Below are positions 1 to 64,000 of a stretch of 64,000 bases of DNA, one piece after another. Positions within the stretch are counted from its first letter, which is position 1. Every line of letters starts with the position of its first letter. The notes under the pieces are model-generated. The model searched no databases. It saw only the letters and a program-made list of their open reading frames with translations, and was not told the DNA's origin. The stretch spans positions 78,787-142,786 of the forward strand of contig JASAND010022041.1 in assembly GCA_030248195.1 (NCBI GenBank). Direction: 5' to 3'. The stretch is from Trissonchulus latispiculum. Lineage: Eukaryota > Nematoda > Enoplea > Enoplida > Ironidae. The translations under genes and the position numbers were made by a program.

Positions 1-221
1 ATCCAGCTCCTGCCAAGCTTTTTTGGCATTTTGTGATATGGTTTGCTGTGACCCTTTGTTCCTTGAGCCAAAGGAAAAGGCAAGAGTTTCTTCATTTTCC
101 TGATTTTCAGGAGCTTCTGCAGGCTTGAAAGGCTGTGGTGACCGAATGGGTCTGAAGGCAGAATTTTGGCTTATCTAAAGTAAACTCAAAGTTTAAAGCC
201 AAGAAAGAGTAACAATGAAAT

Positions 222-325
<104 letters not shown>

Positions 326-1039
326 CCGATTTCAGAGTAGTTCGACCATGGTCGTGATGACCCAAAAATTGATTTCGCTCTAGCTTTTTGGGGTGAAGGC
401 CTATGGTCCAAGAAACACTTTGGCACAATCGCGACATTTTTTGGCCGTCCCGTTAGTGCAGGGTAGCGCTCCAAAGTTAACTGCTGGAGCAGCCAAAACG
501 GTATCATCACGACTTTCATTCAAATGCCTGTACGAGCAGTCATTTGTCGGCGATACAAGGAAGCCCATCTAATATGAGCATATGGAGGTAGCCTAAGCAT
601 ACATAACGCGATTTGCCTCTACATTGCTTATTGGTCCTGAAATGACAACTTAATCCTGATCATATCCTACCTCAGTGATACTCGACAATTAGCATTTAAG
701 GTGTGTAAAATCTGCCGTAGTGGAGAAACGCACACCAGCCACGAGGCGGGAAAAACACCTACCGTTTTTTCGTCGTTTGTGGATCTATATAAGGGCTATT
801 TGTCTGCAAAACTTTGGACAATTTCAGAAAGATCTGCATTTTCTGTGAATTTTTGTTTATTTTTCGGTCGACATTGAACGACCTTAACAAAGCACAGTTA
901 TGCCTCTCTAAGTGCCACGAAACATGAAAAACTTATGCCGTTTTCTCGCCAGTTGTGGGTCTATATAAGGGCTATTTATGTGCCAAACTTTGGACAATTT
1001 GAGAAAGACCTCCATTTTCTGTGAATTTTTAATTATATA

Positions 1040-1758
1040 CAGTGGCGTAGCCAGAAAAAAATTTCGGGGGGGGGCACATCCAAAATTTTTTAACATTTAC
1101 CCAGGTTTTTCAAAACTGTTCTTCGCTTGTTTCAGACTTTTTTCGGATAACACAAACTAAGGTTATGACAACTGAGCTTTCTAAATTTTCGGAGGTATAT
1201 ACAATGCATATATATACATGGACATAAATACTGCAGCTACACGGGGAGTGGGGGGTCTCGGCGGAGCCCCCCAGAAGCTGGAGAATTTTTGAAAAATGTA
1301 ATAAAAGTCATAATGAAAACATTTAAAAAGATTATATAGACATTCAAATCGCATATATAAATAAGGATAGTGCTATTTCAAATTCCTGTAAAATTCGCTT
1401 ACTGAAACTATGTCTTTCTGTTTTCTCATTTTTAGACAGCAATTTCTACAAACATGTTAGATTATAAGTGCAGAAGGTTAGATCTTTAGATAACTTAGAT
1501 TAAAAAATCTTTAGGTTAAAAGACAGACCTTTTTAGAATATGGCATAATTGAAACCTATTTTTAGAGCACATTTTGCTAAAATTTTGGAAAATCTAACCG
1601 TGTAATTTGATGTGCAAATTAGATTTTTCTGAGTCGATTAATAAAATTCGCGCCTACGGCGCGAAAATTTTCCCCGCCACGGAAAATTTCCCGGGGGGCA
1701 AATGAGTTTCGGGGGGGGGAATTCCCTCCCCTGGCCCCCCCCCCTGCCTACGCCCCTG
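1040..1758. mobile_element. hAT-like non-autonomous element nested in the 3.7-kb element
   Basis: It begins CAGTGGCGTAGCCAG and ends with the imperfect inverse CTGCCTACGCCCCTG. It is flanked by a perfect 8-bp direct repeat, ATTATATA, at 1032-1039 and 1759-1766. An 8-bp duplication with a CAG...CTG terminus is typical of hAT transposons. There is no coding sequence inside. Long G or C runs lie just inside both ends. Confidence 0.8.
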
Positions 1759-1819
1759 ATTATATATATATATTCGTTTCAGAGTAAATTTTCTTAAAGG
1801 AACAGAATACAGATACATA

Positions 1820-2188
1820 CTGGGCTTATTCAACTGGGGGGGGGCGGCCGCCCCCCCCCAATAAACACCCTTCCCCCCCCAAAAATCGTCCCCCCCCAAA
1901 AATCGCCCCCCCCCCCAAAAAAGTGGGTGCCCCTTTTGGTACCAACTTTTGCCCTGAAAAAATCGCTCAGAAGGCCAAATCTTCCGGCTTCGCCGGAGAT
2001 TTTTAGTCGATTTTTGCCTATTTAAGCACTAAATCCGCTTATTTTTGGCGATTGCTATAAAAATAGCGCAATTTTTAGCATGTTTTTAGAAAAATTTTGA
2101 AAAATTTTCGCCCCCCCAAAAATGACTCGCCCCCCGAGGGCCCCCCCAAAGAGCCCCCCCAAGAAAAAAATCCCTAGAATAAGCCCAG
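1820..2188. mobile_element. 369-bp MITE with C/G-run interior
   Basis: Terminal inverted repeat CTGGGCTTATTC / GAATAAGCCCAG, flanked by a 6-bp direct repeat TACATA at 1814-1819 and 2189-2194. The interior has repeated runs of seven or more C or G separated by AAAAA, in inverted arrangement. No coding capacity. Superfamily unknown. Confidence 0.75.
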
Positions 2189-2407
2189 TACATAAGTATA
2201 TAAGGATCAAGAACTGAAACTATATCGTACTCATGTTTCCGGAATGCATTGACTGTTTCTTTTTGTTTTTACAGTTTCCTTTACCTGGGAATACATCCAA
2301 TTAGATTATTGAACGTATATTTATATATATTAAACTACATGATTTGTACGAAAAAGCAGAAATGGTTGCTCTAAAGCTGTCTACAGTAAATGTAATTTTC
2401 GTTGTAA

Positions 2408-3141
2408 TTAATACTTCAATTCATCATGTCTTGGTCGTGGTCTTCTCGTAGGGCGCGCTGTAGATTGAGGAACGGTCTTGCATACTTTAGCGGGAGGTTG
2501 GCTACTAATTTGCTCAGAATGAATAAATGTTCCAGTGTGATCTTTCCTGGCAAGCCCTATCAGTTGTGTAGACATATCTGATTGATTAGGATCCGTCACG
2601 AAATCATCCTCATCAAATTCTTCATCAGCATCTGCGATACGGTCATCCAAAGAAGCAGTAGCTTTTTTCTTCGCCGATTAGAATCTGCAGTATAGAAACT
2701 ACTTATTTGCTGCCATTTCAAGTAGTCAGTTGAGCTAAATAGTCTGTTTTCATGACAGTCCTTGGCGTCTCTCATGCCTGTAGCAATATTTTTTGCATCG
2801 AAAAGGGAGCCTGTTCTTTCTGCCCTATCATATTGTTCGAGCAGATATTTCCGCTGTTTTTCTGACAGTCGCGTTGGAACCTTCGGTAGTCGTAGCTCTC
2901 AACCCATGTCCAGTTGGTCGACTCCCGAGTATTCATTTGTGGTAGCAACTTCGCTAAGTGCTTTGGCCAATCTAGCGTATCCGGATGATGCTTCCATCAT
3001 TTGTGTCCCACGTTTGTAAGATCTAATTGCTGCGTCACGTAAACTCAAGCGTTCTGGTACATATTTATGATTTCCTCGGGCAAGGTGGTTGACAAGATCA
3101 CCATATCTCTGCTAACTGCGTACGCAACCATTTTCTGGACA
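2408..3141 (-). pseudogene. Decayed transposon-type gene with C2H2-like zinc motif
   Basis: Read on the minus strand from 3141, a recognisable but broken protein can be followed. It has a CPENGC-type pair of cysteines, then a leucine-rich stretch ending in histidines, then a segment around LSEKQRKYLLEQYDRAE, then a charged acidic and Arg-rich tail. In-frame stops fall near 3120 and 2900, and a frameshift near 2660 precedes the 80-residue open tail (2408-2650). It resembles uncharacterised proteins carried by invertebrate DNA transposons, but I cannot name the family. It was probably the coding part of the surrounding 3.7-kb element. Confidence 0.5.
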
Positions 3142-4027
3142 AGAGTACAAGACAAGGCAAATTGTCCAAAGTTTGGCACATAAATAGCCCTTATATAGAC
3201 CCACAAACGGCGAGAAAACGGCGTACGTTTTTCATGCTTGGTGGCACTTAGAGAGGCATAGCTGTGTTTTGTTAAGGTCGTTCAATGTCGACCGAAAAAT
3301 AAAGAAAATTCACAGAAAATGGAGGTCTTTCTCAAATTGTCCAAAGTTTGGCAGACAAATAGCCCTTATATAGATCCACAAACGACGAAAAAACGGTAGG
3401 TGTTTTTCCCGCCTCGTGGCTGTTAGAGAGGTATTACTGTAATTTGTCGAAATCTCGCAACTCCAACCGAAAAATAAACAAAAATTCACAGAAAACGGAG
3501 GTCCTCATGGAATCAGTCGAAATTCAACGGATTTATACGTCTAATATATTTGTTCAAATTGTGAAAAAATGGTGTGCGTTTCTCCACTGCAGCAGATTTT
3601 ACACACCTTAAATGCTAATTGTCGAGTATCACTGAGGTAGGATATGATCAGGAATAAGTTGTCATTTCAGGACCAATAAGCAATGTAGAGGCAAATCGCG
3701 TTATGTATGCTTAGGCTACTTCCATATGCTCATATTAGATGGGCTTCCTTGTACCGCCGACAAATGACTCTGCTCGTACAGGCATTTGAATGAAAGTCGT
3801 GATGATACCGTTTTGGCTGCTCCAGCAGCTAACTTTGGAGCGCTACACTGCACTAACGGGACGGCCAAAAAATGTCGCGATTGTGCCAAAGAGTTTCTTG
3901 AACCATAGGCTTTCACCCCAAAAAGTTTGAGCGAAATCGATTTTTGGGTCATCATGGGCCCTCTTAGAGCATCGTCGAACTACTCAGAAATCGACTCATA
4001 TATATATATAGAAGTTATTATACTTTT

Positions 4028-4820
4028 ACAAGTAGGAAAAATGCTCCCTGCAGTCGCATAAAAAATACAATATGAGCCAGAAGGACAGCATTCAATTCGA
4101 GAAAAGACAAGATTTAAAATGTGTAATATGAGCCAGCATTTACTTGTGTAAAGGACAAGATTTAAAAGTTTAATATGAGCAGCTCCCTTTCTCGGGCTCA
4201 TATTGACATCTCGGGAACGATGTTGTGTATGCAATTTGATCGTGAAGTGTAGAAATAGGCATTGCTCAGAGCTGGTCCCTGGAAGCCTGCGCGGAGTAAC
4301 TTAACATGCTACTCAGAGTATCGTTAATATCACACTATTTACGTACATACCAGAAAATAAATTGTAATTACAATCATATACAATGTGTAGATAAATACGT
4401 ATATAATAAACCATAATCTGTGCTGTTTTTACAAGACGCACTTCATTTTCAGCAAATCCTTTTTGTCATCGCTGCCAGCATACACCATTAGCTAGCTGTC
4501 GTATACCATTAGCTTCTCTGTCACAGGTCTAGTATATTCACTAAAGTATATATCTGACTGAACGCTCTATCAGAATCGTATGGGCAGAAACACGAAGGAA
4601 AAGAAAGAGAGGAACCACTTCCTGTGGGCTGTCCGCGCGGCGTCAATATGAGCCCGAGAAAGGGAGCTGCTCATGTTAAACTTTTAAATCTTGTCCTTTA
4701 CATAAGTAAATGCTGGCTCATATTACACATTTTAAATCTTGTCTTTTTCGAATTGAATGCTGTCCTTCTGGCTCATATTGTATTTTTTATGCGACTGCAA
4801 GGAGAATTTTTCCTACTTGT
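4028..4820. mobile_element. Palindromic non-autonomous element (0.8 kb)
   Basis: Arms 4028-4207 and 4642-4820 are inverted copies about 180 bp long with about 434 bp between them. Each arm contains repeated TAATATGAGC / GCTCATATTA motifs. Open frames on both strands of this stretch only reflect the arms. The spacer contains no gene. Confidence 0.75.
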
Positions 4821-4954
4821 CCTATTTCCTTTTTGGTAGTGTCCTACGGTTCATTAACAATTCGTATAGTAGTTTACATTGCAGCATACCCTATGTCCAC
4901 CACTGAATTCATCGAAACCGACGGATGTGATCCTCGGGCTGCATGGCACCCGCG

Positions 4955-5216
4955 GTTCCTCGCCCAGGGTCAAAGTTGGGAAGAGTCCCCAAAAACGGCT
5001 ATTTTCGGCTATTTGGAAGTGTCCATATATAGTAAATCGGGGTCGCTGAAAACGATGAGCATATCGCCGAAACCGACGGTTGTGACCCTCGGGCTGCACG
5101 GCGATATGCTCATCGTTTTCAACGATTCCGATTTTTACTATATATACGGACACCTCCAAATGGCCGAAAATAGCCGTTTTTGGGGACTTTTCCAACTTTG
5201 ACCCTGGGCGAGGAAC
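4955..5216. repeat. Large hairpin palindrome
   Basis: Arms 4955-5068 and 5100-5216 are inverted copies of about 115 bp separated by only 31 bp, so the single strand can fold into a long hairpin. The motif CGGTTTCGGCGATATGC and its inverse surround the centre. Probably a foldback-type MITE. Open frames across it on either strand are mirror images and not genes. Confidence 0.8.
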
Positions 5217-6321
5217 GCATATAAACGCATGCTGAACAACGGTAAGCGGTACCCCCCCCCCCGAGATTTCGGCCTTAATGTGCCGAGCATCTCGCAGGCC
5301 ATTTCCATTAGGAAGGGCCAAGCTTCCCACTCTTCCTATTATATACTCTTGGTTACGCCTAATTAAGCATTTTGAAAACACGCAAAGTGCCTTTTTGGCT
5401 CATATTATGGGGGGCTCTCCGAGCTCCCCCATGATACTTACATTGCTTTTATGCTTACATTGTATTACTTACATACATTACATTACTTATTTATACATTA
5501 CATTGCATGCATGCTTCATGGCGTAATGACAGCATTCCTATCTGGTGATGGGGAAATGAGCTAATTGCTATTGCCAGAGCCAAACCTTTATACAACTGCA
5601 GATGAGATCAGTATCTTGCCTGACAAAATATTCCTGTTAGTTTACTGTCTTATAAACGAAAGTATATATTTGAGCATATCAAATTAATTGGTCAAATTTT
5701 CCTTGTCGGAGTCACTAGGTGATTACAACTTAACTTGTCATTAGTAGCATACATGCTGTCGCATCGCAACACAAATCAAACTAAAGCAAACCAAACCAAA
5801 CCAAACCATCAAACCAAACGTTTGTTGGAGGAGAAATTACAACATCGGCAAAGTGGAAACATACCCGTAAAGGAGAGGCACGATTTGGAGCGATTCCAGG
5901 GCTGTCCGGAGGTTTGTGAGGATCGGCTGGGGCAAGGGATGAAATGGAATTGCTGTGATCTGTGGAAGGATCACGAACCATTTGACTGGTCAGGTTTAAA
6001 GCTGGTGGAACCGAATGATGTAGTCCACTGGAAGCACGGTGGACTGGAAACTCCTTATTGGCAGGACTTTGCTGAAGGGCACTTTGAACTGGTTTGCTCA
6101 AAATGGCCAAGTCAGAAGGGTGAGGGGATTTCTGAAAAGCTGATGCTGACTGTAGCTGGTAATCCGGTCCCCATTTATTGGTAAATGTTGGCTGGGACCC
6201 TAAAATCACAATAGGTTCTGAATAAATGCAAGCTAATTTGCGGTTTTCAACTGTGTTTTCTTCTCTTTCTTGGACGGACTAGTCCTTACTGCTTATTGGA
6301 CGAATTGTGGTTCGACTCAGG
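5217..6321. other. Stretch without a supportable gene
   Basis: It contains a G/C hairpin at 5409-5430, ACATT-rich simple sequence at 5430-5515 and a short (CCAAA)n tract at 5785-5812. Overlapping open frames of 142-149 codons on both strands at 5735-6209 have no recognisable domain and no clear coding bias, so I do not call them. Confidence 0.5.
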
Positions 6322-6957
6322 GGCCCATGTCAAGATAAAAGATACCTTTTGATGCGTTCTGATCTACCACTTGTTTTTCTTGACGCTTATTTTTGTTTCA
6401 TGGAGTTTCTTGGCGTTTCTTGGAGTTCTGGGGGTTCTTAATTTTTGTATAGATTTGATCTGTAACTGTAACTATGTTTAGTTTCATTCTTTGATGGGGG
6501 TTCTGAAATTTTTCAGGAGATCTGATACTCTACTGTCTAGTTTTAAGTGTTTGCTAGAGGTTCCAAGGGTTCTGGAGTCCGCGTATACCGGAAAGTGGGT
6601 GAGTTATCTGGACATAAATTTAGATCGAACTCTTCTTCTTGTCGTCAGCTTTCGTTTGATACCCAAATTGTGAATATTGGATGCAGCATACACACAAAAT
6701 TCAGTCTAAATTTATGAGAAAAGCCAGGAGGAACCCTCCCCCCCCAGTACACCACGGTTATATGCTACAAATTTGGTGACTGCAATACATACATATTATA
6801 AACATATCATGTCTGCTGAAGTGCCTGCCGAAGGAAAGGATCCGCAACTTAGTCAGGTACAAATCAAAGTCCTGGATACAAACACATGAAAAACATTTGA
6901 GAACCTCCTTTTTCTGTTGGCGGTTCTGTGGTTCTAACTTTTATCTTGATATGGGCC
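6322..6957. mobile_element. hAT-like MITE, 636 bp
   Basis: Terminal inverted repeats GGCCCATGTCAAGATAAAAG and CTTTTATCTTGATATGGGCC (one mismatch), flanked by a perfect 8-bp direct repeat GACTCAGG at 6314-6321 and 6958-6965. The duplication length fits hAT. No coding sequence of note. Confidence 0.85.
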
Positions 6958-6965
6958 GACTCAGG

Positions 6966-8206
6966 GTAGAGTCACTTTGTTTTAAAATAGTTTTTAGACG
7001 ATGTTAGATAGGTGTAGTCATACATGAATTTCGGTAAAGTGCAACTTACTAACCAAACATTGCATGAAAAGGGAAGTGAGTTCTTGAATAAGGAAAATAT
7101 TGAAAGAATCAAGATAAAACAATAGCAGAAACAGAAACCGTAAAATACAAATTATAATCTGAGTTAAGAATTTTAGTATAAAAAAGAATAGTCTAAACGC
7201 AGTGTAGAATAGGTGAGTATTCTGAAAAACTGGGATTGACACTTGCATCACAATAAATGATCAATTAAAAGTGTGAATTCATTTAAGTACTCACAAATTA
7301 ACTGAAGTAATGAATCTTTCGGCCCCAATCCCCAACTTTTAAACCCAACGTGTCAAGATAGCAAACTACATGAAGCGGAAAAACAGCTATGTACTAAGAA
7401 AGCAAAAATCCTAAAGTTATTGCAGAAACAAAATTTCTCATGTGAGATAATCAACGTTTTTTAAAAGTAACAACACAATATTGTATGTTTAGCAGATCAA
7501 AACCTGTGAACAGGAAAATAATCAGAATTCACTGAGCCGAACCGTATGGCAGGCAGTTTTGTGAGACAGAATACATACAATGAATGCTTGCGAAAGGCTT
7601 TGCAGTTGTAACCGTTACACATAGTCTCAGAGTGTGGCTTCTGTAGAAATTTTACTCAAACAATTTCAGTTCTTTTTCTGTCAGTTTGAGGACATTTAAG
7701 TTAGACATAATACCTAAAGAAAGTGAAAACTAGAGTTACAGCAGTTTTAGCACGGAGAATGTCTTGCAGCCAGAAAACACTGGCTTAGAAGGATTAATCG
7801 CAACGTTTCGGTGCCACCCGAAATTCACGTCACTAAACCAGATTCTAGCTTTGAGGGAAAAATGCTAAAGATGTTTCGTGAAAAAGTTGGGGTAAAAAGT
7901 TGTGAGAGGTTAGGGTGGCGACATGAAGTAGAAAAATTTGTGGGGTAGGGGGGGGGTGCAGTGGTAAATAAAGAAAGAAGAGGAGAGTACAATACTAATA
8001 TTAGGAAGGATTTTCCTAAAAATAAAAAATAATAGTTTGAAAATGTAATAAAAGTAGTTTAATTTTGGGTAAATTTAAAGTAGTGAGAGAGAGAAGGGGA
8101 GAACAGGGCCGCCACCGCCACCCTCCTGGTTGCCCTTTCCTATTATAATTTCCCCAACTCTTTTCCAAAATTTTTCCCTATGCTAGAACACAGCCGTATT
8201 TAAGTC
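6966..8206. other. Stretch without a recognised feature
   Basis: AT-rich unique-looking sequence with one short G run near 7950. I see no supported gene or repeat. Confidence 0.4.
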
Positions 8207-8317
8207 AGGCAGACCTTATTGAAGAAGTAACTAGGTAGCTCCTGATTGGCTGTTTTTGAAGCAACCATCTGCTCATTGGACAGAGCTACCCAGTTACTTC
8301 TTCAATAAGGCCTGCCT
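8207..8317. repeat. Short inverted-repeat hairpin
   Basis: Arms 8207-8241 and 8283-8317 (35 bp each, about four mismatches) with a 41-bp loop. The outer ends read AGGCAGACC and GGCCTGCCT. Probably a small foldback MITE. Confidence 0.75.
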
Positions 8318-8405
8318 ACTTCAATAAATAAAAATTTGGACCTTCAACGAATACTAAGCGGAAATTTGGACCTGCACTGCACTCAACTCGGGACAACAAC
8401 AGCAG

Positions 8406-8581
8406 AATCTATGCAGAATCACTTATCCCAACTGCCCTTCTAAGGGCAACCATTTTAAATAGAACTTGTTTCCTTACAGAAACCTAGTACAGAAACCGGC
8501 AGAACGTACAATCTATGCAGAATCACTTATCCCAACTGCCCTTCTAAGGGCAACCATTTTAAATAGAACTTGTTTCCTTAC
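8406..8581. repeat. Direct duplication, 72-bp unit
   Basis: Two nearly identical 72-bp copies (8406-8477 and 8510-8581) start AATCTATGCAG and end TTTCCTTAC, 104 bp apart. They lie just beyond the 3' end of virus-like element copy 1. It is unclear whether they belong to the element. Confidence 0.8.
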
Positions 8582-8755
8582 TGAACTAAGTCTAAGAACA
8601 GGACCCGGGCTGAAGCAGTATCCCAACTATCATTCTAAGGACAAGCATGTCAAACGGAATTTTTTACTATCTATCCAACCACTGTTTCAGTTTAATCTCA
8701 AGGCTTAAAATTAGTAAACGTTTTGCTGCTGATATTTTTTCAACTATTTTCCATT

Positions 8756-9007
8756 TTATTTAGTATATGCATATATACACATTGCACACCAATAAATTAC
8801 AAGGTCTTCATTTACACTATATACATCAACAAGCAGTGTACAATATGAAATAAAGGCAATTATGCGTCCATAGTTCACTTTGTCACTAAAGGTGTTTTGA
8901 GCAACCAGTCTAATATGCTCAAGGAAACAGTCAGATCTATTGGGGACGGGTAGATCCAAATGGTGGTTGGAAAAATTATTCTTCACAAATTTATAGGTTG
9001 AATCCAT
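8756..9007 (-). CDS. Copy 1: small Bcl-2 BH1-motif protein candidate
   Basis: An 83-residue protein. Residues 36-54 read like a Bcl-2 homology 1 motif: the core NYGRIIAF (45-52) matches the family's N-W-G-R-hydrophobic-A-F pattern, preceded by F-S-D and followed by hydrophobic helix-like sequence. A BH1 helix forms part of the groove by which Bcl-2 proteins bind partners and control apoptosis. The protein is much shorter than a full Bcl-2 fold (about 140 residues or more) and lacks a clear BH2, so it may be minimal, spliced or a chance match. The same gene in copy 2 keeps the motif intact and differs mostly by conservative changes. It overlaps the 3' end of the zinc-protein gene by 25 nt. A viral-type apoptosis inhibitor is my inference. 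Confidence 0.5.
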   Translation of the reverse strand: MDSTYKFVKNNFSNHHLDLPVPNRSDCFLEHIRLVAQNTFSDKVNYGRIIAFISYCTLLVDVYSVNEDLVIYWCAMCIYAYTK

Positions 9008-9243
9008 TGTTCTAGACCTGTGTATCTTTTATGATTGGGCCTAGCACATTCAAATATCAAATGGGCTCCAAGTCTTGTAGTGAAACGGCCACAAATGTGA
9101 CAAAGTTGTAGTCGCTTTGCTTGCCTACTTGTTAGACGTTTTGGAGGTGACGGCTTCTTGCGTATCCAAACTCCAAGGGCAACCAAATCAAGAATGCACT
9201 GGCAATTTTTAGATTTCAGACAAGTCTTACAGCGTTTTGCCAT
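8983..9243 (-). CDS. Copy 1: small cysteine-rich zinc-binding protein
   Basis: 86 residues, starting at ATG 9243. Cysteines are arranged C-x2-C-x5-C-x-C near the N-terminus and C-x2-C...H...C in the second half, separated by a Lys/Arg-rich stretch; this suggests one or two zinc-binding knuckles and perhaps nucleic-acid binding. A TATAAAGG box lies 35 bp upstream of the ATG. The C-terminal ten residues differ from copy 2, which ends earlier and then starts the next gene with an ATGA overlap. Function unknown. Confidence 0.65.
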   Translation of the reverse strand: MAKRCKTCLKSKNCQCILDLVALGVWIRKKPSPPKRLTSRQAKRLQLCHICGRFTTRLGAHLIFECARPNHKRYTGLEQWIQPINL

Positions 9244-9270
9244 CTCAAATGAATGTCCAAATTTTTGCAG

Positions 9271-9278
9271 CCTTTATA
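9271..9278 (-). promoter_or_regulatory. TATA box of zinc-protein gene, copy 1
   Basis: TATAAAGG, with its first base 35 bp upstream of the ATG at 9243. The same spacing and a near-identical box (TATAAATG) are found in copy 2. Confidence 0.65.
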
Positions 9279-9303
9279 CAACTTGCATTACCAGAACGGA
9301 GTT

Positions 9304-9570
9304 TCACCTAAACGGAGGCTGAATTGTCCAAGATTCTATAACTTTTCCATTCTTCCAATGATGAATTTTGATAAGTGGTGTCCCATGACAATCAGGTATG
9401 TCATAGTCAGCATTCAAGGCGCTGACATATGCTTCATGAACTGATTTAAACATTTGGTTGCTAAGACCAACCGGTTGTCCATAAATGGTGACTAATTCCC
9501 AGGAATACGTTTTTGAAATACGATGACATTTTGTTACTTTAATAGACAGCGCATTACCAGAACGGAGGTA
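9304..9570 (-). pseudogene. Copy 1: open frame without ATG in the variable gene slot
   Basis: Directly after the capsid-gene stop, 88 codons stay open in the same frame. They have no ATG near the start, and nothing resembles the membrane protein found here in copy 2. The segment is bounded by two copies of GCATTACCAGAACGGAG (9285-9301 and 9551-9567). Copy 2 has only one copy of that sequence, just before its zinc-protein gene. This looks like the tail of a different cargo gene left after a recombination. No homologue is recognised. Confidence 0.35.
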
Positions 9571-10866
9571 TTATACCTTCTCCCAAGAGGGATTCCTGTT
9601 TTTGTCAAGTTTCATGAGAGCATTATACTCAGCAACATAGAAAACGACAATTGATGTGCCCAGAGCTTCCTTATAGTCAATTTTAATTCTAATTGTGCCA
9701 TATTCTTCCGGACTAATATAGTTACAATCAGCAGAATGATCAGGAGTCAAGTCAATGCATGTAATGAAGAATCCCACCCTATAGTCATCCCATTTAAACC
9801 CAAGATCAATATTGTTATAGTTTAAACCTCTAAGAAATTCCATAAATAAATTTGGATACTTATATTCTCCAAGAGTTTGGAGTGGAGTTGAATGTGGAAG
9901 GAGCATTTCATTTTTATAAACATAGATTCTCTGAGCTCCAAAATCCAAAAAGTAGAATGGATTATTCTGCAATGAACCATTATATGCGGCTTGTTTCACC
10001 ATGAAGATGTAAACTCTCCTTGGAAGAGAACCACTATAAGGTACCCAATCCAGATTTTGTTCTCCAATAGAGATTGTACGGCATTTAGTATCGTAGCGAA
10101 GAGCTGGGTATGTGCAGCCTGTAGAATTTAGAATTTTGTTATGTTGTAGCAGTGCCAGATCACTCAGCTTAATTCGAGATACATACATTTTGGCATCTGA
10201 TATTTTTAAAATGCACTCCACTTTTTTACCAATGAAAATGAAATTTGGCTCAGAACGCTTGAAGATGAAACTCACTTCAGTTTGTGGAGGTAGCAATTTT
10301 GGCATCAATATTGTATCTGTAAACACCCTGGTGTATAATGTGAAAACTTTGGAACCTTCGATTATATCGTATCGCTTTTGCAATCCCTCATTAACAACTA
10401 TTGGAGGGGCATCATCGTCTAAATTAATGTCAAAAAACAAAGGAGAGTCTTGTTCATACATTGCCCCACAAAGTAGCGCATCTTTTTCCGGTTTTGTATA
10501 GTTAACTAAACATAGCAGGTACGAAAGCCAGGGATAATACGGATTTTTCAATGTAATTGACTGGTCAGAAATGAGACAGTCTACACTAGACCACATGGAG
10601 TAGCCCAAGTTATTGATTGGTCCAGTTTTATCGACTTCAGTTAATTGTGTTCCGTCCTTTTTTAGCACTTGTGCCCTAATAAATAAAAAACAGGAGGTCA
10701 GATCAATAAAAGTATCTGTTTTATCAATTTTGAATTCAATATTGTTAAGATCTGAACGAGGAAGGGCTGTAGTGCACGGGACTTCAACCAATTGTGAGCT
10801 TACAACATCTTCATGAACAGGAATTGGGACATTCCATTCAAGCAGCTTATTCCCACATCTAGCCAT
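9571..10866 (-). CDS. Copy 1: major capsid protein candidate (double jelly-roll type)
   Basis: 431 residues, ATG at 10866, which shares its A with the stop of the basic-protein gene (TAATG). The sequence is rich in predicted beta strands, has no signal peptide or membrane segment, and has the length expected for a small double jelly-roll capsid protein. It resembles the widespread invertebrate proteins annotated as F54H12.2-like, which occur in Maverick-type elements; that comparison is from memory of the family, not a search. Its position after the basic-protein gene and with an ATPase, polymerase and integrase in the same unit supports a virion role. Intact here; copy 2 has an internal stop. 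A TATAAAAG box lies 41 bp upstream of the ATG. Confidence 0.6.
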   Translation of the reverse strand: MARCGNKLLEWNVPIPVHEDVVSSQLVEVPCTTALPRSDLNNIEFKIDKTDTFIDLTSCFLFIRAQVLKKDGTQLTEVDKTGPINNLGYSMWSSVDCLISDQSITLKNPYYPWLSYLLCLVNYTKPEKDALLCGAMYEQDSPLFFDINLDDDAPPIVVNEGLQKRYDIIEGSKVFTLYTRVFTDTILMPKLLPPQTEVSFIFKRSEPNFIFIGKKVECILKISDAKMYVSRIKLSDLALLQHNKILNSTGCTYPALRYDTKCRTISIGEQNLDWVPYSGSLPRRVYIFMVKQAAYNGSLQNNPFYFLDFGAQRIYVYKNEMLLPHSTPLQTLGEYKYPNLFMEFLRGLNYNNIDLGFKWDDYRVGFFITCIDLTPDHSADCNYISPEEYGTIRIKIDYKEALGTSIVVFYVAEYNALMKLDKNRNPSWEKV

Positions 10867-11009
10867 TAGAAATTTGTCTTTCTCGTATTCTTTTTCTTGC
10901 TTTTATACTTTTTCTTAGCAGGTGCTTTTTTCTTGGAAGTCGCTTTTACCTTGGATTCGCTAATATTCCTTGCTTCGGAATTAATGTGCTTAAACTTTAT
11001 TGGAAACAT
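10866..11009 (-). CDS. Copy 1: 47-residue basic (core-like) protein
   Basis: A short gene starting at ATG 11009. The N-terminus reads MFPIKFKHINSEA; the second half is mostly Lys with Arg, Ser, Thr and Ala (AKKKYKSKKKNTRK) and resembles small DNA-condensing core proteins of adenovirus-like virions. The stop overlaps the capsid ATG by one base. A CTTAAAAG box lies 36 bp upstream and overlaps the stop of the 110-aa gene. The capsid gene's TATAAAAG lies within this coding sequence. The role as a genome-packaging protein is inferred from charge and position. Copy 2 retains the same start and basic tail but has a frameshift between them. Confidence 0.6.
   Translation of the reverse strand: MFPIKFKHINSEARNISESKVKATSKKKAPAKKKYKSKKKNTRKTNF
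10900..10907 (-). promoter_or_regulatory. TATA box of capsid gene, copy 1
   Basis: TATAAAAG, starting 41 bp upstream of the capsid ATG and lying inside the basic-protein gene. At the same position copy 2 has CTTAAAAG. Confidence 0.6.
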
Positions 11010-11037
11010 TGTGACTACTAAAGTAACAATGCTGGCA

Positions 11038-11045
11038 CTTTTAAG
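11038..11045 (-). promoter_or_regulatory. TATA-like box of basic-protein gene, copy 1
   Basis: CTTAAAAG, 36 bp upstream of ATG 11009. It contains the TAA stop of the 110-aa gene. Identical sequence and spacing in copy 2 (35102-35109). Confidence 0.45.
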
Positions 11046-11373
11046 CTTTTAAAATAATTTCCACCAACCCCAATTCCTCGCTTGTCACTAACTGTCCGTG
11101 CAGGTCAGAAATGGATAGTTCAATTTTATCGATTATACTTTGACGAGTTGCGTGATAAACTAGCGTGCTTGGCTGGTATTCTGAACGAGCGACGCATAGT
11201 AGTGGTACATAGTTTCCATTGAAAATTTGAGGCTCAATAAACTCTACCTGAATCATAATCCATTCATCAGTTGGTAGAACAACTCTTTGCAGTGCTATCT
11301 GACTCGCCTCCAAAGGTGTAGCAAGTTGGATTTTCATGTTATTAAGTGGTTTAGCTATTGTTACAAACTCCAT
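11041..11373 (-). CDS. Copy 1: 110-aa protein, penton/minor-capsid candidate
   Basis: 110 residues with alternating hydrophobic residues suggesting beta structure, ending in a segment around ELSISDLHGQLV and ELGLVEIILK. This ending pattern is shared, as far as I recall, with longer proteins encoded next to the capsid gene in related invertebrate elements, which are thought to be minor capsid or penton proteins; this one is short. It sits between the TBP and basic-protein genes. A TATAAAAG box lies 34 bp before the ATG, inside the end of the TBP gene. Copy 2 has an intact version with about six substitutions. Confidence 0.5.
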   Translation of the reverse strand: MEFVTIAKPLNNMKIQLATPLEASQIALQRVVLPTDEWIMIQVEFIEPQIFNGNYVPLLCVARSEYQPSTLVYHATRQSIIDKIELSISDLHGQLVTSEELGLVEIILKA

Positions 11374-11379
11374 TTTTTA

Positions 11380-11895
11380 TCAAAGCGAAAGATTACTTGC
11401 TTTTATAACTTTTACCAATTCGTTCTGTGAGCGTTGCAACTGTTGAAGTGATTTGTTGCCAGTAATTACACATTTTCCAGTATAAAAAATAAGCGCAGTG
11501 CTACCCGCTTTTAGTTCCAAAGTAATTGCAGGAAATGTTTCTGGAGTGAAATTTAACATATAGTTGTGCCTCAAATAGCTATATATCCAAGACAAGTCGA
11601 GCTTTCTCCCTATATCGCAAGTTCCGACAATATTTTGTATTTTCAACTCCCATGATTGCACAAGATAGCCTAATTTGGTCAAAAATACAGCACACTCTTT
11701 AAGGGTTTCATAAGCTTTATTAACAGTTTTGGCACCAAGACATACAACACGACCATTACTAAATATCTGACAAGTACAAGACAATTTCAATGTAGCAGCA
11801 CTAAAGCGTTTTGGATTATATTTTACATTAGGTAAACTGTACAAGTCTATATTACATTTAAAGTCTGCGGATACTATTACATTGACTATATTCAT
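11380..11895 (-). CDS. Copy 1: TATA-binding protein (TBP) homologue
   Basis: 171 residues, the size of a TBP core with no N-terminal extension. Two TBP-type repeats are visible. Repeat one (about 1-85) contains YNPKRFSAATLKL, then IFSNGRVVCLGAK; repeat two (about 86-171) contains KIQNIVGTCDIGRKLDL, then a LIFYTGKCVITG segment. These are the signature blocks of eukaryotic TBP, including the F-S/N-G-R/K strands of the DNA saddle and the conserved K-I-Q-N-I-V-G link. TBP nucleates transcription complexes at TATA boxes. Sequence divergence from cellular TBP looks large, so this is an element gene and not recent host DNA. The start overlaps the NADAR gene by 38 nt. Copy 2 is frameshifted between the repeats. 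Confidence 0.88.
   Translation of the reverse strand: MNIVNVIVSADFKCNIDLYSLPNVKYNPKRFSAATLKLSCTCQIFSNGRVVCLGAKTVNKAYETLKECAVFLTKLGYLVQSWELKIQNIVGTCDIGRKLDLSWIYSYLRHNYMLNFTPETFPAITLELKAGSTALIFYTGKCVITGNKSLQQLQRSQNELVKVIKASNLSL
11400..11407 (-). promoter_or_regulatory. TATA box of 110-aa gene, copy 1
   Basis: TATAAAAG, 34 bp upstream of ATG 11373, overlapping the last codons of the TBP gene. Conserved in copy 2 at 36 bp. Confidence 0.7.
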
Positions 11896-12382
11896 TTCTA
11901 ATACGTGTCAATAATTGTCCAAGTATATTTTCTCCAGGCCAGTCATTTACATTTATAACCCTTTCATCGTTAATGTCCAGTCCAATACCCCAATATTTAT
12001 CCCACTTTGAAGCTTCAGCAATGATACAATCATTAGTCTCTATCAAAAGGTTTCGTTGTCGTTCATTTTGAGCAAACTTGGCTCGCAGACCCATAAGCAT
12101 AACGTCTTCAGCAACGACCATCCACTTTTCCTTATCAAATCCTTTGATTCCTTTCGCAAGTTGTTTGTGAACACGAGGTGACTTGGCCTTGATAATCTCA
12201 CGATAAGTATAGACATCATTAAAGAACTTGGCCTTCTCACATTGATAGTACTGTTCAACGCAGTTGTAATCAATGCCACCTAATGTAAAAGGTGCAATGT
12301 GGAAATTGCTAAATGGTGACCAGCCAGAATGAAACACAACCATTGGTTGGTTATCCAAGGTAAGGCAATAGTATGTAGGCAT
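11858..12382 (-). CDS. Copy 1: NADAR-family protein
   Basis: 174 residues from ATG 12382. It begins near SGWSPFSNFHIAPF and continues with a YNCVEQYYQCEKAKFF segment, an IKGFDKEKW motif and a C-terminal KWDKYWGIG. These are hallmark blocks of the NADAR (YbiA-like) fold: S-x-F-S-N-F, the E-Q-Y-x-Q-x-x-K helix and the W-G-x-G-L end. Known NADAR enzymes are N-glycosidases on riboflavin intermediates or on ADP-ribosylated guanine in nucleic acid. Here it lies among structural and regulatory genes, so removal of ADP-ribose marks placed by a host defence is a possible role, by inference only. The copy 2 version is nearly identical. Confidence 0.85.
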   Translation of the reverse strand: MPTYYCLTLDNQPMVVFHSGWSPFSNFHIAPFTLGGIDYNCVEQYYQCEKAKFFNDVYTYREIIKAKSPRVHKQLAKGIKGFDKEKWMVVAEDVMLMGLRAKFAQNERQRNLLIETNDCIIAEASKWDKYWGIGLDINDERVINVNDWPGENILGQLLTRIRNEYSQCNSIRRL

Positions 12383-12464
12383 TTTTAATTCAAAAACAAT
12401 CGTTAACACTTGTTTTTACAGCACAAAACTGGAACTTAAGTTTTCCGATTGCTGCATCAGTGTG
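12383..12464 (-). other. Short spacer between 126-aa and NADAR genes
   Basis: 82 bp, nearly identical in both copies. It holds only TGTAAAAAC about 38 bp before the NADAR ATG, a weak candidate for a TATA-like element. Confidence 0.3.
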
Positions 12465-12845
12465 CTAGGTTTCATATTTTAACCACTTGATCGGTTCGGA
12501 GGCACGACCTACACCCAATGCTGCTTTGGGTACAGATGCAAGAAACTGTTCAAACTTAGGAGCATCTAGAGGTCGCTGTGGACTAAATTTAGCAGGTGTT
12601 ATATAATATCTCACCAGGTCATACAGATTTGAACCGATTGTTTTGTCAGGATAAATAACTCGTCCGTTTGCGTCCGTTTCTACATTAACATGCTGTAGGA
12701 GCAGAGACGCTTTATTGCGCAAATGCTTGGGGAAAAGTGCAACAAGGTCAGGCTTATCTTCTTGTACCAGCTGCACTACAGGTTGAATCGCTTCTGGTGC
12801 TGTTTTCACAGGAGAAGAAGGAATCAGAGCTAATCGTTTAGCCAT
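12465..12845 (-). CDS. Copy 1: conserved 126-aa protein of unknown function
   Basis: 126 residues. The N-terminal third is Pro/Ser/Val-rich and probably disordered. A compact region from about 35 contains FPKHLRNKASLLLQHV and a GSNLYDLVRYYITP segment, ending with a Pro-Lys-Phe-hydrophobic motif. Proteins of this pattern recur in related invertebrate virus-like elements, but no activity is known to me. Its ATG lies 16 nt inside the 3' end of the preceding 100-aa gene. Copy 2 is intact with four substitutions, which argues for past selection. Confidence 0.6.
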   Translation of the reverse strand: MAKRLALIPSSPVKTAPEAIQPVVQLVQEDKPDLVALFPKHLRNKASLLLQHVNVETDANGRVIYPDKTIGSNLYDLVRYYITPAKFSPQRPLDAPKFEQFLASVPKAALGVGRASEPIKWLKYET

Positions 12846-13132
12846 TTTAGCATAACTTCAAGCAATATATGCACTAGTTGATTCCTTTTAAGAGTTTTCC
12901 GTTTAACAGTAATTGCCACTTTTTTATCAGCTATAATGAGAATATCCTTTTTAAATTTTCTCAGCTTGGATATATCTGACGGACTTAATGAAAAATCGCC
13001 ATACAGTGCATTGAATGCGACTTCTGCAAAAGCATTGATCAAATCTTTGGAACAAGATGATAAAGTTGCATTTACAACAGCTTGTGGCGCTGATTTCAAA
13101 AATGTTAGGGTATGAATATGTTTCTGAGCCAT
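12830..13132 (-). CDS. Copy 1: conserved 100-aa basic helical protein
   Basis: 100 residues from ATG 13132. The middle is predicted helical (a segment around CSKDLINAFAEVAFNAL), then LSPSDISKLRKFKKD, then Lys/Arg-rich DKKVAITVKRKTLKRN and a short hydrophobic end. The arrangement (helix, 'nal-x-G-d', L-S-P, basic tail) is typical of a small conserved protein of related elements; function not known to me, possibly a minor virion component. A TATAAAAGG box lies 34 bp upstream. Copy 2 is intact and differs by four residues. Confidence 0.6.
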   Translation of the reverse strand: MAQKHIHTLTFLKSAPQAVVNATLSSCSKDLINAFAEVAFNALYGDFSLSPSDISKLRKFKKDILIIADKKVAITVKRKTLKRNQLVHILLEVMLKWLND

Positions 13133-13158
13133 TTTCAAATTTGAGCTAAAATATTGAC

Positions 13159-13166
13159 CTTTTATA
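13159..13166 (-). promoter_or_regulatory. TATA box of 100-aa gene, copy 1
   Basis: TATAAAAG, 34 bp upstream of ATG 13132. Its TAA is the stop codon of the ATPase gene. Same sequence and spacing in copy 2. Confidence 0.7.
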
Positions 13167-13845
13167 TTCTTGGAAGATAGGCATAAGGCTTCTCTTTGGC
13201 CAATATTCCACTAAGCACTCTTAATTTTGGATCACTACCTGGCTTCAGATTAAGCACTAGGTATCCGAAAGGTTGCTTTGTTGCCATTTCAAAGGCTTCT
13301 GGAAGGAAATCTTTCTTCGTTGGAAACATTTGTCTACCAATTGTCGCAATCATTGAAACATCTCTATAGTTTGGGAATAGTACAATATACTGAGCATTGC
13401 GGGTAACTGTGCGCATGTATTTAGATTCAAAGTACAAGTTTTGTACAATGAAAATAGTGCTCACGTTCACATGCCTCATCTTAGTAAACAGCTGAGTGAT
13501 ATGTTTGTCTTCTACTTCGGCCATCAGATCATCCAGTATAAGCAAAGTATCCTTCTCAGGCAACTCATCAGGAAACCCTTCGTGTAAAATGGCTGGGATA
13601 TCGTTATAAATTTCTTGAAACATGCTGTAACATATCATTACATTTGCTGGCATTGGATCTACCAACTTGCTTCTTATCATATCAATCACCCATTTGGTTT
13701 TCCCTGAACCTGTCATTCCGCTAACAATCATTGTAAAAGGCGCATGAAATTTAAAAATCGGCTCTTTCAAAGCGTGTGACTTTTGATGTTTGTGCAAGCT
13801 TTGTCGATGCTTGAATTGTTTGCTGCAATCAGTGCACTTATACAT
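13162..13845 (-). CDS. Copy 1: genome-packaging ATPase with N-terminal C2H2 finger
   Basis: 227 residues from ATG 13845. Residues 4-24 form a C2H2 zinc finger (C4, C7, H20, H24). A Walker A motif GMTGSGKTK is at about 43-51 and Walker B LLILDDL at about 101-107, followed by a Gln-containing sensor segment (VQNLYF). This is the FtsK/HerA-like, A32-type packaging ATPase of Polinton and adintovirus-like elements, which drives DNA into the capsid. The open frame extends 28 codons upstream into the heptamer array, but copy 2 has no such extension and the TATA box falls inside it, so the later ATG is chosen. Intact. Confidence 0.87.
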   Translation of the reverse strand: MYKCTDCSKQFKHRQSLHKHQKSHALKEPIFKFHAPFTMIVSGMTGSGKTKWVIDMIRSKLVDPMPANVMICYSMFQEIYNDIPAILHEGFPDELPEKDTLLILDDLMAEVEDKHITQLFTKMRHVNVSTIFIVQNLYFESKYMRTVTRNAQYIVLFPNYRDVSMIATIGRQMFPTKKDFLPEAFEMATKQPFGYLVLNLKPGSDPKLRVLSGILAKEKPYAYLPRI

Positions 13846-13873
13846 ATTGGATGCTGCATTTATTATCTTACTA

Positions 13874-13881
13874 CTTTTATA
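13874..13881 (-). promoter_or_regulatory. TATA box of ATPase gene, copy 1
   Basis: TATAAAAG, 36 bp upstream of ATG 13845; the same box and spacing occur in copy 2. It lies between the heptamer array and the gene. Confidence 0.7.
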
Positions 13882-13889
13882 TTTTTCAA

Positions 13890-14151
13890 GCCGTAAGTCG
13901 TCAGCCGTCAGCCGTAAGTCGTCAACCATCAGCCGTCAGCCGTAAGTCGTCAGCCGTAAGTCGTCAGCCGTCAGCCGTCAGCCGTAAGCCGTCAGCCGTA
14001 AGCCGTCAGCCGTCAGCCGTCAGCCGTCAGCCGTAAGCCGTATGTCGTCAGCCGTCAGCAGTAAGCCGTAAGTCGTCAGCCGTCAGCCGTAAGTCGTCAG
14101 CCGTAAGCCATCAGCCGTAAGTCGTCAGCCGTAAGCCGTCAGCCGTCAGCC
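13890..14151. repeat. Heptamer minisatellite, copy 1
   Basis: About 37 tandem units, almost all one of two 7-mers on the plus strand, GCCGTCA and GCCGTAA (with a few GTCGTCA variants). The array fills the whole gap between the integrase and ATPase genes; the integrase stop lies in its first units. Copy 2 has an array of nearly the same length at the same place, so it pre-dates the duplication. Confidence 0.93.
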
Positions 14152-15187
14152 ACTGATGTCTTCCTCACCTATCCAAGAGTTCATCGATGAAGGATACCCT
14201 AACCATTTAACAAGATATTGTACTTTTCCTTTATATTTTCGTTTTCGTAAAACTTTTTCAACCTTATAAACATCATCAGTTTGTATAATTTTCTGTAGTT
14301 CAGGCTCGTAAAAAGTTCCAACAATTTCTTCACCACTTGCATCTTTTATTTTATAAACAACTGGATCACTAGGAATTTGTTCACTAATTGAGAAAATTTC
14401 TCTTGTCCATAATGGTAAATAACCTTTTTGAAAAACCCCTCGCTCCTTTGTGATTCTAACCAGATCACCCAACTTAAACATGTAGTGTACTGTTCGATCA
14501 TTTGGGGGAAATAGCTTTGCTCTAACCTCATCTTTATTCGTCTCGTTAACCTCAACTGGTGCCATTCCGATACTGCGATGTTTTGAATTATTGTACGAGG
14601 TGACCAAATCTTGCAATGCATCGGCATAGCGCCAAGAATTCGAGTGTGTAAAGTATTTGTAAATTTTCCCTTTCAGGGTTCTAATTGCCCTCTCAGCAAT
14701 TGCTGCCTTTGTATCTGGATTTTGACTTGTATAGTAGTTAATACCTCTGTCAGTACAGTAAGTTTTAAACTTTGCATTCAGAAACTCACCACCTTTATCT
14801 GTCATCAAATGATGAGGCGTGCGCGGAATCTGGGAAAATGCTGCTATAATTGTTTCTGGCTTTTTGTCTTTTACTGGAAATACCCACAAAAATTTGCTAA
14901 ATGTATCTATAACAACTAAAATATATTTAAAGCCATCATTCCATTTAGCTACACTACTCATATCGGCAAGATCCATTTGCCATAGATCATCTATTCCTTT
15001 AGTTATTGTTCGACGGCGCTTAAATTTTAGCTTACGCAGCTTATGCAGTGTATAGGCTTCTTGACTCAGCAGCCATTCTTTCACATCTTTTCTGCTCACG
15101 TAATCTTGCTGCTTTTGCAGCTTTGTAAAGCTTTTCAATGCTACTTAACGATCCTGGATTCTGCAAACTATAGTAGATTTTATCCAT
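14146..15187 (-). pseudogene. Copy 1: integrase with chromodomain, broken near the start
   Basis: Same protein as the intact copy 2 integrase. The 330-codon open frame contains the catalytic D (in DLWQMDLADM), D (in LMTDKGGEF) and E (in AAIAERAIR) and the C-terminal chromodomain. The expected ATG at 15187 is present, but a 2-nt deletion about 75 nt downstream relative to copy 2 puts the start out of frame with the rest, and no other ATG precedes the first catalytic Asp. So this copy has probably lost function. It follows the polymerase gene by about 30 nt. Confidence 0.85.
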
Positions 15188-15213
15188 TTTTGGTAAACTT
15201 GTAACGAGAAAGT

Positions 15214-15221
15214 CTTTAATA
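15214..15221 (-). promoter_or_regulatory. TATA-like box of integrase gene, copy 1
   Basis: TATTAAAG, 34 bp upstream of ATG 15187. Its TAA is the stop codon of the polymerase gene. Same sequence and spacing in copy 2. Confidence 0.55.
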
Positions 15222-17270
15222 GTTTATTTTATGATGACCATAAGCATAACTAGATACACCGTCGTCGAGCAAATATCGCTTATCATCATAAGACAAACTA
15301 GCTTTGTTCAAATGCACGCTATACAATTGATGCAGATTACTTCTAATCAAGTTCATATTATGATACATATGTGTTCGCTGTTGCAAAGTATTTACATAGT
15401 CAGCATGGGCAATACATTTCTTTACGACATTCTTTTTTATGCCTTTTGCTCGTTTTTTATCAATACCATCACATACAAAACTATACATTTTGGCACGTAG
15501 ACCACAAAATTCACTTATTGGACTTCCAGCCGTCTCATCTTTCATCTTACCCAAAACTTTTTTATTTAGAGTAGAGTGAAGAAAATGAGATGGTGGATAA
15601 TCACTTTTATCAAATAGAGCATTATCATTGTGCATATCGCTGTATACATTATCTGTATGAATACAATAACACAAGGAATCAGTATCTGTAAATAACAATT
15701 TTGCATTTTCTCTATATTTATGTACAACGTAATTATAGTGGAAATCATACATGAGATATTTAGATAAATCAAGCACACTGAATCCAACATAAATTGGCTT
15801 GCATAACTTTACAGAAACTCTATTCATAGATACAGCAACTAATTCTTCAGAAAATATTACAGCACGGTTGAATCTTGGCTTAGCAGTCAATTTTACAAAT
15901 TTCTGTTCGTCGGTTACAAGCTGTACAGATTGGTAGGCTCGTACATTTTCCATAGTTTTTCCGAATACCGCATTGTTTAGCAGCTTAAATAAATCTTTTT
16001 CAAAGTCACTCTTAGCATTTTTTCTCATTTCTGTATTAAACTCAATATATGGCTTCATCCAAGGACGTTGATCAAACCTAAGGACACGATGAATATGAGT
16101 TAGTTTCAGTCCAAGTTGAAGATACAGACGGAGGTTGCGATAATGGACAATATAGTTGGTTTTGGGGCGAAGGTTTGGGACTAGTTTTTCGACCTTGGAA
16201 GGAGTTGTTCCAAGATCTTCACAAAGTGATTGAGCAAAAGGACTTAGCATTTCTCCTGTAATTTGCAACTTTTCGGGGGCCAGGGGATAACCATTGTGCA
16301 AATCATGGAGTTGTTGGGGATATTCTAGATCGACTTCAAGAACATAACCACTGTTTTGATTGTCAGTTTGAGCATGGCAGTTAATAACATCTATTTCCTG
16401 CCGACTTAACCAACGAAAATCTTTCACTGGCAGTTTCTGGACCATTGTCCATCCATACAAATTGTTAGCGTCGAGGTACATAATCCAGGAATTTGGTTTG
16501 GAAGGATCGAAGTTAGGCACGTCAGGGTTATTCGCTTTGGCGAAGCGGTGGGAGATCATAGAGATACCGCCTCTAATTCCTTGTTCAAAGAATAGGTACA
16601 TGTCTGGATCTTGCAGTAGTTCCAACCAGACTTTTGTCATTTTAAGACACGCGTCCCAAGCAAAAGAAGGTAAAGTTAAGTAATGAGCAGGATCTAGACC
16701 GTAGTTTTGAAGGGCAAATCGTCGAAAACTTTCGAAAACATCAGCAAGCAATAAAACATCGGTTTTCAAATATAAATCATGATATTGACCAAGGTTTTGG
16801 ATGTTGAATTGACTCCAAACCTGCTGGGCGTGTTCATAATCCTCATCTTTGATGTCTTCCTGATTCAAGTGATTCCAGAAGTTGTCCTTAGATGGTAGCT
16901 GAGTTTCGTTGAATTTATCCCAACTATCCATGTAGTCATAAGGATAAACGCCTTTTCTTAGCAGCATTTTCAATTCGTTTTCATTAAATTCATTAACCAT
17001 CGCTTGAAACTTTTCAAAGCCTTCCTTGGACAGGTTAGATACAAGAGATTCCAAAGAGCTTGTGAGAAATTGGAATGTGTCAATGAACCTAATCTTCCAC
17101 ATTCCTTCATCATCTTCGTCATCATCGGCAGCTTCATTGTCAATTAAGACATTGGCTTGTTGCCTTTTCGGTACCCTCTTCTTTTTCAGAGTGAAACTTA
17201 AGTAATCTTCCATTCCTTTTGGGATGCAATCTAATATGAGTCCCAACTCATTACAGATCAATCCAATTTC
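15216..17270 (-). CDS. Copy 1: DNA polymerase B, main exon
   Basis: 684 codons open after a splice acceptor (TTTTATTTTAG, AG at 17272-17271). An acidic linker is followed by the second and third exonuclease regions (FIDTFQFLTSSLESL; YLKTDVLLLADVFE), polymerase motif A (YLDANNLYGW, about residue 264 of the exon), motif B (KLLNNAVFGKT, about 425) and motif C (LFTDTDSLCY, about 524). This is the protein-primed family B polymerase (DNA_pol_B_2) of Polinton-like elements, which replicates the element. The first exonuclease motif and everything N-terminal are missing, because the upstream exons lie beyond the inverted-repeat join. No break is seen in the remaining frame. Confidence 0.88.
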   Translation of the reverse strand, partial: EIGLICNELGLILDCIPKGMEDYLSFTLKKKRVPKRQQANVLIDNEAADDDEDDEGMWKIRFIDTFQFLTSSLESLVSNLSKEGFEKFQAMVNEFNENELKMLLRKGVYPYDYMDSWDKFNETQLPSKDNFWNHLNQEDIKDEDYEHAQQVWSQFNIQNLGQYHDLYLKTDVLLLADVFESFRRFALQNYGLDPAHYLTLPSFAWDACLKMTKVWLELLQDPDMYLFFEQGIRGGISMISHRFAKANNPDVPNFDPSKPNSWIMYLDANNLYGWTMVQKLPVKDFRWLSRQEIDVINCHAQTDNQNSGYVLEVDLEYPQQLHDLHNGYPLAPEKLQITGEMLSPFAQSLCEDLGTTPSKVEKLVPNLRPKTNYIVHYRNLRLYLQLGLKLTHIHRVLRFDQRPWMKPYIEFNTEMRKNAKSDFEKDLFKLLNNAVFGKTMENVRAYQSVQLVTDEQKFVKLTAKPRFNRAVIFSEELVAVSMNRVSVKLCKPIYVGFSVLDLSKYLMYDFHYNYVVHKYRENAKLLFTDTDSLCYCIHTDNVYSDMHNDNALFDKSDYPPSHFLHSTLNKKVLGKMKDETAGSPISEFCGLRAKMYSFVCDGIDKKRAKGIKKNVVKKCIAHADYVNTLQQRTHMYHNMNLIRSNLHQLYSVHLNKASLSYDDKRYLLDDGVSSYAYGHHKINY

Positions 17271-17353
17271 CTAAAATAAAAACATAATTAGCCAGTGCAA
17301 AAATCTAAACTATTGCAAAGCTAGAAATAAAATTATTATATATTTTCACTTAC
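17271..17353 (-). other. Copy 1: 83-bp polymerase intron
   Basis: Begins GTAAGTG and ends TTTTATTTTAG. Removing it joins two open frames in phase 0. In copy 2 the donor has decayed to CAGTAGTG. Confidence 0.75.
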
Positions 17354-17632
17354 TTGCATAATAAGATGTCCATCATATCTTCTCAAATTATGAATTGCCA
17401 CCACTAAGTCTCGATTCAGGCGAAATCCCATGTTGCACTGATTGTGAGCAGCACCTCTGTATTTTCCACAGAAATGGCAATGGTCACGAACAGATCTTTC
17501 GCCGTTGAAGGGTTTACCACATAAGTAGCAGTCCTTAGCTTCTTCATGCCTTAGTTGTTCTTCACGCGTTAGTTCCAGAGGTGCAGGTTCTTTCAAGTTG
17601 GTTTGATTATTCAATGATTCTCGGTTTCGCAA
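17354..17632 (-). CDS. Copy 1: DNA polymerase B, endonuclease VII-like zinc exon (5' truncated)
   Basis: About 93 codons open, ending at a GT donor. The sequence has CYLCGKPFNG, then RDHCHFCGKYRG, then HNQCNMGFRLN. The C-x2-C ... D-H-C-H ... G-x-x-R-G ... C-N pattern is that of the recombination endonuclease VII (HNH-type) zinc domain, which in many invertebrate element polymerases lies in the N-terminal part. There is no ATG in frame; a stop lies just upstream at about 17640, near the centre of the inverted repeat. It is therefore an internal exon with its upstream partner lost. Confidence 0.78.
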
Positions 17633-17700
17633 ATCTTACACCCACTACAAAGCTGACACACTTCCTACCTAAACCTACTACAAACTGCTTTGTGTTTTAG
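17633..17700. other. Centre of the head-to-head inverted repeat
   Basis: About 70 bp between the two polymerase zinc exons. The plus-strand side ends with an acceptor-like TTTGTGTTTTAG directly before the copy 2 exon. The two sides hold only short inverted similarity (ACTACAAA / GCTTTGTG). This is where both copies lost the polymerase N-terminus. Confidence 0.6.
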
Positions 17701-19135
17701 AAGAATGATCATTATCAAGCCAACTTGAAAGAACCTGCACCTCTGGAACTAACGCGTGAAGAACAACTAAGGCATGAAGAAGCTAAGGACTGCTACTTAT
17801 GTGGTAAACCCTTCAACGGCGAAAGATCTGTTCGTGACCATTGCCATTTCTGTGGAAAATCAGAGGTGCTGCTCCAATCAGTGCAACATGGGATTTCGCC
17901 TGAATCGAGACTTAGTGGTGGCAATTCTAATTTGAGAAGATATGATGGAATTTATTATCAGTAGTGAAATATATAATAATTTATCTACTTTGCAGTTTAG
18001 ATTTTTGCATGGTAATTATGTTTTATTTTAGGAATTGATTGATCTGTATGAGTTGGGACTCTTTAGAGATCCCAAAAGGATGGAAGATTACTTAAGTTTA
18101 TTGAAAAAGAAGAGGGTCGAAAAGACAACAAACCAATGTTTAATTGACAATGAAGTGTCGATGATGAGAAGATGATGAAGGAATGTGGAAGATTAGGTTC
18201 ATTGACACATTCCAATTTCTCACAAGCTCTTTGGAATCTCTTGTATCTAACCTGTCCAAGGAAGGCTTTGAAAAGTTTCAAGCGATGGTTAATGAATTTA
18301 ATGAAAACGAATTGAAAATGCTGCTAAGAAAAGGCGTTTATCCTTATGACTACATGGATAGTTGGGATAAATTCAACGAAACTCAGCTACCATCTAAGGA
18401 CAACTTCTGGAATCACTTGAATCAGGAAGACATCAAAGATGAGGATTATGAACACGCCCAGCAGGTTTGGAGTCAATTCAACATCCAAACCCTTGGTCAA
18501 TATCATGATTTATATTTGAAAACCGATGTTTTATTGCTTGCTGATGTTTTCGAAAGTTTTCGACGATTTGCCCCTTCAAAACTCGGTCTAGATCCTGTCA
18601 TATTACTTAACTTTACCTTCTTTTTGCTTGGGACGCGTGTCTTAAAATGACAAAAGTCTGGTTGGAATTACTGCAAGATCCAGACATGTACCTATTTTTT
18701 GAACAAGGAATTAGAGGCGGTATCTCTATGATCTCCCACCGCTTCGCCAAAGCGAATAACCCTGAAGTGCCTAACTTCGATCCTTAAAAAACAAATTCCT
18801 GGATTATGTACCTCGACGCTAACAATTTGTATGGATGGACAATGGTCCAGAAACTGCCAGTGACAGATTTTCGTTGGTTAAGTCGGCAGGAAATAGATGT
18901 TATTAACTGGTATGCTCAAACTGATAATCAAAACTGTGGGTATGTTCTTGAATTCGATCTAGAATATCCCCAACAACTCCATGATTTACACAATGGTTAT
19001 CCCCTAGCCCCCGAAAAGCTGCAAATTACAGGAGAAATACTAAGTCCTTTTGCTCAATCACTTTGTGAAGATCTTGGAACAACTCCTTCCAAGGTCGAAA
19101 AACTAGTCCCAAACCTTCGCCCCAAAACAAACTAT
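17701..19135 (+). pseudogene. Copy 2: DNA polymerase B, 5' part, broken and interrupted
   Basis: Homologous to copy 1 from the zinc exon onward. The zinc exon has single-base losses after CHFCGK and further on, and the splice donor is lost. The second exon has small deletions near 18050-18170, a frame change near 18590-18640 and a TAA near 18785. Motif A (YLDANNLYGW) is present near 18810. The gene is then cut by a 10.85-kb transposon after codon material matching copy 1 position 16150. Confidence 0.88.
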
Positions 19136-19199
19136 ATTATGGGTATGTCACATTATAAGTCACGGAAAGTGCAGAAGGTTTCTCAGAAAGTTGATGATT

Positions 19200-19545
19200 T
19201 GTCTAGACATATTTCGAGACATTTTTGCACATTTCGAGACAAACTTTCGAGACAAATGCAAACTTTCGAGACATTTTCAAAATATTTCGAGACATTTTGA
19301 AAATATTTCGAGACATTTTGAAAATATTTCGAGACATTTTGAAAATATTTCAAGACATTTTGCAAATATTTCGAGACATATTGGAAATATTTCGGGACAT
19401 TGTTGAAATATTTTGAGACAAAAATTGTCTCAAAATTGTATCGAAACATTAAAGTCTCGAAAGTTTTTTACAGTATGCAATGTCTCGAAAGTTGTCTCGA
19501 AAAATTTCAATGTCTCAAAAGCTCGAATAGTCAATAAAATTTGAA
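19200..19545. repeat. Left subterminal array of TTTCGAGACA units
   Basis: About ten copies of TTTCGAGACA with a near-regular 20-bp spacing (ATTTTGAAAATA between), then several units in reverse orientation (TGTCTCGAAA) from 19430. Long frames with FRDILKIF-type repeats are by-products. Confidence 0.85.
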
Positions 19546-19559
19546 ATATCTCGAAAGTT

Positions 19560-21148
19560 GGACATGTATCAAAAGTTAGCTGAAGTCTAGAAACTTATCT
19601 CAACATTAAAAACATTTTATGTTTAGGAAAGCTTCATATCTCCAAAATTTATAATTGAAATTGCCAAGAAAACCGGAAAATCAAAAATGTCGTTGGAGCG
19701 ACCCCACGGGGGGGTAAGCCCCACACTCTCAAAAGACTCCTGTAGATTTCTAGAAAAGTGCTCCTGTTCGGCCAGCCACCAGCAGGGATTTTTGTATTTT
19801 CCACTAAACTAAGTTCTGTGTATTTTACCGGGCTCTCGGATAGTAAAAATTACAGGCATTTTCTGTAGAAACAACTAAAGAAACCGGTAATTTTGTCAGA
19901 CGTTTGAGCGAATCCTAACGCAGATACCAAACCTCTAGTTTTTACACGACAAACCTTCAATTTTCACTTTTTAGACAATCCTAACTCAGATGCTAAACCT
20001 CCAGTTTGACAACACAAGAACTTAAATTTTCAATTCCCACTTAATGGAAAAGGAGACAGGTATGGGGGTGGCCGCTACCAAAATATTTTCGGCAGGAAGC
20101 AGCCTTTACAAAAAACTCACCAAGGGATAAGTTTGAATACATTCAAAAAATTGCACTCTTCAAAAATTTTGATACCTGTCACCTTTACACTTAGTTTGCG
20201 TTAGTGAGTAATGACCTGTAGAGTAAACCTGTAAGCCAGCGAAAATTACAGGCTACATTTATATTGAACACTAGTCTAACTTGTAATCCACCCAACAAAA
20301 GTATTAATCCGATAAAACTACCCACGATGTCCTACAGAAATTGAAAGACGTAACCTGTACTTTCTACAAACGCTTCGGTTTTGATTATCTACAAAAGTGA
20401 TTCCTATAGTTTCTACTGGAAACAGTGCAGAGTGCAGGTCTGAGAGGTGGTGATGAAAACTATCCTACCCCCAGCACATGTATGATAATGCCCTAAGCTG
20501 GCTACAGTTAAAGTTTGAACAAAGTCTACGCTACGTAGCTTCCTTTACATGATTCATAATCATAGGTCGATGTTACTGACCAAAATGTTAATGCATACGA
20601 ACGTTGCTTTGCCGCTAACGCTGCGCTGCTGTAGTGCTGCAGCGCTCAATTTTGAAGTGGCAGTTTTTGCATAATGTGCGAGTGCTTCGTGACCAGGCAA
20701 CAAACCTCGAATCAACTTTAATCTTTCTGTTCGATTTGAGCAAAATGTGAAAAACATGTTTCTGGTGCGCATGCAGAGGTTAGACACATGTTTGAAAAAG
20801 GGCTTGTACCTTGAATTGAAATTTTCAGGAGGGATTTGAAATTTTGTACTTCAAAAATAAATTAGTGACATTTTTCGAAAAATTAACGCTAATTTTATTA
20901 AAATTAACAACAAAATCTTGAATTTTCAGAAAACTTAAAAATTTTTAAATAATTTTTAAAAATGTTGTTGTTATGTTGTTGTTATATTGGCAAGCGGAAA
21001 CGATGCACTATCCTAATTCTCAACTTTATGAAAAACTTAGAAACATTTTGAAGTCCTTGCTAACGTTCCAAAGAAAATCTTTGAGGTAAGGTATGTGATA
21101 TACGGTTGCTCCTCCGACTGCTTTACTTTGATTCTTTGGCTACCTGTG
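19560..21148. other. Interior of the 10.85-kb element, first part
   Basis: No gene recognised; AT-rich unique-looking sequence with no supported repeats. Confidence 0.4.
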
Positions 21149-21496
21149 GGTAGTGTTTGAGGCCGGCCGGCTTTGGCCCACTTTTGCTAGCCGGCCGGCC
21201 GCCGGTCCCCAGCCAGCCGGCGGCGGGGTGAGGCCGACCGGCCTGCCGGCCGGCCGGCCGCCGGCTGGGATACAGTCACCAATCAGAAATTTCAATAGAG
21301 CAACTAAGCTTAATGGACTCCAATTAGTTTTGCTATTTTTTTCTTCTGTGCTATTTTTCTAGATCATCCGAAATATTTTGCAGTTTATAACTCACTGCAA
21401 ACTCTTTGGCCGGTAGCCGGCCGGCCGGCCGGCCGATGGGTTCGGCGGCCGGCCGGCGATCGTCCGGCCGGCGGCCGGCCGGCCTCAAACACTACC
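21149..21496. mobile_element. GGCCGGCC-rich MITE
   Basis: Inverted ends GGTAGTGTTTGAGGCCGGC and its complement at 21478-21496, flanked by TGTG on both sides (21145-21148, 21497-21500). Both ends are strings of GGCC/CCGG, very GC-rich in an AT-rich setting, while the middle 120 bp is AT-rich. Confidence 0.75.
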
Positions 21497-21500
21497 TGTG

Positions 21501-24006
21501 TCAAGTGGCAGTCCACCCATAAATATACCCCTTCTTAAATTTCATATTGGTACATAGCCAGTTCATTTGTTGTCTTCCTCATTGTTGTTACTTAGCTTAT
21601 CATTAACTTTTAAACTTTGTGCAGGTAAACAGAAAGAAACAATAGTGGTCTGTGTTTACACAATCAGCAGGACGTGTGCTCGCTGACATACGTAGATATT
21701 TACTGATATGTATATTGAGGTTTGTCTACACTATGATGCACCTATATATCTATTGAAGCAGATATATAGGTGTATGCTAAAACAATTGTCTCTATTCTGA
21801 AATTCGGAAAACAGACCACAGCCCAAAGACATGAAGCTGAATTGAGAGTCACATTATGCCCATTTCAATAAATGAACATCTACTATAGTTACAGTACAGT
21901 GCAAGGTGATTTCACTGGATAAAATGAATTTTTTTTTTTCGTTGTTTAACAAGCTTTCAGCAAGTTCGGGTAACCAATAAGTGTTTTTTTTGTAGGCTTT
22001 TCCGTATTTAGATAAGTCGAACTTGTTAGATAACACCTACTGTTGGTTGCGCCACTCAAGGTTTTGCTTATCTTTTTGCCAGAAGTTCATTTCCTGGGTG
22101 GTTTTTGTATTTTTGAAAAGCTAAATCTTTCGTTAGCGGGCTGGTTGATATGTGAGCCTTGGGATAGAGTTGGATGATGCATTTCAGTTGTGCCCTCGGC
22201 TTAATGCACCAATTTCTTAACTTCATCGCGTGGTTTTCAGCGACTACTAGCCGCAATTTTGTCGTTTAGGTTTGGGTTCGTTATTTACGTTTAGATGAGA
22301 GTTCGTTTCACCTGGTTCGCCTTTTTCCAACTTTGGCAAGTGATACTTTTGTAGAAGCACGAATGGGAAACTAAAAAGGGTTCAGGGGTTTTTTGTGTGC
22401 AGTCTGCTATGTAAGTGGTCCTAAGTGGTGCGTTTAGTGTAGTTGGCCTGTACAATTGTGATGAGTTTGGGTAGCGTGGAGTGTATCGTAGGTGTGGGGA
22501 AAGTAGAAGTGAAAGATAAAAATATTTGGAAATAAAAAGGTTGGTGTAGGTAGGTTGGAAACAAGTCGTGATGATTGTTTTGCTCTGCCTACGTTATATC
22601 GGCAAAAACTTCTCTGAGCGGGAACGTCGAATTTTGGGAGCGGAATTGTCTGGAGGGTGTTAGTATGCTAAAGAGCTGTTTTCGTAGTTTCTTCAAATCG
22701 CGCCTTGATTGAACTTAATCGCAATCTCCCAAAAGGATCGCCACTAATAGACTTTTAGAAAGTCGCGGGTGATTGAATTTTGGAAAAATTAGCATTATTC
22801 CGCCGTACCTTGCACTGTGATCCCCTACGGACAAACTTTGTCTTTCGAATTCTCTCACCAAGACCTACAACATTGCTTTTGAGAGCATTCTTTGATTTCT
22901 TACGGTTTAAAAGATATACAGCTACGCTCTTATTTAACTTAAAAGAAAGAATATTTGGAAACGAATTTTCTTTCTTTCTTTCAAAATAAAATTTCTTTCT
23001 TTCTTCTTGCAATAAGCCAAAGTTAAGGCAAAGGTTTTGAATGGCAGGTGCATTAAGCTCTGGTGCAACAAACGAACAGGTTAGGGGAGGGTTCGCCTTC
23101 CTTACTTTCTTTCCTCTTCTATTGAATGGTTCTTTCTTTCTTTCAAAAGAACATTTTTTAGAATCTTCTTTTCTTAAAGTTAAATATGAGCGTCTGTTTA
23201 GAATTTAGTTTCGGGCAGAACGCGTGTCGTAGAAGATTCGACAACATTCAGATGGCGTGGTGTTCATTGTATCCTGTAGGTTGTTCCAAAGGGAGCTTGT
23301 GGCATTTGTGCCCAGACGAATGTTTGAAAACGCACTGAGCGTTATGGATTTTTCTTAACTCGTGCAAACAATTAGAAAACGGCTTTGACACACACACGCA
23401 TTTTTGGGACAATTGCTGACAGCGATTTTTATCTCGCCTCTGTTATCGAAACTGGGTCTGATCGAACTGTGCAGAAACTAGGCTTAAGATTATGCCTATC
23501 AACATCACTGCTCTCGCTTCTTTTAACGTTTTTGCCAGGAGGGGGCTTTGTTGTAATGCTGAACTTCAGGTGCATGCTGTTTCGCGACGTTATGTTTCTT
23601 GCAACCACTTTAACTAATTGTTCTAAAAAATTTTATATTTTCGTGAAACTTCTGACAGGGATCCTTGGCATAATTTTGTATTCTATGACGCGAAATATTA
23701 ACTGCATTCCCCCGCCGGTTGAAAGTAGAAATTGCTTTTATGGTCAGTTAACAATATATTAGGATTGAGTGATTGCTGTCAGTTTGCAGAAGTTTGCTAG
23801 CACGCGCTTGATTTGATACATTTGGATTTGACTGTAGCACAGTCAAGCTATCCTCGTAAGTTGCAAGTGATTGCGACTTCAACTTCTAAGGGCTTTTAAA
23901 ATATTAACGGTTACTAAAGGTTACTTAAATGGTTATGGTTTAAAAGACGTATTTAAAATCTGGTTAACTCTTAAACGGATTAAACTTTGCCACGACTTAA
24001 ACGGGT
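21501..24006. other. Interior of the 10.85-kb element, second part
   Basis: No gene. Contains an (TTTC)n-rich patch (22965-23150) and, at about 22600-22745, a diverged fragment of the TTAA family described at 24007. From 23890 come repeated TTAAA/ACGG motifs like those at 25010 and 29090. Confidence 0.4.
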
Positions 24007-24994
24007 TAAGGTGGTGATTCCCTTTGGTCACATAAAGTTTACACCATCATTACTCATTCATTACTTGGAGTTAAGAAGCCAGTTTTATATCAAAATGTAG
24101 CTTAACATTTTCTCTTTTTAATGCATGCGACGAAACTAATGCTGATTTTCTAAAATATTTTTAACACATTTTAGAAGAAGTATAATTTTCCAGAATTTTT
24201 GCAGACTCAAGTAAATTTTTTCGCGAGACATCGGTTATATCATTCGATACCTCCATCAAATAGCTGGGGACGATTTTTTATTTATTGTGAAATCGCTCTT
24301 CGTTATAGAGAAATAAGTTGAAATGTGAGCGTAACCTGGATGTTACCTACTTTTTCCAAATTTGTCGAGCGATTACTTTAGCTAGAAAGCAGCAATCGGG
24401 ACAACTAAAAAATCGTCCCTGGGTATATTTGCGCCGAACACATTTGTTCAGTAGCAGCCCTCCAGATTGCATGGTGAATGCTCCACAATCTTTGGAAGAA
24501 AATTGGTCGTGTTTTTGCAAAAACTACATTTTTTATGATAGCAGCCTACAGGATAGCAGTTGGAAGACGATCATGCATCGGATAATTTGTCCATGTGAGA
24601 CCTTCAGATCGACACCCTTAGTTTGATTTTACGTCTTGCGTAGTACAGGAAATGTTGGATTATTTAATTTCTGCAAAAATGACAAGTTTTCGACGCCAAA
24701 ACAAAAAAACGGCTATATCTCACGGTAGAGAAAAGCTAGAAACTTGCTTTAAAAAGCAAAAATGTGAAGCTCAATGAGTGCTTTCGATTGAATATAGTCA
24801 TAGCTGTATAGCTGCTGCCAAACTTTCAGAAATTGGGAAAAACCGTCCTGACCGGAAATCTCGAATTTTTGAATCGGGATTGCTCGGAGGGTGTTAAAAC
24901 GCTAAAAGAACGTATTTCGGAAAGTTTCGTCAAATTTCATCTTGATTTACCCCGCCAACCAACATTATGTGCCCAAAAGGAATCACCACCTTAA
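24007..24994. mobile_element. TTAA-flanked non-autonomous element, copy A
   Basis: Ends GGTGGTGATTCC and GGAATCACCACC, both bordered by TTAA (24006-24009; 24991-24994). TTAA targets are typical of piggyBac-type transposons. A second, inverted and end-truncated copy is at 47714-49190, sharing long blocks of more than 80% identity by eye. Open frames of about 100 codons here are not conserved as frames between copies. Confidence 0.7.
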
Positions 24995-27900
24995 CTTAAA
25001 TGGATTAAATTAAGTCATTTAAGTAGTTTAATCCGTATTTTATGAATACGCTTTTAATCCGTTTAATTTAAGCCGTTTAAGTTAATCCATTTAATCCGTC
25101 AGTTTAATCCTGATTTTGTGAATCAATGAAGCTCACATTTTAAAAGTGTCTATTCCTTTTGAATTTCGCTTTTGGTGCCACTTTGCAATATGTTAGCTAT
25201 AATACTTCAGTTATGAGTGACAAGCCCAACTTCAAACTATAGCTAACTTCTACTGATATCCTATAGAATCGTTCATTGCACATATCAATCAAACTTTGTA
25301 TCGTTTTTACAATGATGATTTCTGGTTTACTTTCTTGAAGTGCTTGCTTGAGAATTAACTGCTAGACTATTAACTATTAACAATAGATTGCTACTAATGA
25401 ATAGATTAGTTTTGCACCAGAACAATATTGATATGTTGTAATTGCGGAAAAACCCGCCCAAAAATGGTGGGGTTGATTTTTGGTTTATTCTCGGCCATCT
25501 GCAATATTGCTGAATTTCACGAATTCACAATTTTGTAGTTCCCATGGAGTTTCTCAAAAATTCTCCCACATTCTGTTTACCCATTAAAAGGTGACTCCGA
25601 CGTGTTATTATAATTATCGGAAAGTGAAAAGTTACGCTGAAAATACTGTGATTAAAAGTTTAAGCATTTAAGGTGGTGGTGGGCGGCTGCATCCTTTTGT
25701 GGTGATTCTTTGAAACGCTATAACTTTCGCACTTTTGGGAGTCGGAAAGTTATGATGAGTACATTCACACGTATTTACGAAGCTAGCGAAATTAGCAAAA
25801 AATTAGCAAAAATTTCTGGCATAAAGGCTAAAGCTTCCTAGAATCATAAACTGGTTAGGGGGGGTCCATTTTTGGTCAATTTCTGACCATCTCCGATTTC
25901 GCTCATTTCACATATTGATCTTTGAGTGGGATATTTTAACGAGTTTTAAAATTAAACTAGTTCTCTTACCGTTGTTGAGTAGTTTCACCTCAAAGTTGAG
26001 GTCCGCATTGTTACTAGGCAAATGGTGATTTTATTCTTGCGCCAAAAAATCTCTCGACGAACAGTTGTATCTGCTAATTTTTTTTTAATTAGCTTAATCT
26101 AAACTGCGGTCGCTGGAAGTAGTTTTTTGATTATAGGTCCTATTTTAGAAATTTTTTTTTATCGAAAACAGTGGAAAATCGTCAAAATGCAACGTTTGTT
26201 GCAGCTGAAATGTGGGGTCTTCGGAAAGAGTTGCAAATTGCTCTAATTCAGAGGCCTAAATAAAAATTCTAATTCCACGGTTCCGTAGTACTTGAATTGG
26301 CGGTTCCATTGTATATTTTTCCAGTTTCCAGATCTTTTTGGCGCAAAATGGGCATTTTTAGCAAAATTTTCAAAATTTAGGTTTTTTTCGAAAATTTGGC
26401 TAAATTCTGACAACAGTAAGGTCCAAATCTGTCTATTTTGTATTCCAACTTGTGTATTCATGTCTCTGGATCTTTTTGCAGCTGAATTATGCTGATAGTA
26501 TGTCCAGTACTTCTCAGCGTGCCAAACGGGACCCTCGAACCCAATTTCTCAAAACAGCTTTTTTAAAATTTTTCAAATATGGCATATTATACATCCAATC
26601 GAAAGCTCTCCCTGCGGAGATGATTTTTCTCATAGAACTATGGTCGGAAATGCTTCTATTTTAAGTTAACCGCTGTTAGATGTTTCATCAAATAAGAAGG
26701 AATAAGCAATAAGGGCTGTTTCTCCGAGAAATTTTTTGAGAAGCTTCTGATCAAGCCCATCCGGCTGAAAACTGTACGAAATTTTTTCTTATAGTTTTTA
26801 AAGGTGTGTAACAAGATAAGCTAAAAACGTAGAGTTGATTTGCGAAAATTTGCCTCTGTTGGCTGCAGCACCCTGTGCTCGCTCATATTCAAGTTGCACA
26901 CAGTTGGTGGCTCGTAACTTACGGAGAACTGAACGAACAACTCAAAATTTAAATATGCACGACTATGTGGCTAACTTATTGTGAAAATGAGCGAAATCCG
27001 TCGCCTAAAATTTTTTCTGATGGACCCCCCTTAAGTGAATGGGCCAGGGTGTCCACTTTGGATCAGGGCCCAGGACCGAAATTCTAGTTAAGCCTACCCA
27101 AAGAAATTTCGGATCCAATTATTTACTAGTAACTCTTGGACTATGCTTTTAATGCAGAAAAGTGATTTTCCTTCTGTTTCTGAAATAGATCCTGGGTATT
27201 TTTTTGCGAACACGTGATTTTTTGTGAATTCGAAACAAAAAACCGCAAAAAAATTTTTAGTACCTCTCTCTCTCTCTGTAAAGAGCTATCAGCATAAAAT
27301 TTGGACCGTACATATGGAGGGGTCATTACCAGTTTCACATACCAAGATTTTTCAATCGGATTTCGTTAACTAAAATGGCCACAAATTAGATTTTTGATGT
27401 TTTTTAACCTTGGTTTACTCTTGCAGTTTAATGATCACAAACAGAAATTTGCGATGTTTCTGCAGTTTTGAGAAATAGGTGTTTGAAGTGCTGGTATCGG
27501 TTTGTGTAAATTATACATTTACAAGCTCCAATTCTTATGAAAGCGGATGGAACGTTCTGAATACTTTTTCGGTGCTGTTTAAGATTTTGGGACCAGTCTC
27601 GCATTTTGGAGGTCAAAAATGGCCATCTTCGGAAGTTTTTTCAAATCCCTGCTAAATCGTACGGACAATTTTAGTTTACTTCTACTCAATCGATCACAAT
27701 TAATTTCACATTTTTCATGGCTAATACTAAGCTCTTGCTTAAAGCTAGAGTATGACCGAAAAACCATTTTGGCGAAACTCGTTATTTTGTTTTGAACATA
27801 ATTTCTGAAAAACTCCCAGTGGATCCGGGTGATTTTCGGCATTCGAAATTTACATATTGTGTCCGTGTAATGGAGGGATTCCTCTAAAATTTTAATTGTT

Positions 27901-29654
27901 TTGATTTGTTCGATTGAATTTTTTGGAAATGTAGAGTGAACTGTTGTGTGCTTTAATTTGGATTGTTGTGAAATTGTTTGATTTGTAGTGAAAGTGTGTT
28001 TTGAATTTGTTTAAGTTTTTTGAAAGTCTCCTTGTTGAGTTTTTCTGTTCCATGTGTAAATTATGCATATGTGTATCAGCCAGCCTAGCCAATAGGTGGC
28101 GCTGTTGAGACGTCTAGACATCTTTGTCTTTCAAGGGGGTCTCAAATTCATCCAATCAAATTCTTCCACGCTGGCTCAAAACTAGTTCTCTTTGGACGTC
28201 TCAATCTTAGTCAGTCTTGTGTCTTCTTTTGAGCTGTGCGGTCGTGTTTTATTTTGGGGGACCGCACATTTACCAGAATTTCTGGAGCATTAAGACCTGT
28301 TGAGCCAAATTCAAAAAATGTCCCACATTCCTTCATATGAAGGCACAAAAAGAAATTTTGGCCGATTCTACAGTTTCGAGAAATCGATGTTCAAAAATTG
28401 ATGGTCAATATTTAGCCGGAAAATTCTTGGTAATTTTGTAGTTTCGGTAACCGATGTGAATCGAATGTACTGATTATAGGCTTTAAAACTTGTTAAGCTG
28501 TTTCCAACTCAAAAATTGCGAAAGTTTTAGCGTTTCGAAAATCACTAATCAAAACGATCCACCAACAAAAGAACAGACTGGCTATCTAAACTAGTTTTTA
28601 AATAGTAGTAGAATGTTCTATCTTAAGATTTATCTCTTTACAACTTCAAATTTGGGCAAATTACGACTTTAAAAACACAAAACATGAGGAAGTAGCCACC
28701 TCGAGTCTCTTTTAGCTGCAGCTTTTATTTTGCTGCTTTCTTTAAAGTTGTTGCGTGAGAAAGTTGAAAAGTATGCAGTTTCGGGTTGCGCAGTCTTTTA
28801 ATTTTGATTTTAAAGAAATAGCTGTTAAGAACGGTCTTCAGCTTTTGTAGAAGTGTCGAGTGATAGAAACGATGCCCCAACAAAAAATTACTTCAGTCGA
28901 CAAAAATTGACAAGTTATACTCGTTCTTATTAGCTAAAAACTCTGAAACCAAATTTTTTTTGTAGCCATTAAAAGACGAAATTTAAGCTACTTTGATTAA
29001 ATTTTCCTAACTCCAAATAATGAATGAGCAATGAAGGTTTAAAGTCGATGTCTTCAAACTGAATCAGTACTACATAATTGATGTTTAATCCATTTAAACC
29101 CCGCAAATAACAAGGATTAAACTTTAATGATTTCGAACTGGTTTTTAAGTGACGGATTAAATGGATTAAACTTAATCATTTTATGAAAAGGCCGCGGATT
29201 AAAGTTTAATCCGCGAAGATTTTAATTTTTCCCGATTTTATGAATACGTCACGGATTAAAGTTTAATCCGTCGGAATTTTATGAAAAGGTTTTTGGCCGA
29301 CGGATTTAACTAGTCCGTTTAAGTCACGGATTAAACTTTAATCCGTTTAATCCGTGAGCGTATTCATAAAACGATTAAAGTTTTAAGTTAATCCGTTTAA
29401 TCATTTTATGAAAAGGCCCTAAGTTTTCAAAATTTTTCTGAAAACTATCACCTACTAACTAAATTCTGAAATTCTCGTGTTGTTTGCTGTGTCAGCATGA
29501 TTTCTCAGCTCAAAGTGATTGTCGTTTGCATTCGCGCTTGGGAATTTCTGGTTGGGTCATTCACTGTACCTGGACCGGAAAACAATGAATTTTCCAGCTC
29601 TTTCGGCCAAAAACCGGACAATTCTGTTTTTTCATTTTGTGAAAGCTTTCGGCG
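24995..29654. other. Interior of the 10.85-kb element, third part
   Basis: No gene recognised. TTTAATCCG motifs recur at 25010-25110, and 29090-29410 holds about a dozen GGATTAAA / TTTAATCC copies in both orientations that could fold on each other. The remainder is AT-rich with A/T runs. Confidence 0.45.
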
Positions 29655-29950
29655 CCGATTAGTGTCTCGAAAGTTAAGAATTGTCTCGAAAATTGGCAGA
29701 AGTCTCAGAACTTTTTTCAAAAGTTTAAAGTTTGTCTCAAAACTTTGAAGAACTTTCGAGACATTTTCTCAAACTTTTGAGACATTTTCTCAAACTTTCG
29801 AGACAATTTGTCAAACTTTCGAGACATCTTCTCAAACTTTCAAGACATTTCGTCAAACTTTCGAGACAAACTTTCGAGACAAATGTCATCTTTCGAGACA
29901 TATTTCGAGACAAATTGCAAACTTTCGAGACAAATTTTCCAACTTTCTGA
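29655..29950. repeat. Right subterminal array of TTTCGAGACA units
   Basis: Two or three GTCTCGAAA units, then about twelve TTTCGAGACA-like units, many preceded by CAAAC. The outer units point the same way on the plus strand as those of the left array, so the arrays are in direct orientation although the last 52 bp of the element are inverted. Confidence 0.85.
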
Positions 29951-29997
29951 GAAACCTTCTGCACTTCCCGTGAGTTATAGCGTGACATACCCATTAT

Positions 29998-30931
29998 ACA
30001 TTACCGCAACCTCCGTCTGTACCTACAGCTTGGACTGAAACTAACTCATATTCATCGGGTCCTTAGGTTTGATCAACGTCCTTGGATGAAGCCATATATT
30101 GAGTTTAATACAGAAATGAGAAAAAATGCTAAGAGTGACTTTGAAAAAGATCTATTTAAGCTGCTAAACAATGCGGTATTCGGAAAAACTATGGAAAATG
30201 TACGAGCCTACCAATCTGTACAGCTTGTAACCGACGAACAGAAATTTGTAAAATTGACTGCTAAGCCAAGATTCAACCGTGCTGTAATATTTTCTGAAGA
30301 ATTAGTTGCTGTATCTATGAATAGAGTTTCTGTAAAGTTATGCAAACCAATTTATGTTGGATTCAGTGTGCTTGATTTATCTAAATATCTCATGTATGAT
30401 TTCCACTATAATTACGTTGTACATAAATATAGAGAAAATGCAAAACTATTATTTACAGATACTGATTCCTTGTGTTATTGTATTCATACAGATAATGTAT
30501 ACAACGATATGCACAATGATATTGCTCTATTTGATACAAGTGATTATCCACCATCTCATTTTCTTCACTGTACTCAAAATAAAAAAGTTTTGGGTAAGAT
30601 GAAAGATGAGACGGCTGGAAGTCCAATAAGTGAATTTTGTGGCCTGCGTGCCAAAATGTATAGTTTTGTATGCAATGGTATTGATAAAAAACGAGCAAAA
30701 GGCATAAAAAAGAATGTCGTAAAGAAATGTATTGCCCATGCTGACTATGTAAATACTTTGCAACAGCGAACATATATGTATCATAATATGAACTTGATTA
30801 GAAGTAATCTGCATCAATTGTATAGCGTGCATTTGAACAAAGCTAGTTTGTCCTGTTATGATGATAAGCGATATTTGCTCGACGATGGTGTATCTAGTTA
30901 TGCTTATGGTCATTATAAAATAAACTATTAA
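29998..30931 (+). pseudogene. Copy 2: DNA polymerase B, 3' part
   Basis: Continuation of the interrupted polymerase. A 281-codon frame from 30086 contains motif B (KLLNNAVFGKT) and motif C (LFTDTDSLCY) and is about 97% identical to copy 1 by eye, with one extra residue near the end (SCYDDKR against SYDDKR). Separated from its 5' part by the 10.85-kb insertion, it cannot make a full polymerase unless the insertion excises. Confidence 0.9.
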
Positions 30932-30933
30932 AG
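30926..30933 (+). promoter_or_regulatory. TATA-like box of integrase gene, copy 2
   Basis: TATTAAAG, 34 bp before ATG 30960, containing the polymerase stop codon. A further TATAAAATA starts at 30914, 46 bp upstream. Confidence 0.55.
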
Positions 30934-30959
30934 ACTTTCTCGTTGCAAGTTTACCAAAA

Positions 30960-32003
30960 ATGGATAAAATCTACTATAGTTTGCAGAATCCAGGATCGTT
31001 AAGTAGCATTGAAAAGCTTTACAAAGCTGCAAAAGCAGCAAGATTAAACGTGAGCAGAAAAGATGTGAAAGAATGGCTGCTGAGTCAAGAAGCCTATACA
31101 CTGCATAAGCTGCGTAAGCTAAAATTTAAGCGCCGTCGAACAATAACTAAAGGAATAGATGATCTATGGCAAATGGATCTTGCCGATATGAGTAGCGTAG
31201 CTAAATGGAATGATGGCTTTAAATATATTTTAGTTGTTATAGATACATTTAGCAAATTTTTGTGGGTATTTCCAGTAAAAGACAAAAAGTCAGAAACAAT
31301 TATAGCAGCATTTTCCCAGATTCCGCGTACGCCTCAGCACTTAATGACAGATAAAGGTGGTGAGTTTCTGAATGCAAAGTTTAAAACTTACTGTACTGAC
31401 AGAGGTATTAACTACTATACAAGCCAAAATCCAGATACAAAGGCAGCAATTGCTGAGAGGGTAATTAGAACCCTGAAAGGGAAAATTTACAAATACTTTA
31501 CACGCGCGAATTCTTGGCGCTATCTCGATGCATTGCAAGATTTGGTCACCTCGTACAATAATTCAAAACATCGCAGTATCGGAATGGCACCAGTTGAGGT
31601 TAACGAGACGAATAAAGATGAGGTTAGAGCAAAATTGTTTCCTCCAAAAGATCGAACAGTACACTACAAGTTTAAGCTGGGTGATCTGGTTAGAATCACA
31701 AAGGAGCGAGGGGTTTTTCAAAAAGGTTATTTACCATTGTGGACAAGAGAAATCTTTTCAATTAGTGAACAAATTCCTAGTGATCCAGTTGTTTATAAAA
31801 TAAAAGATGCAAGTGGTGAAGAAATTGTTGGAACTTTTTACGAGCCTGAACTACAGAAAATTATACAAACTGATGATGTTTATAAGGTTGAAAAAGTTTT
31901 ACGAAAACGAAAATATAAAGGAAAAGTACAATATCTTGTTAAATGGTTAGGGTATCCTTCATCGATGAACTCTTGGATAGGTGAGGAAGACATCAGTGGC
32001 TGA
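30960..32003 (+). CDS. Copy 2: retroviral-type integrase with chromodomain
   Basis: 347 residues, intact. The rve catalytic core has D73 (DLWQMDLADM), D131 (LMTDKGGEF) and E166 (AAIAERVIR), the DD(34)E arrangement of Polinton and retrotransposon integrases, which insert the element DNA. It is followed by an SH3-like region (FKLGDLVRITKERGVF, about 225-240) and a C-terminal chromodomain (about 302-345: YKVEKVLRKR, then VQYLVKWLGYPSSMNSW) that can direct integration to marked chromatin. The usual N-terminal zinc motif is not obvious in the first 60 residues. The stop codon TGA lies in the first unit of the heptamer array. Confidence 0.93.
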   Translation: MDKIYYSLQNPGSLSSIEKLYKAAKAARLNVSRKDVKEWLLSQEAYTLHKLRKLKFKRRRTITKGIDDLWQMDLADMSSVAKWNDGFKYILVVIDTFSKFLWVFPVKDKKSETIIAAFSQIPRTPQHLMTDKGGEFLNAKFKTYCTDRGINYYTSQNPDTKAAIAERVIRTLKGKIYKYFTRANSWRYLDALQDLVTSYNNSKHRSIGMAPVEVNETNKDEVRAKLFPPKDRTVHYKFKLGDLVRITKERGVFQKGYLPLWTREIFSISEQIPSDPVVYKIKDASGEEIVGTFYEPELQKIIQTDDVYKVEKVLRKRKYKGKVQYLVKWLGYPSSMNSWIGEEDISG

Positions 32004-32261
32004 CGGCTGACGGCTTACGGCTGACGGCTGACGGCTGACGGCTTACGGCTGACGGCTTACGGCTGACGGCTGACGGCTGACGGCTTACGGCTGACGGCTG
32101 ACGGCTTACGGCTGACGGCTGACGGCTGACGGCTGACGGCTGACGGCTGACGGCTGACGGCTTACGGCTGACGGCTTACGGCTGACGGCTTACGGCTGAC
32201 GGCTTACGACTTACGGCTGACGGCTGACGGCTGACGGCTGACGGCTGACGACTTACGACTT
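31997..32261. repeat. Heptamer minisatellite, copy 2
   Basis: About 38 tandem units on the plus strand, CTGACGG or CTTACGG, the complement of the copy 1 units. It fills the space between integrase and ATPase. The order of the two unit types differs from copy 1, so the array has turned over since the copies separated. Confidence 0.93.
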
Positions 32262-32267
32262 GAAAAA

Positions 32268-32275
32268 TATAAAAG
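32268..32275 (+). promoter_or_regulatory. TATA box of ATPase gene, copy 2
   Basis: TATAAAAG, 36 bp upstream of ATG 32304. Confidence 0.7.
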
Positions 32276-32303
32276 TAGTAAAATAATAATTCAGACATTC
32301 AAA

Positions 32304-32987
32304 ATGTATAAGTGCAATAAGTGCAACACAGAATTCAAGCATCGACAAAGCTTGCACAGACATTTAAAGTCACATGTTTCGAAAGAGCCAATTTTTAAAT
32401 TTTATGCACCTTTTACAATGATTGTTAGCGGAATGACAGGTTCAGGAAAAACTAAATGGGTGATTGATATGATAAGAAGCAAGTTGGTAGATGCAATGCC
32501 AGCAAATGTAATGATATGTTACAGCATGTTTCAAGAAATTTATAACGATATCCCAGCCATTTTACACGAAGGGTTTCCTGATGAGTTACCTGAGAAGGAT
32601 ACTTTGCTTATACTGGATGATCTGATGGTCGAAGTAGAAGACAAACATATCACTCAGCTATTTACTAAGATGAGGCATGTGAACGTGAGCACTATTTTCA
32701 TTGTACAGAACTTGTACTTTGAATCTAAATACATGCGCACAGTTACCCGCAATGCTCAGTATATTGTACTATTCCCAAACTATAGAGATGTTTCAATGAT
32801 TGCGACAATTGGTAGACAAATGTTTCCAGCGAAGAAAGATTTCCTTCCAGAAGCCTTTGAAATGGCAACAAAGCAACCTTTCGGATACCTAGTGCTTAAT
32901 CTGAAGCCAGGTAGTGATCCAAAATTAAGAGTGCTTAGTGGAATATTGGCCAAAGAGAAGCCTTATGCCTATCTTCCAAGAATATAA
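32304..32987 (+). CDS. Copy 2: genome-packaging ATPase with C2H2 finger
   Basis: 227 residues, intact, with the same start as chosen in copy 1 because there is no upstream in-frame extension here. Finger C4, C7, H20, H24; Walker A 43-51; Walker B 101-107. Differences from copy 1 cluster in the zinc finger and the linker after it (for example NKCNTEF against TDCSKQF), while the ATPase domain is almost unchanged. Confidence 0.88.
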   Translation: MYKCNKCNTEFKHRQSLHRHLKSHVSKEPIFKFYAPFTMIVSGMTGSGKTKWVIDMIRSKLVDAMPANVMICYSMFQEIYNDIPAILHEGFPDELPEKDTLLILDDLMVEVEDKHITQLFTKMRHVNVSTIFIVQNLYFESKYMRTVTRNAQYIVLFPNYRDVSMIATIGRQMFPAKKDFLPEAFEMATKQPFGYLVLNLKPGSDPKLRVLSGILAKEKPYAYLPRI

Positions 32988-32990
32988 AAG
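32983..32990 (+). promoter_or_regulatory. TATA box of 100-aa gene, copy 2
   Basis: TATAAAAG, 34 bp upstream of ATG 33017, containing the ATPase stop TAA. Confidence 0.7.
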
Positions 32991-33016
32991 GTCAATATTT
33001 TAGCTCAAATTTGAAA

Positions 33017-33319
33017 ATGGCTCAGAAACATATTCATACCCTAACATTTTTGAAATCAGCGCCACAAGCTGTTGTAAATGCAACTTTATCATCTTGTTCC
33101 AAAGATTTGATCAATGCTTTTGCAGAAGTCGCATTCAATGCACTGTATGGCGATTTTGCATTAAGTCCGTCAGATATATCCAAGCTGAGAAAATTTAAGA
33201 AGGATATTCTCATTCTGGCTGATAAAAAAGTGGCAATTACTGTTAAACGGAAAACTCTTAAAAGGAATCAGCTAGTGCATATATTGCTTGAAGTTATGCT
33301 ACAATGGCTAAGCGATTAG
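33017..33319 (+). CDS. Copy 2: conserved 100-aa basic helical protein
   Basis: Intact, four residues different from copy 1 (S to A near 53, I to L near 69, K to Q and N to S near the end). Its last codons overlap the start of the 126-aa gene by 16 nt in another frame. Function unknown. Confidence 0.6.
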   Translation: MAQKHIHTLTFLKSAPQAVVNATLSSCSKDLINAFAEVAFNALYGDFALSPSDISKLRKFKKDILILADKKVAITVKRKTLKRNQLVHILLEVMLQWLSD

Positions 33320-33684
33320 CTCTGATTCCTTCTTCTCCTGTGAAAACAGCACCAGAAGCGATTCAACCTGTAGTGCAGCTGCTACAAGAAGATAAGCCTG
33401 ACCTTGTTGCACTTTTCCCCAAGCATTTGCGCAATAAAGCGTCTCTTCTCCTACAGCATGTTAATGTAGAAACGGACGTAAACGGACGAGTTATTTATCC
33501 TGACAAAACAATCGGTTCAAATCTGTATGACCTGGTGAGATATTTTATAACACCTGCTAAATTTAGTCCACAGCGACCTCTAGATGCCCCCAAGTTTGAA
33601 CAATTTCTTGCATCTGTACCCAAAGCAGCATTGGGTGTAGGTCGTGCCTCCGAACCGATCAAGTGGTTAAAATATGAAACCTAG
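33304..33684 (+). CDS. Copy 2: conserved 126-aa protein
   Basis: Intact, same length as copy 1 with four substitutions (V to L, A to V, Y to F and similar). Function unknown; see the copy 1 entry for motifs. Confidence 0.6.
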   Translation: MAKRLALIPSSPVKTAPEAIQPVVQLLQEDKPDLVALFPKHLRNKASLLLQHVNVETDVNGRVIYPDKTIGSNLYDLVRYFITPAKFSPQRPLDAPKFEQFLASVPKAALGVGRASEPIKWLKYET

Positions 33685-33766
33685 CACACTGATGCAGCAA
33701 TCGGAAAACTTAAGTTTCAGTTTTGTGCTGTAAAAACAAGTGTTAACGATTGTTTTTGAATTAAAA

Positions 33767-34291
33767 ATGCCTACATACTATTGCCTTACCTTGGATAACC
33801 AACCAATGGTTGTGTTTCATTCTGGCTGGTCACCATTTAGCAATTTCCACATTGCACCTTTTACATTAGGTGGCATTGATTACAACTGCGTTGAACAATA
33901 CTATCAATGTGAGAAGGCCAAGTTCTTTAATGATGTCTACACTTATCGTGAGATTATCAAGGCCAAGTCACCTCGTGTTCACAAACAACTTGCGAAAGGA
34001 ATCAAAGGATTTGATAAGGAAAAGTGGATGGTCGTTGCTGAAGACGTTATGCTTATGGGTCTGCGAGCCAAGTTTGCTCAAAATGAACGACAACGAAACC
34101 TTTTGATAGAGACTAATGATTGTATCATTGCTGAAGCTTCAAAGTGGGATAAATATTGGGGTATTGGACTGGACATTAACGATGAAAGGGTTATAAATGT
34201 AAATGAGTGGCCTGGAGAAAATATACTTGGACAATTATTGACACGTATTAGAAATGAATATAGTCAATGTAATAGTATCCGCAGACTTTAA
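33767..34291 (+). CDS. Copy 2: NADAR-family protein
   Basis: 174 residues from ATG 33767, with one amino-acid change from copy 1 (N-E-W-P for N-D-W-P). All NADAR signature blocks are kept. Intact while several neighbouring genes in this copy are broken. Confidence 0.85.
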   Translation: MPTYYCLTLDNQPMVVFHSGWSPFSNFHIAPFTLGGIDYNCVEQYYQCEKAKFFNDVYTYREIIKAKSPRVHKQLAKGIKGFDKEKWMVVAEDVMLMGLRAKFAQNERQRNLLIETNDCIIAEASKWDKYWGIGLDINDERVINVNEWPGENILGQLLTRIRNEYSQCNSIRRL

Positions 34292-34765
34292 ATGTAATAT
34301 AGACTTGTACAGTTTACCTAATGTAAAATACAATCCAAAACGTTTTAGTGCTGCTACATTGAAATTGTCTTGTACCTGTCAGATATTTAGTAATGGTCGT
34401 ATTGTATGTCTTGGTGCCAAAACTGTTAATAAAGCTTATGAAACCCTTAAAGAGTGTGCTGTGTTTTTTACCAGATTAGGCTTATGCAACCATGGGAGTT
34501 GAAAATACAAAATATTGTCGGAACTTGTGATATAGGGAGAAAACTCGACTTGTCTTGGATATATAGTTACTTGCGTCATAACTATAGGTTAAATTTTACT
34601 CCAGAAACATTTCCTGCAATTACTTTAGAACTAAAAGCAGGTAGCACTGTGCTTATTTTTTATTCTGGAAAATGTGTAATTACTGGAAATAAATCACAAG
34701 AGCAACTACATCGCTCATACAAAGAATTAGTAAAAATTATAAAAGCAAGTAATGTATTAGTTTAA
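34254..34765 (+). pseudogene. Copy 2: TBP homologue, frameshifted
   Basis: The first TBP repeat is open from ATG 34254 and nearly identical to copy 1. A 4-nt deletion at about 34486 relative to copy 1 shifts the frame, so the second repeat lies in another frame (open to 34765). The first half is about 98% identical in DNA to copy 1, the second half only about 88-90%. Confidence 0.87.
34738..34745 (+). promoter_or_regulatory. TATA box of 110-aa gene, copy 2
   Basis: TATAAAAG, 36 bp upstream of ATG 34774, inside the end of the TBP sequence. Confidence 0.7.
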
Positions 34766-34773
34766 CTTAAAAA

Positions 34774-35106
34774 ATGGAGTTTGTAACTATAGCTAAACCA
34801 CTTAATAATATGAAAATCCAGCTTGCTACTCCTGTCGAAGCAAGTCAAATAGCACTGCAGAGAGTCGTTCTGCCTACAGATGAATGGATTATGGTCCAGA
34901 TAGAATTTATTGAGCCTCAAATTTTCAATGGAAACTATGTACCGCTACTATGCGTTGCACGTTCAGAGTATCAGCCCAGCTCTCTAGTATACCATGCAAC
35001 TCGTCAAAGCATAATAGATAAAATTGAACTATCCATTTCAGATCTGCAAGGACAGCTCGTGACAAGCGATGAATTGGGGTTGGTGGAAATTATTTTAAAA
35101 GCTTAA
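34774..35106 (+). CDS. Copy 2: 110-aa penton/minor-capsid candidate
   Basis: Intact, about 95% identical in protein to copy 1 although the DNA is only about 88% identical; many changes are at third positions, a sign that the protein was under purifying selection when the copies diverged. Confidence 0.5.
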   Translation: MEFVTIAKPLNNMKIQLATPVEASQIALQRVVLPTDEWIMVQIEFIEPQIFNGNYVPLLCVARSEYQPSSLVYHATRQSIIDKIELSISDLQGQLVTSDELGLVEIILKA

Positions 35107-35109
35107 AAG
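35102..35109 (+). promoter_or_regulatory. TATA-like box of basic-protein gene, copy 2
   Basis: CTTAAAAG, 36 bp upstream of ATG 35138, containing the stop of the 110-aa gene. Confidence 0.45.
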
Positions 35110-35137
35110 TGACAACATTATTGTTTCACAAACCAAA

Positions 35138-35291
35138 ATGTTTCCAATAAAGTTTAAGCAAATTAATCCTGATAGCAGTTGATGTTTCAGATATTAAAAT
35201 CAAAAAACAGAAAAAGACAGCAAAGAAAAAATCAGCTTCAACAAAAAAGCTTAAAAGCCAGAAAAAGAGTGGGAGAAAAACAAATTTCTAA
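35138..35291 (+). pseudogene. Copy 2: basic core-like protein, frameshifted
   Basis: Starts MFPIKFKQINPDSS, then a TGA. The Lys-rich C-terminal part and its stop (overlapping the capsid ATG) remain in another frame. Homologue of the 47-residue protein in copy 1. Confidence 0.6.
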
Positions 35292-36586
35292 TGGCTACAT
35301 GTGGAAATAGACTACTCCAGTGGAATGCTCCAGTTCCTGTGCATGAAGATATCGTAAGCTCACAGTTGGTTGAAGTTCCATGCACTACAGCCCTTCCTCG
35401 CTCTGACCCTAACAATATCGAATTTAAAGTTGACAAAACAGATGCATTCATAGATCCAACCTCTTGTTTTTCATTCATCAGAGCTCAAGTGTTGAAAAAA
35501 GATGGGACACAATTAGCTGAAATCGATAAAACTGGACCAATCAATAACTTAGGATACTCTATGTGGTCAAGTGTAGACTGTCTCATTTCTGACCAATCTA
35601 TAACATTGAAAAATCCGTATTATCCTTTGCTTTCGTACCTACTATGCTTAGTTAACTATACAAAACCGGAAAAAGATGCACTGCTGTGCGGGGCAATGTT
35701 TGAACAAGACTCTCCATTGTTTTTTGACATTAATTTGGATGAGGGTGCTCCTCCAATAGTCGTAAACGAAGGGTTGCAGAAACGTTACGATCGAATTGAA
35801 GGCTCTAAAGTTTTTACTTTATACACTAGGATATTTACTGATACAATTTTGATGCCAAAACTGCTACCTCCGCAAACTGAAGTGGGTTTCGTCTTCAAGC
35901 GTTCTGAGCCAAATTTAATTTTCATTGGTAAAAAAGTAGAATGCATTTTAAAAATAACTGATGCAAAAATGTTTGTATCTCGAATTAAGTTGTGTGATCA
36001 GGCACTACAGGAACATAATAAAATTCTAAATTCAACAGGTTGCACATATCCAGCTCTTCGCTACGATACTAAATGTCGCACAATCTCTACAGGAGAGCAA
36101 AATCTGGATTGGGTACCTTATAGTGGTTCTCTTCCAAGGCGAGTTTAAATTTTCATGGTGAAGCAAGCAGCGTATAATGGTTCTTTACAGAATAATCCAT
36201 TTTACTTTTTGGATTTTGGAGCTCAGAGAATCTATGTTTATAAAAACGAAATGCTTCTGCCACATTCAACTCCACTGCAAACTCTTGGAGAATACAAGTA
36301 TCCAGATTTGTTTATGGGATTTCTTAGGGGATTAAACTATCATAATATGGATATAGGATTTAAATGGAGTGACTACAGAGTGGGATTCTTCATTACATGT
36401 GTGGATTTAACCCCTGACCATTCTGCCGATTGTAACTATATTAGTCCCGATGAATACGGCACAATTAGAATTAAGATTGACTATAAAGAAGCACTTAGTG
36501 CATCAATTGTTGTTTTCTGTGTAGCTGAGTATAATGCTCTCATGAAACTTGACAAAAATCGGAACCCGTCCTGGGAAAAGGTATAA
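35291..36586 (+). pseudogene. Copy 2: major capsid candidate with internal stop
   Basis: Colinear with copy 1 over its whole length. A single TAC-to-TAA type change at 36146-36148 ends the frame after 285 residues; the rest (from 36155) stays open in the same frame. The two proteins are about 92% identical, and the DNA is more diverged than in the polymerase-to-NADAR half. The TATA box at -41 is degraded to CTTAAAAG (35250-35257). Confidence 0.65.
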
Positions 36587-36589
36587 AAG
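36582..36589 (+). promoter_or_regulatory. TATA box of membrane-protein gene, copy 2
   Basis: TATAAAAG, 38 bp upstream of ATG 36620, containing the capsid stop codon. In copy 1, which lacks the downstream gene, the same place reads TATAATAC. Confidence 0.65.
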
Positions 36590-36619
36590 TATACTGAATA
36601 ATATATAGTCGAGTAAACA

Positions 36620-37012
36620 ATGGATAAAAAGAAGTTTATAATAATTGGTTCGATATCAATAAGTGTAACGGTTTTCATCGTAATCTCTGTTATTGTCTCA
36701 TTAAATTTAAAGTCACCGAAACCGTTCTCACCGGTTACTATTGAGTTGCTCCCTGATAGAAGTGTAGCTCTTGTTCAAAATCGAATACGAAAAGCGTTAT
36801 CCCTGAAGCAATTTTACAAGCTTCGAAACTTTATTCAGGATTGCGCAGGACAGCAGTGTAACATAAACAAATCAAGTGACTTGTTATGTCCATATACGTC
36901 GCAACAATTTGACTGGAAATTGTGTTTTGCTGACGACAAACAAATAATGTTTGGGTGGATAGGTAAATTAACTCTAAAAAGAGAGGACCTTCTTCACATT
37001 ACTGAAATATGA
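36620..37012 (+). CDS. Copy 2: 130-aa single-pass membrane protein
   Basis: Starts MDKKKF, followed by a strongly hydrophobic segment (about 7-28: IIIGSISISVTVFIVISVIV), then a 100-residue domain with four or five cysteines (DCAGQQC, LLCPYTS, KLCFADD). This is a type II signal-anchor layout with a Cys-containing outer domain. No homologue is recognised. It is present only in copy 2; copy 1 has different sequence here. It may be a virion membrane or host-interaction protein, which is inference from layout only. Confidence 0.5.
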   Translation: MDKKKFIIIGSISISVTVFIVISVIVSLNLKSPKPFSPVTIELLPDRSVALVQNRIRKALSLKQFYKLRNFIQDCAGQQCNINKSSDLLCPYTSQQFDWKLCFADDKQIMFGWIGKLTLKREDLLHITEI

Positions 37013-37072
37013 TATGCTTAGTCAGCATTGCTTGGTCAGTATGACTGCCTCCGTTCTGGTAATGCAGATTTC

Positions 37073-37080
37073 TATAAATG
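37073..37080 (+). promoter_or_regulatory. TATA box of zinc-protein gene, copy 2
   Basis: TATAAATG, 36 bp upstream of ATG 37109. Just before it is CCTCCGTTCTGGTAATGC, the sequence that is duplicated in copy 1. Confidence 0.6.
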
Positions 37081-37108
37081 CTACAAAATTTTGAAGAATT
37101 CGTTTGTG

Positions 37109-37345
37109 ATGGCCAAACGGTGCAAGACCTGTCTAAAATCTAAAAACTGTGAGTGTGTTCTTGATTTGGTCGCTCTTGGAGTTTGGACACGCAAGAAGCC
37201 GACAACCCCAAAACGACTAACAAGCAGACAATCAAAGCGACTGCAACTTTGCCACATTTGCGGACGTTTCACAACACGTCTTGGAGCCCATTTGATTTTT
37301 GAATGTACTAGACCCAACCATAAGCGATACACTGGTTTTGAATGA
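37109..37345 (+). CDS. Copy 2: small cysteine-rich zinc-binding protein
   Basis: 78 residues. The ATG at 37109 is aligned with copy 1 and sits 36 bp after the TATA box; the longer upstream open frame has no ATG of its own. All Cys and His of the two knuckles are conserved. The stop overlaps the next start as ATGA. Confidence 0.63.
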   Translation: MAKRCKTCLKSKNCECVLDLVALGVWTRKKPTTPKRLTSRQSKRLQLCHICGRFTTRLGAHLIFECTRPNHKRYTGFE

Positions 37346-37596
37346 TGGATGGAATTTACAACTTTGTGAAAGATAATTTTTTCAACCACAATTTGAATCT
37401 ACCCATCCCCGACGGATCAGACTGTTTCCTTGAACATATTAGACTTGTTGCTCAAAACACCTTTTGTGACAAAGTGAACTATGGACGCATCATAGCCTTC
37501 ATTTCATACTGTACACTGCTTGTTGATGTATATAGTGTAAATGAAGAACTTGTAATTTATTGGTGTACAATGTGTATATATGCATACAGCAAATAA
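37342..37596 (+). CDS. Copy 2: small Bcl-2 BH1-motif protein candidate
   Basis: 84 residues, overlapping the zinc-protein stop by 4 nt. The NYGRIIAF core and surrounding residues are identical to copy 1; about nine conservative differences lie elsewhere. A possible poly(A) signal AATAAA follows at 37628. Homology with copy 1 ends close to this stop, so the element's terminal repeats are not visible. Confidence 0.5.
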   Translation: MMDGIYNFVKDNFFNHNLNLPIPDGSDCFLEHIRLVAQNTFCDKVNYGRIIAFISYCTLLVDVYSVNEELVIYWCTMCIYAYSK

Positions 37597-37663
37597 TTAG
37601 ATTTTTGTTGGAATTTGTCAAATAACAATAAAGGATGTCTGCTAGTAATAGATTCAAGGTCAA

Positions 37664-37785
37664 GAGCGTGAGAAGAAGGGAGGTTGTCATTAATTTACTA
37701 GTATAACAGTTGAGAGCGTCAGAAGGAAGAAGGTTGTCATTAAGTTACTAGTATAACAGTTGAGAGCGTGAGAAGGAGGGAGGAT
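37664..37785. repeat. 50-bp tandem repeat, about 2.5 units
   Basis: Units start GAGCGTGAGAAG or GAGCGTCAGAAG at 37664, 37714 and 37764, with TTACTAGTATAACAGTTGA closing each full unit. It lies between the end of virus-like copy 2 and the mucin-like gene. Confidence 0.85.
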
Positions 37786-37820
37786 GCATGCGCATGCGGG
37801 AGGGTCTGGATCTCTCCTTC

Positions 37821-40800
37821 CTACACTACTGACTCCGTCAATGTGCTTGTAGTTTTCGCTGTAGTAAGCTCTCTGGACGCACTCGTTGAAGGAATTGTGG
37901 TAATTGTAGTGCGTGATCCGAAACTTATACCCAGGGAAGCTGTTGATGTCTCAGTTGCTTTGATTCCAAGTGTCGATATCCCTGAGATTGCGGAATGCGT
38001 TGACAACCTTGTCGTGTTCGCGGAACTCGGCTCTGTGAGTGCGTTAGTTGCTGGAATGGTAATGATTGTATTGACTGTTGGTATCTCTGTATCGAAGCTT
38101 GCTGCTGTTTTTTCTGTTGTGCCTATTGTAAGTGTCGATGCCTCAGAAATCTCTGTAAACATTGCCTCCGTTGATGTATTTGTAGTGTTTGCTGAACTAG
38201 AAGCAGTGTCCGCATTCGTCACTGGAATGGTGCTAATTGTCGTGAACGATGCTGTAGTTTCATGCAAGGCTGCTGCTGGTGTTCCAGTCATTACTACGTT
38301 AAGTGTCGACATATCCGTAGTCTCCGCAAACGTTGGCTCCGTTAATGTACTTGTAGTTTTCCCTGTAACACGCTTTGTGGCCGCATTCGTTGAAGGAAGG
38401 CTGGCAATTGTAGTGTGTGATGTCATAGTTGTCAACAAGGAAGCTGTTGATGTCTCAGTTGTTTTGCTGGTATGTATCGATGCTTCGGATGACCCAGAGT
38501 TTGCGGATTCTGTTGACAAATTTGTCGCTTTCGCTGAACTAAGCTCTGTGACCACGTCCGTTGCTGTAATGGCAATGGTAGTAGTGACTGTTGCTATCTC
38601 TGTATCGACGCTTGTTGCTGTTTTGCCTGTTGTGCCTATTCTAAGTGTCGATGCCTCTGAAATCTCTGTAACCGCTGTCTCCATTGATGTATTTGTAGTG
38701 TTTGCTGAACTAGAAGCAGTGTCCGCATTCGTCCCTGGAATGGTGCTAATTACAGTGAACGATGCTGTAGTTGCATGCAAGGCTGCTGGTGTTCCAGTCA
38801 TTGCTACGTTAAGTGTCGACATATCAGTAGTCTCCGCAAACGTTACTTCCGTTAATGTACTTGTAGTTTTCCCTGTAACACGCTTTGTGGCCGCATTCGT
38901 TGAAGGAAGGCTGGTAATTGTAGTGAGTGATGTCACAGTTGTCAACAAGGAAGCTGTTGATGTCTCAGTTGTTTTGCTGGTATGTACCGATGGTTCGGAT
39001 GACCCAGAGTTTGCGGATTCTGTTGACAAATTTGTCGCTTTCGCTGAACTAAGCTCTGTGGCCACGTCCGTTGCTGTAATGGCAATGGTAGTAGTGACTT
39101 TTGTTGTCTCTGTATCGACGCTTGCTACTGTTTTCTCAGTTGTGGCTATTCTAGGTGCCGATGCCTCTGAAATCTCTGTAAACGTTGTCTCAATTGGTGC
39201 ACTTGTAGTGTTTGAAGAACTAGAAGCAGTGTCTGCATTCGTCGCTAGAAAGCTGGTAATTGAAGTGAGTGATGCCATAGTTTTAGTCAAGGAAGCTGTT
39301 GATATCTCAGTAGTTTTGCTGGTAAGTATCGATGTTTCGGATGCCCCTGACCTTGCAGATTCTGATGACAAATTTGTCGCTTTCGCTGATCTAAGCTCTG
39401 TGGCCACACTCGTTGCTGTAATGGCATTGGTAGTAGTGACTGTTGTTATCTCTGTATCGACGCTTGCTGCTGTTTTTTCTGTTGGGCCTATTCTAAGTGT
39501 CGATGCCTCTGAAATCTCTGCAAACATTGTCTCCATTGATGTATTTGTAGTGTTTGCTGAACTAGAAGCAGTGTCCGCATTCGTCACTGGAATGGTGCTA
39601 ATTGTCGTGAACGATGCTGTAGTTTCATGCAAGGCTGCTGCTGGTGTTCCAGTCATTACTACGTTAAGTGTCGACATATCAGTAGTCTCCGCAAACGTTG
39701 GCTCCGTTAATGTAATTGTAGTTTTCCCTGTAACACGCTTTGTGGCCGCATTCGTTGGAGGAAGGCTGGCAATTGTAGTGTGTGATGTCATAGTTGTCAA
39801 CAAGGAAGCTGTTGATGTCTCAGTTGTTTTGCTGGTATGTATCGATGCTTCGGATGACCCAGAGTTTGCGGATGCTGTTGACAAATTTGTCGCTTTCGCT
39901 GAACTAAGCTCTGTGACCACGTCCGTTGCTGTAATGGCAACGGTAGTAGTGACTGTTGCTGTCTCTGTATCGACGCTTGCTGCTGTTTTCTCTGTTGTGC
40001 CTATTGTAAGTGTCGATGCCTCTGAAATCTCTGTAAACGCTGTCTCCATTGATGTATTTGTAGTGTTTGCTAAACTAGAAGCAGTGTCCACATTCGTCGC
40101 TAGAATGGTGCTAATTGTAGTGAACGATGCCATAGTTGAATGCAGGGCTGCTGCTGGTGTTCCAGTCATTGCTACGTTAAGTGTCGACATATCGGTAGTC
40201 TCTGCAACCGTTGGCTCCGTTAATGTACTTGTAGTTTTCCCTGTAACAAGGTTTTTAGTAGTGACTGTTGTTATCTCTGTATCGACGCTTGCTGCTGTTT
40301 TTTCTGTTGGGCCTATTCTAAGTGTCGATGCCTCTGAAATCTCTGCAAACATTGTCTCCATTGATGTATTTGTAGTGTTTGCTGAACTAGAAGCAGTGTC
40401 CGCATTCGTCACTGGAATGGTGCTAATTGTAGTGAACGATGCTGTAGTTGCATGCAAGGCTGCTGCTGGTGTTCCAGTCATTACTACGTTAAGTGTCGAC
40501 ATATGAGTAGTCTCTGCAAACGTTGGCTCCGTTAATGTACTGATAGCTTGCCCTGTAACAAGCTTTGTGGCCGCATTCGTTGAAGGAAGGCTGGTAATTG
40601 TAGTGAGTGATGTCATAGTTGACAACAAGGAAGCTGTTGATGTCTCAGTTGTTTTGGTGATTATCGACGTTTCGGATGTCCCTGAGATGGCGGAATCTGT
40701 TGACAAACTCGTCGCTTTCGCTGAACTAGGCTCTGCGGCCACGTTCGTTGCTGGAGCGGTAACGTTTGTGGTGAATGTTGGCATCGCTGTAATGATCCCT

Positions 40801-41663
40801 TCTGCTGTTTTCTCGGTTGTACCGATTCTAACTGTCGATGCTTCTAAAGTCTCTACAAACACGGTAATCGTAGTGAATGATGCCATATTTGTATCGAATG
40901 CTGCTACTGATGTTCCAGTTGTGTCTACACTAAGTGTCGACACATGGGTAGTCTCTGCAAACGTTGACTGCGTTAATTTACTTGTAGTTTTTGCCGAAGT
41001 AAGCCCTGTGGCCGCATTCGTTGATGGAATGGCGGTAATTGTAATGAGTGATGTCATGGTTGTATCCAAGGAAGCTGTTGATGTCTCAGTTGTTTTGATG
41101 CTAAGTGTCGATGTTTCGGATGCCCCTGAGATTATGGACTCTATTGACAAACTTGCCGCTTTCGCTGAACTGGGCTCTGTGGCCGTTGCTGGAATGACCA
41201 TTGTAGCAGTGATTATTGGTGTTGCTGTGTCCAAGCTTGCTGCTGTTTTCTCTGTTGTACCGATGCTAAGTTGTGATACCTCTGCGAACGTTGACTCTGT
41301 TGATGCACTTGTTGTTTTTGCCGAACTAGACACAGCGGCAGCATTTGTTGCTGGAATGGTGGCAATCGTAGTAAATGATGCCATTATTGTATTAAAGGCT
41401 TCTGCTGATGTCTCAGTTGTGGCAATTGTAAGTGTTGACACTTCCGAAATTTCTGCAACCGTTGACTCTGTTGTCGTACTTGTCGTTCTCGCTGTACTAC
41501 TTGTCGTTCTCGCTGTACTACTTGTCGTTCTCGCTGTACTACTTGTCGTTCTCGCTGTACTAGGGTATGTGGCAGCATTTGTTTCTGATATAGTCGGTGC
41601 GGTATTGCGAGTGGCTGCCGCTGTGTCAAGTTTGGGGAACGTTGCGCTCACTGTTGTAGCGAA

Positions 41664-41702
<39 letters not shown>

Positions 41703-42134
41703 CGTTGTTTTTGTTGTTGAATCCACTTGTGCTGTTGTTAAGTCAGATGTGGTGCTTTCTGCAGAGAATGATGGTGTCTGGGATGCTGAGATGGCCGCCT
41801 GTGTTGACAAAGTTGTTTTTGTTGTATTTGTGTTTGTTTGCAAATACGTAGATATTGTTATAGTCGTCGTTTTTGTTGGTATTGTGACTTGAGTTAACGT
41901 GGTGGTCATATCTGAATTTGTGTGTTTCAATGGCATTGTTGTAAATGACGTAGATGTTAACAAACCCGTTGTCGTTTTGACTGTTAACGCTGCTTCAGTT
42001 GTCATCACTGGTTCGTCGTCCACTATTTCGTCTGAATTGCTGTCTCTTCTAGCACCTATTATTTCAGACAATTTCTGTGAACACTTAATGTATTCAGGAT
42101 TTAGGAGAAAATCCTTAGGAACCGCTATACAATT
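37821..42134 (-). CDS. Mucin-like Thr/Ser-rich protein, large 3' exon
   Basis: A single open frame of about 1,437 codons. It is preceded by an acceptor-like GTCATTGTTTAG (AG at 42136-42135) and lacks an ATG near its start, so it is probably a 3' exon. The first 20 residues (NCIAVPKD, then NPEYIKCSQK) hold two cysteines; the rest is nearly Cys-free and rich in Thr, Ser, Ala and Glu. A run of about 15 Thr is coded by (ACA/ACC)n at 41660-41705. The bulk is repeats such as TSMETAFTEISEASTL and KTTETSTASL in higher-order units. This composition is typical of heavily O-glycosylated mucins; peritrophic or surface mucus is possible. The N-terminal exons and any signal peptide lie beyond 42134 and were not identified. 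Confidence 0.65.
38150..40560. repeat. Higher-order repeat inside the mucin-like exon
   Basis: The block starting CGCTTTGTGGCCGCATTCG recurs at 38371, 38881, 39733 and 40562 (last with one change at the start), and TGTCCGCATTCGTC-type blocks recur in step near 38207, 38718, 39573 and 40400. Spacings of about 510 and 830-855 bp are close to multiples of three, so units were gained or lost in frame. Confidence 0.75.
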
Positions 42135-45100
42135 CTAAACAATGACTTTTAAATGGTTTGATTTATATTCACAACTCAACACGTTACAAGAATTCACAAC
42201 TAAGAGTCTAGTGTTCATATTGAATTCTGCCAATTTCTCACAAACTGCAACACATGCTTATTACTCCGAATGGTAAACTAGAAGAAACAGATAGATGTAC
42301 TTTTGTGGGATATTGTTTACTAGCTGCTACACTTTCGAAAGAAACGCGCGTAATACCGCAACAAAATCATTTGCATAACATAATTTGTATAATTTTGTTT
42401 AAATAGCGTTTTGGTTGAAAGTCAGCCAGTGTTTAGTTGTACGTCGCGTTGGATCGGTTGGGGATATTTAAAGGAGTCGCCGTCTAGTATTTGGGGGATA
42501 AGCGATTTGGGTGTATGGAGCTGAGCGCTTTATTTAGATGTTTTTATATTCGTCTGTCATTTTCTCTTGCTTTGAATTGTTTTGTTTCAATTTGAGTCAT
42601 TTTGAAAGTGTGACAATTTTTATAGTTATTTTTAGAAAGCAAAAGTCATGCAGTGGTTTGAATCTTTATAGGCAGTTTAGGGTTTTTCTTGCGTTAGTCA
42701 CGAACATTTAGGTCCAGTAGTTCTTTTTAATTCACTCTGCATTCTCGCTCTCTGATATTTTCTAGACTTAGGCATCACCCACCGAGCACCTATCTGCAAT
42801 CCCTTACTGAGCCCGATATAACGGTTTATTCAATGAGATACACAGCAACCTACTAAAAGTGGCGAATGTAACTTTTGGGTAGATGCCCAACCTTTCTAGA
42901 ATTTTATCAGGGAAAACGAGAATTTGACAGACGTGGAAAATGAACAGCTCGGCTATGGCAGGTCTATCGTATTTTGACGCTCCTGTATAGTTAGACAGTT
43001 GGACTCCAATGGCTTCAAAACAACGGATTACAAAACTTGGGGGTCGTGTGGTCGCGGTGGGGTCCTCCCCGACGCCAGCCCTGGGGAATAGTCCCAGGAA
43101 TTGGGAGAAGGACTCCTAGGCACCGGGAGGGCTATGTACCCGATCTCCGTCCATATTTCTGGGAGAGACTAAATTCAAAGTCTAAGCCTGTAACGGATGA
43201 AGGTTCAGGGTGACAGGGGTACCTCTCTGCCAAATAGCTCCTCCCCCTCCCAAAAATTTGTGTCGAATTCAGTTTCAGTCTGGGACACCTACGTCTACTC
43301 CCCCGTCTACCTCCCAAGATCCTTTGCCGACAAAAATTCGGGGGGGGGGTCTGTGACCGGGGGAAAACTGTGAAAAACTGGTGCTACCCGCTTACCTTAC
43401 ATACCTCCCAAGCTAAAGTGAAATCCGGAATTCGGGAATTTGGTGCATTTTCAGGCATTATTACAAGATTTGTTCAGCTCATCAAGAGCTTTCGAATAAT
43501 TTCCATATTGTGGGGTATTGGGGAACATTTTTAAAATCCGGTTTTCTCGACTTCTGGGAATTGTGTGCATTTTCAAGAGTTCATTCCATTACAAAAGTTG
43601 TTCAGCTCGATAAGAGCTTTCGAATGATACCTATCTTGTGGGTATTGGAGAAAATTTTTAAAATCCGGAAATTTTGAAAACACGGAATTCCGAAATTGGG
43701 TGCATTTCCCTGAAAACTTTTTCAGAGCAAAAATATGCAGCGGGACCAGCTCTATTCGATCGTGAAAATAAAATTTTGATTGCAATAAAAATCTGGCGAA
43801 AAACTAATAGTTTTACTAGTTTTTCCGTGAATGAAACCCGGAATTCTGGATTTTCGAAATTTCGGGTTCCTGAGGATTCTAAAAATATATACATTGTTGG
43901 GTTTTACTCCAAAGGTTAATCTGCTATGAACGGTCGAAGTTTGTACACACATTTTTTGGTCGTACTATAATTTTACTACACCAACAGTAGTAATGGTTAA
44001 CAACAGTGGAAACTGGAAGCAATGAGCTTTTAATTCTCAAACCATGCATGCATATTTGTTCTTTGCAAACAGTTAGTTCCCGCAAATAAGCAGCTGCAGT
44101 TGCCAGTTTTTCAGGCTATAGGATTTTTTCGTAGTTTAGGCATGTGTTCAACATTTGTTTTCTTGTTTAGTTGATAAACTTTACCAAAATTCAACTTACA
44201 TCCTTCATAACTCAAAACTCTTAATTGTCATCCATCACCCAAAGTTTTACACGTTTTTAACGTTTTAATTTAATACACGTTTTTAACTGAAACTTATCAA
44301 AAAGGTTTTACTGTAACTTTTGCTATGAAATCCTCATTTGACTTTAGCATTTAATCTCGAAGTTCAAAAGATCAGCGCTACCGGCCAAAGACAGGTTTAG
44401 GTTTGGCGTCGCTTAGCAAATAGTGAACGGCCTAAACTCAATGTATGTCAGGCTGCACAGCTTCACAGACAAAGCATCACTAATGAACGTTGATACAAAT
44501 CTAATTTGCATATTCCATTAAGCATCAGCAAAAGCCCATTTTTCTTTAACCGAGGGGGGCACTGGAATTATTCGTCTTTACGAAATGGAAAGAAAAGATA
44601 TTAAAATTTTAATAAATCATTTAATAAAAGAATTTCTCGTGCCTCTACAGCACCAGGTGGTATGCAGCAAACTATATTTTCAAACAAAAAGCACAAAGGA
44701 CCTTTTTACGACAGGTCACCTTCCGTTCAAAAATCAGCCACATACGAGGTAAGTGATGAGCATATGCAATAATTTGATCCTGACGAGAAATCAGTTCAAA
44801 CCGAGCTACTAACAAGAACAAATATATATCTCGCCTCTAGGCGAGATAAAAACCACACTTTTTCAACAATACAGTAAAGATGTTATAGAACCAAAACTAG
44901 TTTTATTATGTTCGTTAAACTCAGCATCTGAGATCCGAAACATTCGGGACTACGGTGAGATTATTGTGCTTCGTTAATATCATATTATAAAGTAGATTAC
45001 GATCGGTGATACTCAATTTTTTCTCAAAAAGTAGTTTTTAGTGATAATTGGGGACTAGGATATTCAAAGATCCTAACTCATATAAAACTGGGACCCAATC

Positions 45101-47713
45101 ATGTGCAAAAATAAGTGCTGCTTATTTTTTCCTATTTTTGAAGTGTATATCTATAAACGCTTGCATTTGGTGGATTCTTTAATTGCTTCTCAAGTTCCTA
45201 GATATCATAACTGCCTGGAACACTCTTCAACCCATCAACTTTCTTTATTCTTAATGTTATCTGCCAGCGTGTCGCTGATGTCAAGAGGATAACAATAAGA
45301 ACAAAGAGTAATTGAATATTACTTTTGCGAATCGTGCATAAACCATAAACCATAAACTTACAAAATACTTACCGTCCACCGTGCCGGAAAATGCTGCAAC
45401 CAAAATACAAATGTGTAGAAGGTCGCCATATCCATCTGTCTTGAATAAAGCATTCATTGTCTATAGCCTTCTTCTATCTTAGCAACAAGAAAACAGTTCC
45501 AGATTTTAACAAACAGGAAAGGAGATTAGTCAGATACAGGAGGAACCTGAATCAGATTTGCAGAATTTGCAGAACCCCCTTTGCAGAATTGTATCATTCT
45601 GCATAGTGGATGGATGCACAGATGGATAAAAGGGAAAGAGGGGAAGCTGCTTATTCGACCACGTCCATAATGGGTATCCAAAACATTCCCTCATCAGGGG
45701 TAAAATATGGGCTGCAAGGGTGGAAAATTGCCCATAAAATAGTGTTTCCAATGACTCAAATGTCCAATTTTCTCATTTTCTTTCCATGTCCTTCCGCATA
45801 AAATCAAATGGTTTATGTAATTTTAATTAAGTGATTTTTGCTCAAATTCAAAAAGCAAAACTAACGAAGGCAGAGTTAATCCATAAGGTCCGTTTCCACA
45901 ATTAGTGCTTCAGAGCGGCCGGGTTGAGCCGACCAAAAAAGTCACAAGGAGTCCATGGAAAAGGCTTTTACTTTAGTTCGACTGAATTCACATTCAATCT
46001 TGGATTTGCTATGTGATAATTTTCTGCTCTGTTCAAATTTCAGTGTTGACTGCAAATATTGTGAAATAAGGACGGCGCCTGAACGGCCCAGACGACCAAC
46101 GGCCTGCCACAGGCTGCCCGGCCAGACACTCAAAAGTCGCGGCCGGCCTCCCTCTGCGTGATCGTTCTAAACTGCAAACTACCTCCAACCTTCTGAGCGT
46201 CGTTCTACTCAGGCCCTTCCGATTTCTCGGGAAAATGCAGTACTTCTTCCAGCAGTGGTACGAAAGCGAAAAGGCAGCTACTAACAAACAAACAAACAAA
46301 ACAAAAATCAGTTAACAAAAACAAAACAAGGACAGTAAAACAACAACAAAACAAAACAAAACAAAAACCGCTAACAAAACAAACCAGCTAGACAAATGTT
46401 GCTCCAAATCGAACAATAACGTTTTTTCAATCTAAATAAAAATACTCTGGAACTGAAATCGAAATCTACATTAAAGACTACCAAAGAGAGAATATACAGA
46501 GAAACTTATTGGAGAAAATTGAGGGACGGAATGGGGACTTATCGCATGCCCACTCACCTTTCAATTGTTAACAATCTTATTTGCATAACCGAATTGGCAC
46601 TGTCATTTTCCCCTTTTATTGAGAGACATATCTCAATTTGTGTACATACATTTGCAAGTGTTGTCCCTATTACAGCTTTTGCCTGCGCAGCAAGAGCTTT
46701 CAAATGATAAATAACAACAGTTTCCGCAATTTTTCAATTTTTACGATCAGGTAACGTCTCCGTATCGAGTACTTTTGTGTTCCGCGTCAGGGTGGGCTCC
46801 AGTCGTGTACAGGAGAACTTCACCCCTTCTCCAATCAACAGGCAAAATTTTAACCAACCTTAACACAAATTAGGGTACATACTTGTCGCTAAATTTGATC
46901 GTTTTGAGAATAGTAGCTAATTTTTTCTACATTTTGGTGCTTTGACCCTGTTACAACGTTTGTTCTTACTCAACCAGAGTCTTTACACCATGTCGATATT
47001 AGGCAGTACTTTGAAATTTGACCATATAAAGCATCACTGTATCGATACATATGTATGTACTTTCGCATGTCGTATCGTGATGAGCTGCACAGGTTTTCGG
47101 GAACTGTTCGCTCCACCTCCTGCAAAGGGCAAAATTTGAGCCAAATCGATTGAGTCAAACTCGAGATAGATGGGACAGTTTAGGCTTAACTTGTTTACTA
47201 ATACACTAAATTCTCAAAGGTAGCAAGCAGCACGGCGTTCTGCGATATTGGCAGTACTTTGCGAAACATAGTTTTCTGAATTTTTGAACAGGATTACATT
47301 ATCAGCGTCATAGTACTGTTATAAATAGTCTGTATATAGCTGTCACAAGTAACGTTAAATTTTTAATAGAACCTTCCTAACAGTTCTGGAATACTACACC
47401 TTAACTGAAACCAGCTGGCACTCTTTGTGGCTGAATCCAAACCGTATTGTATTCATTCTTGCAATTTCGAAAATAAATAATTGACTTAGTGCACCTAGCA
47501 CAACAATTCATTCGAGTTACCAGCTTTTGAGTCCTGCTTCAATCTTCGTCTTTGTATTATGTATAACTTCAGTTCGTTCAGTAACAGAACACAGGTGCTT
47601 CCATTATCCGGATCCATGAAATAAGGATCGTCCAGATTCTGAAACTAAGAAAACCTAACTGCGCGTTAGCCAAATAATTTAAGCACGCGTTTATCTACAG
47701 AGGTAGAATTAGA
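42135..47713. other. Intergenic stretch, no supported gene
   Basis: Contains a 129-bp tandem duplication at 43474-43720 (TTCAGCTC...AAGAGCTTTCGAAT units), G runs near 43340, a CGGCC-rich patch at 46075-46150 and an (AAAAC)n tract at about 46285-46380. It would be expected to contain upstream exons of the mucin-like gene, but I could not identify any with confidence. Confidence 0.4.
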
Positions 47714-49190
47714 TTTAAGGTGGTGATTCCTTTTGGGCACATATTGTTGGTTGCCAGCTTAATGCGTCCGTCAAAAAATTCTGATCCCCATTGCTGGCGG
47801 ACATTCCGAGGAAATTTTCAAAAAAATTTCACTTAATTTCCGTGTTTCGGAAAGCAGAACGAAAAATCAACAATTTAGCTCAAAGAACTTCACTTATTTT
47901 CGAATTTTTGGAATGCACAACGAAACATCAGGAATTTAGCTCGAAGAACTTCACTTGGTTTCGGATTTTTGGAATATAAAACAAAACAGCAGGAATTTAG
48001 CTCGAAGAACTTCACTTGTTTTCGGATTTTTGGAATCTAAAACGAATAATCTGGAATTCGCTGATATTTCCGGAAAGTGCCAGGTGTTCAGGAATTCGCT
48101 GCAAAGTTTGGAATGTAGTAGGGTCCTACTGGAATCTTCGCCAATGGCTAAGAACTAAAAATCCATTCGGAATTTGGCCGACGAGTAAAAGGACAAAATT
48201 AATCGTAGCCATAATCGGGTCAGGGATAAGTGGTGAGATAATTCTGCGAACTGGATTTAACAGAGTATGCGAATCTGAACAATATTCTTAGAGATGTCTA
48301 GAAACTATTAACGAATAAGCTTAGAAACGGAATCAAGATGAAATTTGACGACACTTTTTTCTAACGAAAACGTTCTAACACCCTCCGCGGAATGCCGATT
48401 CAAAAATTCGAGATTTCCGCTCAGGACAGTTTTTGCAAATTTCTGAAAGTTTAGCATCAGCTATACAATTACGAATATATTCATTCGAAAGATCTCATTG
48501 AACTTCATATTTTTGCTTTTTAAAGCAACGTTCTAGCTTTTCTCTATCGTGAGATATAGCCGATTTTCTTGTTTTGGCGTCGAAAGCCTGTCATTTTTAC
48601 AGAAATCAAATAATCCATCATTTCTGGAACTATGCAAGCCGTAAAATCAAACTAAGGGCGTCGATCTGAAGTTCTCATTGGGGCAAACTATCCGACGCAT
48701 GATCGTCTTCCCATAGCTATCCCATAGACTGCTATCATAAAAAGATGTAGTTTTTGCAAAAACATGACCAATTTTTTTCCAAAGATTGTGGAGCATTCAC
48801 CATGCAAGCTGGAGGGCTGCTATTAACAGATGTGTTCTGTACTCATATACCCAGGGACGTTTTTTAGTTGCCCCGATTACTGCTTTCTAGCTAAAGTAAT
48901 CGTTTGACAAATTTGGAAAAAGTAGCAAAATACAGGTTACGCACACATTTCATCTTATTTCTTCATAACGAAGAGCGATTTCACAATAAATGAAAAATCG
49001 TCCCCAGCTATTTGATGGAGGTATCGAATGATATAATCGATGCCTGGCGAAAAAGTTTACTTGAGTCTGCAAAAAATCTGGAAAATTATACTACTTCTAA
49101 AATGTTCAAAAATAGTGACATTAGTTTCATAGTATGCATTAAAAGAGAACATGTCAAGCTGCATTTTGATATAAAAATGGCTTCTTAAGG
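47714..49190. mobile_element. TTAA-family element, copy B (inverted, truncated)
   Basis: Starts TTAAGGTGGTGATTCC and matches the reverse complement of the element at 24007-24994, except for an extra roughly 500-bp segment after the first 45 bp. Similarity stops near 49190 without the second terminus. The extra segment contains the 63-bp repeats listed separately. Confidence 0.7.
47818..48060. repeat. 63-bp tandem repeat, about four units
   Basis: Units contain AAGAACTTCACTT, TTTTTGGAAT and GGAATTTAGCTC in order, with 10-20% differences. Confined to copy B of the TTAA family. Confidence 0.8.
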
Positions 49191-52344
<3,154 letters not shown>

Positions 52345-53008
52345 GAGGATCTTGACAGACTAGCAAGTTATATGTTTAACATGTAAATTAGTCTGTCCTA
52401 TATATAATGTCCTACATATAGCCCGCAGGCAACTCAACAATGCGGAAGAAATACACTAACTGACTGATTGAAGACTTTGGCTAATTGTTGATATGGCCGA
52501 AGCCGAGAATTCTACACATTAGTAATGAGGAAATTACTAAAAAGATTGAAGAAATGTATACACCTAACGTGAAAGGGGGGGGCGTGCACAGAATTCTTGG
52601 TCTGTCAAGCAGGCCTTAGTCTGTGATTCTTGTTAGTCTGTCAAGCCTACATTTTTCCGAACACAACTTCAAAGAAGCTGTGCCGCTTTTTGTCTAATGA
52701 CAGACTAGTGCGATACGCACCAACTGGTTACTTTTAAGTCGGTAAGGGGGACCAATGAGATCAAGAAATTTTTCTTCCCGGTTTTGCTAAGAACTTGCAT
52801 ACGTGGATTTCTTGAATGCACATGCGTTAACTCACGATAAGTTAACAAAATGCTAAATCAAAAAACGGATTTCAGATTCTTCCTGAGCGCCCCAAAAACC
52901 CCCAAGCAGGCACGTTTCCTGCAAAATCGGGAACAAGAAATTTGTTTATCCTCTGGGCCCCCTTACCAACTTAAAATCTTTAAATTTTTGCATTAAGTTT
53001 TAAGATTA

Positions 53009-53110
53009 AAAATCAGCCTCCAGTTAGCATTCATACTAAATTTTAAAGATATTGGCCGTTTGGACCAATAACTTTAAAATTTTGTATGAATGCTATCTGG
53101 AGGCTGATGT
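53009..53110. repeat. Inverted-repeat hairpin
   Basis: Arms of about 40 bp (AATCAGCCTCCAGTTAGCAT and the inverse ATGCTATCTGGAGGCTGAT) separated by about 20 bp. Foldback element or remnant. Confidence 0.7.
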
Positions 53111-53280
53111 TTAATGCCGTCGAAACATCGAAGATAAGGGAGGATAGCCGCAAAAGCAACATTCCAATCAGAATAGAACTAAAGAATTAACCCAGCAGGG
53201 CAGGGGATCGACACGACCACAGCCCTTCTATGACAGAGTAAAATGTGTTATTATCATACATCTGAGTAGAGTCATCATTT

Positions 53281-53765
53281 GGGTCTTTTTCAGATTACCT
53301 CCACCCCTAAAATTCCAGAAACTTACCAAATGAGCTAAAATTTGGTAATGTTTTCGACCTCGCTGAGTTCAAATATTGCAAAATTTTTCGATTTTGCAAA
53401 ATTAGATTTTTTTATGATCCGCAAGGATGGCCAAGGGGAACCGAAAAGTGTTTCGTACATCTTAGGCTTAAGCTTAGTACATTTTAAGCTTAAATATTTA
53501 GGTTATACTGAGCTAGCGAAAAGGTGGATCGAAAAACTGACTTTAGATTCGTACCCCTATCTACAGCTTTTCATCAAAATCGAAGACGAAAAATTTTTGG
53601 GTTCCCCTTGGTCCCCGTTGAGAATCGAAAAAATCGAATTTCGTAAATCGAAAAATTTTGCGATATTTGAACTCTGCGTGGTCCAAAACAAACCTATACC
53701 GAATTTTAGCTCATTTGGTCACGCTTTAATAATTTTAGGGGTGGGGGGTAATCTGGAAAAGACCC
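53281..53765. mobile_element. hAT-like foldback MITE, 485 bp
   Basis: Inverted ends GGGTCTTTTTCAGATTACC and GGTAATCTGGAAAAGACCC (imperfect), flanked by a perfect 8-bp direct repeat CATCATTT at 53273-53280 and 53766-53773. The arms extend about 150 bp each. An open frame of 195 codons crossing it simply reads the arms. Confidence 0.85.
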
Positions 53766-55671
53766 CATCATTTTGCATGTATACTCCCATGGCACGCTTA
53801 TCAATCTTTCATATGCCTGCTTCCGTGACAGTACGCCGACTAATCTTAAACACGACAGTTCCCATAGATTTTAATTGTCTCCAGTTACGACTTTTAATGT
53901 TGATATTAGGAAGTATAGCACAATTCTAAAGGGAAACAAACCACCAATATAAACCACAATAAGATTACAACAAGATTAACAAATTACAAAACATTTTATG
54001 CATAAAGCTTTCATTCAATTCAGACAAAAATGAAGTTTGGCAGATCTGGAAAGTTTGTGGCACAAGTGCAGTTGGCCACCTTTTGAGCTTTCTTCCAGAA
54101 ACCTAAGCAATAGCTTTTCTTGACAGACTTCCAAGTCGTCTCTTTCTGGGTGACTCCGTCGCCTGTACATCTGGAAAACACAAAAGTAACTTATCTCTAC
54201 GCATATACATCCACATGTAATGTGGGTAATAGCGTCCCCGCTATCACCCCCCTTCCAAGTCCTTTCCTAATTCCCACTTTCAATGTTTTTCCTAAAAACT
54301 CCCCCAAAATCCCCAAATTCTCCGTAAATATTGTAGTGTTATAATTGTTGGGAAGCCCGATAATTTTGTACTACTTTGTATGTAAAATCCCCCCTAAAAT
54401 ATTGTGCAGTGCTAACTTTATGCTCATGTTTTAAAAAATATCTAAAATTGTCTATTTTTGAGCGTAAACTTAACATTGCACATATTCCCATTTCTTGTTG
54501 GCTTAGCGAAGATAGACCCTCCCGTTCCCAACGCATGACAAAATTCTTCTTGAATGATTACATCACCCTTTCGTCAGTTGGGAGTTTTTCAAGCGAGAGA
54601 GAGGTCGGTTATTGAGATTGGGGCCCCCACCCTGTTAGCCACCTACACCCGAAAGCGTAAGTATTTATTTCACCTTTTTCCTTTCAAAATCCCTTTTAAC
54701 TTAATCCCTAACCCCTTCTTTTGCTTTAATTCCCTTTTTTTACTTACCTCTCAATTCACTCCTAATTCTCCCCCTTTCCTTCTCCCACCTAATTAGCGGG
54801 GTTGCCCCCGTTCCCTCCCCTGGGTCTAACTTCTTTAGCTAACTCCCCTCCCCCCAATTTTGTTGTACTGTTCCCTTGCCCGAATTTGTTGCTGGTTCCC
54901 CCCTTCCCTTTGCTTGTGTTCCCCCTTTTGTGCCCTATTCCTGTTATTGTGCGGGTAGCCCGCTGTAACTTGTCTGTCTTGTCCGGATACCGCCGGACGG
55001 ACTTTCCTGTAATATCCTTGCCCTGTGCCGTCCCAATAAATCTGCCAGTTGTCTGTTATTTGTTCTAATTAATTAACTTTACTAAGCTTTAATTATTCTG
55101 ATCTCCTTTCTTAGCTAGGTAGAGCTCTGGGACTAGCCCGGAGCTGACTTGTATCTGAGCCTATTTTTGTGTGTGTGATCCCCCCAATTTCGTTAGGCGC
55201 CCCGTTGGCGTCCCCCAAAAATTATCCGTTTCCCCCTTGGCGAGGCAAGTCGGTGGTAGAGAGCCGCCTGGACTAAATATCTCCACCCGCAGTCGCAGGT
55301 CAGCGTCTTGCGCACAGTTCCACTTGTAAAATTGGGGCTTGAGCTCAGCGGTTAAAATCCCTAGCTCCCCCATATTTTACATTAGGCTGCCAGCTCCAGG
55401 CTCTCCCCTTTTATTTTTCCCCCTGAAATATTTTTCCTATTTCCCCCCCCCCTAAATTAATTTTTCTAGCCCCCCCCCCCCTAGTCCAAAAAAAAATTTT
55501 TTTAGAGCCCCAAATTATTTTTTCCCTCCTGTAAAGTTTCCCCCCCTATCCATTTTCCCTAATATTGACTGGATCCGCCGGTCTGTTATACCCATTCCCC
55601 CCGTGTGGATTCACAAAGGTCTGCAATTGACGTCATTCCCAATTGCAAACCTTTGTGTTAACTTTTTTGGC

Positions 55672-55775
55672 CCGCCCCCGCATCGCTTGAGTCCTTATCA
55701 GGCGCCTGACTTTGTTTGGGCCCTTTGAAGCGCCGCCCACGCATCGCTTAAAGTCCCAGTCAGACGCCTGACTTC
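55672..55775. repeat. Direct repeat of CGCATCGCTT...CGCCTGACTT
   Basis: Two units about 61 bp apart. The inner motif AGGCGCCTGACTT is partly palindromic. Possible U3 enhancer of an LTR, by inference. Confidence 0.55.
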
Positions 55776-56290
55776 CTGTCAATTCCCCCGTGAATTTTAT
55801 TAGTCCCGTTTGCCTTTTTGTTGACGAGTGGCGTGTTTATTTTATCATCGGGCCTATTTTTGTGAATTCTTAAGTACTGTGTTATTTTTCCCTACCTTTT
55901 CGAAATTTCTTGTTATAGTTGGGCAGACCAACTTTACCCCTAGATTATCACCAGGACCACGCCAAGTGATAATCTATCCCCATTATACCAGCAACTCCCT
56001 GCCCGCCCTAAATTTACCCCAATCAGTCCCCCCTCACCCAGAAAATTTTTGGGAGGGAAATACAAATTTTGGAAAAATTTTTCCGTTGGATTCCGGGGCT
56101 CGGCCAGGAATCTAACACTGTACCGTTGGACGATTGAATTCCCAACTGGTGGATTGCTGCTACTCCCCGGACGAGACCCCAACAATTTCAGGTCGAATTG
56201 AAGATTCGACCCAACCCCCCGATTCTTGGTCCCGGAATACGTACGTACAGTTGGAGTTTCGTGTCCCTGGCCGGAGAACCCCGATTTTGA

Positions 56291-56367
56291 GTTATATACG
56301 TATATCCTACCCTGAAAATCCCCACCGCCCCCCGGTCCTGCCCAAAAATAGGATATACGTATATAAC
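56291..56367. repeat. Stem-loop before the Gag frame
   Basis: GTTATATACGTATATCCTA and TAGGATATACGTATATAAC are perfect inverse copies of 19 bp about 38 bp apart, ending about 40 bp before the first ATG (56406). It could act in leader RNA folding or be a nested foldback. Confidence 0.7.
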
Positions 56368-56405
56368 TAATTTGGTGAGTTGTGTTTTTTCGTGTCGTGT
56401 TTGTA

Positions 56406-57558
56406 ATGGATCATTGCCCCCCTGAAGACGACCCCTTTGACAGCAAACCCAAACCCAAACCCTCCCCCTCCTGACCTTGGGGCCGTGGTCGGAAGTTCCG
56501 GGCAGCACGGATCTTCCGTCCACATCCGCCTCGGGTCAGGACTGAGTCCCGAGGACGATCTACACCCCTCGTCGGACTACCCCCAGGACGGGGGTAGGGG
56601 AAGCCCCTCCCGTCATGACCCCACGGTTCACTTGGACGGTTCTGATCCGAGCGAAGAAGCCCCACCCCCCAACCCCACTCCCCTGGAACATCCGTCCGGA
56701 AAGCCCCAACCCAAGAAAAAACCCGCTCTGGGTTTTTGTCCCAAAGCCCCGGCGTGTCCTGGATGGGCTCCCCCTCCCCATCAAACCCCATTGGAGTATT
56801 CTTATGATTATTCCCCCCATACCCCCGGATACCCTAAACCCCATTTGCCTACTAGGGAAGCCCTGGTAGTGCAAACCTGCCCGTCCACGAAACGCCATGC
56901 CAAATCCATTACGGCCTCTAGTGGAACGAAACCATCTCAAGGCCCCCATGATCAGATCAAACCCCGCCCATATGGAATTCGAAATAATTCCAATTCTTAC
57001 CCTCGTAACCACAACTCCAGAACTCATGGGCCCAGGTTGTGCTTCTGGTGCACCCAAGAGGGGCACGGGTGGCAATACTGCCCCACCCGTATACGCGCAG
57101 TCGACAACCTGGGGCCCAACCACCCCGGATTCCTACGTATGTTGGCGAGTCCGAAGGTGATGGCCAGCCCCCAACCCCAAGCGCGGACCCCCCTTTGCCA
57201 ACAAGGAGGTGACCTGAGTGATCTCCAACACCAACCCAGTCCCGCGTCGTCGTTCTCGGCCAGCCGGAGGAATGGGGGGCGCGGGGATAACGCGGGGGCA
57301 GCAGATCAAGGACCCAAAGGAAGCGACCGACAGGGCAAGAAGGAGGGGCACGACCCCAGGGGGCGACCACGGGCCCAGCAGGACCAGACGCCGCAAGACA
57401 CGGACGATGGACGGACCCGAGGAGGAGGGCATCAACCAGCACGGGGGCCCCGGACCCCGAGCCAAATTTGGGGGGGGCCCCCCGCCCAAGCACACACCCC
57501 GCGGAGTGGGAAAAAAAAAAAAAAAAGGGGGAGAGGGGAGGGCCAGACTGTGATATAG
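56406..57558 (+). pseudogene. Retroelement Gag-like frame with CCHC zinc knuckle
   Basis: A 373-codon frame (56437-57558) of Pro-rich sequence with a retroviral-type zinc knuckle CFWCTQEGHGWQYC (C-x2-C-x4-H-x4-C, about residue 202) inside an Arg/His/Asn-rich part. The frame has no ATG; the nearest ATG (56406) is in another frame and stops after 22 codons, with a run of six C between. Near the end, frame is also lost at the homopolymer block. Gag packages element RNA. The family within LTR retroelements is not identified; no reverse transcriptase is seen in the window. Confidence 0.6.
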
Positions 57559-57625
57559 GCCGGCGGGGCGGGGGGGGGGGGCGCGCCCCGCGCGGGGGGG
57601 GGGGGGGGGGGCGCCGCGGGGGGCA
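57512..57625. other. Homopolymer block (A16, G13, G20 runs)
   Basis: A poly(A) run, then a short linker, then G runs of 13 and about 20 interrupted by GCGCGCC. Such density of pure runs may be an assembly error or a real G-quadruplex region; it coincides with the change of reading frame between the two Gag-side frames. Confidence 0.7.
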
Positions 57626-59966
57626 ACCCAGTCCTCAAGTTAGTCATCAACCCACTTCCGATGGCCTTTTCCAGAACCAGGAAGAAACGCCAACCTGGGG
57701 CGCCGTCAGTGAAGCCCCGACGTGCGCCCCTCGGTCTGACCCCTACCCAGTTAATATGGCGCCCGCGTACGAAGTGACTGATAACCCTCGGACGGCCAAT
57801 CGGAGCTCAGAGGAGCCCGAACCCTTACCCTATTTCTCACCAAGTGGCCATCACCCGGAGTCACATCAGTCCCCGACGGTCTCAGTGTCCTCTTGTTTAA
57901 CGGAGTATACCCCATCCCCACCCTCCTCCCAATCTACGAAACCCCCCAGCCTGTTTGACCACGAGGTCGAACCCCCTTACCCTGTCCAACGTCGCCTTTC
58001 ATTTTTGGAGCCCAAACGCACACGAACTTGTCAGTGGAGGCCGCGGACTTGCCTACCCACCCACCCGGAGTGTAGCCCCCAGCCAGCAAGGAAAAACTTG
58101 GTGTTGCGAGGTTGCGAAAGGTTTAATCGTCAGCAGTGGACTCCCCCTCGCGGATGCTACGGGAAGCCCGTAGCGTCCAACAAGATCCAAGTACCTATCC
58201 CCTCCCTAATTGATCCACTGTTGACGCCCAAAATTTTACCCCGTACAAACCATGTACGTACATTTAACAAAGTACGTACACATCCCACCCCTAAGTTTAT
58301 TCTAAGCCCTGGGGAGATGTTGCTGACTGGCGAGGGTCAGCAACACCTCCCCAGTACCTCGCATCACCAGGATGGTCCCACTACAGCTACCCCTACCACG
58401 GCCTCCACTCGCAATGCCCCCGGAAACTCCCACCCCATGCGGGACATAGGAAACTACTCTTGGAAAATGGTTTCCCGACATTCCAAGCGTGCTCGTCATG
58501 ACCACGCCTTCCCTATTGCTATTTCCACTAATCCCTTTGGCCCCGACCAGTGGGCTCCGTGCTTTGAATTGGGCGACATGTTCCAGGATCCCCGAGAGTC
58601 GCTCAGCCCGGTGAAGGATCATCAGCAGGAATCGTACCCAAAACTCCCTAAAGCTGTTGAGAAGTCTCCTGGGGACTTCTCCTCAACCATGAACCTTACC
58701 CGCCAAAAATTCGAAGAATTCGAAAGCCTGCTGTTGAACCTTCTGGGCCGAATTCGTCAGTGCATGGAGGAGCTGGACATGTCCGGTCAACTCTGCCAAT
58801 CCCACGAGTCCACCAGAAGTGACTCTTTGCCCAAACCCAAACGATTCCCTCGACCCCACCCTTGTCAGCGATCCCAATCTATGGGAGAGCTAACCTTGCC
58901 ACCCGAAAGCCTAATCCCTATTACTACCAATGAGCCCCAGCCGCCAATCCCAGCGGCTACCCCTACTACCCTCACTACCCAAAATGCCTCAACTCAGGTT
59001 TTAGAGGTTGAGGACCCTGAGACCCAACCCAAACCCACTGCTCTCTTGGGAGAGCTGGTCCATCAAACAGAAAGTCCCACCCCTGCTGTTATCAATGAGC
59101 CTCAGCTGCCAACCCCAGCGGTCATTCCTACTACCTTCCCTACCCAAAATGCCTTCGCTCAGGTTTCGGAGGCTGAGGACCCTGAGACCCAACCCAACCT
59201 CACTCCGCTCAGTAACCTGAATGACCGAAATCGATCCTTCGAAGCCGAGGACGCTGAGGCTCAAGATACTCCTGACCATGAACAGGCAGGTCCCGTCAGT
59301 GACCTCGTCCAAGCAATCCTGACTGACACTACCCCTTTTTACGTGTCCCAGTGTACTCGTCTGCCCTCCCAAAAAAGCCCCCACCTGCTAGTAAGTATTT
59401 TTGGTGTGAAGGCCCTAGCCCTTTTGGAGTCCGGTGCGAATGTCTGCTACATATCCAAGGCATTTTTCGACCATGTAAATGCCTCCGGTACCCTCTCCCT
59501 TGCCCTTCATACCTCTGCGGCTTCCAAATTCTCCACAGCTGCGGAGGACACGTCCCTTGACATATTGGGGAAATGTGAGATACCCTTTTTGTGCAACGGG
59601 CACAAATATTTATTTCCCTTCCATGTTGCCCAAGGTCTGTACCAAGATTTTATTATTGGTTATGACCTTATGCAAAAATATGGTTGGTCCGTAGTCCCCA
59701 AGTCCCATTCCCTTTCTACCCCTATGTGGCAGACATCACTCCTTACCCCAGACGAGTTACGGGCACTGGCCGATAAATTTTGTATTACCGTAACGAACAG
59801 TGTCATTTCCGGTAACCTTATCCAAACCCCGATAATCTCAGGCACTTGCAGCCCGCCTAGTTGCCTGAGCACATGGCAGGCCAATACCAGCAACACTTGG
59901 GATCTTGTTGTTGCTACCCTCGAAGTGACACCCTTGCCCAAGCCTATTAATGCGTTATCCCCATGA
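57626..59966 (+). pseudogene. Retroelement Gag/protease frame
   Basis: Open frame of about 780 codons after the homopolymer block. The first two thirds are Pro/Ser/Thr-rich and contain two similar segments around PTALLGEL and ATPTTLTTQNA/VIPTTFPTQNA. The last part is a retropepsin-like domain: LVSIFGVKALALLESGAN at the position of the catalytic loop, then a flap-like stretch and DFIIGYDLMQKYGW, the usual hydrophobic-I-I-G-x-D block. The catalytic loop reads L-E-S-G-A where retropepsins have L-D-S/T-G-A, so the active Asp appears replaced by Glu. It ends at 59966 with no polymerase following. Confidence 0.6.
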
Positions 59967-61322
59967 TCTACGAATCCCATGCCCAGAAACCGCTAAACGA
60001 AAAACCCGTAATGATTTATTTTTGTAAGTTTTGTAAGCTGTTTTTAGAGTTATGTAGGATAACTCTGGGGTCCTGCTGGTCAGGACCCTACTCCCCCATA
60101 CTTTTTATTAGGGTTACGCTACGTGGTAACTCAAAAAGGGTCTGGAGTGTTAGACCCTTCACCCTGCCCGACATGGTATACTCACCAACCCTTCCCCTCT
60201 TAACTTACCGTCCCTCTCCCCTCCCTTTATATTCTTATTTAGCAGCTGCACCGCTCTCTTTAATAAACCTGATGCATCAGTATAAATACGTAAGTAGTGT
60301 GTTTTGTTTGTATGATTGTTTGCGTGTTGTTTGTGGTATAAATGTACGTATATATGCCTAACTTTCGTATAAATGTTTCTAGGGTCAAAAACTGTAGGAC
60401 CCTACGTACGATTACTTCTTTTTATATTATTTTTCAAATTTTTGGGTTTTTCTCTTTTCAGTCTAAATTGGGGTTTTCTCCTTAATATATTTATACATTT
60501 TTGTATACTTATACGATTTATATTACTTTTGTTATTCTTCTTTTACGATTTATATTTAAACTAAAATGGGGTTTTTCGTATTTTTTCTCTTTTTCCTCCA
60601 CGTTACGATTCCTTATTAGTTTTACGTACGAAAACTAATAAATACCAAAATTTCCCCCTTTAGGGTCCTACATACGTATGTCTTTTTGATTCCTAGGTAT
60701 ACATGTTTTGTATGCATGGTATGTATGATAATTAAATAGTATGCTTCCCCCCCTAGTTTCTGGTTATTCCCCCCCTCCGGTTTGTTTGGTTTGCTTGTAT
60801 GCTACATACGTACAGGCAAAAACTGCAGGTAAGTAGTACCTCGTACCCTAGGACCGTACCGTAAGGTCCGGCCGATCCTACGTATGTACCTGTATACCAT
60901 GTCCAGTTCTTTTTATGATTTTAGTTATTTCGACCGATGGTCGAAATGAGGCCAATCAGCTCGAATGGGGCACGGCCCATCCTCATACCCTGTTTGGTGA
61001 ATTTCAACGCGTTCGGGTTGAAATTCCAAACTTCGTCCCTTTTGCCTTTTCCCAAAATCAGTCCTGTCCTCTGCCCCTACCCTGGGTTTTTCGTCCCCTC
61101 CCTACAACTACCATTTCGGTAGTTCACTTCCAAAATATTGACACTGTTCTCACCCCAGCACACTCTTTCTTACAATTCTTCACCTTTCTGTGTATGCACT
61201 GCTCTTTGTTTGTTTCAGAGCTGGTGCTTCCGTGCAATTTGGTGCCTTATTTTATATAGAAGTAGATTAGTGGGCACTGAAGTTGATCCCTGCTTAATTT
61301 GGTGCTGTTCTCTGGCTTTTAT
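59967..61322. other. Stretch between the two C-rich coding blocks
   Basis: T-rich at 60370-60600. Several TACGTACG/TACGTATG motifs recur at 60345, 60400, 60625, 60670, 60810 and 60880, and a hairpin GGTCCTGCTGGTCAGGACC lies at 60070-60088. AATTTGGTGCC (61228) and AATTTGGTGCTG (61296) resemble TTTGGTG-type primer-binding sites and come just before the next open frame. No gene is supported. Confidence 0.4.
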
Positions 61323-62159
61323 ATGAGCCGGAGAAATTCCATTAACTTCCGCGAAGGATCCATTTGGCCCCGAATACGACGACTTGATCCTCCTCAACCC
61401 TTGGACGTCCACAGTTTTGTCCAATTTCCCGAGCTTGACCAAGCTTTTTGGAACCCGGTGCTACCGATGAGCCAGAACTCCCCTATAAGAGAGACTGGGC
61501 AGCCCGGCTCTCAAACCCTCCCCAATACCCAGCCCACTTCTGAACCCGGTCCCCAGCGGTCTCCTGCGGGCCCGTCCGCGGAGACCCCGTCCCGACCCCC
61601 CGTGTCTGAAATTCTATTTGTGAACCCTATTATACGGTACACAGACCACCCCCCAGTCCCTAGCCCCGGTTCAGTTTTTTCGGATGGCGGCAGACCGCCG
61701 TCCCGCCCAGCTGGTACTCCGCCGACTGACACCCTTTTCCCCGCAGCCAACCCCGACAATGGGATACAAGGTACAGTATCCCAAGCCCAGGCAACTCAGG
61801 CCGCGCAGGCAGTGCAGACACCCCCAGTCTCGACTGCCCCTCCCGGCCTGAGTAATTTATTCTCCCTTCGCCCTCAAGTGTGCCAATTCCCGACATTAGA
61901 ATTGGCACAATCCCCTACCTACAGTCATGCCTCCACCATTTCGTACCGGTCAACTAATTCCCAGGTATACAAAGAGGACCACGCCTCTCCCCAAACCACC
62001 CAGCAACCTGGTTCCGCCGGGTTTGCTTACCCAGTGCTGGCAGCAGCGGCGGCGCAGGCAGTGCAGACACCCCCAGTCTCGACTGCCTCCCCCGGCTTAG
62101 CCAACCTATTTCCCCTCCGCCCTCAGGTGTGCCAGTTCCCGACACCAGAAATTAGATAG
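61323..62159 (+). CDS. Pro-rich open frame, possible Gag of a second retroelement
   Basis: 278 codons from ATG 61323. The N-terminus is Arg-rich (MSRRNSINFREG), the rest Pro/Ser/Thr/Gln-rich and probably disordered. A 33-residue segment, from QAVQTPPVSTA to RPQVCQFPT, occurs twice (DNA at about 61805-61900 and 62055-62150). No domain recognised. Strong C bias of the plus strand keeps this frame open by composition alone, so coding status is uncertain. Confidence 0.4.
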   Translation: MSRRNSINFREGSIWPRIRRLDPPQPLDVHSFVQFPELDQAFWNPVLPMSQNSPIRETGQPGSQTLPNTQPTSEPGPQRSPAGPSAETPSRPPVSEILFVNPIIRYTDHPPVPSPGSVFSDGGRPPSRPAGTPPTDTLFPAANPDNGIQGTVSQAQATQAAQAVQTPPVSTAPPGLSNLFSLRPQVCQFPTLELAQSPTYSHASTISYRSTNSQVYKEDHASPQTTQQPGSAGFAYPVLAAAAAQAVQTPPVSTASPGLANLFPLRPQVCQFPTPEIR

Positions 62160-62257
62160 AGTTGCTGGGTAGCCCGGCGCTCAATCTATCCCAGCCCTTT
62201 CAGCGTAGCAAGCGGGTAGCCCGCTTGAGACGCGTTGTAGCTCCCCAAAACCCCTAA

Positions 62258-63352
62258 GTGGTCCGCGAAATGCCTACCTGGCCCAGCCAGGCTACCGACC
62301 GAGTAGGCTTTTTGCGCGGACCGCCGTCTCACCTGTCCCGCCTAACGCCGGAGTACCACTTCCCCAACCCTAAGGAACATACCTGTTACACCCAGGGTAT
62401 GGATCCGCTCCCCCACATTCAGGACATCGTGTACGAGGCACACGATGTCTATACCCACACTACCTTGGCTCACCGGGCAGCCCGGCAAGTCAATTTCTGT
62501 GACCTTCAAATGGCCCTCCAACTGGCTCCCACGGCATCCTACGGCCCCCGAGGTACCCAAGACGTCGTCCAGCATCGACGTCTGGGTGCCGGCCCCCTGT
62601 ACCCAGCCCTGGAATTTACCGCTCTAGACGCACGCCCCTCCCGGCGTCAGCGTCAGGAGCTAACCACCATTTATGAGGAGATCATGGTTGTCGGTCCTGT
62701 CGAACGATCGGCCCCTGGCCCGTCCCCTCTTGGTCCTTTGATTTGGACCTTGACACCTCCTGCCCAACCTCCCCATATCCTTCGCGAAGCAATGTTCTTT
62801 CCCTTTGCCCGGCTTATTTGTCAGTGGTCTCAGTGGCACTACCCCCAACTCCCATGGGCCGAGACTGACTGGCGACGGATGACGGCTGCGCGCCACGGCC
62901 GGCCTCACCCCTCGGACCCCTCCAACCGTCACCGTCGACAGCAAACCCCGCCCCCTCTCCCTGCCCAAGTCCGAATCCGACAACGCCCCCGGGAGCGCTG
63001 TGATACTTCCGGCAGTGCCCAATCTGGCGCGAGCGCTGCCTCCGGTTCCAGTCGTGCTCAGGCTGCGAGCACGTCCCCTCCCCCGCCTTCGCCCCAACCC
63101 AGACCTTGCCCTAGGTCGTGCCACAGAGATACAGTACTTCCAGACATCCTGGAGTTAGCGGTGGTCCTGCTCCCACACCGCTTATCCCTCCCAGCGTGGA
63201 ATGGCTGTCCCCACCCCCTCAGCTGTCCGGATCAGCGTCTGTTCGATCTGGTCCCCGCCCACCAGCCGAGACCGCCTCAGGACGTCGTTCGGCGGCCTCG
63301 TTCACTTCCATTGAGATTGTGCAGAAGCCCAGCGGCCAACTCAAGCCGCTAG
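62258..63352 (+). CDS. C-rich open frame of unknown function
   Basis: 364 codons (first ATG at 62270 in the same frame). The middle 150 residues look folded (segments TLAHRAARQVNFCDLQMAL, TTIYEEIMVVGP and FARLICQWSQWHYPQLPW), the remainder is Pro/Arg/Ser-rich. Probably part of the same retroelement-like unit as the preceding frame. No family recognised. Confidence 0.4.
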   Translation: MVREMPTWPSQATDRVGFLRGPPSHLSRLTPEYHFPNPKEHTCYTQGMDPLPHIQDIVYEAHDVYTHTTLAHRAARQVNFCDLQMALQLAPTASYGPRGTQDVVQHRRLGAGPLYPALEFTALDARPSRRQRQELTTIYEEIMVVGPVERSAPGPSPLGPLIWTLTPPAQPPHILREAMFFPFARLICQWSQWHYPQLPWAETDWRRMTAARHGRPHPSDPSNRHRRQQTPPPLPAQVRIRQRPRERCDTSGSAQSGASAASGSSRAQAASTSPPPPSPQPRPCPRSCHRDTVLPDILELAVVLLPHRLSLPAWNGCPHPLSCPDQRLFDLVPAHQPRPPQDVVRRPRSLPLRLCRSPAANSSR

Positions 63353-63667
63353 TCCAGAGGCTCAGTTTGCGGCAGCTCAGCGAGGGGTAGCCCCTCCTGC
63401 GCCAACTGAGCATCGTTCCCGGTCCACCACCCAGTAAAACCCAAGTGTCCCAAATGCTGAACTCGTCCCCAGAGTCCCTGAAGGCCAACTGGGCAGGTGG
63501 CCTCAACACCCGGGCTATGGTCCGCATAGCCTTCCAACTCCTGTACGAGAATCCATCTCGTCACCTACCCCACCCACCTCTTTGCCGAGTCCTCGGATGA
63601 CCCTCTCTGGGGTACTGGAGTCCTGGCCCCCCTCATCAACGGCCAACCTGCCGCATCCATTAACGAA

Positions 63668-63949
63668 ATGGACCCAGAGGTTTATCCTGACCTCTATGAC
63701 CCCGCCGTATGGACCGGCCATAATGTTGCCGGACGGATCTGGCTGGAAGTCCTCCTCTGGTTCCTCCAAGGCGGTCTAGACGATTTCTTCCTAGACCCCA
63801 AGACCCGCGAACCCCTGACCCAAGCCCAATTTTCCGCCTTCCAGGATATTCTCCGTCAGCGAATCCGAGCCATGGCGGAGCGCCGCCGTCGTGGCCAATC
63901 CCACCCACCCTTTTTCAATGACCGCAACCCCGGCCGGTGGCAGGTATAA
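63668..63949 (+). CDS. 94-codon open frame near the window end
   Basis: Starts MDPEVYPDLYDPAVW and has amphipathic, folded-looking sequence (AGRIWLEVLLWFLQGGLDDF; AQFSAFQDILRQRIRAMAE), then Arg/Pro-rich end. It could be the C-terminal, capsid-like part of the Gag-type unit. The region 63353-63667 before it is interrupted by stops in this frame. Confidence 0.35.
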   Translation: MDPEVYPDLYDPAVWTGHNVAGRIWLEVLLWFLQGGLDDFFLDPKTREPLTQAQFSAFQDILRQRIRAMAERRRRGQSHPPFFNDRNPGRWQV

Positions 63950-64000
63950 CCTACTACAATCCTGCCTTATTCCTATTTTGCCAGTGCTTTATGGACACTG

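Follow-up and report, generated by a model that had tools for sequence, protein, structure and literature searches.

TATA-type boxes at near-constant spacing ahead of most genes of a Polinton-like element that encodes its own TBP

Results

The window, a stretch of 64,000 nucleotides, holds two copies of one gene-bearing unit, the first (copy 1) on the minus strand and the second (copy 2) on the plus strand. Copy 1 contains the C-terminal part of a DNA polymerase B (15216..17261), with an open frame shortened at its upstream side, and an integrase (14146..15187), with a frame disrupted near its start; the integrase of copy 2 (30960-32003) is an open frame with an rve core and a chromodomain (Pfam domain scores for the integrase are E 3.9e-11 and E 1.3e-11, respectively). 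Further along the minus strand lie an A32-type packaging ATPase (13162..13845; Pox_A32, Pfam E 1.7e-8) with an N-terminal C2H2 finger (zf-C2H2, E 0.0013, sub-threshold by the Pfam cut-off); p102 and p126, proteins of about 100 aa and of 126 aa (12830..13132 and 12465..12845) with relatives in a second family of elements, family B (38% and 35% identity); a NADAR-domain protein (11858..12382; Pfam E 2.9e-40); and a TBP of 171 aa (11380..11895; Pfam TBP E 1.7e-36). The TBP gene of copy 2 (34254..34765) is split into two overlapping open frames, and the genome search matched it in two pieces. The remaining genes of copy 1 encode the 110-aa protein p110 (11041..11373), a small basic protein of 47 aa (10866..11009), a major capsid protein of 431 aa (9571..10866) and a zinc-motif (Zn) protein (8983..9243; Pfam merely E 0.07). 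For p110 there is no Pfam match and the profile match is weak; gene order and a QPQ..N..LPLL.V motif make it a candidate, by position perhaps the minor capsid (penton) protein. In copy 2 the capsid gene (35291..36586) has one internal stop, and a membrane-protein gene (36620..37012), present within the window in this copy only, has a relative in a third family, family C (BLASTP E 6e-15).

Judged by its sequence, the unit belongs to the Polinton-like elements, either as an integrated DNA virus or as a virus-like transposon. It shares with Polintons/Mavericks a retroviral-type integrase, an A32/FtsK-type packaging ATPase and a double-jelly-roll major capsid protein. The capsid fold is a prediction (AlphaFold2 model, pLDDT 66): the protein matches the MCPs of Sputnik, PBCV-1 and iridoviruses with E down to 2e-13, and VIA-align Z scores reach 24.5. 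The polymerase fragment of family A, to which copies 1 and 2 belong, has by itself no match in Pfam or PDB; it matches the family B polymerase (BLASTP E 9e-17), which in turn matches Pfam DNA_pol_B_2 (PF03175, E 2e-10), consistent with a polymerase B of the putatively protein-primed type that marks Polintons/Mavericks. No protease family that might represent a capsid maturation protease appeared among the 10 window proteins scanned with Pfam. Around copy 1 a single weak pair of inverted repeats (30 nt, 73%; 8619-8648 and 18340-18369) flanks most of the copy.

The original prediction held that a TATA box stands at a fixed distance before most genes of the unit. In copy 1, on the minus strand, TATTAAAG begins 34 bp before the integrase ATG (15214..15221) and holds the polymerase stop TAA. 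TATAAAAG stands 36 bp before the ATPase (13874..13881), 34 bp before p102 (13159..13166, holding the ATPase stop), 34 bp before p110 (11400..11407, within the TBP gene) and 41 bp before the capsid gene (10900..10907, within the basic gene); CTTAAAAG stands 47 bp before p126 (12885..12892, within the p102 gene) and 36 bp before the basic gene (11038..11045, holding the p110 stop); and TATAAAGG stands 35 bp before the Zn gene (9271..9278). In copy 2, on the plus strand, TATTAAAG precedes the integrase by 34 bp (30926..30933), TATAAAAG precedes the ATPase by 36 (32268..32275), p102 by 34 (32983..32990), p110 by 36 (34738..34745) and the membrane-protein gene by 38 (36582..36589, holding the capsid stop), and CTTAAAAG precedes p126 by 47 (33257..33264), the basic gene by 36 (35102..35109) and the capsid gene by 41 (35250..35257). 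The Zn gene of copy 2 has TATAAATG 36 bp upstream, counted from the bases (37073..37080); one TATAAATG also occurs about 62 bp ahead of the TBP ATG, within the NADAR gene.

All distances claimed for the integrase, ATPase, p102, p110, basic, capsid and Zn genes of both copies, and for the membrane-protein gene of copy 2, proved correct. The NADAR and TBP genes are boxless, as proposed, with none of four box sequences within 70 bp upstream. The p126 gene had been assigned to the same weak or boxless class and does not belong there: CTTAAAAG is found at -47 in both copies and in 25 of the 27 copies examined. The capsid box of copy 2 had been described, at the correct distance, as degraded; its CTTAAAAG is a regular alternative, present in 8 of 35 copies compared with 25 for TATAAAAG.

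The coding strand of copy 1 (6.5 kb) carries 10 TATA-type 8-mers, 8 of which lie 33-47 bp before one of the 10 ATGs. Comparison to shuffled controls, a check named in the original prediction, showed strong enrichment: 1000 dinucleotide shuffles of copy 1 gave on average 1.03 matches (maximum 5), and 0.015 near an ATG (maximum 2). The antisense strand of copies 1 and 2 contains no TATA-type box. A blind search for 8-mers in the 10 upstream windows returned CATAAAAG, with at most one mismatch, in 7 (p 3e-10); the best of 27 position-shifted sets reached p 8e-9, in 4 of 10 windows. In copy 1 the boxes lie 34 to 47 bp from the downstream ATG (SD 4.3 bp, 8 genes), whereas their distance from the upstream stop varies between -60 and +267 bp (SD 103, 7 genes). 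Of the earlier interpretation, the view of the boxes as core-promoter-like elements tied to the downstream ATG is supported, with p126 moved out of the boxless class, and these elements are conserved.

In related copies of the same 734-Mb genome the box is kept at near-constant spacing while the spacer sequence drifts. Identity to copy 1 is 0.99 for the box and 0.61-0.77 for the spacer (p102, p110 and basic genes), with a median dS between copies of 0.44-0.71 for the six genes measured. Among 51 windows the box ranks first in conservation for p102, p126, p110 and the basic gene (four of the six genes ranked), third for the capsid gene and just 16th for the Zn gene; the p126 box lies inside the p102 coding sequence and is not independent evidence, and since several boxes lie within coding sequence, their conservation may be partly at the level of protein. 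The capsid box stands at 41 bp in 30 of 35 copies and at 56 bp in 3. Since the copies are related, none of these copy counts represents independent events. A genome-wide pattern search, allowing 26 to 52 bp and requiring the box (boxless integrase genes were thus not counted), found 44 sites with TATTAAAG 32-37 bp ahead of an integrase-type start. The spacing is 34 bp at 32 of these sites, 33 at 9, 32 at 2 and 37 at 1. The reversed pattern gave 0 matches genome-wide. Among the 14 matches listed, the spacer takes at least three clearly distinct forms.

The TBP of copy 1 matches TBPs in the PDB with E down to 3e-27, and its AlphaFold2 model has a mean pLDDT of 91. Over 33 copies its dN/dS is 0.127, indicative of purifying selection. 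It retains F99, F116, F190 and F207, together with N69 and N159, and on the sides facing DNA and TFIIB it differs from the cellular proteins (L114Q, T124L, E186T and L189T; yeast numbering throughout). Of the five family A TBPs that were read correctly, four have all four DNA-intercalating phenylalanines and one (L057) has S in place of F207; the third phenylalanine is missing from family B TBPs (3/3), and in family C (3/3) the F99 site aligns as Y. In a tree from which the host TBP was left out, the 14 element TBPs form one clade (support 96/95) on one side of a branch, apart from the 10 others, rather than grouping with cellular TBPs; given the long branches, the depth of this clade is uncertain.

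Families B and C are new: as read from their genes, these two further families in the same genome also encode TBPs. The family A box is found at 16 of 21 gene starts in family A, 0 of 24 in B and 0 of 19 in C (0 of 43 together). Family B has instead a ATTAATAAGTAGG-type box at 11 of 24 starts, 32-63 bp upstream, and family C a AATAAGAAG-type box at 9 of 19 starts, 36-65 bp upstream, both more loosely spaced than in A. Some family B boxes include AATAAA. The family C box is tentative, as the box search gave 3e-14 and the best shifted control was nearly equal at 5e-12. In families A and B the 70 bp ahead of the TBP gene contain no box of the respective family; in family C one match precedes a TBP gene (L068, -41), which counts against TBP genes being boxless. 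The family B TBP is a fusion: its frame runs on into a 200-aa domain, which takes the place of the p110 gene in family A and adjoins the basic and capsid genes. In each of the three family B subfamilies a box stands 36 bp ahead of an in-frame ATG before the second domain of this fusion, which may thus also be made separately.

Discussion

The best explanation of these data, and one we consider reasonably probable, is that the element owns a late-promoter system similar to that of the herpesvirus TBP mimic, in which the element TBP reads the boxes. Most genes (integrase, packaging ATPase, capsid and small proteins) would each have a compact core promoter of their own, a single TATA-type box about 34-41 bp ahead of the ATG (47 for p126), often overlapping the end of the preceding gene. 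Host machinery would first transcribe the boxless TBP gene, and probably the polymerase; the element TBP would then bind the boxes and recruit RNA polymerase II of the host to the other genes, such that the capsid-phase genes switch on together once TBP has accumulated. Transcripts would start just a few bases ahead of the ATG. The self-reading idea of the original prediction is partly supported: copy 1 encodes an intact TBP, which is under selection, and two other TBP-bearing families have different boxes, as one would predict if every family reads its own.

On this model each element lineage would have evolved its own TBP and its own box. It is a fair possibility, although somewhat less likely than not, that the genome holds at least three such lineages whose TBPs share an ancestor and changed in step with their boxes (TATAAAAG/CTTAAAAG in A, ATTAATAAGTAGG in B, AATAAGAAG in C), giving mutually insulated core-promoter codes in one nucleus, and that in family B the TBP, joined to what is probably a capsid component, could be carried within the particle.

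The most serious alternative, to which we give perhaps a quarter of our credence, is that the boxes are true core promoters read by host TBP/TFIID, the element TBP serving elsewhere (in competition with host TBP, in replication or in packaging). TATAAAAG is a strong ordinary TATA box, suited to cellular TBP, and the host protein could therefore read family A; the altered DNA- and TFIIB-side positions of the element TBP point the same way. A single host TBP should, however, keep one box, and the boxes differ among the three TBP-bearing families that share this nucleus (tentatively for C); moreover, purifying selection retains the TBP along with the capsid.

Less probable is that TBP and p110 are virion parts, the packaged TBP acting immediately after entry and hence early rather than late. 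The in-frame fusion in family B, beside the basic and capsid genes, would fit such a role, but the box inside the fused frame argues against it, and the match between the family B domain and p110 is weak. We think it quite improbable that the boxes, rather than being promoters, serve the preceding gene as poly(A) signals or stop-codon context. Four boxes do hold the TAA stop of the upstream gene (polymerase to integrase, ATPase to p102, p110 to basic, and capsid to membrane protein in copy 2), and AATAAA occurs in family B, but it is the distance to the downstream ATG that is held nearly constant, and three boxes sit inside the gene before them, which a poly(A) signal at that place would truncate. 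That AT-rich DNA (about 60-64% AT in this region) and recent duplication of related copies mimic conservation is largely refuted by the shuffle and shift controls, by boxes kept where neighbouring spacers diverged and by the 44 integrase-type boxes, some with clearly different spacers.

To our knowledge, TBP and the TATA box are nearly fixed throughout eukaryotes and archaea. If a promoter system read by the element TBP is confirmed, then a small selfish element would be running a core-promoter system of its own with the polymerase of its host, and element TBPs diverging jointly with their boxes would offer a natural experiment in how the TBP/TATA pair can change. Polinton-like elements would thereby gain a switch for gene expression, one absent from the texts searched, and could supply parts for reading promoters.

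Polintons/Mavericks and adintoviruses have PolB, the rve integrase, the A32-type ATPase and the double-jelly-roll capsid in common with the element; the texts searched on them, a scope outside which the founding adintovirus description falls, mention neither TATA nor TBP. Virus-coded TBPs like that of the element are found in mirusviruses (59% of genomes, compared with 0% in Nucleocytoviricota; PMC10132985) and, as the predicted TBP B263R, in African swine fever virus (PMC5825884), which encodes its own RNA polymerase (PMC7458399); these are, however, large viruses, and the portions of text covered for them contain no family-specific box set.

Another close parallel is late transcription in beta- and gammaherpesviruses, which, like the element, combines a virus-coded TBP fold with a short AT-rich box. 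In KSHV the TBP mimic is ORF24, its four intercalating phenylalanines are needed, and the short AT-rich box is almost the whole late promoter (PMC12529657, in the part of the text covered). The systems differ in that KSHV uses a pre-initiation complex of six viral proteins and ORF24 has additional domains, whereas the element TBP is a bare core domain in A and C and is fused to another protein in B; the carrier, too, is Polinton-like, and most family A boxes are TATAAAAG or CTTAAAAG. The late promoters of these herpesviruses have TATTWAA, which the integrase box TATTAAAG alone fits, the others being TATAAAAG, CTTAAAAG, TATAAAGG and TATAAATG. What the element does share with the herpesvirus system is a TBP-fold protein that has, in most family A TBPs read, the four intercalating phenylalanines.

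Two copies of a virus-like transposon

The window, 64 kb of a 734-Mb genome, contains one element twice, on opposite strands: copy 1 occupies about 8756-17600 (-) and copy 2 about 29990-37600 (+), and the two match at 86-97% across most of their length. The order of genes in this Polinton-like family (family A) is DNA polymerase B, integrase, ATPase, a protein of ~100 aa (p102), a 126-aa protein (p126), NADAR, TBP, a 110-aa protein (p110), a basic protein, capsid, a membrane protein (in copy 2, not copy 1) and a zinc protein. The label "virus-like transposon" in the original prediction is right, because the capsid model (pLDDT 66) matches coat proteins of the double-jelly-roll type from Sputnik, PBCV-1 and iridovirus.

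Across the genome there are at least 102 matches to the capsid and at least 152 to the TBP. The protein database holds three capsid relatives (26-37% identity) and nine TBPs; a viral contig collection scanned with TBP, capsid and integrase alignments gave no relative. Neither p126 nor p110 has a match in Pfam or NCBIfam, p102 has none in NCBIfam, and a literature search for F54H12.2 found no paper.

Several structural features accompany the two copies. The 3' end of the NADAR-domain gene (11858-12382 (-) and 33767-34291 (+)) overlaps the start of the TBP gene. The polymerase region of copy 1 (16149-19138) is partially duplicated and inverted, the four longest arm pairs being 97-100% identical; the polymerase start is therefore unreadable there. 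In both copies, tandemly repeated units of 14 and 21 bp lie between the integrase stop and the ATPase box (13888-14151 (-) and 31998-32274 (+)), and related 21-bp tandem arrays of the TTTCGAGACA type adjoin the broken ends of both (19198-19462 and 29688-29939). Just past copy 2, at 37821-42071 (-), lies a very long Thr/Ser-rich open frame built from repeats of ~171 bp.

The element TBP

The copy 1 TBP has two repeats (Pfam TBP E 1.7e-36), PDB relatives at E values down to 3e-27 and a structure model with a mean pLDDT of 91. Alignment to yeast TBP shows that F99, F116, F190, F207, N69, N159, V161 and T215 are kept, with departures at L114Q, T124L, Y185F, E186T and L189T; one of the five family A copies counted in this comparison (L040 and L054 stand outside the count), L057, has S at the F207 position. 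Glutamates on the E186 side of TBP contact TFIIB; PMC12529657 describes this contact, giving E184 and E188.

Among full-length, gap-free and stop-free copies, median dN/dS is 0.127 for TBP (33 copies), 0.094 for p110 (33), 0.053 for capsid (27), 0.141 for NADAR (8) and 0.159 for p126 (24); the zinc-protein gene gives 0.141 from one pair only.

Boxes at a near-constant distance from start codons

The original prediction gave most family A genes a TATA-type 8-mer (box) at a fixed distance before the ATG, and on recount every distance was borne out. Copy 1 has 10 matches, eight of them near an ATG, against means of 1.03 and 0.015 in 1000 dinucleotide shuffles. All 10 matches in copy 1, and all nine in copy 2, are on the coding strand, with none on the opposite strand; of the 15 TATWAAAG sites in the whole window, 11 fall inside the two elements, all 11 on element coding strands. 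The motif set was picked after inspection of the sequence; a blind 8-mer search and conservation among copies therefore weigh more. The blind search of 10 upstream windows recovered the same motif (p 3e-10), outperforming all 27 shifted controls (best 8e-9).

Conservation was ranked over 51 windows using distinct sequences only, with integrase and ATPase (one other copy each) left out. The box ranked first for p102 (22 other copies), p126 (26), p110 (37) and basic (31), third for capsid (34) and sixteenth for the zinc-protein gene (25). Box identity was 0.99 for p102, p110 and basic, against 0.74, 0.77 and 0.61, respectively, in the spacer. Distances from box to ATG over the copies are 34-39 for p102, 47 for p126, 33-42 for p110, 36-37 for basic and 34-36 for the zinc-protein gene; for capsid the distance is 40-41 in 32 of 35 copies and 56 in the other three.

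The possibility that the boxes are poly(A) signals was set aside: in copy 1 their distance to the downstream ATG is tight (34-47, SD 4.3, eight genes), whereas that to the upstream stop is scattered (-60 to +267, SD 103, seven genes). The TAA stop codon of the preceding gene falls within four boxes, three of them from copy 1 and one from copy 2, and three boxes sit within the upstream gene. Given the ATG-tied distance and these overlaps, the placement fits compact promoters and does not fit poly(A) signals.

An exact 17-bp motif, CTCCGTTCTGGTAATGC, occurs at 9285-9301 (-), 9551-9567 (-) and 37049-37065 (+), shortly upstream of the zinc-protein box and, in copy 1, of a further TATTAAAG (9537-9544) that precedes a broken additional gene. 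Within three mismatches 0.09 occurrences are expected, and the motif is well conserved in the 25 other aligned copies; it is possibly an upstream element.

The whole genome was searched for a pattern in which TATTAAAG is followed, after an unconstrained gap of 18-44, by the beginning of the integrase coding sequence. This found 44 places, two of which are the window's own copies, while the reversed pattern found none; the box being obligatory in the pattern, the 44 places give no share of integrase genes without one. The remaining matches are taken, from the pattern alone, to be integrase genes. Box-to-ATG distance, calculated from coordinates, is 34 in 32 places, 33 in nine, 32 in two and 37 in one. 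Among the 14 matches listed, some spacers are near-identical and at least three are clearly different.

Different boxes, tentative in one case, in further TBP-encoding families

Two further lineages in the genome encode a TBP. Family B comprises six regions (three distinct), with a capsid 35% identical to that of family A; its genes are those for the polymerase, two uncharacterised proteins, the integrase, a 404-aa protein, the basic protein, the capsid, the ATPase, and 106-aa and 149-aa proteins. In the 404-aa protein a TBP (Pfam E 4.5e-24) is joined to some 200 aa that occupy the place of the family A p110 gene and share a visible motif with p110, the profile match being weak (probability 6.7%, E 0.0055). 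The fusion protein has no relative in the protein database, and in all three subfamilies a box lies 36 bp before an in-frame ATG inside it. The third intercalating phenylalanine is missing from family B TBPs, which also depart from yeast TBP at V71, V122 and T124.

In family C (L067-L073), the two TBPs scanned match Pfam at E 4e-25 and 2.8e-30, the ATPase is 36% identical to that of family A (no Pfam match), and a membrane protein is related to that of copy 2. A further family C protein (L067:3045-3533 (-), L068:1981-2478 (-)) looked like a death-effector-type domain of the kind associated with adintoviruses; the L067 candidate has no Pfam match. In a tree of 24 TBPs, one with long branches and host TBP absent (L040, L050 and L055 included, L054 left out), a branch with support of 96/95, present in 98% of bootstraps, separates the 14 element TBPs from the others.

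The 70 bases upstream of gene starts were compared for 21 family A, 24 family B (L063, L064 and L065 of six loci, the remaining L061, L062 and L066 closely resembling L065) and 19 family C starts (L067, L068 and L070 of four loci, with start codons chosen by the analyst). The A-type box precedes 16 of 21 family A starts, 0/24 in B and 0/19 in C (Fisher 4e-11), while ATAARWAG or TTAARTAG precedes none of the 21 in A, 11/24 in B and 9/19 in C (Fisher 9e-5); both p values overstate the difference, because the starts of any one family are homologous to each other and certain loci are almost identical. By eye, the bases upstream of the zinc-protein start in copy 2 fit neither box pattern. Blind searches recovered ATTAATAA in 12 of 24 family B windows (p 3e-13, against 1e-8 for the strongest of 16 shifted controls) and a ATAAGCAG-like sequence in 10 of 19 from family C (p 3e-14); the family C box is tentative, because the best of its 19 controls reaches 5e-12. 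The C box AATAAGAAG occurs once per region in seven of seven regions, within coding sequence where the TBP gene ends. Spacing is looser than in family A (32-63 in B, 36-65 in C).

A proposed scheme and comparison with known systems

The TBP genes of families A and B have no box of their own family in the upstream 70 bases, nor has the NADAR gene of family A; of three family C TBP starts, one is preceded by a B-type box, at -41. In the simplest scheme, host factors would start expression of the element TBP, which would then open the boxed genes via host polymerase II. Should transcription begin some 30 bp beyond a box, as is usual for TATA boxes, the leaders of element mRNAs would be only a few bases long.

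Viral TBPs are already known, as are Polinton-like elements. Among the matches listed from the open-licence literature, no paper reports that Polintons, Mavericks or adintoviruses encode a TBP, and passages of PMC10675990, PMC8097293, PMC11071296, PMC11244446, PMC12529657 and PMC10132985 likewise report none for Polinton-like elements; the texts of PMC10328495, PMC4642659 and PMC10120064 contain no match to TATA/TBP. As far as an open-licence search goes, the combination of a TBP with a Polinton-like element is new, as is the indication that one genome contains separate TBP-box pairs. A close parallel is the TBP mimic of KSHV, which, according to PMC12529657, acts on late genes through polymerase II: by analogy, we propose that the element TBP may play the same role, opening its genes via the polymerase II of the host.
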